A stretch of DNA of 47,392 nucleotides, from contig JALCCG010000138.1 in NCBI GenBank assembly GCA_023212695.1, positions 9,332-56,723 of the forward strand, in the 5' to 3' direction. Positions 1 to 47,392 of the stretch are shown here, in pieces (within the stretch, counting starts at the first letter, position 1; every line of letters starts with the position of its first letter). Under the pieces are notes generated by a model that saw nothing but the letters and a program-made list of their open reading frames with translations, was not told where the DNA came from and made no database searches. A program made the position numbers and the translations under genes. Origin of the DNA: Sporisorium sorghi. Its lineage: Eukaryota > Basidiomycota > Ustilaginomycetes > Ustilaginales > Ustilaginaceae.

Positions 1-661
1 CCACCCCCTCTTTCCCCCCCCCCCCCCCCCCCCCCGCAGCACCGCGGCTGTCTTGCTCGTTGCCATTGTAGATGAGTGGATGGTTGGTTGGTAGGTGTGG
101 TTGAAGGTTGCGTTGTGCGTTGCGTTGCGATGTGCGTTGTCTCTTGCGATGTACGTTGCAATGTCTGCGAGTGATTGTCGAGGAAAGAGGACAAGTGAAA
201 GAAGCTCACTATATATACCCAATCCAACCCATCCCAAACCTTCGCCCCTCGTCCAACGCAACCCTCTCACCCTTCGAGACACACTCGTCAGCCACACCTA
301 ACTCTTAATCACCGACATCCTGCTCTTCGCATATCACACCAAAAGCCCGCACTCACCGCAAATCCCCCGTGCGCCAACGTGCGCTATATTAACGCCGCGG
401 AAAATGAAACTTTTCGATACATAGCCGAGGGCCTCCCCACCTCTCATCACTCCACCGACGTGCGCTCTCCCTCTCTCTGTGAGCTTACCGCCGACGGCGA
501 AGGGATGGCGTAAGACACGCCCGCCGTCTCGCCTTTGCCCCGCGACGAAAGTCGTCTCTGTCGGAAAGTGCACAGACATTCCCCCGCGGAGATCCCTCAC
601 TCACACACAATCTGCAAAAACGTCACAAACGATGCATTAACCCCTCAAACCCCCTCCCTCT
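1..661. other. intergenic left edge, no gene recognised
   Basis: No convincing coding region is visible. The stretch starts with a C-rich block, has GTTG-rich simple sequence at about 80-165, and has a TATATATA box at 209-216 followed by pyrimidine-rich sequence that looks like a fungal core promoter and leader. No downstream plus-strand gene explains that box. Because the box is palindromic it could equally serve a gene running leftwards out of the window. The right part is the 3' flank of the kinase-Elp5 gene. Confidence 0.5.
14..35. repeat. C22 homopolymer
   Basis: An uninterrupted run of 22 C lies almost at the window edge. Runs of this length are prone to assembly error, so the true length is uncertain. 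Confidence 0.9.
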
Positions 662-3600
662 CTAGAGATCCAAATCGTCGTCAGGATCCTCGTCGTCCTC
701 GTCATCGTCGTCCTCGGGCTCGAAAAAGATCCTGGCGTTGCCCGTGTTGCCCCTCGGCGCTCCAGCCGCTGGTTCTGCATCCTGAGACTGCTGCTGATGG
801 TACGCATACGGCAGGGGCACAGTCTCGCGCCGCTGACGCTGGTCGCTCGTCTCGCCCAGATTGAACGGCAGCGTCGACATCATCGTGCCGTGTGCGTCGT
901 CCCCACCTCTACTGGCAGTATCTCCGCGAGTCGCCGTGACATTGCTAGCGGTCCTATCCACCACGTCCAGCGGCACGAGCTTCAGCGTCCCCTCCGAAGG
1001 GCACGTTACAACGCCCACAATCTCCTCGTGGCACTTGCCGCTCCTCGCCTGGTAGTGCAGCTCCAAAATCGCGTATCCGGTGCGGTTCACGTTGAGCACA
1101 TCCGCCAGCGTGATCGCACCCATGTTCCCGCCGCCGGTCTGCTCCTCGCTCGCGGTGACACGGCTGAGATTTTCGAACGCACACGCCTCGGCGTTGCTCC
1201 ACCAGCCGTGTGTGCCGCCGCCCGCCTCGTACGCGGCTACGCCAAGCGGCCCGCGCGCGGACACGTTGCGGAGCACGTCCCAGAACCGCGCATCCGCATC
1301 TTCGGGTTCGTCGACGGCGGCGTCGAAGCCGAGCGCGCGCCTCACACTTGCGGAAGTGGACGGCGGGCGCAGGCTGTACTGCTTGACAATGTGACGGATG
1401 AGTGCTGGCGGGTGGAGTGTCGCTGAGAGCACCGTCCCGCCTGCGCCTGCTGGAGAAGCCCAGATCAACGGCGAGTGCAGACTCGCCAGCAGTCCCGCGC
1501 TCGTCGACGCCTCGGCACCGCCCATCTGCACCCCGACAACGACCCTCGAAGACGCCCCCACGCGAGCAAGCGTCTCGCGCACAACCCGGCTCGCCGCCGC
1601 CACGCCACCGTTGTCCGGAACAGCGTGCGCGATCGCACTGAGCGAATCGACCACCACGGTCACCTTGGCCACACTGGCACTGAGCGCCGCGAGCCTGCTT
1701 CCGATACAATCGATCAGCTCGTCCACCGACGTGACCGCGCCTTGCCCAGCAGCAGCAAACACGTTGCCCAACCCGCTGGCATCGACGAGAGCAACGCGCT
1801 CAGCGTCGACCCCATCGAGATACGTGTCCGGCTGACGAAGCGCAGCGACGAGCAGCACAGAAGTGTTACGCCGAGCGCATCGGCGGATCAGCTCGCGCAC
1901 TAAGCTGGCTGACGACTGGACGAGCGAGTCCTGCAGCACCACGAGCTGCTTACCGTGCCGCTGCGAGCTGGCGCTCTTGAGTCCGCCCGACGATCCATCG
2001 GCCGGCGCAAACACGAGATCATCCAACAAGCTCTGGCCGAGCAAAGGCGTGCTTGCTGCTGCACCGCCTGCTCGCCCGCCCGTCGTCGCCGCTGCTGCTG
2101 CTGTCGACGAAGACGACGGCCTGCTCGAGTTCGCACCCGTCGACGCCATCGACGCCTTGACGGTATCGCTCCGCGACAGCACTCCGCCGTTCAACTGCTG
2201 TCCATCCGCACCGCTGGAAACATCGTCCGACTGAGAATGACTAGGAAGGAGAGTCGCATCACGCACGGCAGCTGCTGCTGTGGACTGGTACTCGACCAGC
2301 CCACGTGCCACGGTGAGGACCTGGTGGGGCATGAAGACGTCGTTGTACTGCTCGTGCTCTGCCGAGACGAGCGAGCGCAACGCGCGTCCTTCCGCTTCAT
2401 GCCCTAGCCGAAAAAACGAAGGCGGCTTGCGCAGCGCCTTGCCCTCCTCGAGATGCTCCGCGCGACTTTTGAGGGCAGTCGACATGCGGCACGTCTCGTA
2501 CAGCCGAGGCGAGGGCGGCTCGGCCTCGTCGGCGCTCGCACCAGACGTCGACGATGGCGTGTGGATCGAAGAACTCGACGAGGCGGTGTCGGCGGGTAGA
2601 TGCCCGGACTGCGTCGACGCGCTGCACGAGAGTGCGTCGGCGTCAGCATCGACAGCATGGCTGTCAGCGGCCTCTTGGCGCTCAGAAGAGACGTCAGAGT
2701 ACGGGGCATCGGCGTCGACACTGCGGCGCTGCGATTGCGCTTTGCTGTCGACCACGTCATCTGCCCGCTGGACGTTTCCCGAGTCTGCTGATTGCGACTC
2801 TGTCTGGTTTTGCGTCTCGGCCTGCTGGCCCGCGTCTTTGCTGCTCTCCTCAATATGGCCATTGACGCCATTGCCGTTTGCGTTGGTGGCAGCGGCGTGA
2901 GCGCCATTGCCGAGATGCTCGAGCTCCTCGCGCTCGAGCTCCTCGCGCTCGAGCTCCTCGAGCTCCATGCGCATCTCGTCAGCCTCGCGCTGCAAGCTCG
3001 ACTTGAACTGTCGGAGCGAGTGGATGAATTCAACCTCGGCGAACTTGTCAAACGGCTGGGGCGGCTGCCAGTGCGCATTCGACTCGTGGTAGGCCTTGAG
3101 CCAAGGATGACGCAGTGCCTGTTCGGCAGTAAGTCGCTGATCAGGGTCCCAGGTGAGCAGCTTGGCGACCAAGTCAAGCGCTTCCGGGTTGGCGTTCGGG
3201 TAGAGCTTCTCGAGCGGAACGGCAGGCATGTTGGGCAGCGACTTGATGTAAGTCTTTGCGCGCTCGGAGCCAATCTTGTCGAGGACAGCCTGGGAAGGCG
3301 AGCCGAGGACGTCGTTGATGCGTGCGATCTGATCGACGTAGTCCTTGCCGCCAAAGATGGGTGCGCCAGCGATGAGCTCGGCGAGGATGCAACCGACGGA
3401 CCACATGTCCATTTCAGGGCCGTAGCCTTCGCGGAAACAGAGCATGACTTCAGGTGCGCGGTACCATCGCGTAGCAACGTAGCCGGTGAGCGGTCCACCG
3501 GGGTAGTTGAGACGCTTCTGCTTGCCCTTGGAGTCGGTCTTGTAGAGCTGCACGTGGAGATCCGAGGCGGGCGAAGGCGAACGCGCCGAACCAGAACGGG

Positions 3601-3640
<40 letters not shown>

Positions 3641-4756
3641 AGAATGCTCTTGCGCCTGCGACGATGTTGCTCGGTCCGTGTCGATATGAGACCGCTGTTG
3701 CGCTTCAGGACGGTCGCCGTCGGCGCTGCTGCCACTGCTGAGGGATCTTGTGGGCTTGGACTCGTTGTCATCCGTAGAAGCGGGCGGAGCAAGGAACTCG
3801 TCCGAGTCGGCATAGGCACGCGCCAGGCCGAGATCGCAGATGCGCAGAGCACAGTCGCCGTTGACGAGCAAGTTGCTGGGCTTGAGATCGCGGTGGATGA
3901 CCTTGGCGGCGTGCATATACCTCACACCTCTCAAGATCTGAGCCATAAAGTACTGGTGATGCGCATCGGACAGCGACTGGCCGGAGCGGATGATCTGAGA
4001 GAGATCAGCCTCGCTGGCCGAGAGGACGAGGTAGATCTCGGAAAAGTCGATAAAGGCGGTGTCAAAGTCGAGCAGGGCGGTGACGTTGTCGCACAAGCCA
4101 ATGTGACGGAGCAAGGCAACCTCGCGAAGAGCTCTGCGTGCGAGAACGTCCTTCTCGAAAATGCGGGTGACCTTCTTGATGGCGACATTGCATTCGAGCA
4201 CCTCATCGCGGCAGAGGGCGACGCAGCCGTAAGCGCCGATGCCGAGCTCGCGGACAAACGTGTAGCGCTGCTTGACGTGGAAGGGGACGCCGAGGCAGCG
4301 GAACGAGTGGTAGCCACGAGCGGCGAGGTTGTGAGGAGCCATGGGATGGTCCTCGTTGGTGTAGCGCGGTGTGCGAAGAGAACCCGAGGTGGAGGAAGAC
4401 ATGTTGCGACGGGTGCGCGTGCGCGTTCGCGTGCCCTGCCTCGAGCCGACCTGGTGGACGATGGAGGAAGGAGATGGCGGTGCTGGTGGTGTCGTTGTAG
4501 ATGGTTTTGTGGAGCCAGACGACGCCGCCGCCGCCGCCGCCGCCGCCGCCGATGATGATGAAGAGGAGGATGCAGCGTGGTTTGTGTGGGGCGGTGGCGG
4601 TGAAAGCTGCGTTGCGTGTGGTGCTGGCATTGTGATGGGAAATGAATGTGCTGAATGGCTAGACGGAGCAGATGGAACAAGGACGATGATGATGATGGTG
4701 GAGAGGGGTATATGTGGTGGTTGTGGTGGTGTTGCCGGAAAGGGGTCCTGATCCAA
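662..4756 (-). CDS. MAP kinase (Slt2/Mpk1-like) fused to Elongator subunit Elp5
   Basis: A single frame of 1,364 codons. Residues about 165-555 are a CMGC kinase: GxGAYG loop at 172-177, VAIKK with Lys194, HRDLKPSN at 288-295, DLG (not DFG) at 308-310, and TGYVATRWYRAPE from 424. The GKDYVDQ and LYPNANPEALDL segments resemble the cell-wall-integrity MAPK Slt2. About 100 extra residues, including Q13, split the activation segment. A Glu/Leu/Arg-rich coiled stretch lies near 590-615. Residues about 900-1364 match Elp5 (Iki1): a RecA-like strand VTVVVDSLSAI near 1035, FNLGETS near 1300, VPLPY, and the acidic EDDDDEDDEDPDDDLDL end. Elp5 acts in the Elp456 ring of Elongator, needed for tRNA wobble-uridine modification. 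The first Met precedes low-complexity sequence; Met43 (4630) or Met119 (4402) are plausible starts. Whether the product stays whole, is cleaved, or Elp5 starts internally (for example Met758, 2485) is unknown. Both domain calls are strong. Confidence 0.85.
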
Positions 4757-4890
4757 AGATGAAACGGAGCACGTCTGGCTGTAGGAGGTGAGATGGAGTG
4801 GAGTCGTTTGGTATGTGTTTGATCAAGGCGAGAAGAGATGAGTGAATGTGAAACCTGTGCTGCGCCTTTCAAACAACAAGAGACCCTTGC

Positions 4891-4900
4891 GCTATATAGC
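4891..4900 (-). promoter_or_regulatory. TATA-like box of the kinase-Elp5 gene
   Basis: The palindrome GCTATATAGC lies about 135 bases upstream of the first Met codon at 4756, a plausible distance for a fungal core promoter. It is flanked by a CAG-repeat tract. Inferred from sequence only. Confidence 0.4.
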
Positions 4901-5414
4901 ACACACAATGCAGCAGCAGCAGCAGCAGCAGCAGCAAGTAGCAGCCCAAAAGCAGCCCAAAAGCAGGTCCCGATTGTGGCTTGACACGAGCAACGAGCAG
5001 AAAAAAAAAGAAAAAGAAAAAGAAAAGCGGCTTCTGCAGCTGTTGATTTGTCAAATCCACTCGACCAGAGTACGGTTCGCGACGGCGGTTCCGATGTCGA
5101 ATGTGGCTGCGGTTGCGGTTGGCTGCTGCAGACCTGAGGTAGAGCACAGACGAATGCTCTGCACGGTCCCCTATGCGCCGGTTCAAGTCGCGCCCGAGTT
5201 GAATGAGATGGAATGTGAAAGTCGTTTATCTTTGAAGCAAAAGAGAATGCGGAAGCGAAGAGAGCTAGTCGAGAGGTGCAGTGTTGTCGCGTGTTGCTAG
5301 CGTTGTGCTGTGCGAGAGTGTAAGTGTGCGTTGTGTGCGGTTTGTGCTGTGTGCTCTGTCGCAAGCAGCTGCTTGGTGGATGTCGAGGAAGAAAAGGATG
5401 GTGGTGAGATGAGA

Positions 5415-5437
5415 GGAGAGAGAGAGAGAGAGAGAGT
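5415..5437. repeat. GA dinucleotide microsatellite
   Basis: A short (GA)n tract in the upstream region of the kinase-Elp5 gene. On the gene's strand it reads as (TC)n, like the CT tracts seen near other starts in this window. Confidence 0.8.
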
Positions 5438-5971
5438 AAAGAGAGGTGTGGATGATGGAGTCGCAGTCGAGGTTGAGATTGAGGACAGCCAAGTGACGAG
5501 GAGCAGCACCCTTCATTTGCACTGTGCAGGGGTTGCAGTTCAGGCGGTTGAGTGGCAGCACTGTTGCAACAGCACAAAGCGTGTTGGGAGATTTCACACA
5601 GCTGAGCGAGTGACACCACCACCACCACAAAGAAAGAAAATAAAAATAAAAATAAAAAGAAAGAAATCGGCAGCACACCGCAATGCGTCGAGACTGGGAG
5701 AAAACACAAAAGGACAAAACAGCAGCGTGTGAATGGGTCGACTTTCGATTTTCAACGCGAGTCCCATAGAGTGGTGCAGATCGAGGCAGAATGAGAATTT
5801 TCGAGAATTTTTCTTAAAAAAAAAAAAAAGAATCCGCGCATCGTCACCGGCCATCCTCCTGCGGTCCAGCCATTTCCCATTCAGGGCTCTCTCCTCAAAA
5901 AATCAGGGTGTCGTCTCTGTCATCCAAAACCAAAATCAGGCGGAACCTCAGAGTGACATCTCTCTGCCTCC

Positions 5972-5996
5972 TTTTTTTTTTTTTTTTTTTTTTTTT
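5972..5996. repeat. T25 homopolymer
   Basis: Uninterrupted T run in the gene-poor region, followed by a shorter T11 at about 6054. Confidence 0.9.
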
Positions 5997-6348
5997 ACCG
6001 GAAATTGAAAAATTTAAAGCGCATCCAAGCTGCACATCTCTTTGTGCTCGATTCTTTTTTTTTTTTTGGGGGGTAGAGTGAGCCCTTCCTTCATTTCCGC
6101 GTGGATCTTTCTGCAAAAGAAAAAAATAAATAAAAAATGGGGAGGATCCAACAACCAACGAACGCGCCGCCGCCCCTGCCCAAATCCAACCGCCTTTTTC
6201 TTTTGTTCGTTGACCATTGACGATCGCGCTGCCTCGCTTGGATGAACCTTGTTCACTGAGCCGAGGCTTCGACCACGGCTTTGCTGATCGAGCGAATGAA
6301 TCCATCGCCTCGTGGCTCAAGTTTTGACACTCCGAATCGGGCAGCTGA

Positions 6349-6371
6349 GAGAGAGAGAGAGAGAGAGAGAG
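6349..6371. repeat. GA dinucleotide microsatellite
   Basis: Perfect (GA)n tract of about 23 bases in non-coding sequence. Confidence 0.85.
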
Positions 6372-7409
6372 GCCATCGCATTTGGGAAAGTGGGCGGTAG
6401 TGATGCTGCTGTTGGGGCTCGTCAACTGTATCGACCGGGACAGGCAAGAATGGCAACGGGAACGCGGCCGGGAAGGGAGAGCTTTTTGCAATTTTTTTTT
6501 TTTTCTCTCAATGCTGCCCGCTCTGCGTCCCGACAGAGAGTGAGGCCATTCGGAGAAACATCTGCCCGTTCGCTCTACACCTCGTGACAAGGCTCTTTCT
6601 AACAATGTCACGCAGAGGTGGCGTTCGCAAAGGAATCATGCCGAGCGAACAGCCACATCGACGGACGAAAAGCGAGCGTCGCCGTGTCACACGCGCGGTC
6701 CGAGAACCGACCGGTCTACGACCTTTTCTTTTTTTCTTTTTTTTTCTTTTTTTTTTTTTTTTTCTCTCTCTCTCTCAATTCTTCTCACAGTCTAGCCCCT
6801 TTATTTTGTTCATTATGGTCAGACATGCTCATGGTCAGAGAGCCACGAACGTGTGTGATATGCCGAGCAGGGTATGCTGCATAGCATCTGTTGAGATTGA
6901 CCGGCTGGCTGTTGGCACGGATACCTGCGTGTGTTTCGGCCCTAAGCCGTCCGAGTTGGTAAAGGTGTGCTGCAGCTGGCTTTGGATCTGGCATGAAAGA
7001 AAAGAACGAATCCGCATCTGGTTGCAGGGTGTTTGTCGCGACCTGCTGGGCTTTGCTTGATCGGCAATCTCTATCTCTCTATCTTTGCTTGTCGTGCTCG
7101 GCCTTGTGCAGCAACATGGCTCTGATACTGTATCTGGTCGGCATAAGTGGCGTGCGCGTGGCAAGGCATCTGTTTGGTGAGCTCCTTTGCCCATGCTAAC
7201 ATCGCTAGCTCGTGGAGCTTGATTACTGTAGTGCCCTTGCACTCACAACCCGCCACCGCTTCCTCTGGTTTCCTAAGACCGCTTTCCTTGCGATCGACGC
7301 CTCGATCCTCTCTCTCTCTCGCTGACGTGCATCGGAAGTGTCGAAACATCAACCTCGGTACTCGGCAAGCTTTGATTGACAGCTTACGAATTGAGGGTCG
7401 AAGCTCCCC

Positions 7410-7410
<1 letters not shown>

Positions 7411-7440
<30 letters not shown>
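7411..7440. repeat. A30 homopolymer
   Basis: Uninterrupted A run preceded by five C, in the gene-poor region. It could be a retroposed poly-A tail, but no target-site duplication or recognisable parent was found. Confidence 0.9.
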
Positions 7441-7441
<1 letters not shown>

Positions 7442-7876
7442 AAACCAACCAAGCTGTGCGTAGATATGAAGCAGGCATGCAGGCACGAATTGTTTTCCAT
7501 CAACCAGCGCGCGCGCTTGCTGCTTGCATTGTCTGCACTAGCAGCGTGGACTAGCGTGGAACCAACGCTTGGCTGTGCGTCGTCGGTTCAATATCTTGAC
7601 TGTTCAGCCCAAGTTCTTGGAAGCTGCTTTTGATAAGCTCGCATTTGCTGAACAAAGAGATGCCTCAATGTTGGTGCACATGACGACGATGCGAAAAAAT
7701 AATAATAATAAAATAAAATCTCCGGCATGAAAGAGTGCGGTCGAACTGTTGATGCAATTTGCAGAGGAGCCACTGCGCTACTGCTCGATCAATCGTGCCT
7801 TTTGGTGAGCGCCACTTTTCTGCAAGCTCGACCGAAGAGCGACAGAGACGCTGTGGCGTTTCTAAGCCACATTTCT

Positions 7877-7881
<5 letters not shown>

Positions 7882-7909
<28 letters not shown>
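7882..7909. repeat. T28 homopolymer
   Basis: Uninterrupted T run in the gene-poor region. Confidence 0.9.
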
Positions 7910-8796
7910 CTCCTTTCCCTCACTCTTATCGTCTTGCATTGAGGCTGTTCTAGCGTGCAGTCCAGGGAAGTGCACGACGGCATACGTGGCTGTGTGTGTC
8001 AGATGATCTTCGCATCTGCTTCAGCATTTTTGTTTGTTGGGCCCTCTCTCTGAACAAAACTCTTGCAGAAAATCCGAGCAGCAACCGAACTGTCACCGCG
8101 GCGGCTCTTCTCGCTCTCTCTCTCTCTCACCTTCTCCCACCTTGCTAACGCATCATCCTCGCCCAGTTCGGCCGAACATGAAGGCCAAGTGGGGGCCGAA
8201 AGCGCCAAGCCCTTCATGTGGAACTTTCCGCGCGCGGCAACAGTGCCAAAACTCGGCATTTTTTTTTTTTTGTTGACCCGCGGCGGTTTCCGTTGCTCCG
8301 TTGGCCGGTCGGCTCTCTCTAGTCTCTGAGACTGCGGTGAGTTGGCTGATGGCGTGCGCGCAGGATGGAGCAAGACGTCGCCGGATTAAGCTCGTCCATG
8401 TGTTTCGCACAGTTGCGTTCGCCACCGCTTTACAGGTCGCTGTCAAACAGAGGGCGATTGTAGTCAACACCTGCCATCGAGTTTGAACCGCATCCATCCA
8501 AGCTTTGCGACAATACATGTTTGAACAACATCAATGCGAGACATTAGACAGCCTAGTGCGAGTAGCAGAGCCCTTTGCGTATAGCCTGCACACCGTACAG
8601 CGCGGGGACAGCATGAAAAGAAGCCCCTAATGCCAAACCCTGCATCCATGAACCAAGCGAGTCAACATCATTTCAACGCAAGAGCGAGCCAGCCGCATGC
8701 AACCGCTCCCCACCTTCGCATCGACTGACGCTGGCACAGGAGCCAGACGCGAGGACGCTCGCATTATTCCATCTCCGCAACACTTAGAAACAAAAC

Positions 8797-8824
<28 letters not shown>
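8797..8824. repeat. A28 homopolymer
   Basis: Uninterrupted A run preceded by A-rich sequence (AAACAAAAC) in the gene-poor region. Confidence 0.9.
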
Positions 8825-8827
<3 letters not shown>

Positions 8828-9529
8828 GATTCTTTCGTGCTGACAACAGCGACGACGACGCTGCGGGATGCGGTCCGGGGCAAAGTGCAAATTAGAGTGG
8901 GGTCTCACTGACGCCCGATGCAGGGCAAAGGGCCAGACCTACTCTTAGCAGCGCTACAAACGCCGGTGCGCTGGTCGGAGCGCGCGGGGGCGTGTTTTTG
9001 AAGCCTTTTTGCACTCGTCTCCAACCGGCGTACTGCGGAGTTGGGAATCGCAGCTAGAGCTTTGTTTTGCTCATCCCCAGGCTGGCCAGGCTGGGGGAAA
9101 GCAAGACCCTCCTACTGGGCTCCTCGGCACACCCAGGATTGTCTGCGGGGCATCGACGACATATGCGCGGCTGTGAGAGAGTCGTGTGTGTTGACGGGCT
9201 CTCGCCGCGGGTTGGGGGAGGGGCGGCGGTCTACCGACTCCTGCAACTTTGGCTCCAAACACTGCCGGCTGGGTGTGCTTGCGCCGGGTCTCTGAGAGGG
9301 AGCGGTCCCACTCATAGCTCGAGCATCTCCCGACGCAAACCACAGACCTTGCATCCTGAACACCTGAGGTGCGACAAACCCCTCCTAGGCGGGAGCCGCG
9401 GCATCGCCCCTCTCGCAGTGGAGACGTCGCTGCAGCTTCGGGAAGCGTCGATCCATGCGCCCACGCACTATGGCGATCGGACGTGCGTGACGACCATCGG
9501 CTCGCTGGCGCACCATAACCAATGTGGTG

Positions 9530-9550
9530 TTTTTTTTTTTTTTTTTTTTT
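9530..9550. repeat. T21 homopolymer
   Basis: Uninterrupted T run just after the GC-rich block. It is followed by a short GC stem-like sequence (GCCCCGC, TTTTTT, GCGGGG). Confidence 0.9.
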
Positions 9551-10281
9551 GCCCCGCTTTTTTGCGGGGAGAGATTGCCGCAGATTTCACGCCCCTACGT
9601 CGTCATTGGCTGTCTCAGCTGAGCTTTGTTTTGATCGCTCGTGAAGCCAGCCATTCGTGCGTGCGTGCCAAAGCTGGGTGAGAGCGTGACGCATCGCTCG
9701 AGAAAAGCGCACGGAAGGGAGCCGGCTTTGTTGAGTCGCAGCCGCGGCACAGCGTGCTGGGTGTCGCCTGTCGAGCTGCCTTTTGACGCACAGATGGCAT
9801 GCACCGAGAGCCGATCGAGGCATCCGCACGGGTCGATCGACTCGAAAGCCGTGCAACCGCTCGCTGCTTTTGCGACTCGGTTTGTCAGCTGTGGTCGATC
9901 GCAGGGGTGAGTTTGAGTCTGTAAACCTGCAAGCCAGTCTTGACGATGGGATCTGCAACAAGGCGCACAGCCCGAGCTGTAGCTTGGCGATCTCAGCCTG
10001 TCTGTTGTGCGGTACGGCTCGTGCTAGCTCGCTCTGCTAGACGAAAGCCATCCCTCGTAAGTGGCGCCTTCTTGTAGCATTCGTTAGGACACCACGTCGT
10101 GCTTCGCGCTTCGTGTTCGAGCCACTCTTGCTCCTGCTTCTGCCGATGCTCTCGCTGTCGATGCGCTGCATGCACGCCATCTCGACGCCAGCCTGCTGAA
10201 CATATCAACGTTGGCCCATCATCACCAACTCTATCGCGGAGCATCGTTTTTTGAGCCAATTTTTCCGAACCCCTTTTGAGC

Positions 10282-10284
<3 letters not shown>

Positions 10285-10317
<33 letters not shown>
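10285..10317. repeat. T33 homopolymer
   Basis: The longest T run in the gene-poor region. Confidence 0.9.
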
Positions 10318-11589
10318 CCGCAACGTGAAAGCTGATTGAGAAATCACATTTTCGTGGTCCGCTGCTGCTTTCTCAACCTCAGCCTCACCGTCCTCAGCCT
10401 CATCATGCTCGTCTGGAACCCAGCCGCTGCACAATGCTCGAAGCCGCTGAAAACTTTTGCTGTGTGTCGGATAGGAGCCGACGTCGTGTTCGAATTTTAT
10501 GCTTTTTGCCTCTCCATTCTCCCCGCAGTTGCTCCGCTCGCTCTGTCAGTAAGCCGTCATTTGCAACACACTCGGAAGGATTCTCTTGAGTCACATTCTG
10601 AGCGGCGTCGACAAGTGTGTGATCAGAAAGAGAGCATTCAGTGTCCGATTCGCAAAGCCTGGAGGGCTGAGCAAGAAAGTCAGTGTAAAACGACTCGATA
10701 CAAAACGTCGGCAGCGAGTTTCCCCACTTTCCGCTCCAGCCTCGCTTATGAGGGCGAAGAGCCACAGCATCGATGGTAAGCTCGTCTAGCCAAGCAAAGC
10801 TCTTCTATCCTCCCCGCTGACATCAGAGTGCTACCCTAGCGAAACCGAACGACGACACCTCGACCGCTCGTGACGTCGACATGTGTCCCGCACGTAAGGT
10901 TGTTCCGTGGAAGCTCAAGGTGTGTTCCTGAGACGAGCTCTGGTGGCGGGCACGATCCTCTGCGAAAAAAAAACGGTTCGAGAGCAACCTTGACCAACGC
11001 CTTCGGATCTGCAACACCAAAACTCGCCGGGAGAGAACGGAACAAACAACTTTCGCAACGTCCGGATGTCGCATCTACGGGTCCAGCAGCCAACCCGTGC
11101 AGCTGGACGACCCAAACGCCGTCGTTGAAGCGACTGCTAAACTAGCACGCTGTCTCTCTCGCCGGTCAAATACCGCTTTTCTACGAGTGTTCCGGCTCCG
11201 CAGTGGCGTGCACAGGGACTTGTCTCAACCGAAGGAACGGCTGCACGCCCAAGTTTGCTGTCTCAAATGGGATATGCACATGTTCGGATGAAGAACGGGA
11301 GCCGCTTCGTTGAATGGTGGTAACCTTTGCTCCCCACTCTGACACCATCAAGCCCGGGTTGCTTGCTTCTGCGTCGTTGCCCAGCCGCGGTCGCATCTTT
11401 TCGCGTGGCTGATGGCGCCGAGCAACCCAAATCGGGATTTTAGATTTCTTCCCGATCCGATTGCAAGCACACGCCGAGACAACGCCGAGTTGATCGCCGA
11501 CGTCAAACCTTCCTGACTCGAGCGTCATTCTCTCACCGTCACCAGCAGTCATTGCGACCAACAACAACCGTTGCACCTCGTCGATTGCG

Positions 11590-13521
11590 ATGCCCGTCAG
11601 CATACCCTGCGTATGGCGTGCCGGTGCCTGCAGATCCATTCAACCCCACGGTCGGGTACCACATCCCGTCACTTCAGCACCGTCCATCGCTCGCTCCATC
11701 TCGACGCAACAACGGCCTCCTCTACTGAAACTCCAAGATGCACTGCTCAAAACGCTCCACCCAACATCGACAGCCTCCTCCTCACCACCACCGCTACACT
11801 GGACCATCAACGACGCGGGTGCCGACGAATGCTGGGCCATCATCGCGCCCGCCTCCGAACAAGGCGGTGCAGTGCGTCGCGAGCTCATCGACATTCTCTC
11901 CGGGCGTGTTCGTCCGCGTAAAGCGCCTTCCGACACGCAGCATCCACCTGTGCACCCTTTCCTGTCGGATCCAACACCGCGCCCGTCGAGCCACTCGATC
12001 AAGCATGTGTCGTTCGCGACCAAGATGGGCTCCTCGTCGTCCTCGGGGGATTTCACGAACTATGCTGCTCGCTACGGTGCGATTCGCGACGAAGACCGCG
12101 TGACGCTGTACGAGCGGCTGATGGAGCTGCTCGGCTGTCCCGTCGGGCTGGTGGCTGCGACTCGGCTCGTGCCCGACCCACTCGCCGACCCAGCTACGGA
12201 CGACACGGTGGGGCGGTTCAAGTACACCTCCGACGCTGCACGCCAAGCCGCACTCACCAAAGCGCTCCATGCCGATTCTGTGATCAAGCAGATGGCGCCG
12301 CTGCTGCTGATCACCGACGAGCTGCTGCACCGCCCCGTGATCGCGCTGTCGAACGGGCAGACGCGGCGCGCGCGCATCCTGAGCAGCCTGATCACGGGTG
12401 CCGAGCTGGTGGTGCTGGAAGAGCCGTTTTCGGGCATCGATGTGGGCACGCGCCAGAGGCTGGGTGATCTGTTTGCACGCTTGCATGCCGGGCGGAGGCC
12501 GAGGTTGGTGCTGGTGTTGAGGGAGCAGGATGCGGTGCCGGAGCTCGTGACGCATGTGTTGAGGCTAGACGATCAGGGCAAGATCACTTCGATCGGGCCA
12601 CGGCACAGCAAGACCAACGACACTGCAAGCACGAGCAGTGCACCTCAGCAAAGCGGTCACGCAGTCGTGCTCTCCAATTCCCAAGCCGGTATCGGACGCG
12701 GCGACACCTCCTCCGCTCCCCTTATCGCGCTGCACTCAGCCTCGATCCAGTACGGCGCCAAAACGGTGCTGGACCGGATCGACCTCTCGCTCCACCCGGG
12801 CATCCGCCTCGTGCTCGCGGGCGACAACGGCTCGGGCAAGACGACCCTGCTCGCGCTGCTGCTCGGCGACCACCCGAAGTCGTTCTCCTTCCCCGCGGCC
12901 TCGCTCTCGCTCTTCTCGCACGCGCGCGACCACCCGTCCAACGCGCGCGCGCTGCTCAACCGGCGCATGGGCCATCTATCCCCGGAACTGCTCAACGCGT
13001 TCCCACGCAAACCGCTCGCAGCGGGCGGGCTGACTGTGGGCCAAGTGGTCGCGTCCGGCTTCGAGAACGTGTTTGCACGCCGGTCGTACTCGGCTGCACA
13101 GCGGGAGCGGGTGTGGTCGTTGCTGGGCCTGTTTGCGGATCTCTTCAAGACGCCTGCGGGGGCGTCGCTTGCCGCGCCGAAGGATGATGTGAGGACACTG
13201 TCGGATAAAGCGTTTGCGCAGCTGAGCCACGGAAGCCAGGCGGTGGTGCTTTTCCTGAGGGCGGTGGTGGGCAACCCGCAGGTGCTGGTGCTCGACGAGC
13301 CGTTCCAGGGCATGGATCGAAGGCAGGTGGAGAGGACGAGGGCGTTTTTGGACTGTCCGGAGCGCTTTGCTGTCGGGAACACGGAGGAGGAGCGGGCACA
13401 GGATCTGGAGCAGAGGCGCAGGATGGCGATAGTGCTCGTGAGTCACTATGAGTCGGAATGGCCGACGAGCTTTGGTGCGCTGTTGCGCTTGAGCGATGGG
13501 AAAGTGGTGGAGCGTATCTAG
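11590..13521 (+). CDS. soluble two-domain ABC ATPase, YDR061W-like, probably mitochondrial
   Basis: 643 residues with two ABC nucleotide-binding domains and no membrane span. Domain 1 has a degenerate Walker A (about 85-100, no GxxGxGK) but an intact signature LSNGQTRRARI near 253 and Walker B LVVLEEPFSGID near 274. Domain 2 has a good Walker A GDNGSGKTT (411-419), a weakened signature LSHGSQ near 544, Walker B VLVLDEPFQGMD near 565 and a switch His in VSHYE near 617. So each composite ATP site pairs one good and one poor half. The first 40 residues are Arg/Ser-rich without acidic residues, like a mitochondrial presequence. The architecture matches yeast YDR061W and the bacterial ModF/PhrA type; the substrate or partner is unknown. 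The start is the first Met of the frame and retains the presequence. A rescue or translation-factor ABCF identity is less likely, because the ABCF linker is absent. Confidence 0.8.
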   Translation: MPVSIPCVWRAGACRSIQPHGRVPHPVTSAPSIARSISTQQRPPLLKLQDALLKTLHPTSTASSSPPPLHWTINDAGADECWAIIAPASEQGGAVRRELIDILSGRVRPRKAPSDTQHPPVHPFLSDPTPRPSSHSIKHVSFATKMGSSSSSGDFTNYAARYGAIRDEDRVTLYERLMELLGCPVGLVAATRLVPDPLADPATDDTVGRFKYTSDAARQAALTKALHADSVIKQMAPLLLITDELLHRPVIALSNGQTRRARILSSLITGAELVVLEEPFSGIDVGTRQRLGDLFARLHAGRRPRLVLVLREQDAVPELVTHVLRLDDQGKITSIGPRHSKTNDTASTSSAPQQSGHAVVLSNSQAGIGRGDTSSAPLIALHSASIQYGAKTVLDRIDLSLHPGIRLVLAGDNGSGKTTLLALLLGDHPKSFSFPAASLSLFSHARDHPSNARALLNRRMGHLSPELLNAFPRKPLAAGGLTVGQVVASGFENVFARRSYSAAQRERVWSLLGLFADLFKTPAGASLAAPKDDVRTLSDKAFAQLSHGSQAVVLFLRAVVGNPQVLVLDEPFQGMDRRQVERTRAFLDCPERFAVGNTEEERAQDLEQRRRMAIVLVSHYESEWPTSFGALLRLSDGKVVERI

Positions 13522-13671
13522 AGGGTGCAGTTCAACGCTATTCACACGCACTCTGTGGTTGAGCGCAGTAGGGGCATTCCGACGAATACACAGTCAACAA
13601 CAGCATGCTCGGCGTGCATGCTTGATTGTCCAGGTGGACCTTCTCGACGGTTCGCTCGCAGCGGCCCCCCC

Positions 13672-13684
13672 CTTTTTTTTTTTT
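13672..13684. repeat. C7/T13 mixed homopolymer
   Basis: A run of C followed by 13 T, in the 310-base gap between the ABC ATPase and the Hva1-TUDOR gene. Nothing else is recognised in that gap apart from CACC-rich sequence just before the next start. Confidence 0.7.
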
Positions 13685-13831
13685 GAGACGGTGATTTTCA
13701 TTGCATAAACGCCGACGCGCTGCCTCCACACTCTTTGTGAGCACCGACGTCATGCACGCCATCTTTCCACGTTCACCACTCAACCACTCATCCCTCACCA
13801 CCACCATCACCCGCTCGCTCATCAGAGCAAC

Positions 13832-14101
13832 ATGCCGCCGAAGAAGACCTCCTCCACCGCGTCGCACCTGCCTGCCAAGAACGCCAACGTCACGTGGAAG
13901 GCTATGCCCGGCTGGGTGCGCGGCCACGTCGTCGATATTGTTACCGAAAACACCACTGTTGAGGGAAAGAGCATCAAAGCGACGAAGGAGGATCCGCGTA
14001 TTGTGCCCAAGTCGCACGGACCGAGTGGCAAGATCGCCGTGCACAGGCCGCAGGCTGTTTGGTTTGACTGGAATCGCTTTCTCGCAATGCATGCCAACTA
14101 G
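13832..14101 (+). CDS. Hva1-type TUDOR domain small protein (DUF2945)
   Basis: 89 residues. After a short Lys/Ser/Thr/Ala-rich lead, residues about 25-80 match the Hva1 TUDOR family: WVRGHVVDIVTENTTVEGK, then EDPRIVPKS, then SGKIAVHRPQAVW. Family members are small fungal and bacterial proteins named after a hypervirulence-associated Cryptococcus locus; the biochemical role is not established. The length is typical. The start is the only Met that keeps the domain whole, and a CACC-rich leader precedes it. Its stop TAG (14099-14101) overlaps the stop of the convergent AIP1 gene, so the two mRNAs must be complementary at their 3' ends. Confidence 0.85.
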   Translation: MPPKKTSSTASHLPAKNANVTWKAMPGWVRGHVVDIVTENTTVEGKSIKATKEDPRIVPKSHGPSGKIAVHRPQAVWFDWNRFLAMHAN

Positions 14102-15921
14102 GCCCCTTCGTGGCGCTTGACCTTCCACGTGCGAACCACGCCGTCCGCACCGGCACTCGCAAACGCCTCGTCCCCCAGCCACGTCACCGCCTGCGCGCCG
14201 TTCGCATGTGCATTCTTGATCGCAATATTCCGCATCGGCTTCTTGACGCTCCACACGTACACGTGCGTATCCAGGCTCGCAGACACGGCGTGCGTTCCAT
14301 CCGGCGAAAAACGCACATCGTTAATCCGCGCAGAGTGGAACACCCAGTGCGCAATCTTGAGCGCTTTCGTCGCCACATCATACACCTGGATCTTGCCGCT
14401 CGACTCGCCCGCCGCCAGCAGCGATACCTGCGCGTCGAACGCCAGCGCCGTCACCGCAGTGCGGTTGTTGCTCAGCACGCCCGTTTCTTTGAGCGTGCCA
14501 GAGGTGTGCGTGTACAGGTGCACTTTGCCGTCTTCGGTTCCGATGGCGACGTGCGAAGCGTCGGCCGAGATGGCGGCGGAAGAGGGTGTGTACGTTGTAG
14601 CGGTGTGCGTCTTTTTGCCGTGTTCGATGATGTCGATGCCGTGTGCGCCGGCAACGACGACAACGCCGCTGGTTGAGGCAGCACTGCCTTTGGGCTGGCT
14701 TGAGGTCGACACTGCCGCTCCGTCGTATTTGCCCTCTGAGATCTTGCGCACCGAATCGTCCATGCTCGCTACGTACACGCCGTCGCGCGTCGAGTGGACA
14801 CCCAGCACCGCCGCCGTCAGAGTCTCGCCACCAGCGATGGGCTTGCACACGCCCTCCGGGGTCCACGACAGCACGCGTCCATCGTAGCTCCCACCCACCA
14901 GCGTCTTTCCGTCTTCGGCCACATCCAGCGATCGCAGTCCAAAGCTCTTGACCGCACCGTGCAGTTTGTTGACCTTGCCTCCTTCTTCGATCACGTTGAG
15001 AGCGCCCGAGAAGCTCAGCGAGACGATGCGACTGCCCGCCCAGACAATGCCCACCTGCTGATCGTCCACCTTTTGGGCGCTCTGGCCGTTGAAGTCGTGC
15101 GACGCCTCCACCTTCTGAGCCGCAATGTCCCATACTTTGACAAAGCCATCCGCACCCGCCGTTGCGATTTTTTTGCTGTCGGGCGAGAAGGTGACTGCGT
15201 AGATGGTTCCCGTGTGCCCGCCCGACGCCTTTGCGGAGAGCTCGACGAGCGTGTCGCCCGTCTTGCCGTCGTAGACAAACACCTTGCTGTCCGATCCCAC
15301 CGAGACAAAGTGCTCGCCGTTGGGTGCATACGCCACGTCCTGGACGAAGCGCGTGTGTGTGCTGATCGTCTTGTTGTACTTGTACGGCGCGCCATGGTAG
15401 AAAACCAGGTTGTTGTCGTCGCCCGCAGTCACCGCACGGAACGGACGCTCTTTACGAATAGCAACCGCGTTGATCTGCCTGCTGTGTCCCGTCACTTCAC
15501 CCACGCTCGATCCGCTGTCGAACGAAAAGGCATGACCGAACCTCTCTCGACCGTCACCGACCGCGATGATGCGCTTCGACTCGCCGTCCCACGCGAGATC
15601 GTTGATGCGACCCACGATGACCTTGATCTCGTTCTTGATGATCTGCTCGTCACCGACAAGATCCCACACGCGCACGTTGCCCGCCTGATCGGCCGAGGCA
15701 CAGTAGAAGCCCGTGGGCGAGATGCGTGCGACCGTGGTGGGCTGCGCGTGTTGCGAGTAGGCTAGCGCCGGCTTGGAAGGGTCGGTGATGGAGCGGATGA
15801 AGACGGTGCGGTTCTGGCAGTAGACCACCTTTTCGCCCTTGGGATCCGTCGAGAGCTTGGTGGATTGCGCACGCGTCGTTGCCGGATTGCCCGGAAGCAG
15901 GTTTAGCAATGTCGCTGACAT
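14098..15921 (-). CDS. actin-interacting protein 1 (Aip1/WDR1), WD40 protein
   Basis: 607 residues, the usual length for Aip1. WD-type repeats run through the whole protein, for example GNVRVWDL near 85, GHSRQINAVA near 145, GGHTGTIYAVTFSPDSKKIATAGADGFVKVWD in the middle (only part quoted in family alignments), and VRTWKVK at the end. This fits the two seven-bladed propellers of Aip1. Aip1 works with cofilin to speed disassembly of actin filaments and caps barbed ends, at cortical actin patches. The N-terminus (SATLLNLLPGNPATTRAQS) is a good family match and supports the start at 15921. There are no introns. The gene is divergent from the large secreted precursor (1,007-base intergenic region) and convergent with the Hva1-TUDOR gene, sharing stop-codon bases. 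Confidence 0.95.
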   Translation of the reverse strand: MSATLLNLLPGNPATTRAQSTKLSTDPKGEKVVYCQNRTVFIRSITDPSKPALAYSQHAQPTTVARISPTGFYCASADQAGNVRVWDLVGDEQIIKNEIKVIVGRINDLAWDGESKRIIAVGDGRERFGHAFSFDSGSSVGEVTGHSRQINAVAIRKERPFRAVTAGDDNNLVFYHGAPYKYNKTISTHTRFVQDVAYAPNGEHFVSVGSDSKVFVYDGKTGDTLVELSAKASGGHTGTIYAVTFSPDSKKIATAGADGFVKVWDIAAQKVEASHDFNGQSAQKVDDQQVGIVWAGSRIVSLSFSGALNVIEEGGKVNKLHGAVKSFGLRSLDVAEDGKTLVGGSYDGRVLSWTPEGVCKPIAGGETLTAAVLGVHSTRDGVYVASMDDSVRKISEGKYDGAAVSTSSQPKGSAASTSGVVVVAGAHGIDIIEHGKKTHTATTYTPSSAAISADASHVAIGTEDGKVHLYTHTSGTLKETGVLSNNRTAVTALAFDAQVSLLAAGESSGKIQVYDVATKALKIAHWVFHSARINDVRFSPDGTHAVSASLDTHVYVWSVKKPMRNIAIKNAHANGAQAVTWLGDEAFASAGADGVVRTWKVKRHEGA

Positions 15922-16928
15922 GTTTCGAGGGCGAGGAGGAGGGTGTGTAGAGTGAGGGGAAAAGAGGGATGTCGTCGTGGTCGTGGTTTATAGACAAGGA
16001 TGAAGATGACGAGCAAAGCTGAATGAACGCACAGCCCCTGATGCTTCCTGTTCTGTAATCACAAACGCTGTGCTGTGCTGTGCTGTGCTGTGACGTTCGA
16101 GAGAGAGAGAGCGAGGGAAAGCAGCTCTTCAACTCCGCGGCACAGCCTAGAAGAGAGACCAACACGCACAGCCGCGTCCGTGCGCCCTCTTCGATTTTTC
16201 CAAAATGTGAGATCCCTCACTTGCTCACAAATTCAAAATTGCGCTCGAGTCGCCATCGAGTCGCCGGCTTCGTGTCGTTCATTCGACCCACCAAGCAAGC
16301 AAGTCAGTGGCTAGAGTGGGGCCGCCTTTTGTACCCCGTTGCATTGTTGGTCTCAACTTCATCTGCGGCCCGTTTCATTTGTTGTCCACCCCCATTTGGT
16401 GCCGCTGTGGGACCACTTCTCGACTGCAGCTCGAACCCCTGACCTGACCTGGTCACGGTCTTTGTCACAACATCATGCCAAACATAGACAGCGAAATGCT
16501 GGCTGTGCACTGAGATGCGGGAGAGAGTTGAAGATCTTAAGCTCGGATCACGGCAAGCATTGACCACGACCGTGTCAAAGCTTGCTCACGACGAGATGAA
16601 GCTTCGTGCACCACCTGCAGGCAAGTGAAAAACCGCCCCCGCCCGACCGCTGCCGAAACCGACTCCCACTTGCCACCCATCGTGGTGGGACTCTGTCCAG
16701 CTTGCAGCGATGCTTTGATGAGGTCCCCTCTCCCATCGTCCAAGTGCTCAGTGTTTCTCTGCTTTTCCCTCCTTGCCTCTCTACCGTCACCAACATCGAG
16801 TTCGATCACTGCAGCAACACACACACCCAACACATACGACTGCATACCGAAACTCTCGACGTCGTCCCCAAGGGGATCGCTGGTATCGATTCCCTGAACC
16901 TCTCTACCGTACCGAGCTCTATCCCACG
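15922..16928. other. divergent intergenic region between AIP1 and the secreted precursor
   Basis: About 1 kb with no supported gene. Near the AIP1 side are TGTGC repeats (about 16069-16091) and a GA-rich run (about 16098-16115). Toward the precursor gene the plus strand becomes C/A-rich (CACACACACCCAACACATACGACTG at about 16817-16841), typical of a fungal leader. No clear TATA box is seen before 16929. Confidence 0.5.
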
Positions 16929-19900
16929 ATGAGGTTCGTTTTCGTCTTCGCCGCCATCTACATCCTCATTGCGGCTGTGGCGTGCCAGCCTCTGCGCGAA
17001 GCCAAGGCCGAGCTCGAGCTCAGCAAGAGGTTCAACCGCAAACCTCCCGACCGATTCAAAAAGGCTAGACCAGCTACATCCAAGGTCAAACGCGTAAGTA
17101 TCGCGCACATCTTTTCGAATGCCACTCGAAGCGTGTCTTGCTGACCTCGGCGTCTCCTGCTGTGTCACAACAGGAATTCCAAGCATTTGAATCGGTGGCC
17201 GAAGCCGCCTCTGACTTGTTTTCTCGATTCGGCGCCCGTTTCAGAAGTAGAAAGGACGCCGTTCAAGCCACCGAGGAAGCTGTTCCCTTTACACAGCCCA
17301 AAACCAAGCCTTACCCTCGACCCAACACGGAACCGGATGCAACCGAGCCGTTCCTGAAGCATCCTCAGCAGCGATACGAGTTCCACGGCAACGAAGGCGG
17401 CTATACTGGCGATGTCGACCGCGACAATCAGCGAGCCAAGCCGTACGATCGGCCTCCTTTGACGTTTAAACGAGAAAACGATGTGGCCGACACGAGCAAG
17501 GCCGACGCTTCCGTGCAAGACGAGTCGAAAGAGAAGCCAAAGTACAAGCACATGTGGCAGGATCCGAACCAGCGACCTTGGATGGTGGCCGCCGCCTCGG
17601 TCAGTGCAGGCGCCATCTGGTTGATGGCTAAAAACATCAAGCAGGATCTCGAGACGACGCAGTCCCTCAATGCGGCCGTGGCCAGCTCGCAGGCGCAGCA
17701 GTTTGCGGCTTCGCAGCAGGCGCTATCGGAGAACGCGGCGCTCGAGGCGGACGGCCCCAGCTATGCTCCACGTGAGGCTGGTGGCGAGGCGGGTCTTGGC
17801 GTCGGCACAGGGCAGCCTCGCGTCGTCAAGCGCGCCATATCGTTGAGAGTCATTCGCGAAGGTTTGTCGAGGGAGCGTATCGCAAACGCATACAGGAACC
17901 GAATCCAGGATTTCAGAGACCTTCCCTCAGACGTCAAGGGGTTCCTGACGGCCGGGATCGCGGTTGTATCAGCAGCACTGGCGGTTGCGGGTACGATGAT
18001 CTACTTTTACGTCAAGAAATTTCGCAATGCCCGTTCGGATCCCAAGCCCTCGCCTCCGGATGTGACGGTCACGGTGCCAGCGACGCCGCCGTCGCCGCCG
18101 TCGCCACCGCATGCCAAGGCCGAACCAGTCATCCACACCAGTCTCAACAAGCGCTCGGTCCTTCCTCAAATCGACACCTCTCGTCAACATCGACCGTCTG
18201 CTGAAGCTGTCACGAAACAAGCAGCAGATGTTCACGAAGATATCGATCTTTGGAAGAAGATCAAGCACCGGTCCGAACAGACGCACTCGGATCGCCTCGT
18301 TCGGAGATCCCCTCGAACCAGCGGATTCGAGGATTTCAGCAGAGACGGCTTCAATGTCCGCATTCGCGACGCTGTGGCCAGCGTGGTCCTCCTCGGTGTG
18401 ATCGTCGGTACGGCCACCTGGGGAGTGCTCCAGATCCTCGAGGCAAACCGCCACCACGACAGCCAGAAGCACAAGCGAGACGTGTCTGCTTCGTCGAAGG
18501 CTCACGAATTAAGGCGAAGAGGTCTTGAGCTTCCGAACTTTGAGGATTTGTTCGCTGGTTCCAGTCGTGTCGCCGGCTCCGGGCGGGAACTGTCGCAAGT
18601 GGAGAATGATGGCGACAAATATCCCATTGAACAGGCCTTTGAAGCGGTCGTCGGTGTACTGCTTTTGGGTGGAATCACGACTGGTCTGGGGCTCCTGTAT
18701 GTGCATAATGAAAAGCTCAAGCATGACCGCCGCATGCACGTCAAGCAGGATGGACCGCCACCGTCCAACCCTCATCTCAGGCGAAGGGCTGACACAGAGC
18801 GCGAGTTGCAGGAGGCAGAAAGGGATTTCCACCACCACCCACCTTCTTCAGCTAAGATGGGCGAGCGTCTCACAAAGCGCATGGTCCCAGCCGATGACAC
18901 GGACACTCGGTCGGCGGCTCTCCAGCGGAGAGCAAATCGCGAGCTGGTGAAACGAGAGCTCGACCCCCGTAGTCCGGTCGGTGCCGCAGCTTTCATCGCA
19001 CTTCTGATCATCGGCGCCAAGTATTACGGGCAAACAAAGGAGTCAAGGAACGGCCGCGAAAAGCACAAACCAGATGCGTCGGCACCTTCACCTTCTTCGC
19101 CCAAGACGAAGCGCAGGCTGCATGACGATTTCGCTGTCAAGGAGGGCACTGTCGATGACACTGCGTCGGCAGGTCTCCAGCGAAGAGCGGTTGCAGGAAA
19201 GAGGCTAGGAAGAGGCGCCGAACAAATCGTGGCCTACGCCATCGGTGGTCTGCTCGTTTACGGACTCTTTTCCAAGGTCCGTGCAGCTGTCATGGATCGA
19301 CAAGACCCCGAGATCAAACGTGCAAGGTACCCGCCAGGTGCACAGCCACTCATAGCTGAACCTCCTTCGCGCAGGATGGGCCAGCGCATCACCAAGCGCA
19401 TGGTGACGGCGGATCGGGCATTGGAGATGAGTAGCATGGCTTCTCCTGGTCCGAATGAGCACGACACGGCTTCTTTCCTGCCTGTCGATCATGCTGGCAG
19501 TGCTGCTGCTGCCCCAGCTGTTGCTTCTGCTCCTGCTGCTCGTGCTCATGCAACGCGACATGCAGTCGAAGCGGGCATCCAGCGGGAAAGACTGCATGAG
19601 ATGGCCGCAGAAGTCAGACATGCATTAAGCCAAATCACGGTCCACAGAGCTCGCATCACCCTGTTCGCACTGCCCATCATCATTGCCGGCCTCGTTGCCT
19701 GGCTCGTATACGATGTTGTCAAGCATCCAGACGGCAGAGATGACGATGAAGACAAGAACAAGTCTCATGCGAACCCTCCATCTCCTCGACGCAAACTCGG
19801 CGAGCGGCTTGCGAAGCGCATGGTCAGAGCGGATCGAGCCGTCGAGATGGGCAACATGGCCGATCGAGATCTAGCTCCGCTATCGCCAGAGTTGGATCCC

Positions 19901-22900
19901 GTCGAGTCCTATGTCTCTGACTGGGAAGACAGATTGGCTTGGCCGCTGATCATTTCTGTCGCTGCGACCGCAGGTACCTGCATCGCTCTCATGGTGACCG
20001 GAGGTCGCGAGATCTGGAAGGAGCTTCACGAAAAAGACGACGACGACGAAGTAGACGATAAGCCAAAGTCGCAGCCACCTTGGCCACCTCACAAGCTTGC
20101 CAAGAGCGAACCGATTTTCCGACGAGGGCTGCTTCAAGACGATGCCGAGGCTCGACGTGCTTCGAACAAACACCTCACGAAGCGCATGTTCCAGGCGCCC
20201 GTTGTCGAGGAAGATCCTCGCGTTTCGTCCACAGTCGTCCCATTCGACGGAAATGAGCGGGCTGTAGTCGATCCTGCTCTTGCAGAGGCTCTGCCGGCTG
20301 GAGAGGGTAGGCTGATGAATCCGTTCGTCGTCATCCCGGCAGCTGCTGCGCTTACCGGCATCTGCTCAGGTGCGGTGATTGCCGTGATCGAGTACTTCAA
20401 GAAGCAACATCATCGGGCCGACAAGTCACCTCCTGCATCGGCCACTCCTCCTCACAAGCTTGCCAAGCGCGCCCTCTTGCAGCGCCGAGACCTGATCACA
20501 GGCTCGGCCTCGTCTGGCAAGCATCTCTCAAAGCGATCGGAACTCCAGTCAGTCGGGGAGGAGGTGGGAGAAGCGCACGCTGCGGAAGCGCCTCGTGTCT
20601 CTTCCACTGTGGCCCATCATAAAGATGGAGCCCCTAGTCTCATTGAGGATAAGGCGCGAATCACTCAAACGTCCGCCGCCAAGAAGACAAGCGCTTTTGT
20701 CCAAGCCGGTCAGCGATTCAAGTCAGGAGCGGCACGAGTCGGCGACCATCTTTCGCGCGGCCGGAACCTCGAGATGTGGCTCGTTGGCCCGCCTTTTCTC
20801 GCCTGGGTCATTTATGCGAGCGTGGAATTGACCAAAGAGAAGATCAGGTTGAATAAGGAAGAGAAGCACCTTCCTAAGGAGGAGCCAGTTTGGGCGGTGG
20901 AGCCCAACTTGCGGAAGCGTGGCTTCTCAGCATCCGAAGCTCAGGCGGTTATCAAGAAGACCCAAGATCTGGCTCGGAAGGGCGGGAGGGGGCTCGGTGC
21001 GGCAGGGGAACGAGTCAGCGAGCATCTCGACGACAATGCAGATGCCTACACTCTCTTGGCGGGAATCTTAGCAATAGGCGGACTTGCCGGACTCGCTTTT
21101 TGGGCTAACCACCATGGCCCTCTTCGAGATCTTCATCCAAGGTCCCATTTGTCGAAGCGTGGCCTCTCACCATCCAATGTCAAAGTTGTCGCCGAGGAGA
21201 CCGACGCATTGGCTCAAAAGGACGGAGAGCGGCCGGATATCGCCATGCAACGAGCCAGACGCTTCATCATCCGTCACAAGCAGGGAGAGCTCTATGCTGT
21301 CCTGATCGCTGTGCTCGCATCCACCGTCGCGGGTGCCAGCTGGGTGATTGTTGACCACATCAAGCATCAAAAGCAGAAGGAGAGGCAAGCGAGCCATGCT
21401 TCCGTCCTGCAAGCAGAGCAAGCAGAGCAAGCAGAGCAAGCAGAGCAAGCAGAGCAAGCAGAGCAAGCGGTTTACGGCAATACTCTCTCAAAGCGCGCCT
21501 TGACCCTCGCCGATCTTGGAAACGTCTCTGACGAAGCCATGACGGCGATCAGGATGGTAATTCGAAGGTGGCGCAGGGCGATCATTCGACGTCGATACCG
21601 CGGTCGTCCGCCTCTTCCTGTTCACCGACTCGGTGGTGAGCGGCAGGCGCCACGCGTGCCATGGAGGGCCATCGGCGTAGAAACTGCACCGTACCTTGCG
21701 ATTGCAGCTGGAGGCGGGCTCCTATCCTGGCAGCTTGCTCCACTGATCAAGGAGCTAGTTAAAAGGCAAAGGCAAAGGAGGCTGGAGCGAGAGAATCGTG
21801 CGCTGCACAGGTACCTTGGCGAGCACGAGGATGCTTCACGCACTCAGCACAGCAACAATCTCTCCAAGCGTGCTTGGCCCGCCGATGCTCTTCGAAACGC
21901 ACCGGAAGGCGCGATGCAGGCGGTCAGGATGGTCGTGCGAAGGTTCCGAAGGGATCCCTACGAGCGTCTTGGGCGCCATCGTCCGGCAATGCCCGAAGTG
22001 AGGATTGGTGCTAGGCCAGCTGCTCAACCTCGATGGAGGGCAATCGCTCCCAAGCCTGCAGCTCTCGTTGCTGGTGCGGTGATCGGCACAGCTTTCTACT
22101 TGAGTCTTCGCCTCGCAGCGGAAACGGCTAGACGAGAGCAAGAAAGGGAGGACCGCGCACAGCTCAAGTATCGTCAAGAACACGAGGCGGCCGAGCGTAC
22201 GTTCAATTCGCAGCACCGGCTCTCGAAGCGAGGAAAGGGTCTGCTCATGCAGCTCGCGGAACTGACCGAGCAATCAGCTGCTGATCTCAAAAGCCTTGTC
22301 CGTAAGACGCCAATGACCGACGAGAAAAGGCAAGCTCGAAACGGCAGGTTGCGTAAGCTTGGCGGCATTGTGCTCGTGGGAGCTACTGTCGAGGCTCTCA
22401 AGAACTTCCTCTTGTACGAAGGCATCAAAATGCACGTACACAACAAGGAACGCCAGCGCTTCGATGACGAATTGCGTCGAGAACAGCAAGCGCAGCAGCA
22501 GAGCATCTATGGTGCATCCTACCCACAAGGAGGCAGCACCGTCGCTTCTGCCTCCGCTCCGGGCTACATGGCGTCGACTACTTGGAGCAAAGCGTCGGTA
22601 CAGCTTCGAAAGCGTGCCAAAGTCGAACCGGCAGATTTGCAACAAATGGATAGAACGGTCGAGAGCGCCCCTCCAGGCTATGGGCGTCGGGTGCTCGCCA
22701 GCAAGTTGCGAGAGAAATCGGGTGAATTGAGCAGCGCACTCGGCGAAGCAATGCACAAATACCGCTGGCCCATAGGCGGGGTATTGGCGGCAGCTCTCGT
22801 CGTAGATACTGCTTATTTGGTCTGGACACTAGAGGGCTCAGCTGTACCTCATTGGCTCCAGCCAAAGGCTCCAGCTTCGAGCTCGAACGGAAATCTTCAC

Positions 22901-25588
22901 AGGCGCCACCTCGACGTCGTCGACGAGCCTCTCTATCCGGATCTTCGCAAGCGAGGTGTCAGCGCCGTTGCTCCGCTTGAAGAGCACGCCGTCCGGGCAT
23001 CAGTCGTGAGCGCGCCTCCATACCAAGGACTCCGTGAGCTCGGAAAGGAGCTCGGAAGGAAGGTCGAAGATCGAGCCCACACGATAGGGAAGAAAGTAGC
23101 TCCTATTGCTACATCCGCACTCGCGGTCGCGGCGTTTGTCGGCGTCATTTACGGAGTGAGGAAGCTTGCCGAGCATCTCGCGAAGAAGTATCCTGATCAA
23201 TTCAGGCCACACTACCCAGCTTCTAACTCAAACGGACACCTTGGCAAGCGTCAGCTCCATCGCCGCGAGCTGATGACATCCGAGACCTTCCTTCAGCGCT
23301 CTGCTCTGCTTTACAAGCGGGGTGGTGCCGAATCGGTGGCAGAGGCGGCGGAAGCTGAAGAAGCTGGCGAGACCGTTGCTCACGTGCAGTCAGCGGAGGA
23401 GGCTCGCGAGGCCAGAGCTCGGGAGCTGCAATCCTACGTAGAGGCTCAGCGCCGGAAAGCACACCAGCGCGATAAGCGCTTCTACGGAGCGCTGGCTGCT
23501 GTCATGGTACCCTATCTGACAGCAGTTACCGTATGCTCGTTCACGGACTGTATGAACCTGCATCCTGAAGGGTCTCGCGCTCCAGCTTCCAACTCGAACG
23601 CGGAGCTCCACAAGCGCAAGCTGACCTCCGATGCGCACCTGACGCCGCTTCAGAAGCGAGACAAAGGAGTGGAGCAGGAACAGGGGCCGGAGCTGGCGAC
23701 GCAAGTTACGCAAGAGGTCGCCCCCACCGGATTTCGTTTCACTGAACCGTTCGTGCCCACCAGGCCTGACCGCTGGAGGGCTCCACCACTCAGAGGGCCC
23801 CCGACTGCGATGGAGGGAGCCAAAGGCGTCGCCATAGTCGCTGGTGTGTATGTTGGACTTCTTACTTTTCTCGGTTCGATTGCGGGTCTTGGCTTCTACT
23901 TTGGCGAGAAGGGGTCGCAAAAGGGTTCGGAAGAGCACAGAAGGTCTCACCCGGAGCACGGGAACCTTCACAAGCACGAGCTCGCCTCGAAGACTTTCGA
24001 AGGTCACCTGGCGCCGCTTCAAAAACGATACAACATCGGACAGGTGCCGGAGATGGCGGAAGAGGCCAGGGCTGCATTCGACCACTTGAGGACGGAACAG
24101 GCAAGGTTGTTGGCGCGCATCGCCGCTCAGGAACAAACACCGCGAGAGATGACTATGAAGGAGAAGATTCGGGCTGTTGCCATACTCGCTGGTCTGGGTA
24201 CTGGATTAGTCACGATCTTTGGCGGACTTGCGGGTCTTGTCGTCTGGCTGGGCATCCAGGCGGGTCAAGCGGAAGACGACAAGGAGCCCGAGAGAGACCA
24301 TCGCCTGCGTGGGCAGTCTTCTCCGCTTCACAAGCGATGGTACGCCGCGGAGTCGGCCAACCAAAACCCACCCGACGTTAGTTCCTGGACGCAAGACCAG
24401 AGACAGGCACAGCCGAGCGCAAGGGAGAGGGACACCGTCTTTGACAAGGTCGCTGGTGCAGCTGATGGATGCGCGTCCTTCCTCGCGCCGGTGGCTACGG
24501 TCGCTGCGGCCGTTATGTCAGTCGCATACTACAAGGAGCGCAAACGCACCAAGGCGCTAGAGGCGAAGGACGCCCAGGAGGAGCAGGCTGGGCGGTGGCG
24601 GCTGGGCAAGCGCGAGGTCTCGGCATCGATCCAGAAGCGCGGCTTCGTCCCACAGCTGTCAACGGAGTTGGGGGTGGACGCAGCCACGCTGAGAGCGCGC
24701 CTCAAGCCGATCGCAGCGGAAGAGCGCAAGTTCCGCTACAAGATGATTGCGCTCGGCGTTGCGTTGGTCGCTGCGGTCGCTGCAGTCGCCACGCCACTGA
24801 CGTACTTTGGCATCCGCAAGAGCAACGACGCACGCAGGCAGAGAAACCAAGAGGCGGCTCAACATCTTCGCAAGCGCGCGCTGCTCGAAAAGCGCATGGT
24901 CGAGCCGTTGCCCACAGCAGCCGTGATGCTGCGCATGCTGCAGCAGGTCGCTTTCAAGTCGCGCGGAGCGGGCGCGTTTGACCTGTTCGGTCTGGGTCCC
25001 CCACAGCACGTTACTGGGCCGCACCACCTACACGTGCAGCAGCGACCGCATCGTCGTCCTGCCGATACCTCTGCTTCGCCTGCCGATCTGGCTCGCATCG
25101 CTGAGGACGTGGTGCGCGGTCCTAGGCACGAGCAGGCCCAGCCGACGCTGCAGAAGCGCATGGTGCAGGCACTGTTCAAAAGCGACGAGGCGCACGTCGA
25201 CTCTGCCTCCGCTGGCGATCTGGTCCGCATCGCGCGTCAGGTGGTGGTTGGCCCGAGAACCCACGACGGCGACCAGCGACTGCTGCGCAAACGTGAGCTG
25301 CACAAGCGCATCGTCGCGGACGCCGGGCTGTACGAACCGTCGAAATTGGTCATGCTGAGGGTGATCAGGCAGATTGCGATCGGTTCGCATCGGTCGGACA
25401 TCCTCGCCGTGTTTGACGACGATGACTATGATGACGAGGATGATGTTGAAGCGCCTCTGCCGAGACAGCCGGTGCACAGGCACCCGTCGCATCCGTTGAC
25501 GTCTGCTTCCCCCGCGGATCTGGCTCGCATCGCTCGCAATGTGGTTTTCGCGCGAGGGCGCAACGGCGATGAAGGTCGCAACCAGTAG
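16929..25588 (+). CDS. giant secreted Kex2-type polyprotein with about 22 hydrophobic cassettes (CDS with one intron)
   Basis: Coding sequence joins 16929-17093 and 17174-25588, giving about 2,859 residues. The first 20 residues are a signal peptide (hydrophobic core VFVFAAIYILIAAVACQ). The rest is a long series of diverged units: a polar or amphipathic stretch, one hydrophobic segment of about 20 residues, a charged tail, then a dibasic site, usually Leu-x-Lys-Arg (LSKR, LAKR, LTKR, LHKR, LRKR, LGKR, LQKR). I count about 22 hydrophobic segments, the first near 17580 and the last near 24780, and about 34 dibasic sites. Leu at P4 with Lys-Arg at P2-P1 is the favoured Kex2 site. The tail after about 24890 has no hydrophobic segments but five related motifs, three of type SASPADLARIAR. 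The nearest concept is the family of Kex2-processed repeat proteins such as smut Rep1, but I know no described protein of this size and layout. Function unknown; a surface-active or membrane peptide set is a guess. Confidence 0.8.
17094..17173 (+). other. intron of the polyprotein gene (phase 0)
   Basis: An 80-base intron starts GTAAGT (17094-17099) and ends ACAACAG (17167-17173), with a branch-point match GCTGAC near 17138-17143. Splicing joins codon 55 (CGC, Arg) to GAA in frame and connects the signal-peptide exon to the long frame. Without it the first exon runs to a stop at 17142-17144. The upstream exon ends precisely after a Lys-Arg site. Confidence 0.9.
21410..21469 (+). repeat. tandem 9-bp repeat encoding Ala-Glu-Gln
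   Basis: About six nearly perfect copies of GCAGAGCAA inside the polyprotein gene give a run of Ala-Glu-Gln triplets just before an LSKR site. It keeps frame and is probably variable in length between strains. Confidence 0.9.
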
Positions 25589-25630
25589 AGTCGTGTGAGG
25601 CGACGGCAATTCTCATCTAGACAACATCTC

Positions 25631-25650
25631 CAGCCCCGATGTTGGGGCTG
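25631..25650 (+). terminator. hairpin in the 3' flank of the polyprotein gene
   Basis: CAGCCCC and GGGGCTG form a seven-base-pair stem with a six-base loop, 43 bases after the stop and followed by T-rich sequence. In a fungus this may only be a 3'-UTR structure, not a terminator in the bacterial sense. Confidence 0.35.
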
Positions 25651-26407
25651 TTCACACATTCTTTCACTTCTTTCTCGTAGTTCACTCTGCTTTTTCTTAT
25701 GTCTCTCATTTATGCTTCGTGTGCTTTCTGCTCGTTGGCAGAGAGCAATATCAATTCATCCGTTCTTTTTCTCAGCAGCTGGGTTGTGTGTAGTCAACGA
25801 GGGTTGAGATGCATCTTCCGGGGTAAACGAGTGAAAAGGGCTTCGGCCGCCGGTCATCCACGGATGAGCTCGACGTCGGATAAGCGTCTCGATGCATGAT
25901 GAGATGCCAATCAAGTCGACGCGATCTACTGGGGCAAAAGAGAGAAAGCTGTGCGTCGATCATGATGGTAGACCATGAGACACCGAAACTTGTTCTCATC
26001 AATCATCTCGCTTGGCGAAGCCATCTCAATGTCGGTGGGGCCTCGCTGGCATCAGTGCATCTTCCAGCCGGTGCACGGGACGCCAACACGGCGGGGGCCC
26101 TTTGAGCGACGATAACCGTCTTGGCAGGACCACCCCGCGTTTCCCTCTCTCACCCCCTTTTCTCGCTCGTCAAAGGCGCCGCTAGAAGCGAATCATCTTC
26201 TTCCAGATCAACGTCCGAGTGTCTGGAATCTACCTCGACAGCCGTTATCCATGTGCATTCGCCGCGTTGGAGATTTTTCCAGCGGAAGCTCGGGCGAGAA
26301 TGCGGTCGTGCGGGCGAGATAGCGCTTGCGACGGCGTTGGCAAAGTTTCACTGCGACTGTTCTTGTCGTCATCATGAGCCACTCTGACGAAAGCGGTCGT
26401 GGATCCT

Positions 26408-26421
26408 TTATAAGGCGGTGC

Positions 26422-26453
<32 letters not shown>
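26408..26453 (+). promoter_or_regulatory. TATA box and CT tract of the racemase gene
   Basis: TTATAAG at 26408-26414 lies about 100 bases before the ATG at 26513. A (TC)13 run (26428-26453) sits between the two. TATA plus pyrimidine tract is a common fungal core promoter layout. Confidence 0.6.
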
Positions 26454-26460
<7 letters not shown>

Positions 26461-26512
26461 CCATCACTTGCACCACTCAGAGCCAGGACCACCGAGCTGA
26501 CATGTTATCACA

Positions 26513-27283
26513 ATGGCACCGGTCGCAGCATCGAGCGTCTGCGCCATGCCGCCTTCAACATCGGACGTGGCGATCTACGTCGTGAACCCGAACAGTTCCG
26601 CGGTGATCACTTTGGCGCTATGCAGCAACCTGTCGTCGCAGGTGCCGCCGGGGTGCAGTGCGCACTTTGTGACGGGCCCAGCGAGCGCGCCGGCGAGCAT
26701 CCAGGACGTGAGCGAGTCCGTGATCTCGGCAGCCGAGACGTTCCGCGCGCTCGTCTCGGCTTCGCCCGGTGCGGATCTGGCGCAGCATCCAGCGTCGGCG
26801 TTTCTGGTAGCGTGCTTCAGCGACCACCCGCTCGTCGGGATGCTGCGGTGCAAAGCGCCCGGGAAGCCGGCGATGCATCTGTTGGAGGCGGCGGTGGTGC
26901 ATGCGCTGAGTGCGGGGGAGCGTTTTGGTGTGCTGACCACGGGCCGGGGGGTGGTGGGCGATGTCGAGGCGGGCGTGAGGAAGGTGTTGGGGGGCAATTC
27001 GGATCGGTATGCGGGGACGCACGCGACCGGGTTGGGGGTGGTCGAGTTGAGGGAGGGGGAGAGGGACAAGGTCGAGGAGAGGGTGAGGAGAGGTGCGCAG
27101 GATCTGGTGCGGAGAGGGGCTGATGTGATCGTGTTGGGGTGCGCGGGGATGACGGGCATGGAGGCGCTGGTGAGGAGGGCGTGCGAGGAGGTGGTGGGCG
27201 AAGGGGTGGTCAAGGTCGTGGATGGCGCAAAGGCCGGGTTGCAGATCTTGGCGGGGCTGGCGAGGGTTGATTATCGCGGCTAG
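26513..27283 (+). CDS. Asp/Glu/hydantoin racemase family protein, Dcg1-like
   Basis: 256 residues, normal for the family. The fold is recognised from the N-terminal strand IYVVNPNSSA, the first catalytic-Cys segment VACFSDHPLVGMLR (Cys101), GERFGVLTTGRGVV, and the second catalytic-Cys segment VIVLGCAGMTGMEAL (Cys210). Two Cys acting as acid and base on opposite faces of the substrate is the mechanism of this superfamily. Yeast Dcg1 belongs here and is linked by regulation to allantoin and nitrogen catabolism; its substrate is not settled. The start at 26513 fits the TATA distance; Met at 26546 is an alternative that still keeps the domain. The gene follows the polyprotein gene on the same strand after about 0.9 kb and has its own promoter. 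Confidence 0.85.
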   Translation: MAPVAASSVCAMPPSTSDVAIYVVNPNSSAVITLALCSNLSSQVPPGCSAHFVTGPASAPASIQDVSESVISAAETFRALVSASPGADLAQHPASAFLVACFSDHPLVGMLRCKAPGKPAMHLLEAAVVHALSAGERFGVLTTGRGVVGDVEAGVRKVLGGNSDRYAGTHATGLGVVELREGERDKVEERVRRGAQDLVRRGADVIVLGCAGMTGMEALVRRACEEVVGEGVVKVVDGAKAGLQILAGLARVDYRG

Positions 27284-27348
27284 TACCGGTGGTGCTCTCG
27301 ATCACACTCTCGAATACATACGCTCTCAAGGCCTTTCTCTCAAGCGTG

Positions 27349-27376
<28 letters not shown>
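27349..27376. repeat. CT dinucleotide microsatellite
   Basis: (CT)n tract in the 120-base gap between the racemase stop and the end of the BBE-like remnant. Confidence 0.85.
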
Positions 27377-27380
<4 letters not shown>

Positions 27381-27402
27381 GCACACTGCAATTGTCACCA
27401 CC

Positions 27403-27985
27403 TCACGCACTCGACACACCCTGCGGGAACCAGAACACATCGTCGCTATCCCAAACCGCCTTCAGACCTTTCAACCTCTGCACGCCATCCGCATAATACG
27501 CCCTTCCCCAATCGCTTTGCCTTCTATCCACATAATTCACGTACGCGCCCCACTGCTCTTCGCCGTGTCGACCAACACATCGAATGCGTCCCACACGTCT
27601 TGCTGCGCCTTTGCGTTATCATCATTCCCCGGGGAAACCGTACGAGTAGAACTGGTACACGAACGCGGCATCGTGCGCATTGAAGCTCGCCTCGCCCCTT
27701 GTAACGTTTGCTGAAGTAAAACTGAGGGGGCCGAGCAAGTCGAGCGAGATGCTGTTGCCTGTGCCGTGCAGGCCGGCGTAGCTGTCGAGCTTGTGCACGA
27801 GAGTCGAGGCTGAGTCCAAGTCGTATGTGGGCACCAAAGGTTGTACGAGGGATTTTGCGTAGAACTGCTCGTGGTCCTTACTCACCTCAGTTGCAGAAAC
27901 GTCGAGGGAGCCCATGATATCTTGCAGCGCGCTGAGCCACGACGTGAACATCTTTGCAGTGCCACGAGGGCGGACGCTGTGGATG
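27403..27985 (-). pseudogene. 3' part of a berberine-bridge-type FAD oxidase, broken by two frameshifts
   Basis: The minus strand encodes a clear BBE C-terminus: QFYAKSLVQPLVPTYD, VYQFYSYGFPG, then VWDAFDVLVDTAKSSGA, then YVNYVDRRQSDWGRAYYA and VFWFPQGV before the stop. These lie in three frames. One extra base at CCCCGGGG (27627-27634) causes the first shift, and a two-base gain or one-base loss at GCGC (27545-27550) causes the second. Between them the original frame reads three stops. An intron end (branch GCTAAC, then CATCCACAG ending near 27980) may open this exon. The FAD-binding half with its His/Cys attachment site was not recognised upstream (28000-28500), so the gene looks truncated as well. 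Enzymes of this family oxidise sugars or alkaloid-like alcohols in the secretory route. Sequencing error could mimic part of the damage. Confidence 0.7.
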
Positions 27986-28072
27986 ATGTTAGCATGGTGT
28001 GTAGAGGGCTTGAAGGAGCGTGTCTCATCCGCGCAAAAAGTGTCCGTCATCAAGCCCCACACACCGACATGG

Positions 28073-28090
28073 ACACACACACACACACAC
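28073..28090. repeat. CA dinucleotide microsatellite
   Basis: Short (CA)n tract upstream of the BBE-like remnant; read on the minus strand it is (TG)n. Confidence 0.7.
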
Positions 28091-28419
28091 TCCTGAAAGC
28101 ATCAATCACCTGCTTGAGCACTCCTGCACCCTTCTCAACCCTTGGGAACCGACCACCGTGCCGTGTGAGAAGGTCCAAACCCTCGCACACACCTCGTCCC
28201 AATGGCACACATACGCCGCCCCTCGACGCCGAGCTCGAGCACCGATGCACGAACCTGTCGTCACCTGTCACAGAACCAACTCCGCTCACCGCCCTTGACA
28301 TTTTGCGAGCATACGGGCCGGGACCTCGTCTAGCGTTGACGTGTGCAACAGACCCTAGTTAGTCGTCTTTGAAAGGGTTTAGAGCAGCGGGGCTGAGTCG
28401 AGTCGAGTCGAGGCGGTGT

Positions 28420-28434
28420 GTGTGTGTGTGTGTG
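28420..28434. repeat. GT dinucleotide microsatellite with GAGTC repeats
   Basis: (GT)n follows three GAGTC units (about 28393-28410) in non-coding sequence between the BBE remnant and the small plus-strand gene. Confidence 0.7.
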
Positions 28435-28726
28435 TTGGGCGTCGTTGTGCTGCGTGCCAAATCTCCCGAAAAAATCACAATTGTGCAAGGTGAAGGTGTA
28501 ACATTTGTAGCGAAAAATGATTCGGACGAGAAAGACGGCTGACAAATCGGGCGTGGCTGCGTTTGATCCGGATTTCGGCACGAGTCGTTGCGCGCCGAGC
28601 TCGTTCGTTTCGCCACATCGGATCACGACCAGCGACACCCTCATGCACTCACGTTCTCGACGCACTCGCACATCCCCACCACTCGCAGCGGCACTGGCAC
28701 GGCGCACATCCCGTCTCGCCGCAACG

Positions 28727-29032
28727 ATGCGGTCCATACTCTCGACACTCGCCAACCCATCAATACGCACTCGTCGGCTCGCCACGTCGTCGTTCTTCAT
28801 CGCCACGTTCGCAGCTTCCATTGTGACAGTCAGCTTGAGCGCAAGCACGATTTTGCCGTGCCCCGCCAACAAGCGCTCCAAGACGCGTGGCACCCTCGCT
28901 GACTGCGACCAAGCAGCAGGTGCAGGAGGCGAGCAAAGGTGGCACCCACCCGTGTCAGGGGTGGGGCAGAAGGTGGTTTTGACGAGAAAGGGTGGGTGGA
29001 TCGAGATCGAGCAGCCTCGCAAACAGGCGTAG
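28727..29032 (+). CDS. small predicted mitochondrial single-pass membrane protein, unknown function
   Basis: 101 residues from ATG 28727. The first 22 residues are Arg/Ser/Thr-rich without acidic residues, like a mitochondrial presequence, followed by a hydrophobic span near 25-46 (SSFFIATFAASIVTVSLSAS) and then ILPCPANKRSK. The C-terminus, RKGGWIEIEQPRKQA, has the look of a conserved end rather than chance coding. I cannot name the family. The frame is open further upstream to 28517, but that part is Arg/Ser/Thr-rich and looks non-coding. The gene is convergent with the DUF1308-LCCL gene, whose stop lies 124 bases away. Size and layout would suit an assembly factor of the inner membrane, but that is a guess. 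Confidence 0.5.
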   Translation: MRSILSTLANPSIRTRRLATSSFFIATFAASIVTVSLSASTILPCPANKRSKTRGTLADCDQAAGAGGEQRWHPPVSGVGQKVVLTRKGGWIEIEQPRKQA

Positions 29033-29156
29033 CTGCCATACCAAACATCCTCGAGCACATCATCGCACCTCACATTTGTGCTTGTACACGCTCTTGACAC
29101 ACATATCGCATCCAAACTCAGCATTTGCTTTGCATTCTGCTGCATCGATCTCTCCT

Positions 29157-32100
29157 TCACGTCGCCCCCGGCGGAGCATCCTTCCACGTCGCATTGCCCA
29201 GCCACGCCGTCGCTGCACGCGTGAAATCCCCCGGGCTGCCCTGCGAGCTGTACGCCAAGCGCAGATGGTGCGGCAGCTCCCTCAGCGTCGCATTGCTCGG
29301 CATGCTCGACTGGCTCTGTCCGTCCTGCAGCCTTTCCTCTGCGTACGCATTCGCCAATCCGCTGCTCAGGTTGAAACTCGTCGCCGAGCCCTGATACCGC
29401 AGCACGTCGTCCACCAGCAGCGCAAACCCGTCCCAGTCTGCACTCAGGCGAGACGGGATCGCGTTCCACTGCACCACGCCTCCAGCTGACGCCCACGTGC
29501 GCGAGCTCGTGTTGAACGTCGGCCGCGCAGTTCCCCCCGTCGCATCGCCCTGCACCACCGCGTCGTCCTCCAGCATCCCATCAAAGCCCCACCGCGCCAC
29601 ACCGTTCGTAAACATGCCCAGGCAGAACGCAATGTACACCAAGCACAGCCGCGTCCGGAACGCACACGCCGGCAGCAGCACCAGCGCGATAATGTAGTGG
29701 TGCAGCCGCAGCGTCTCGCCCGGCACGGCTGCTGCTAGTCCGACCAGCACGCCGCCGACAATGTACAGCGATACGTACTTGGCCAGCCAGCCCGTCTTCC
29801 ACATGACGCGCACCTGGTTGACTGCGATCACCAGCACCACCACTGCGAGCACGATCACAGCCACCACGCTGCCTGGCTGCTGTGCAATGTCCCGCGCCAC
29901 CAGCCGCTGGATCGGCACTTTACCGAATACCACGTTGAGCAGCACGCCCAGCCACCAGAACGCCAGCGTCCAGAATGTAGCCTCGACAGGCACGTGCGCA
30001 AAGGCCGGCCACACGAACCGGAACGCCAGCCGCCAGATGACGTAGCACGTGAAGAGAAAGGGCAACAAGGTGCCAAACGCCGCGCCGATCGGAGGCGGAT
30101 AGTCGCGCGGATACGAGACCAGCGTGATGTGCCAGAAGCCCACGCACGCCAGCGTCCAGAACCACACGATGCGCTTCGGACGCAGCACAAAGCCGACGAA
30201 CGCAGACATGATTGCATTGACGACATAGCCTTGCCAGCGTCGATCTGTGCATTCCCCTTCGCCTTGCGTCGATTCGAATCGGTAGCCCATGGGAAACGCC
30301 GAGTCAAACCCGATCGAGTCGATGCCGTTCGCTTTGCTCGCCTCGAAACCAGCATGTGCACCGATCAAGCGCACCGAGCCGCAGCCTCCCTTGGAGTTCC
30401 TGATCACGCCAGCGTGGATCGCAGCAGCGCATACGAATGAATCGGCGCGGTACGTGCCATTCGCATCGCCACCACCGACCACCAGCGGCTCGTAGTTGAC
30501 CCTCTGATCGCCCACCGCACGCGGGTTGAGCAGCGTCACATCGATGCAGTTGGCTGGACAGCGAAACGCCTGCCCCACTTGGCCGGCCGCAGTGAAGAAC
30601 GGCTCGCACTCTTGCCCGTCCAAGCCGCACTCGGCGTTGCGCAGCCAGTATGTCGACGTGCATGACAGAAACGCAGGCGTGCGCGAGACACCGTCAAAGC
30701 CTACGACGGCCGACTCGTACCACAGCGATTTAGCTAGATAGGCAAAGCCCAAGATCCAGCCGATGTAGATGAGACACAGCACCACCCAATGCAGCCTGTT
30801 GAGCTTTGTGTCGGCCACAATGGCTCGCCACCACGCCAATGCTGGCTGCACGTCGTCTTGAAGATAGTGTTGCTCGCCAAGCTGGCGATCCGAGTTTGAG
30901 AGTTGATCATGCCTTTCAGGGTCTTTCCATGCAAACGGATGGGTGAGTTGGGCCCATTTGCGCTCAACGCGCGCTAATGGCCACCAACGGTAATGGCGAA
31001 TGTTGAGACGCGCCGACGGCTTAGGGCCAAGCACCCACTTGCGAGCTCGTCCCGTGCCGCTGCCGATGCGAAAGCGCGCTCGTCCTGATCGTGAGCTCGT
31101 TGCGGCTTGGGCGTGAGGATCAGCAGCGTCGTCCTGATAAAACATGGGCTCGACCTCGGGCTGCAAGCCGAGTGGCGTCAGAGGAAGCATGCTCGTCTTC
31201 TTGATGGGATCTGGCGGTGTGGATCCGACCAAGCTGCCGCTCCGACTCGAAGAGCCAAGCGCACTTTCCTCGTGCGTTGTTTCGATCTCGTGGTCCCTGG
31301 ATCGGGCCAGCGGGTTGAGGGAGAACATGATGTCGCTCGACAAAGTGATGCGTTCGCCTTGCTGAGATGGTGTTATCGCGTCGTGGCCGTCATCGATCGT
31401 GTATCCTTGCACTTCTTCTTGCGGTACATGGTTTCCGTTGGTTTGTAAAGCATCGCCGACGGCTGAGCTTTCTTTCGCACCCTGGCTGGCGGGCTCCAGA
31501 GGCGGGCCAAGACCTCCAGGATACCCCTCGAGCACCTCCCTCCATGCAGGCGCTGTCGTCGTGACACGCATCTGCTCGCTGAGCGATCTCGGGTGCAGCA
31601 CGATAAAGCACGAGTAGAAAGGGTGCTGCTGCGTTCGCAACGCCTCGAGCTCGTGCGCCGAAGCATCGCTGAGGACCTTTCGCGTCTGTTCCGAGTACGG
31701 TCGGCGGCTCATCTCCTTGAGAAGCCACTGGACGCTGTCCATGTTGCTAGTGAGCGTCGTCATGCCGTAGCGCGCGCAGGCATGCATGGAGCGCAGTGTG
31801 GTATACGTCTGTCCGCCAGCCTGATGCACGGTGCTCTGGCGAAGCTTCTTGTACTTGCTTCTGGGCAAGTCTTCGGAAATGTCTCGCCAATCTGGGCCCC
31901 ACAGCTCGCTGAGACAGCTCTCGAGCGTGTCGATCATGTGCGAGATGTAATGGGCCCGAGGCAGATCCGGGTACACCTCTTTGAGCCGGGAAAGCGACTG
32001 GAAGCCTCCAGGCCCGAGATCTTGCAGAGGCTGGATGGGGAGGAGAAGGCACCTTCGCAGTTCTTGGTGCTCTGGCCCAGCCCATTTGGAACGCTGCCAA

Positions 32101-33887
32101 AAGTCTTGCGGATCGACACCTGCATCGCCGAGCAGAGCTTTGACTCTGCGCTTCTCGTTGGGCCCGCCGACGGTGGAGCTGACGCGACGGAGGCGGCCGA
32201 ACGCGCCGACGGTTGCATACAATTGTACAGGCGTGCCTCTCTCGGTATCTCGACCCCAGATGGGACCGAGGATAGCGTCAAAGAGCGTCTCGACGGTCAT
32301 TTCGCGCTCGAGCTGGATGGCGAGCGCCCTGCCTTCCTTGGCTGCTGCATTGTCGAGTGCGCGCGACGCCTCATCCTGCTGGTCATCCTGCAGAGATAGC
32401 TCGGCGGCTCTGGCCTCGAGCGCTTCTTTGCGGATGGAAAAGGTGCGAAAGTGGTGCTGGTAGAGGGCGCCAGAGCCGTGCTCACCGTCGTCGAGCTTGG
32501 GGTGTCTCTTTGTTTGATCTAGCAGAGCGTCTCGCGCGCTGTTTTCGCGGAAGCGACCGTGGGTAGTGTCGCTGACGAGGGCAATCATGGCTGTGACGTC
32601 GAGGTTGATGTTTCGAGTGGTACACCAATGCGGCCGAGCGGGCGCTTGAGGAATGCTGGGCAAGCTCATGGCTTGGTCCGGGCTGGAAGTCAAGCCGATA
32701 CTTGGAGGGAGATGGTGCTGCAGGATGCTGGAAGGTAGCTGTCGATAGCCAAAGACCATGTCGATGTTGTGGTTGTGCGCTTCTTGCGTGATGGCAGCGA
32801 GTCGGTGGTTGAAGCGATCCCACTCGGACATCTGGTAGAACTCGGCGAGCGCAGCCTGTTTGCCCTTGTCGACGATGGAAGGAAGCGGCTGAGAGGGAGA
32901 CTGCAGCTCCATGCGAGTGACGACGATCTCGACGTGGATGGGCACAAAGGGGAGCTTGCGGCCGTGCTCTTCGGATCGTTGGACGCGTGCTCTGGCTTCG
33001 GTGTCTGCTGCGGCGCAAAGTTCGTGTACGAGTTTGGTGAGCGAGCACTTTTTCGCGGCAATGTCGTACGCAAGCGATTCCGGGAGAGCTTCGGCACGGT
33101 CATTCGCAGTAGCTGATGGGATGGCGTTTGCTTTGGCGTCGACGGTGCACTTTGCGGTGTGTTGGTGCTCGTGGAAAGAGTCGGCGGCGGCATCAGTGTG
33201 ACTGGATGTCTCTGGATCGTCATCGTCTGACGCAGATGCATCGCTCGAGTCGTCTTGGTCGACCATGTAGCTCTCGGCTTCCCTGAACTCCTGTCGCAGA
33301 CGCTCGGGCTTGATGATGTAGAGGCGAGTCCAGCGATCGCCGTTCTGAGAGACGACATCGACCTTGACGCTCTGGCTGTTGATGTGTTCGTTTCGAGGCT
33401 TGCGCATCTTGTTCTTGCGCCGCAGAGCTGCCGACATGCTGAAGGCGAAGCGGTCCTGTATGGAGAGGATAGGTCCGAATGTGAAGGCGACGTAGAGGAC
33501 CTCTTCCCAGAAGCGGATGTGATGGGTGCCGTTCGAGTAAGGATGAGGCTCCTGCCAGCTGCCCCGTTCAGCTGCGAGTCGTTCGAGAGCGGCAAGCTCG
33601 GACTCGACCTGACTGCGGAGCACGGTGAGACCTTTGATCGAGGTGGAAGCTAGGATGCGTTCGCGATGCTCCTCCCACCTGGGACCAGAGATGGGGCAGT
33701 AAGCTCGAGCCAAGGTCTCGGCGTCGGGATGACATTGCGAGGAAGAAGCGATGAGTGCTGGACCGAAGCTGTAGGCAGGAGCGAGGGTGAGCCAGGCTCG
33801 ATAGGTGTTGGCAAAGTGTTCGATCGAGTCGTGCACGACTTGGAGGCCATCGCGCATGCGCGAGGCTGGGATCGAAGCAGCCGGCAT
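29157..33887 (-). CDS. DUF1308 protein fused to an LCCL-domain multi-pass membrane protein
   Basis: A single frame of 1,576 codons. Residues 1 to about 775 match DUF1308 (the C7orf25 family): KVDVVSQNGDRWTRLYIIKP, VEIVVTRMELQSP, INLDVTAMIALVSDTTHGR, and the family end FIVLHPRSLSEQM. A Ser/Glu/Thr-rich linker follows. From about 950 (RKWVLGPKPSARL) the protein resembles fungal LCCL membrane proteins: one span near 1030-1053, an LCCL domain at about 1095-1205 with CPANCIDVTLLNP, YRADSFVCAAAIHAGVI and GGCGSVRLIG, then about seven more spans to about 1450 and an extracytoplasmic-looking tail with N-glycosylation sites. LCCL domains are Cys-containing extracellular modules; DUF1308 has no established activity. 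The two halves are normally separate. An internal start for the LCCL part or an unrecognised intron or stop error could separate them; none is visible. Confidence 0.75.
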   Translation of the reverse strand: MPAASIPASRMRDGLQVVHDSIEHFANTYRAWLTLAPAYSFGPALIASSSQCHPDAETLARAYCPISGPRWEEHRERILASTSIKGLTVLRSQVESELAALERLAAERGSWQEPHPYSNGTHHIRFWEEVLYVAFTFGPILSIQDRFAFSMSAALRRKNKMRKPRNEHINSQSVKVDVVSQNGDRWTRLYIIKPERLRQEFREAESYMVDQDDSSDASASDDDDPETSSHTDAAADSFHEHQHTAKCTVDAKANAIPSATANDRAEALPESLAYDIAAKKCSLTKLVHELCAAADTEARARVQRSEEHGRKLPFVPIHVEIVVTRMELQSPSQPLPSIVDKGKQAALAEFYQMSEWDRFNHRLAAITQEAHNHNIDMVFGYRQLPSSILQHHLPPSIGLTSSPDQAMSLPSIPQAPARPHWCTTRNINLDVTAMIALVSDTTHGRFRENSARDALLDQTKRHPKLDDGEHGSGALYQHHFRTFSIRKEALEARAAELSLQDDQQDEASRALDNAAAKEGRALAIQLEREMTVETLFDAILGPIWGRDTERGTPVQLYATVGAFGRLRRVSSTVGGPNEKRRVKALLGDAGVDPQDFWQRSKWAGPEHQELRRCLLLPIQPLQDLGPGGFQSLSRLKEVYPDLPRAHYISHMIDTLESCLSELWGPDWRDISEDLPRSKYKKLRQSTVHQAGGQTYTTLRSMHACARYGMTTLTSNMDSVQWLLKEMSRRPYSEQTRKVLSDASAHELEALRTQQHPFYSCFIVLHPRSLSEQMRVTTTAPAWREVLEGYPGGLGPPLEPASQGAKESSAVGDALQTNGNHVPQEEVQGYTIDDGHDAITPSQQGERITLSSDIMFSLNPLARSRDHEIETTHEESALGSSSRSGSLVGSTPPDPIKKTSMLPLTPLGLQPEVEPMFYQDDAADPHAQAATSSRSGRARFRIGSGTGRARKWVLGPKPSARLNIRHYRWWPLARVERKWAQLTHPFAWKDPERHDQLSNSDRQLGEQHYLQDDVQPALAWWRAIVADTKLNRLHWVVLCLIYIGWILGFAYLAKSLWYESAVVGFDGVSRTPAFLSCTSTYWLRNAECGLDGQECEPFFTAAGQVGQAFRCPANCIDVTLLNPRAVGDQRVNYEPLVVGGGDANGTYRADSFVCAAAIHAGVIRNSKGGCGSVRLIGAHAGFEASKANGIDSIGFDSAFPMGYRFESTQGEGECTDRRWQGYVVNAIMSAFVGFVLRPKRIVWFWTLACVGFWHITLVSYPRDYPPPIGAAFGTLLPFLFTCYVIWRLAFRFVWPAFAHVPVEATFWTLAFWWLGVLLNVVFGKVPIQRLVARDIAQQPGSVVAVIVLAVVVLVIAVNQVRVMWKTGWLAKYVSLYIVGGVLVGLAAAVPGETLRLHHYIIALVLLPACAFRTRLCLVYIAFCLGMFTNGVARWGFDGMLEDDAVVQGDATGGTARPTFNTSSRTWASAGGVVQWNAIPSRLSADWDGFALLVDDVLRYQGSATSFNLSSGLANAYAEERLQDGQSQSSMPSNATLRELPHHLRLAYSSQGSPGDFTRAATAWLGNATWKDAPPGAT

Positions 33888-34543
33888 GGTGTCACAGCAG
33901 CTGCGTGGCGGTACTGCTCGTCGTCGTCGTCGTCGTCGCCGCCGTGGTCGTCGTTCGCCTCGCTTCCGCCGCCATTCGTCGAGAGAGCGTGAAGCGAGAA
34001 GGGAAGAAGCGAAGGAGCAGCTGAGCGACAGACGAATTGCTCAGTCGAGTGTGACAGAACAGAAGAAAGAGCGCCGTTGCCTTGCTTTAGTCACCCTTCT
34101 GTTGGAATCGCAAGTGGAACTTCCGAACTTGCTTTGCTCGTGTGCCTTCTCGAAAAACTGGAATTGGTCGGCAGGAATGCCGAAAAAAAGCGGCACAAGA
34201 TCGCAGAGTCGCGCTTCTCAAGCGTGACTTTAGCAAAGACACGCTTGCAGCACGCTTTCTTCAGGTGATTGTGGAGGAGAGATCCCTTGATCAAAACCTA
34301 ACATTGACGGATTTTTTTCGGGATGACCTTCTCTTGCTCTGCTCTGCTCTTCGTCGTCATCAGCAGCATCCGCCCTCTAACACAGCCCATCGACAACATA
34401 CACACACACACACACACACACACTGCAAAGCCAACTCTGAAAGAGGAGGAGACGTCTGTGTGATTAGCGCAGTGCAGTAGAAAACAAAAGCAGATCCATC
34501 GGATGAGGTGTTGCTATAGAATAAATATTTTGGCAGCAGCAGA
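33888..34543. other. intergenic region between the fused DUF1308-LCCL gene and the alcohol dehydrogenase
   Basis: Holds a (GTC)n trinucleotide tract (about 33919-33945) just upstream of the DUF1308-LCCL start, and a CA microsatellite (34401-34423). No gene is supported. Both neighbours are on the minus strand, so this is promoter for one and 3' flank for the other. Confidence 0.6.
34401..34423. repeat. CA dinucleotide microsatellite
   Basis: Perfect (CA)n run of about 23 bases. Confidence 0.85.
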
Positions 34544-35575
34544 TCAGAGGTTGGCAGAGTTGACTTTGTTGGTTTGCGAGGCAGCCACGAAGCGGTAGCG
34601 CACGTCGCCCTTCTTCAAGCGCTCGACGGCGTTGTTGATGCCCTCCTCGGTCATGGGCACCTCCTCGATCATGGGCTTGATGCCGTGGCGGGCGGCGTAG
34701 AGGAGCATCTTGGCGTGCACCTCGCGCGTGGCCACGAGCGAGCCCTGGATCTTGAGCTGCCTGCCGATGATGGGCATGTAGGGGAAAACAAAGTCGCCCT
34801 CATCCACGGAAAGAGGGATGATGGTGGCGTCCTTCTCGAGAACATTGAGGTACGCCTTCCAGTCGGGCTGGGCGCTCGTGGTGACGATGAGGTGGTCGAC
34901 CGGCTTGACACCCTCCAACTTGGGGTTGGTCTTGGCAGCGACAAACTCGTGCGCACCCAGCTTGGTCGCCTCGTCCTTCTTGCTCTCGGAGCCGGAGAAG
35001 ACGACGACATCGCAGCCCATCTTGTTGAGGAACTGGATGGCAAGGTGACCCAAACCACCAATTCCGATCACACCCACCCGGTCGTAGGGCGTCACACCGG
35101 CATCGTGGATGGCACCAAACACGGTGGCACCACCACACTGCAACGGAGCAGCGTGCTTGAGCTCGAGTCCGTCGGGGATCTTGTGGCAAAACTCTTCGGT
35201 GATGACAAACTTGTCGCCGAACGACGCCTGGTCCAGATCAGCACGCGCGTACATGGCATTCTCGTAGCAGTTGGTGTCGCGGCCCTTCTTGCAGAACTTG
35301 CAGATGCCGCACGCATTGTGGTTGTAGCCCCAGCCAACGCGGTCGCCCTTCTTGAAGTGCGTCACCTCGGGCCCAACTTGCGAGACGATGCCGACGCCTT
35401 CGTGGCCGAGCACCATGTCCTTGTTGAGGAAGTGGATGTCCGTGTAGCACAGACCCGAGTGGGTGATGTCGATGACTACATCGCGAGGCTGGACGATGCG
35501 TTCGCCGCCCTGCGCCTTGACGACCTTGCCGGAGGAGGAACCCTTGAAGACGGTGCCGAGGTTGACAGTAGACAT
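34544..35575 (-). CDS. zinc-dependent alcohol dehydrogenase (MDR superfamily)
   Basis: 343 residues from Met at 35575, the usual length. Catalytic zinc ligands are seen in GLCYTDIHFL (Cys) and VLGHEGVGIV (His-Glu), and the four structural-zinc Cys in ACGICKFCKKGRDTNC. The nucleotide-binding loop is GIGGLGHLAIQFLNKMG, followed by SGSESKKDEA. This is a medium-chain dehydrogenase close to the Adh/cinnamyl-alcohol type that interconverts alcohols and aldehydes in the cytosol. SGSESKK, with a Ser where many NAD-enzymes have Asp, suggests NADP(H), but that is inference. The frame is open to 35671, but the extra 32 residues are low complexity and the family start is MSTVNLGTVF. A TTTAAA stretch near 35691-35698 could be the TATA element. 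It is divergent from the MFS gene. Confidence 0.9.
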   Translation of the reverse strand: MSTVNLGTVFKGSSSGKVVKAQGGERIVQPRDVVIDITHSGLCYTDIHFLNKDMVLGHEGVGIVSQVGPEVTHFKKGDRVGWGYNHNACGICKFCKKGRDTNCYENAMYARADLDQASFGDKFVITEEFCHKIPDGLELKHAAPLQCGGATVFGAIHDAGVTPYDRVGVIGIGGLGHLAIQFLNKMGCDVVVFSGSESKKDEATKLGAHEFVAAKTNPKLEGVKPVDHLIVTTSAQPDWKAYLNVLEKDATIIPLSVDEGDFVFPYMPIIGRQLKIQGSLVATREVHAKMLLYAARHGIKPMIEEVPMTEEGINNAVERLKKGDVRYRFVAASQTNKVNSANL

Positions 35576-36150
35576 TTTGAGAGAAGGTGAAGGAGGGAAG
35601 GAAGAGAGACGCGAGACGATGTGATGGATGATAACGATGGTGGTGGTGGTGGTGGGACGAGAGGCGGTCACAATGGTGGGTGAGACAGCGTTTTAAATGA
35701 GAACTCTGTGGGATCACGAAGGCTCAAGCGAGAGAACAAGGCGAATCGGTCCAGGAAGATTTCAGTCTTAACGCCGCGGACTCTCTGCTTCTTCCAAGAC
35801 GGCAATGCAAACAAAGGACGAGACGAGTTGGCCTCTTGTTCAGTCTCATCCCGCCTGCAGTCAGCGTGTCACACACCCTCTTCTCCTTCTATCAAGATGC
35901 ACCTGCGATCCAATCTACTTGCGACCGAAGCGCGAATAAGCTGGGCACTGTTCGCGAATATCTTTGATACGGTCGCTGATGGCGGCTGATGATGACATAC
36001 GACATCAAAAGCCGCAATTTTCTTTTTATTTTTCGCTCTGCCGCGTGGTGCTGTCGGTTGTGTTCTTCCAGGGCATTTCTGCTTGTTTGCTTCGCTTGGC
36101 TTCCTTCGGTTTCGTGCAGTCTCGTTTTTACGCTGTCACGCACGACGCCA

Positions 36151-36176
36151 TTTTTTTTTTTTTTTTTTTTTTTTTT
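36151..36176. repeat. T26 homopolymer
   Basis: Uninterrupted T run in the divergent region between the ADH and MFS genes. Confidence 0.9.
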
Positions 36177-37470
36177 GTTCTGCCGGTTAGAGTTTTGCAG
36201 ATCTCGTTCATCTCGTTCGCTCCGAGACCGAAGCGTTGGTTCTCTGTCGCTGCAAAGTCAAAAGCATGAATTCGGCATCAAGCAAAGCCCGAGCGAGACC
36301 GAACGAGTAACCGATTCAGCCGGATCAAGTATTCCTCCAACGACCTTCTTCTCAAAACTACCCTGCGAGTGCTTCGAGTTGCCAGCTTGTTCGATCGCCT
36401 CTTGCGATGTGCAGCTGATCGGGCCCGATCTGGCGCGAACTTGAATGTGTATCGGCTGATCTCGCTCAGAGCTGCCCGCGGTTAATTTTTCTCGTCCGGT
36501 GAATTCATCGGGGCAATTTTGGAGGGGGAAAAAAAAATGAAAAATGGAAAAAAAAAGGTTCGCCCTGCTGCTTGCTGCTTGCTGCTGCTGCTGCTGCAGG
36601 GTCAGATCTCGCGTGGAAGCATGTCGGAGCTGTCAAAAATGCGGATTACTGACCGGTGAGCAAAGCCCTTTCTCACCGTCATTGCTTGGTTCGAACAACA
36701 GCAGAAAGGGCGATTGAGTTGGCTTCTCTGCTCGAGATGTCCGTGCGAGATTGGACAGCCGAGCTTCGAGTCACTGCTCGGAATCTGGTCAACCGGTGAA
36801 GCGACGTTCGACTGTCAAGCTCTGCATTTGAGTTTTCTGATGCGTGAGATCGCCTCACAGGATCCAACGGCGCGAAATGCCGCCCATTCTCCCGCAAACA
36901 ATCGTGCAGCTGCAGCTTTGATCATGCTCTGTCGTTGTCTCCTGCCTCTTGTCTCTTGTTGCTTGGTCGGTTGCTGTCGCGGAAAAGGGAAAACAAAATT
37001 GCCCGGCGAACACGCCGAACACGAATCGATTCAAGCGCAACTTGTTCCTCCTTTGCAGAGACGAGTTTCGCGTTTCATGCAAGATCTGTATGCAGCAAGA
37101 AGCTGAGAATGGGCTCCAGAGGGCGCCAGACATTCTAGACAGTCGCTAGCAAGGTCGAGCTCTCGTCCATCACCAGATGCGATCGTGTCTCTCGGCTCCT
37201 GAAAGATCAACCTTGTTTCAGGTATGCTTTCCCACGAACCACGGTTGACTTTTGCTTGATCAATCATACTCACGCTCATCGCTCACTCACTCGCTCTCTC
37301 TTTCTCTCTCTCTCTCCCTCTTCCTTCACACACTCGCAGCGTTGCGCGAGCCATACACCGTCGGACCCTCCGTAACTCGTGAGCCCCACCAAGAAATCAA
37401 GCGCACCCTCTTTGCAGTCGGCTTCATCTCGGCATCTTTCCGACACAAACGCACCCTGGTTTTTTCTTTT

Positions 37471-37490
37471 CTCTCTCTCTCTCTCTCTCT
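37471..37490 (+). promoter_or_regulatory. CT tract upstream of the MFS gene
   Basis: A (CT)10 run sits about 280 bases before the start codon at 37769. A similar CT tract lies in the racemase promoter, so this may be a promoter or leader element. Function is inferred only. Confidence 0.35.
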
Positions 37491-37768
37491 ATAGTCACAT
37501 AGTCAAGTTGGCAGAGCGCAGCAGCAGGAACGAGCTTCGAGCTTCGAGCGTCGAGCAAAGCACTGTTGCTGCGCAAACGCTGCTGCACTTTGGCGCTCGC
37601 AGCAAGTTCATTCGCGACAATAAAAACGAGGGACCGACTCAGCAGCAGTGCGTCCTCTTCCTCTCTCTTTGTCACATGGCGACATCTTTCTACTCTCATC
37701 ACGCCATCAATTGTCTTGCTCAGCCGCCATCGCTCCGCTCCTCCAACGCCACATCGCCTAACATATAA

Positions 37769-39394
37769 ATGATGGACAAAGTCGAGCTCGTCACCCTCAC
37801 CAAGGAGTTTGACCATCACCATCGCACCTCGCTCTCGCAACCTCAAGCTGCCAACGACGATGACGCGGAAAAGCAACCTGCTTGCGCCGACACCGACAAG
37901 CAAGCTCTCGACACCGCTGACACGGAAAAGAGCTCGCCGCCATCACCTCTGACCGCACAACAACCGAGCCATCAGCATGACGCAGGCAACAATGCTGCCT
38001 CCCCCAACTCATCTGCCAATGCAGACTCTCCATCCAGCGAAAGCTCGAGCGAGCCCATCAAGGACCGAGGCTGGGAAGCATGGAAGTTCATCCTCGCCTC
38101 GGCCGCCACCGAGTTCATGATCTGGGGCGCTTCCTACGGCTACGGCTCGTTCCAAGAGTACCACCAGCACGATCCCACCTCGCCCTTCCACCAGACCTCG
38201 CTCACCGCCACTTCGTCCATCGGCACCTCTCTGTTGGCAGGGCAGCACTTTGTCACGCTCCTCATGTTTGGCGTCTATTCGATGTTCCCAGCGCTCATCA
38301 AGAGGTTCACCTACATCTGCGTCATCGGCGCCGCGCTCTCGCTGCTCATCGCCAGCTTTGCCAACTCGGTGGCGCTGCTCATCGTGTTCCACGGTCTGCT
38401 GCTCGGCATGTTTGGCGGCAACATTTTCACGACGGTCATCCTCTGGCTGCCCGACTGGTGGGATCAGCGACGTGGCTTTGCGACTGCGCTCATCTTTGCC
38501 GGCTCCGGGATTGGCGGCATTCTGTGGCCGATCATCTTCACCCAGCTGCTCGAGAACGTGGGGTTCCGATCGACTTTGCGCATATGGGCGCTGATCCAGC
38601 TCGTCGTTTCGGGCGGTGCAGTGCTGTGCCTCAAACCAAGCCGCAAGCCTGTCCCGGCAACGGGACCTTTCCGATGGCGAGCCGTCTTGCCAGGCTTCCC
38701 ACGCTCGCTGCTGTCGATGGTGACGCTGCTCAACATCATCGCGCTGCTGCTGCAGACCACGGCGTACTACTCGGTCGCACTCAACATCTCGAACTACGCC
38801 GTTTCGATGGGCTTTAGCTCGACCACGTCGACAGGCATCTTGTCCGCCTTCAACGCGTCAGCTGCCATCACCTACTTTGTGCTGGGCTACCTCGTCGATC
38901 GCTTCCCCTACCCGCTGCTCATGGCTGCATCGACCGCGCTCAACCTCGTCTTTACGGTGCTTGTCTTTGGATTTGCGGGCAACTCGCTGACCAAGATCAT
39001 CATCTACGTCGTCTTTTACGGTTTGACCGGTGGCGGGTTCTCGAGCTTCCTGACGCCCGTGTCGAGGGATATCGTGGACAAGTCGAGGTCGCACGAGTTT
39101 TCCTTGAGGTTCTTGTACCTCGTGTGCGTCAGGGGCTCGGCGGCGATGCTGGGCCCGATCATCGCCGTGCAGTTCTACCCGGACACGCTGGGTCGACCGT
39201 CGACGTACGGCAGCCGGGGATTCACGCCATTCATTGCCTTCATCGCGGGCGCTTTGACGCTGTCGACGCTGGCATCGCTGGCCATCTTTGCGCAGAAGAA
39301 GTACGTCGAGCCGAGGAAGGAGCTGGCCAAGGCGCTGAGCAACCCAGTCACACCGCCGCCGGAGAGCCGGGTCGACGTTGCTTGCGCGGCGTGA
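37769..39394 (+). CDS. MFS transporter, monocarboxylate-porter (MCT) type
   Basis: 541 residues. The first 100 are polar, Ser/Asp/Gln-rich and cytosolic, as usual for fungal MCT-like carriers. Twelve spans follow from WKFILASAATEFMIWGASYGYG (about 105-126). Family marks are GSFQEYH after span 1, LPDWWDQRRGFATALIFAGSGIGG between spans 4 and 5, and a GYLVDRFP loop after span 8. Fungal members carry mono- or dicarboxylates, riboflavin, sulfonates or unknown metabolites across the plasma membrane; the substrate cannot be read from sequence. Two Met codons open the frame and the first is used here. A TATAA just before the ATG is too close to be its TATA box. It lies opposite the ADH gene, so they may share regulation. 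Confidence 0.9.
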   Translation: MMDKVELVTLTKEFDHHHRTSLSQPQAANDDDAEKQPACADTDKQALDTADTEKSSPPSPLTAQQPSHQHDAGNNAASPNSSANADSPSSESSSEPIKDRGWEAWKFILASAATEFMIWGASYGYGSFQEYHQHDPTSPFHQTSLTATSSIGTSLLAGQHFVTLLMFGVYSMFPALIKRFTYICVIGAALSLLIASFANSVALLIVFHGLLLGMFGGNIFTTVILWLPDWWDQRRGFATALIFAGSGIGGILWPIIFTQLLENVGFRSTLRIWALIQLVVSGGAVLCLKPSRKPVPATGPFRWRAVLPGFPRSLLSMVTLLNIIALLLQTTAYYSVALNISNYAVSMGFSSTTSTGILSAFNASAAITYFVLGYLVDRFPYPLLMAASTALNLVFTVLVFGFAGNSLTKIIIYVVFYGLTGGGFSSFLTPVSRDIVDKSRSHEFSLRFLYLVCVRGSAAMLGPIIAVQFYPDTLGRPSTYGSRGFTPFIAFIAGALTLSTLASLAIFAQKKYVEPRKELAKALSNPVTPPPESRVDVACAA

Positions 39395-39542
39395 GGGGGG
39401 GGGTAGGTCACAACAGTCGCCGGGTTCACTTGTTTCGCTCTCACACAGTTCACGCCCAGACGCAGTTTCCAATGCATACTGATGTTCCAAATTACGATGG
39501 CTATCCTGCTTTCCCTCTATCTAGTTTGCTTTGGGCTGGTGC

Positions 39543-40170
39543 TCATGAATCATGTACGGGCCACTCGAGGTAGGCCTTCTTGGCTCTGGGCTCGTCGACC
39601 CTATCTACACCCAACACCTTGAACCCTGCCTTGAGATACGCGCCCTTGCCCATGGGGCTGCTCTCGAGCCACGCATCCACGCCGTCCTTGTCGGCCCTCT
39701 GCATGCCCCACCTGAGCAGCACCGTGCCCCAGGCCTTGGCGCTGCAAGTCCGGATCGATCACGAGCAGCTTGAGGAGCCAGTACCTCTTCTTGTCGTGCA
39801 TGCGCGTGCGGTTCATCTGGGCAAAGAAGCGGGTGGAACAGCGTCGGCGTCTCCTGTGCCTTCTTATCCGTCTCGGGTGTATGCTCGTCGACGTGCTGCC
39901 AGATGGCCAGCCCGGCGAGCACCGAGCCCTCAGGCAGGTCGGAGGAATCCTTGTCCTCACCCAACGCCTCCTCCTCCACCCCACCATCGGCGCCACCATG
40001 GGTGTCAGGCAGGCGGTAGACGCCGACGAGCAAGTGGTTTCTTTTCGAAAACAGCTCGCTCGCTCGTCGTGCTCGTCATGACACCAAGATGTGGGGAAGG
40101 GATCGAGTGCGGAAGAGATAAGGGAGAGTGCGATAGAGGTAGACCTTGAAGAGGAGGTAGGAGCGTCGGA
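39543..40170 (-). pseudogene. GNAT-family N-acetyltransferase gene broken by at least two frameshifts
   Basis: Read through two +1 shifts, the minus strand gives a coherent GNAT: ELFSKRNHLLVGVYRLPDT, GSVLAGLAIWQH, FFAQMNRTR, YWLLKLLVIDPDLQRQGLG (motif A, acetyl-CoA binding), then WGMQRADKDGVDAWLESSP, GAYLKAGFKVLGVD and a stop at 39543-39545. The first extra base is in a C triplet (plus strand GGG, 39831-39833), the second in CCCC (39727-39730). The 5' end is unclear: a stop at about 40076-40078 interrupts the same frame before ELFSKRN, so a third lesion or an intron is likely, and the start was not found. The substrate is unknown. Both clear lesions are one-base gains in short homopolymers, so sequencing error is a real alternative to decay. 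Confidence 0.7.
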
Positions 40171-40693
40171 AGAACGAGTCATGCTGCCCTCGTCTCCCAT
40201 CCCAACGGAAGCTGATGGTCCGAGCCGAGTGGCAAGCGACAGCGCGGGAAAACCGCCGAGTCAGTTTTGCCGCCGGCTGTGTTGTTGCTTTCCGTCAACA
40301 CCAGACCCCGGCTCTCCGCGGCAAATTCCACAGGGCTCCTTCGTAGCTCATTCAACATTGTCATTGAAACCATCTTCCTCAGCAGCTTTTCGATGTCGCC
40401 ATCAACTTTCTCAAGGATTGTGCATCTTTGGAGACTCTCCAGCCACAGCTTAGCGAGAGAGCAGCAGGAAGAGGTGCAAACACGCAGGAGAGACGGGTGA
40501 CAGGCCGGCACAAGGGTGAAAACAGCTGCTGTTTCTGCTACGAAAGGCCAACAGCAAGAAAGTTGGTGGAGAGAGAGAGAGAGAGAGAGAGATCGATCTT
40601 CAGGCGGTGCTGGCAAAGTTACATCCAAACATGCACGGCGTCGACCCAAGCCATCGCGCACACACTCTCCTTCACATCTGTCCATCCGCTGTA
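40171..40693. other. intergenic region with GA microsatellite
   Basis: No gene is supported. It contains a perfect (GA)n tract at 40568-40592. It is 3' flank of the RING gene and probable 5' flank of the GNAT gene. Confidence 0.5.
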
Positions 40694-41869
40694 CTAGCGC
40701 CGAGCAGCGCCTTTGTCGCGCTCCAGTCGATCCAACAACGCCTTTCTCCTTTGCGCCACGTCGTCACGCATGCTCGCCTTCTCGCCTCCATCCTCTCGAG
40801 ATTCGACCCGCTCGTCCTGCCTCCTCTGCCTCTGCCTCTTGCTCGCCCCGGCAGCGCCGTACTGCAACCACGGACTACCATCATAAAAGCTCAACTCCCG
40901 CTTGCCGCTCCTCAACCAGCACTCCAACTCATGCAACAGATGCCTTGCGGCCCCTTGCCCCAGAAACTCCCCTACCAACCTTACCGTCTCATCCGCGCTC
41001 ACCCCAAACACCTGCAGCAGCGACAGCAGGTACTTTGTCAAAAACTCCACGTCCAGGTGCGGCCATACGTGCAGCTCGCGTCTGGCAAACGTGGTGATGC
41101 GGCGCGCAATGTCGTTTTCTCCATGCAGAGAAGAGTGGCGGATTTGGGCAGGGGTGGGGCAGGCACGGTAGCCCGTGTGTGCGTTCGAGCCGACGTGCGC
41201 GGCGTACAGTCCGAGGCGGTAGATTTCGGTGCGCCGGGCGAGTGTGGTTTGCCAGTCCGGTTCGGAGGGTGTGGTGTGGTGGTGGCGGCGGTGGGTGCGT
41301 GCGCGCTCGACTTGTGCGGTGATGCTGATGCGATCGACGGTGGTGGTGGTTGCGGGAGCGGTGCTGGAGGATGGTGTGGAGTGTGTTGGTGCGGGAGGTA
41401 GGTGGTAGCGCACGTAGTCGTCGTCCTCCCGAATGGCGTGGATGACGTAGTCGCCGATAGAGGACAGGCAGAGCGGACACTTGCGTTTGATGGCGCTCCA
41501 GCGTACGATGCAGTGGAAGCAGAACTGCGAGTGTAGACACTGCGGCAGCACCGTTCGGTCGTCGATGGACGACGTGTGGCAGATCAGACACCATGCCGCT
41601 TCATCGTCGTCGTTGGCGTTGGCGGCTACAGTTCCGGATGGCGATGCACGCTCTGTATCATTGTCGGATCCATCGCTCTCGGAGGAGGAGTCGTACGTCT
41701 CTGCACGAGCCTTGCCCTTGCCCTTGCCCTTGCCCTTGCCCTTGCTCCCGGTCGAGGAATGAGCACACTCGTCGACGTCCGTAGTTGCGAGTTGCGACGC
41801 ACCAAGCGACACGCGAGATCCTAGCCTATTCACATCTTGATCGATACTCGATGCGCTCGTCGACTGCAT
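40694..41869 (-). CDS. RING-finger protein, Topors-like E3 ligase
   Basis: 391 residues from Met at 41869. After an acidic Ser-rich N-terminus holding a (Gly-Lys)n run, a C3HC4 RING lies at about 93-133: CLICHTS, then CLHSQFCFHCIVRW and KRKCPLC. This spacing and the following IGDYVIHAIREDDDYVRYHL match the Topors-type RING proteins of fungi and animals. A helical region near the C-terminus (about 270-370, DVEFLTKYLLSLLQVFGV, HELECWLRSGKRELSFYD) is also typical. Such proteins join ubiquitin or SUMO to nuclear targets; the RING predicts E2 binding. The frame is open to 42178, but the added part is Lys-rich low complexity, so the inner Met is preferred. The C-terminus is Arg/Lys/Asp-rich. It is divergent from the deaminase gene. 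Confidence 0.8.
   Translation of the reverse strand: MQSTSASSIDQDVNRLGSRVSLGASQLATTDVDECAHSSTGSKGKGKGKGKGKARAETYDSSSESDGSDNDTERASPSGTVAANANDDDEAAWCLICHTSSIDDRTVLPQCLHSQFCFHCIVRWSAIKRKCPLCLSSIGDYVIHAIREDDDYVRYHLPPAPTHSTPSSSTAPATTTTVDRISITAQVERARTHRRHHHTTPSEPDWQTTLARRTEIYRLGLYAAHVGSNAHTGYRACPTPAQIRHSSLHGENDIARRITTFARRELHVWPHLDVEFLTKYLLSLLQVFGVSADETVRLVGEFLGQGAARHLLHELECWLRSGKRELSFYDGSPWLQYGAAGASKRQRQRRQDERVESREDGGEKASMRDDVAQRRKALLDRLERDKGAARR
41707..41746. repeat. tandem 6-bp repeat encoding Gly-Lys
   Basis: Five to six copies of TTGCCC (plus strand) in the RING gene encode the Gly-Lys run between the N-terminus and the acidic Ser-rich stretch. In frame, and likely length-variable. Confidence 0.85.
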
Positions 41870-41947
41870 CAAGTGTGCCACCACCTCGAGGTGATGATGG
41901 TCGGGAAGCAACGTTGGCGGTCCCAACTCAGCGACACGAAATCGCAA

Positions 41948-42013
41948 GAAAAAAAAAAAAATGTGAATTACGTAATCCTTTCCATTTTTCGAGCCCTCTT
42001 TCTTTTTTTTTTT
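41948..42013. repeat. A13 and T11 tracts in the RING/deaminase divergent promoter
   Basis: An A13 run (about 41948-41960) and a T11 run (about 42003-42013) flank each other in the 422-base divergent region. Such poly(dA:dT) tracts tend to exclude nucleosomes in fungal promoters; this role is inferred. Confidence 0.5.
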
Positions 42014-42291
42014 TGTTTTCCTTTTCGAAGCGGAAAGTCGACCGTTTCGATAAGATAACGCACGCAGCAGCAGCGGTTTCGGCAGCTCGGCTTTGGCCGA
42101 CGTCGTGCGACACTGAACAGTGTTCCGACGGGCCGAGGTTCCTTTTACCTTCTCATCTTGGTCGCCCGTCGTGTACACCTCGTCCTCGCCTCCACCACGT
42201 ACACCTCGGTCGCTGTGCTTGGGGCGAGGTACATATACCCTTACCTCTCGCGCTCATCCTGCACTTGCACCCACCACACACACCCTCAACG

Positions 42292-42969
42292 ATGACCTCC
42301 TGCGCACCTCCCACGCACTTTGGGCACACGCCCTCGCACCTGCTCACTACGCTCCTTTCCACCGTCACCACCACCATCATCCCTCTCACCGCCACGGGCG
42401 TCTCCCTCGGCTGCAAAGTATTCGGCGCGTCGATCCTCCACAAAACCACGCTGCTACCCATCGTATCCGCGACGAACGACGAAATCACCTCGCCTCTGCT
42501 GCACGGCGAGGTCGCCACTTTGCTCAAATTCCACGCGCACAACAACCGCTTGCCAGTCGCCGAGCGCGTGGATCCGCGCGACTGTATCTTTGTGTCGACG
42601 CACGAGCCGTGCAGCCTGTGTCTGAGCGCCATCACGTGGTCCGGGTTCGATAACTTTTACTATGTGTTTACGTATCGTGATACCATGGATGTTTTTGGGA
42701 TCCCGCATGATATTAGGATTCTGAAGGAGGTGTTTGGTAAAGGGGAGGGGGAGGAGGAGGAGGAGGAGGAGGAGGAGGGCGAGTTGTATAGGAGGAAGAA
42801 CAGGTATTGGTGCAGCTGGTCGTGTGAGGATCTCATCGACCAGGCGAGCGAGGGGGAGAGGGAGGCGCTGAAGCACAGGCTGGAGCAGGTCAAGCGGCAG
42901 TACAACGCGTTGTCCGAGACGTATCAGCTGAGCAAAGATAAGCAGACGGGGCAGATCCCGCTCGCTTAG
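42292..42969 (+). CDS. cytidine/deoxycytidylate deaminase-fold zinc protein
   Basis: 225 residues from ATG 42292. The zinc site is complete: His71-Gly-Glu73 in LLHGEVATL, and Pro106-Cys107-x-x-Cys110 in STHEPCSLCLSAI. Glu73 would be the proton shuttle and His71, Cys107 and Cys110 the zinc ligands. After the fold come a Glu-rich run (about 155-165) and a helical C-terminal tail. The fold is shared by CMP/dCMP deaminases, guanine deaminases and tRNA adenosine deaminases, so the substrate is not certain; the SAITWSGFDNFYYVFTYRDT segment after the Cys pair marks a fungal subfamily I cannot name. A CATATAC element about 60 bases upstream may be its TATA box. The frame is open upstream to 41785 but crosses promoter sequence. 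Confidence 0.85.
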   Translation: MTSCAPPTHFGHTPSHLLTTLLSTVTTTIIPLTATGVSLGCKVFGASILHKTTLLPIVSATNDEITSPLLHGEVATLLKFHAHNNRLPVAERVDPRDCIFVSTHEPCSLCLSAITWSGFDNFYYVFTYRDTMDVFGIPHDIRILKEVFGKGEGEEEEEEEEEGELYRRKNRYWCSWSCEDLIDQASEGEREALKHRLEQVKRQYNALSETYQLSKDKQTGQIPLA

Positions 42970-43052
42970 CCTCAACCTCATCACACTTCGAACCACCCTG
43001 CAAGGATCGCTGGAACAATGCACCCGAAACACTAGAAGAGAAAGTGTGTGCA
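42970..43052. other. short convergent gap between deaminase and pirin fragment
   Basis: Only 83 bases separate the two convergent stops, so the transcripts probably overlap at their 3' ends. Confidence 0.5.
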
Positions 43053-43311
43053 TCACCGCATGCTAGCCCCGATCTTGCTCGTCCAACCAGGCGCGCGCTC
43101 AAACCCGTTCTTGCCCTGCTGGAAATCCACCAGCGTCTGCTGAATCTCCTCCCTGTTCGCCATAACAAACGGGCCGTACTGGTACACCTGCTGATCCAAC
43201 GGCTCGCCCGCCACTAACACCAGCCGCGCGGTCCTGTCCTTGCTGGCATTGCTGATCCTCACGCCCCTTTCGCCCCCCCCCCCCCCCCCCCCGGGGCACG
43301 CGGGTGGGGCG

Positions 43312-43343
<32 letters not shown>

Positions 43344-43493
43344 GCCCGGCCCCCCCCCCCTTCCCCTCCCCCCCCGCACCGCGGTGTGATCGCCAATGAA
43401 AATATCCCCTTCATCCGCGGGATACAGATGTCGCCGTGTCGCCATTAAGACCATCTCTTCGTCGATACTTTGAGCAACAGCCAAACCACCCAC
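43053..43493 (-). pseudogene. pirin gene fragment interrupted by a poly-C block
   Basis: The last 75 residues are a good pirin C-terminus: GVRISNASKDRTARLVLVAG, EPLDQQVYQYGPFVMAN, REEIQQTLVDFQQGKNGFER. Pirins are nuclear bicupin iron proteins of about 290-330 residues acting as transcription cofactors or quercetinases. Here the segment before it is about 40 residues of Gly/Pro/Ala encoded by a C-rich block, and before that only GDIFIGDHTAV might be pirin. The N-terminal cupin with its iron-binding His residues is missing, and only about 80 bases separate this frame from the upstream transcription-factor stop, so there is no room for it. The simplest reading is a locally collapsed or wrong assembly; a true truncation is the alternative. 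The listed frame begins at the first Met and is not the real start. Confidence 0.65.
43273..43375. repeat. poly-C block (C20, G-rich spacer, C28, further C runs)
   Basis: About 100 bases are nearly all C, broken by a G-rich spacer (43293-43315). Such a composition inside a coding region is typical of a low-quality or gap-spanning assembly segment, though a genuine repeat cannot be excluded. Confidence 0.85.
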
Positions 43494-43573
43494 ACTGGCA
43501 CCACCCTCTCACACCAAGCTGAGCTACAATCGCTTCCCGCCATAACCACTAAAACTACAAGACTCCTCCCCCA

Positions 43574-46500
43574 CTAATCGAGGTAGAACGTAAAACTATT
43601 GAGCATCTTCTGCGCAACGCTCAAAAACTCGTCTGCAGTCTGCCAAGCGCCTGCTGCACTTTTCAGTTCATTGCCCATATCCTGCAACACGAACGGCCAG
43701 TCCTGAATCTGCTGGCCCAACAGCAGCGCTCCCTCGTCCAGCGTGCCGTGCTGCAGCCAGCACTCGCTGCTTGTCCCCCACCTCCCTTCCAACTCCACCC
43801 CCTCCCCGGGGCTCGGCCGCTCAGCATCCAAATGAAGACACTGGTCCGAGATCAGTTCAACCCCCGCCTCGCGCACCGCTGGGTCGCATCTACACACACC
43901 GCGGCGGCGCTGTGCGGGGGTGCGCTGTAGACGGCACAGGATGACGAGGCAGCCGAATGCTTGACCCAGGCCTTCGAGGATGGTGGGGGTCAGGTTGGAG
44001 AGGCGCGGCATGCTCATCAAGTTGCCGATGACCGCGCCGGCGTGCACGGCTGCCCAGCGCTGCATGCGTGCGTTGCGGTACGGGCACGCTGCAGGGTCCA
44101 CGCAGCTCTCGCATCGGAGAGGGATCGCCGTCTGCAGGCCTGGCCCGGTTCGGCCTTTGGACGTGCCATTGGCTCCGTGAGCGGCGCCACTGCCATTCGC
44201 CTCAACGTGCTCGCCACACGTCGCAACCAGCGCATGCACCACATGGTGCGCGTTGAACAGCACCGACAGCTGGATCACATGGAACCGGAAATGCAGCGTG
44301 AACCGGTCGTTGCTCGGGCCCAGGCTCGGCAGCCGCGACGCACCGACACCACCGCCATTGGGTTGACCATCCTCCTTGCCGCCATGTGTGCGACCGCTGA
44401 ACCCCGTCGAATTCGCCACCGGATCCGGCAAATACGACTGGTGGAACAGCCGCATCCACCGCGCGAGCGCCGACATCATCGTCTCGGCATCCAGCACGTT
44501 GAGCTTGTGATAGCTCACCCCACCGCGCAACCAGAAAGCCGTCTCGAGCCCGCTGGCGTACGCCGGTTGAGCGGGGCTGAAATCGGCGGCGTACGAGGTG
44601 CCCGTGCGAAAGGGAGGCGTGTGGCGCGAGATCCACATGAGATGCAATCCTTCCAGCAGGCTGGAGAGTGCAAAGTGCTCTTTGACCGTGAAGCAGAGCA
44701 TGTTTTCCAGCTCGCGGTTCACTTTGTTTCCGGCATCGGCCTTGGGGGTGCCATTTTGAGCGGAGCAAGCGGCGGGCGACGGCGCGTCGATGCCGAACAG
44801 CGCGTCCAGGATGGGGCCCAGCTGCTTCTTGCCCGATAGCAGGGGTCGGTTGTGCGCCTCTCGCGTCGCTTTGTGCTCCAAAACAAGCTTGGCCCACTCG
44901 ATCGACGTCTTGGCCTCCCACACGTCGTCCGCGCACGGCATGAGCGCCTGGCACGCGATCCGGTTCATGCTGCGCATCTGGGCGAAACTCGCCAAAAACT
45001 CCGAGTGGTGCGACTCGACGACGCTGTGGCAGATCTGGTTGCGCGTCACCTCTTCCGCATCGGACCACTGCTTCCACACACCGTGCAGGCGATCGAGCAA
45101 CGCCTTCTGTTCCGCAGACAGCTTGTGCGTCGTCTGATCGCGCGCGAGCACTTCGAGCTCGACGAGCGCCATCTGGATCGTCGGCCCCAGCAAGCGCTGC
45201 AGCGACTCTTCCCACGGCCCAGTAAGAAACCACATTCCCTGGCGCCAGTTGAACTCGCGACACAGCGAGCTGCCCGTATACGTGCTGTGGATCGACTTGC
45301 GCCTGATCGCCTCGTCGCGACACAAAAACGCATACAGGTGCGAGTACGACATAACCACACACGCCTCGCGCATCAACTGCGGCTGATCCAGGTAAAACAC
45401 CGCCCCCGCCCAAATACTCCGGAAAATCAACTGCCACAGCTCGGCGCCGTACGCCTTGACATCGCCGCGCGGCTGCCACAACGTGCCCAGCGCCAGCAGC
45501 GACGTAAACACATACGGCCGCTCCGCCGCCAACCGCCGGTGGTCCAGCAGCCAGTACGACGGCAGCAGCGGCAGCATCGAGCGCGTATGCCGCGTCGCAG
45601 CGCTGAACAGCGAGGCCGCTGTGAGACGCGGCGGCTTCTTGGGGATGTTGACGCCGTGCAGCACGAGATCGCGCGTACGTGCGCCGATGTTGCTCGTAGC
45701 CTGGTCGCCTACTTTTTCGACGGAGCGCGTCATTTCGTCGGCGTCGTCCATGGCAGCGCCGGCACCGGCGGTGGGCGGGGGATGGCGCGGGGTTCCCGGC
45801 GTCGACCTGCCCGAGTTGTGCGCGGATTCGGTGAAGGTGGCGAAGGGGATCAGGTTGGTGAGCGGTTGTGGGAGTGGATGTGACGATGGGCCCGATTCTG
45901 GGTGCTGGCTCGATTGTGGCTGCTGCTCGTGTTGGCTGGGCATTGTACTCGAAACATTCGACTGCGGCGTGGCGTGTTGGTGCATGTGCTGGCCAGCTTG
46001 CTGCTGCTGCGGCTGGATTGTTGACATGTGATCTGGTGCTGCAAAGGCATAGCCGCCGTCGCTGGACATGGCTGCCATGCCACCAAAGTCGACTGTTGGA
46101 GCCATGGGCTCGTGCGGAACAAAGCTCGAGATGGAGTCCATGAGGATGGATTGCAGTATATCGTCGAAAAAGTTCTGACCCTCGGGATCCGAGCTGGAGC
46201 TCGACCCCCACGAAGGCGAAGGTGCGGTGAGCGAGGCGATCGACAAGGGCGCAGGCTGTTCGGCGGCGGACGGTGCACTTTGAGCCGCATAACCAGTGGA
46301 AGGCGCTGAAGCGGATGCGTGATCGTTGTAAGCGATGGATGCGTTTGCGTACAGATTCGGATGGAAGGGCAGCGGGGCAGACGGCGTGGCTGCTGAAGCA
46401 GCTGCAGAGGTCGCTGTGCCGTACATGGATGGCTGACTGGTCTGCGACTGCCACGCATCGCTCGTGGATGGATGCGGATGCGCTGACGCAGAATGCGAGG

Positions 46501-46954
46501 AATGTCCATTGCGAGAATAAGGATGGTGGTGGAGCTGCGATCGATAGTACGTCGAGCTGGATGGAGCCGGGAGCGGTTGCTGTGTCGCTGGACGAGCGAC
46601 GTGATTCGAAGCAGTGTTTGGCGAGACATCAACATCGAGGCGATCCATATGCTCTTCTGCATCCGCATCCGACTTGGAGTCGTCGTTGTCATTGTCACCC
46701 GTGCTCGACGACGACCCACGTATCCTGACAGCGGACAAGTTGGGCTGATCCGGATGGATGCGCTTCTTGTGGCGTTGGAAGCTGTCGATGCGTTTGAACT
46801 CTTGATCGCAGTCCGGACACCTCCATACTGCTTCGTCTGAATGTGAGAGCAAGTGACGGCGTAGATGCACCGGCTTGGAGAAGAGGTAGTCGCACCCGGC
46901 GTGCGGGCAAGAGATGGTCTTTGGCATTGTTGCGGGAGGTGTGAGGGCTGTCAA
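43574..46954 (-). CDS. C2H2 zinc-finger transcription factor with fungal-specific TF domain
   Basis: 1,126 residues. Two C2H2 fingers open the protein: Cys16-x4-Cys21-x12-His34-x3-His38 and Cys46-x2-Cys49-x12-His62-x4-His67, so it should bind DNA in the nucleus. Residues about 80-430 are low complexity (Ser, Pro, Gln, Ala), suiting an activation region. From about 455 it matches the fungal-specific TF (middle homology) domain: LLPSYWLLDHRRLAAERPYV, ELWQLIFRSIWAGAVF, and SYSHLYAFLCRDEAIRRKS. A C2H2 pair plus this domain is a common fungal regulator class; its targets are unknown. The C-terminus has five Cys (QTAIPLRCESCVDPAACPYR and nearby) of unclear meaning. The start at 46954 keeps both fingers; Met10 (46927) is an equal candidate. 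Confidence 0.85.
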   Translation of the reverse strand: MTALTPPATMPKTISCPHAGCDYLFSKPVHLRRHLLSHSDEAVWRCPDCDQEFKRIDSFQRHKKRIHPDQPNLSAVRIRGSSSSTGDNDNDDSKSDADAEEHMDRLDVDVSPNTASNHVARPATQQPLPAPSSSTYYRSQLHHHPYSRNGHSSHSASAHPHPSTSDAWQSQTSQPSMYGTATSAAASAATPSAPLPFHPNLYANASIAYNDHASASAPSTGYAAQSAPSAAEQPAPLSIASLTAPSPSWGSSSSSDPEGQNFFDDILQSILMDSISSFVPHEPMAPTVDFGGMAAMSSDGGYAFAAPDHMSTIQPQQQQAGQHMHQHATPQSNVSSTMPSQHEQQPQSSQHPESGPSSHPLPQPLTNLIPFATFTESAHNSGRSTPGTPRHPPPTAGAGAAMDDADEMTRSVEKVGDQATSNIGARTRDLVLHGVNIPKKPPRLTAASLFSAATRHTRSMLPLLPSYWLLDHRRLAAERPYVFTSLLALGTLWQPRGDVKAYGAELWQLIFRSIWAGAVFYLDQPQLMREACVVMSYSHLYAFLCRDEAIRRKSIHSTYTGSSLCREFNWRQGMWFLTGPWEESLQRLLGPTIQMALVELEVLARDQTTHKLSAEQKALLDRLHGVWKQWSDAEEVTRNQICHSVVESHHSEFLASFAQMRSMNRIACQALMPCADDVWEAKTSIEWAKLVLEHKATREAHNRPLLSGKKQLGPILDALFGIDAPSPAACSAQNGTPKADAGNKVNRELENMLCFTVKEHFALSSLLEGLHLMWISRHTPPFRTGTSYAADFSPAQPAYASGLETAFWLRGGVSYHKLNVLDAETMMSALARWMRLFHQSYLPDPVANSTGFSGRTHGGKEDGQPNGGGVGASRLPSLGPSNDRFTLHFRFHVIQLSVLFNAHHVVHALVATCGEHVEANGSGAAHGANGTSKGRTGPGLQTAIPLRCESCVDPAACPYRNARMQRWAAVHAGAVIGNLMSMPRLSNLTPTILEGLGQAFGCLVILCRLQRTPAQRRRGVCRCDPAVREAGVELISDQCLHLDAERPSPGEGVELEGRWGTSSECWLQHGTLDEGALLLGQQIQDWPFVLQDMGNELKSAAGAWQTADEFLSVAQKMLNSFTFYLD

Positions 46955-47195
46955 AGTCGGTTGAAGAGGATCAAGGTTTCATGGCGCCGAGGTGGTGAAG
47001 CTCAGCCTCGACAGCTGGCAGGTCGGTAGTTGGGAACGAGTCGAGAGGTTGCCTGTGGTGTTCGATGACCGAGTTGCGAGACCAGACGCCGATAGGAAGG
47101 GGGCCTGAGACTGAGGAAGTGCCGTTGCTGGTGATGCGATTCACTGCATTTGGTGATTGTAGCAGGATGACGGTGGATGGATGGATGGTGTTGAT

Positions 47196-47197
<2 letters not shown>

Positions 47198-47227
<30 letters not shown>

Positions 47228-47233
47228 CGACGT
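47198..47233. repeat. GAC trinucleotide microsatellite
   Basis: About twelve GAC units with one interruption, upstream of the C2H2 factor gene. Confidence 0.85.
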
Positions 47234-47286
47234 TGACTCGCACAAACTTTGCCGTTTTTGACAGTTTTGTGGAGAATTTCAATTTA

Positions 47287-47287
<1 letters not shown>

Positions 47288-47335
<48 letters not shown>
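47288..47335. repeat. A48 homopolymer followed by C8
   Basis: The longest homopolymer in the window. It is followed directly by eight C, close to the right edge. True length is uncertain. Confidence 0.9.
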
Positions 47336-47337
<2 letters not shown>

Positions 47338-47392
47338 CCCCCCTCAACATTGGGTCCTTGGCTTTGCCCGAGGTTACGAAAAAAGGAGAGCG

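What the first reader, a model, noticed from the sequence alone, without database searches (positions are those of the whole stretch)
16929..25588. A 2,859-residue secreted polyprotein of about 22 hydrophobic cassettes, each bounded by Kex2 sites
Seen directly: a signal peptide, one short intron, then a single open frame of 8.4 kb with repeated order of polar stretch, one hydrophobic segment, charged tail, and Leu-x-Lys-Arg. About 34 dibasic sites occur, most with Leu at P4, which established work shows is favoured by the Golgi protease Kex2. Known Kex2-processed repeat proteins (smut Rep1, mating pheromone precursors, ustiloxin-type precursors) are far shorter and release soluble or surface peptides; cassettes that each carry a membrane-length hydrophobic segment are, to my knowledge, not described. 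The units have diverged strongly in sequence while keeping the layout and the cleavage sites, so selection appears to act on processing and hydrophobicity, not on exact sequence. Inference: the gene encodes a family of hydrophobic peptides released together.
Basis: partly seen in the sequence, partly recalled or inferred. Interest (0 to 1): 0.92.

Follow-up and report, generated by a model that had tools for sequence, protein, structure and literature searches.

The report
Giant Kex2-cut hydrophobic peptide precursor
A smut fungus gene encodes one very long secreted protein that looks built to be cut, at sites kept over evolution, into about 22 different peptides, each with a single membrane-length greasy segment; it belongs to a fast-changing family in smuts that surveys of such precursors may well have passed over.

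Summary
Exon 1 (16929-17093), an 80-bp intron and exon 2 (17174-25588) give 2,859 residues: a signal peptide, 22 hydrophobic cores spaced 114 +/- 20 residues, and 28 Leu-x-Lys-Arg sites where about 1.3 are expected. All 21 gaps between cores carry a Kex2-type site and no site lies in a core. Thirteen related proteins from nine named species share the N-terminus and the layout while sequence drifts. Against S. scitamineum, over aligned positions, the Lys-Arg of LxKR is 78% kept, cores 32%, the rest 43%. Leu at P4 marks 61% of KR but 9% of RK (10 proteins pooled). U. nuda carries four exact 116-residue copies of one cassette, showing the evolving unit directly. The genome has a kexin. The Kex2-polyprotein reading is strongly supported by sequence; cleavage, expression and activity are not shown. 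Kex2-processed repeat proteins are a known kind, and Ece1/candidalysin and Rep1 are precedents for hydrophobic or amphipathic products. New are the scale, one membrane-length core per unit, and extreme divergence. I favour secreted membrane- or surface-active peptides. A multi-pass membrane protein fits poorly, because cassettes come and go singly.

The parts
16929..17093 (+). Exon 1: signal peptide (residues 1-19/20, about 16929-16985), first LSKR site (residues 31-34) and a basic stretch ending KVKR
   Evidence: AVACQPLR at the signal-peptide end is shared by the 13 relatives. Signal peptide judged by hydropathy and conservation; SignalP was not available
17094..17173 (+). Intron, 80 bp, GTAAGT...ACAG
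   Evidence: the joined protein matches relatives across the junction
17174..25588 (+). Exon 2: cassettes, C-terminal units and stop
17174..17833 (+). Cassette c1, exon-2 part (residues 56-275; c1 = 35-275): long polar N-part, WQDP..RPW motif, core 190-210, then a Gln-rich stretch; many invariant columns in the three-protein alignment
17834..18154 (+). Cassette c2 (residues 276-382)
18155..18520 (+). Cassette c3 (383-504)
18521..18955 (+). Cassette c4 (505-649)
18956..19186 (+). Cassette c5 (650-726)
19187..19399 (+). Cassette c6 (727-797)
19400..19819 (+). Cassette c7 (798-937)
19820..20185 (+). Cassette c8 (938-1059), paralogue of c9
   Evidence: z 11.5
20186..20536 (+). Cassette c9 (1060-1176)
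20537..20920 (+). Cassette c10 (1177-1304)
20921..21160 (+). Cassette c11 (1305-1384), paralogue of c12
   Evidence: z 6.9
21161..21496 (+). Cassette c12 (1385-1496), holds a 9-bp minisatellite
21497..21871 (+). Cassette c13 (1497-1621): cationic amphipathic stretch, linker, long predicted helix (hydrophobic then charged)
21872..22231 (+). Cassette c14 (1622-1741), paralogue of c13
   Evidence: (z 8.9)
22232..22615 (+). Cassette c15 (1742-1869)
22616..24337 (+). Cassettes c16-c20 (1870-2443), tandem paralogues whose only invariant columns in a five-row alignment are L, K and R of the C-terminal LxKR
24338..24613 (+). Cassette c21 (2444-2535)
24614..24877 (+). Cassette c22 (2536-2623)
24878..25585 (+). 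C-terminal type-2 units (2624-2859): no core at the threshold, boxes VMLRVxRQxA (2 found) and SASPADLARIA-like (3 found), still set off by LxKR

Best explanation
The gene encodes a secretory polyprotein that is a string of independent peptide cassettes. Inferred route: the precursor enters the ER by its signal peptide; polar and charged stretches around each core keep it manageable; in the late Golgi the kexin cuts after Leu-x-Lys-Arg (and some Leu-x-Arg-Arg), probably followed by trimming of basic residues; about 22 different peptides of 40-140 residues, each with a polar or amphipathic N-part, one Ala/Val/Leu/Gly-rich core and a charged tail, reach the cell surface or the plant-fungus interface and act by entering or coating membranes or surfaces. 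Shown by sequence: layout, site conservation, cassette duplication and loss, a kexin gene in the genome. Inferred: cleavage, secretion, membrane or surface action. The confidence is for the cut polyprotein with one core per core product; three of the rivals below are versions of its last step.
For: Site enrichment and even spacing. Site conservation over divergence, aligned positions only: WIN vs S. scitamineum LxKR K/R 36 of 46 (56 in the protein, 10 in unaligned stretches) and P4 Leu 17 of 22 (28 in the protein), against core 107 of 337, other K/R 121 of 283, other Leu 55 of 122, rest 638 of 1501; partner cores stay hydrophobic (mean KD 1.73). Pooled over 10 of 14 proteins: P4 = Leu at 165 of 272 KR, 32 of 209 RR, 11 of 119 RK, 6 of 63 KK, background 8.6%, matching the Kex2 preference in PMC8528282 (passages). 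U. nuda P0012: four exact tandem copies of a 116-aa unit with one core, LAKR and LSKR; U. hordei P0007: exact 221-aa duplication. Kexin: an 815-aa frame with Peptidase_S8 and P_proprotein, the only P_proprotein match in the genome. Membrane or surface action: one core per released core peptide, GxxxG 10 vs 4.9 in shuffled cores (p 0.009, one of two motifs tested), cationic amphipathic stretches in c10, c11, c13 and c14, helices in a c13-c14 model. Precedent for neighbours shielding a hydrophobic peptide: Ece1p (PMC12153327 passages).
Against: No transcript, proteome or cleavage data were available. The interval test alone is modest (p about 0.01 in the window) and not significant taken singly for S. 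graminicola and the five Ustilago entries tested; S. graminicola 8 of 9 and U. bromivora 6 of 7 intervals have a site, and one site falls inside a core in each of the three U. hordei entries. 27 of 49 fragments have no core, so hydrophobicity is not the whole product. Small-xxx-small is not enriched (p 0.12). Amphipathic stretches beat shuffles at 0.05 or less in 9 of the 21 cassettes tested, and the best window was pre-selected, which favours this. The AF2 model of a relative is unusable (pLDDT 32); in the c13-c14 model the most confident part is a charged tail, the core blocks being at 47-79. In two of ten pairs other KR were kept better than those of LxKR: P0001-P0004 16 of 20 vs 10 of 16, P0002-P0003 10 of 10 vs 23 of 24. 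A member in Pseudozyma hubeiensis, known to me (recalled) as a yeast-like anamorph, speaks against a role in plant infection alone.
Confidence: 0.75

Rival explanations
1. Uncut polytopic membrane protein: the 22 cores span the membrane in alternating directions and the dibasic motifs are mostly membrane-flanking charges.
For: Length and hydrophobicity of several cores; UniRef names P0001 and P0006 'Transmembrane protein'.
Against: KR with Leu at P4 is enriched far above other basic pairs. Canonical sites lie in intervals of both parities; only intervals 1 and 6 lack L-x-[KR]R, though half of the loops would be cytosolic. Core number changes by odd and even steps (22, 23, 15, 14, 10, 16, 16, 10, 8, 8, 7, 7) and single-core units duplicate exactly in U. 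nuda, which would flip everything downstream. Flanking charge does not alternate (by eye).
Confidence: 0.08
2. Version of the best explanation: the products are a hyphal surface coat like the Rep1 repellents; hydrophobic peptides self-assemble on the wall, and sequence hardly matters.
For: Same group of fungi; Rep1 peptides are Kex2-released, amphipathic and fibril-forming (PMC4617103 passages). Cores drift to 32% identity while staying hydrophobic.
Against: Products are about twice as long as Rep1 repeats (median 96 vs 34-55 aa); the c13-c14 model is nearly all helix or coil, though without an alignment. Rep1 itself was not fetched or compared.
Confidence: 0.3
3. Version of the best explanation: the products are membrane-permeabilising peptides acting on competitors or host cells, like candidalysin.
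For: One hydrophobic core with a charged tail per core product, GxxxG enrichment, cationic amphipathic stretches in four cassettes; strong divergence and cassette turnover.
Against: No activity data; candidalysin is one 31-aa peptide of eight in a 271-aa precursor (passages); products here are longer, and 14 of 22 core peptides have a net charge within 3 of zero.
Confidence: 0.35
4. Version of the best explanation: Kex2 separates a family of small single-span membrane proteins that stay in the fungus's own membranes.
For: Core lengths 19-33 residues with charged flanks; 9 of 22 cores at or below 0.7 on a simple insertion scale whose values are recalled.
Against: All junctions would have to face the lumen, so cores must cross without integrating or insert with one shared topology after cutting; many cores are only marginally hydrophobic.
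Confidence: 0.15
5. Chance open frame or misassembled repeat.
For: One 9-bp minisatellite lies in the frame.
Against: 13 relatives from 9 named species, the Sporisorium ones collinear with the window over most of their own length; the racemase domain encoded just downstream is fused to the U. bromivora annotation.
Confidence: 0.01

Closest known systems
Kex2-processed repeat proteins (KEPs; Le Marquer 2019 PMC6339444, Umemura 2020 PMC7329392)
   Same: Signal peptide, dibasic sites between repeated units, fungal, often plant-associated
   Different: Units are long and mostly unalike within the window, each with one membrane-length core. Umemura required repeat scores above 0.6 and repeats not over 100 aa (methods section read); Le Marquer discarded proteins whose motifs covered under 15% of the length (passages)
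Rep1 and Hum3 of Ustilago maydis
   Same: Smut, Kex2-separated amphipathic or hydrophobic peptides
   Different: 652 and 828 aa with 31-55 aa repeats (passages) against 2,859 aa and median 96-aa products; no hydrophobin domain found in exon 2 (no Pfam match over cut-off)
Ece1p / candidalysin of Candida albicans
   Same: Kexin-cut polyprotein with a very hydrophobic product shielded by its neighbours (passages)
   Different: 271 aa and eight peptides of which one is the lytic one; no sequence comparison was made
Nematode polyprotein allergens
   Same: Tandemly repeated polyprotein cut into helical units (PMC3079579 passages)
   Different: Nematode, soluble lipid carriers of compact fold; no relation claimed
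Rsp3 and other repetitive smut effectors
   Same: Secreted, repetitive, length-variable, smut-wide
   Different: Rsp3 is predicted not to be processed (passages) and has Cys-rich and QP regions

Membership tests
KEP (Kex2-processed repeat protein) | Signal peptide | tested here: met
   Hydrophobic N-terminus ending AVAC|Q, AVACQPLR shared by 13 relatives; SignalP not run
KEP (Kex2-processed repeat protein) | Kex2 sites separating at least three units | tested here: met
   21 of 21 intervals; P4 Leu signature
KEP (Kex2-processed repeat protein) | Units identical or nearly identical | tested here: not met
   Window: 11 of 231 cassette pairs at z > 5; c16-c20 share only L, K, R as invariant columns and are 19-31% identical to the first row. 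Met in the relative U. nuda, four exact copies
KEP (Kex2-processed repeat protein) | No repeated unit longer than 100 aa (Umemura 2020) | tested here: not met
   17 of 22 cassettes as I cut them exceed 100 aa; with every KR and LxRR cut, 9 of 22 core peptides do; the U. nuda exact unit is 116 aa. The published program itself was not run
KEP (Kex2-processed repeat protein) | Peptides shown to be released | not testable with these tools
   needs peptidomics
Rep1-type repellent | Amphipathic repeats of 34-55 aa forming amyloid-like fibrils | tested here: not met
   Size only: median 96 aa. Fibril formation not testable
Ece1 / candidalysin | Short (about 31 aa) cytolytic helical peptide ending at KR | tested here: not met
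   Size only: core products 39-140 aa; lysis not testable
Dikaritin / ustiloxin-type RiPP precursor | UstYa (DUF3328) gene nearby | tested here: inconclusive
   No match in the genome, but the control was silent too; none in the 15 other window frames scanned with Pfam, which are not all frames of the window

The most novel reading that the evidence does not exclude
Smut fungi deploy a genetically encoded library of membrane-inserting peptides: one nuclear gene encodes up to about two dozen different single-helix peptides, strung together and cut apart by kexin, whose sequences are free to drift so long as hydrophobicity and cut sites remain. To free every unit, the cell must bring more than twenty hydrophobic segments to the Golgi lumen without fixing them in alternating topology, a translocation feat that none of the papers whose text I saw describes.
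Probability: 0.35. Interest if true: 0.88.

Novelty: new variant of a known kind. Interest (0 to 1): 0.72.

Why it matters
It extends Kex2-processed precursors to very large, strongly diverged arrays with one hydrophobic core per unit, and suggests that surveys keyed to repeat identity can miss a family spread through smuts. It poses a testable topological question: how a chain of over twenty hydrophobic segments is presented to a lumenal protease at every junction. If the peptides are secreted, smuts carry an unstudied, quickly evolving peptide arsenal or surface coat, encoded at one locus.

Tried and rejected
Considered and rejected: chance frame; a single multi-pass membrane protein; DNA tandem array (only short-period arrays, longest unit 18 bp); known domain (no Pfam over cut-off in exon 2; among 11 relatives the racemase part of U. 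bromivora was the only strong match, two others being weak at E 0.0027 and 0.0078; no PDB match to the three-protein profile); ustiloxin-type RiPP (uninformative); paralogues in the same genome (one protein search found only itself). A terminal hydrophobic cassette, which several relatives have, was sought with three of their tails: nothing in the kilobase downstream; the best of the hits (E 0.006) lies on the minus strand at 15397-15269 and is taken as chance.

Led nowhere: AF2 of the 1,131-aa U. hordei form (pLDDT 32); paper search by six locus names (0 papers); paper search with kexin, transmembrane and polyprotein terms (0 papers). The third homologue search missed P0003-P0006, which the second had found, and all three scored only the roughly 8,000 candidates sharing most words, so absence of U. 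maydis or other smuts from the lists is no evidence of absence. The species of the window was not determined.

Full report
What is there. The finding's coordinates and protein length are exact. Exon 1 (16929-17093) and exon 2 (17174-25588) are joined over an 80-bp intron with GTAAGT and ACAG ends to give 2,859 residues. The frame is the only long one in exon 2 and keeps the same ranking of GC by codon position (second lowest) along its length. Exon 2 has no Pfam match above cut-off, and the three-protein profile A1 has no PDB relative.

Beyond chance. Hydrophobic cores: 22 at KD >= 1.3 (signal peptide excluded) against a shuffled mean of 2.7 and maximum of 8, spaced 114 +/- 20 residues, far more evenly than random placement (0 of 5000). 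With stricter thresholds the count falls (17 at 1.5, 13 at 1.8), but every interval still holds a site. Sites: 40 KR against 15.8 expected, 28 with Leu at P4; LxKR is expected about 1.3 times. Every interval between cores has a KR or hydrophobic-x-[KR]R site, 21 of 21 (p 0.0095), and none falls in a core. Full cutting gives 22 one-core peptides and 27 others.

Relatives. Three protein searches gave 13 proteins from nine named species: Sporisorium scitamineum (2,991 aa), S. reilianum (2,043 and a 1,798-aa entry marked partial), S. graminicola (1,630), Pseudozyma hubeiensis (2,267 and 2,274), Ustilago hordei (1,838, 1,133, 1,131), U. tritici (1,528), U. bromivora (1,522), U. nuda (1,730) and U. 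loliicola (1,264). AVACQPLR at the end of the signal peptide is the same in all 13. The Sporisorium relatives are collinear with the window over most of their own length at about 25-45% identity per matched block; the Ustilago entries match only in the first part and one or two later blocks, some only in the first 154 residues. Cores counted in the 12 proteins then in hand (window, then P0001 to P0011) were 22, 23, 15, 14, 10, 16, 16, 10, 8, 8, 7, 7; all intervals carried a site except one in S. graminicola (8 of 9) and one in U. bromivora (6 of 7), and one site fell inside a core in each of the three U. hordei entries. Tested singly, the interval statistic is significant in the window, both S. 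reilianum entries, S. scitamineum and P. hubeiensis, and not in S. graminicola or the Ustilago entries. P0012 and P0013, fetched later, were only mapped. The U. bromivora annotation runs on into an Asp/Glu/hydantoin racemase, and the window has such a gene at 26501-27283, just downstream, so the place in the genome seems kept as well.

Selection on sites rather than on sequence. In the alignment of the window with S. scitamineum, aligned positions only, the K and R of LxKR are kept at 36 of 46 (56 in the protein; 10 fell in unaligned stretches), P4 Leu at 17 of 22 (28 in the protein), cores at 107 of 337, other K or R at 121 of 283, other Leu at 55 of 122 and the rest at 638 of 1501, while partner cores stay hydrophobic (mean KD 1.73). 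Ten pairs were run. In all ten the Lys-Arg of LxKR was kept more often than the cores. In two, other KR were kept better: P0001-P0004 (16 of 20 vs 10 of 16) and P0002-P0003 (10 of 10 vs 23 of 24). Pooled over ten proteins (P0003, P0006, P0010 and P0011 left out as near-duplicates), Leu is at P4 of 165 of 272 KR but 32 of 209 RR, 6 of 63 KK and 11 of 119 RK, background 8.6%. These proteins are related, so the p-values printed there overstate independence. The Kex2 preference for Arg at P1, Lys at P2 and Leu at P4 is given in PMC8528282 (passages).

The cassette as the unit of evolution. Within the window 11 of 231 cassette pairs reach z > 5 (30 shuffles each). Seven of the 11 are direct neighbours (c8-c9, c11-c12, c13-c14, c16-c17, c17-c18, c18-c19, c19-c20); the other four are c19-c21, c2-c22, c3-c15 and c2-c8. 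In the alignment of c16-c20 the only invariant columns are L, K and R of the C-terminal site. U. nuda has four exact tandem copies of a 116-residue unit holding one core, one LAKR and one LSKR; U. hordei P0007 has an exact 221-residue duplication spanning two cores. Adding or losing one core would invert the topology of everything downstream in a multi-pass membrane protein, so this pattern speaks for independent units. The U. hordei entries P0007 and P0011 carry the same locus name and differ in length by 705 residues, so one annotation leaves out several cassettes; without RNA data I cannot say which is real.

Anatomy of a product. A typical product has a polar or amphipathic N-part, a 19-33 residue Ala/Val/Leu/Gly-rich core and a charged tail. 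Amphipathic stretches beat shuffles at 0.05 or less in 9 of 21 cassettes tested, the best window being pre-selected; four of those carry net +3 or +4 (c10, c11, c13, c14). An alignment-free AF2 model of c13-c14 (mean pLDDT 58) gives an amphipathic helix, a floppy linker and one long helix per cassette that is hydrophobic first and charged later; the most confident part (76-95) is the charged tail of c14, while the core blocks lie at 47-79. That is a hint only. GxxxG is enriched in cores (10 vs 4.9, p 0.009), small-xxx-small is not (p 0.12). Not all cores are strong: five have KD under 1.5, and on a simple unweighted insertion scale (values recalled) 9 of 22 are at or below 0.7 and 13 above.

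Processing machinery. The genome holds one P_proprotein match, in an 815-aa open frame with a subtilase domain, as expected of a kexin. A single protein search of the same genome found no paralogue of the polyprotein.

How it most likely works. Signal-peptide entry, Golgi cutting at LxKR, release of about 22 different one-core peptides plus spacers, then action at membranes or surfaces. Everything after the sequence layout is inference. The Ece1p review notes that neighbouring peptides shield the very hydrophobic candidalysin and that removing or altering them provokes an unfolded protein response (PMC12153327 passages); the polar stretches here may do the same. Between a surface coat (Rep1-like) and membrane-active peptides (candidalysin-like) the evidence is close; I lean slightly to the latter because of the helical prediction and product size.

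Known or new. Kex2-processed repeat proteins are an established class, with 7,878 found in one survey (PMC7329392: abstract, background, detection method and passages seen). The stated rules of that survey (repeat score above 0.6, repeats not over 100 aa) and of Le Marquer 2019 (PMC6339444 passages) look set to pass over the window protein; I did not run their programs or see their tables. The introduction of the Rsp3 paper counts fifteen repeat effectors in U. maydis, eight with shown or predicted Kex2-like sites (PMC5923269 passages); I could not tell whether a member of this family is among them. Searches that could have found a description of this family listed no paper that I could tie to it by title, abstract start or the passages I saw; one search listed 20 of 33 papers, and listed papers such as PMC4466345 (S. 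scitamineum genome) and PMC5811872 (selected effectors of S. reilianum) were not opened. I therefore call it a new variant of a known kind: it works like a KEP, but the window protein fails the near-identical-repeat feature.

Noticed in passing
window 26501-27283 (+): Asp/Glu/hydantoin racemase gene just downstream; the same domain is fused to the family member annotated in U. bromivora (P0009), a sign of kept synteny and of a probable annotation fusion there.
   Followed up: partly
window 24878-25585 (+): C-terminal units of a second type without a core at the threshold (VMLRVxRQxA and SASPADLARIA boxes); four copies of each box in S. scitamineum, two and three in the window by pattern.
   Followed up: partly
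window 21409-21468 (+): Perfect 9-bp minisatellite (6.7 copies) coding Ala-Glu-Gln repeats inside cassette c12.
   Followed up: no
P0007 and P0011 (U. hordei, same locus name): Two annotated products of one locus differ in length by 705 residues: either an intron removes several cassettes or a gene model is wrong.
   Followed up: no
P0001, P0005, P0007, P0012, P0013 C-termini: These relatives end in a further hydrophobic cassette after the last LxKR or KR; the window protein lacks it and none was found just downstream.
   Followed up: partly
P0004 (S. graminicola): UniRef calls it a HIG1 domain protein, but the Pfam scan of 11 relatives including it listed no such domain at E 0.01.
   Followed up: partly
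window 662-4822 (-): One 1,386-aa open frame matches both a protein kinase domain and Elongator subunit Iki1; perhaps two genes in one frame or a fusion.
   Followed up: no
window 29157-34040 (-): 1,627-aa open frame with an LCCL domain at residues 1157-1246.
   Followed up: no
window 4001-8000: G+C falls to 0.516 against 0.565-0.627 in the other ten 4-kb blocks.
   Followed up: no
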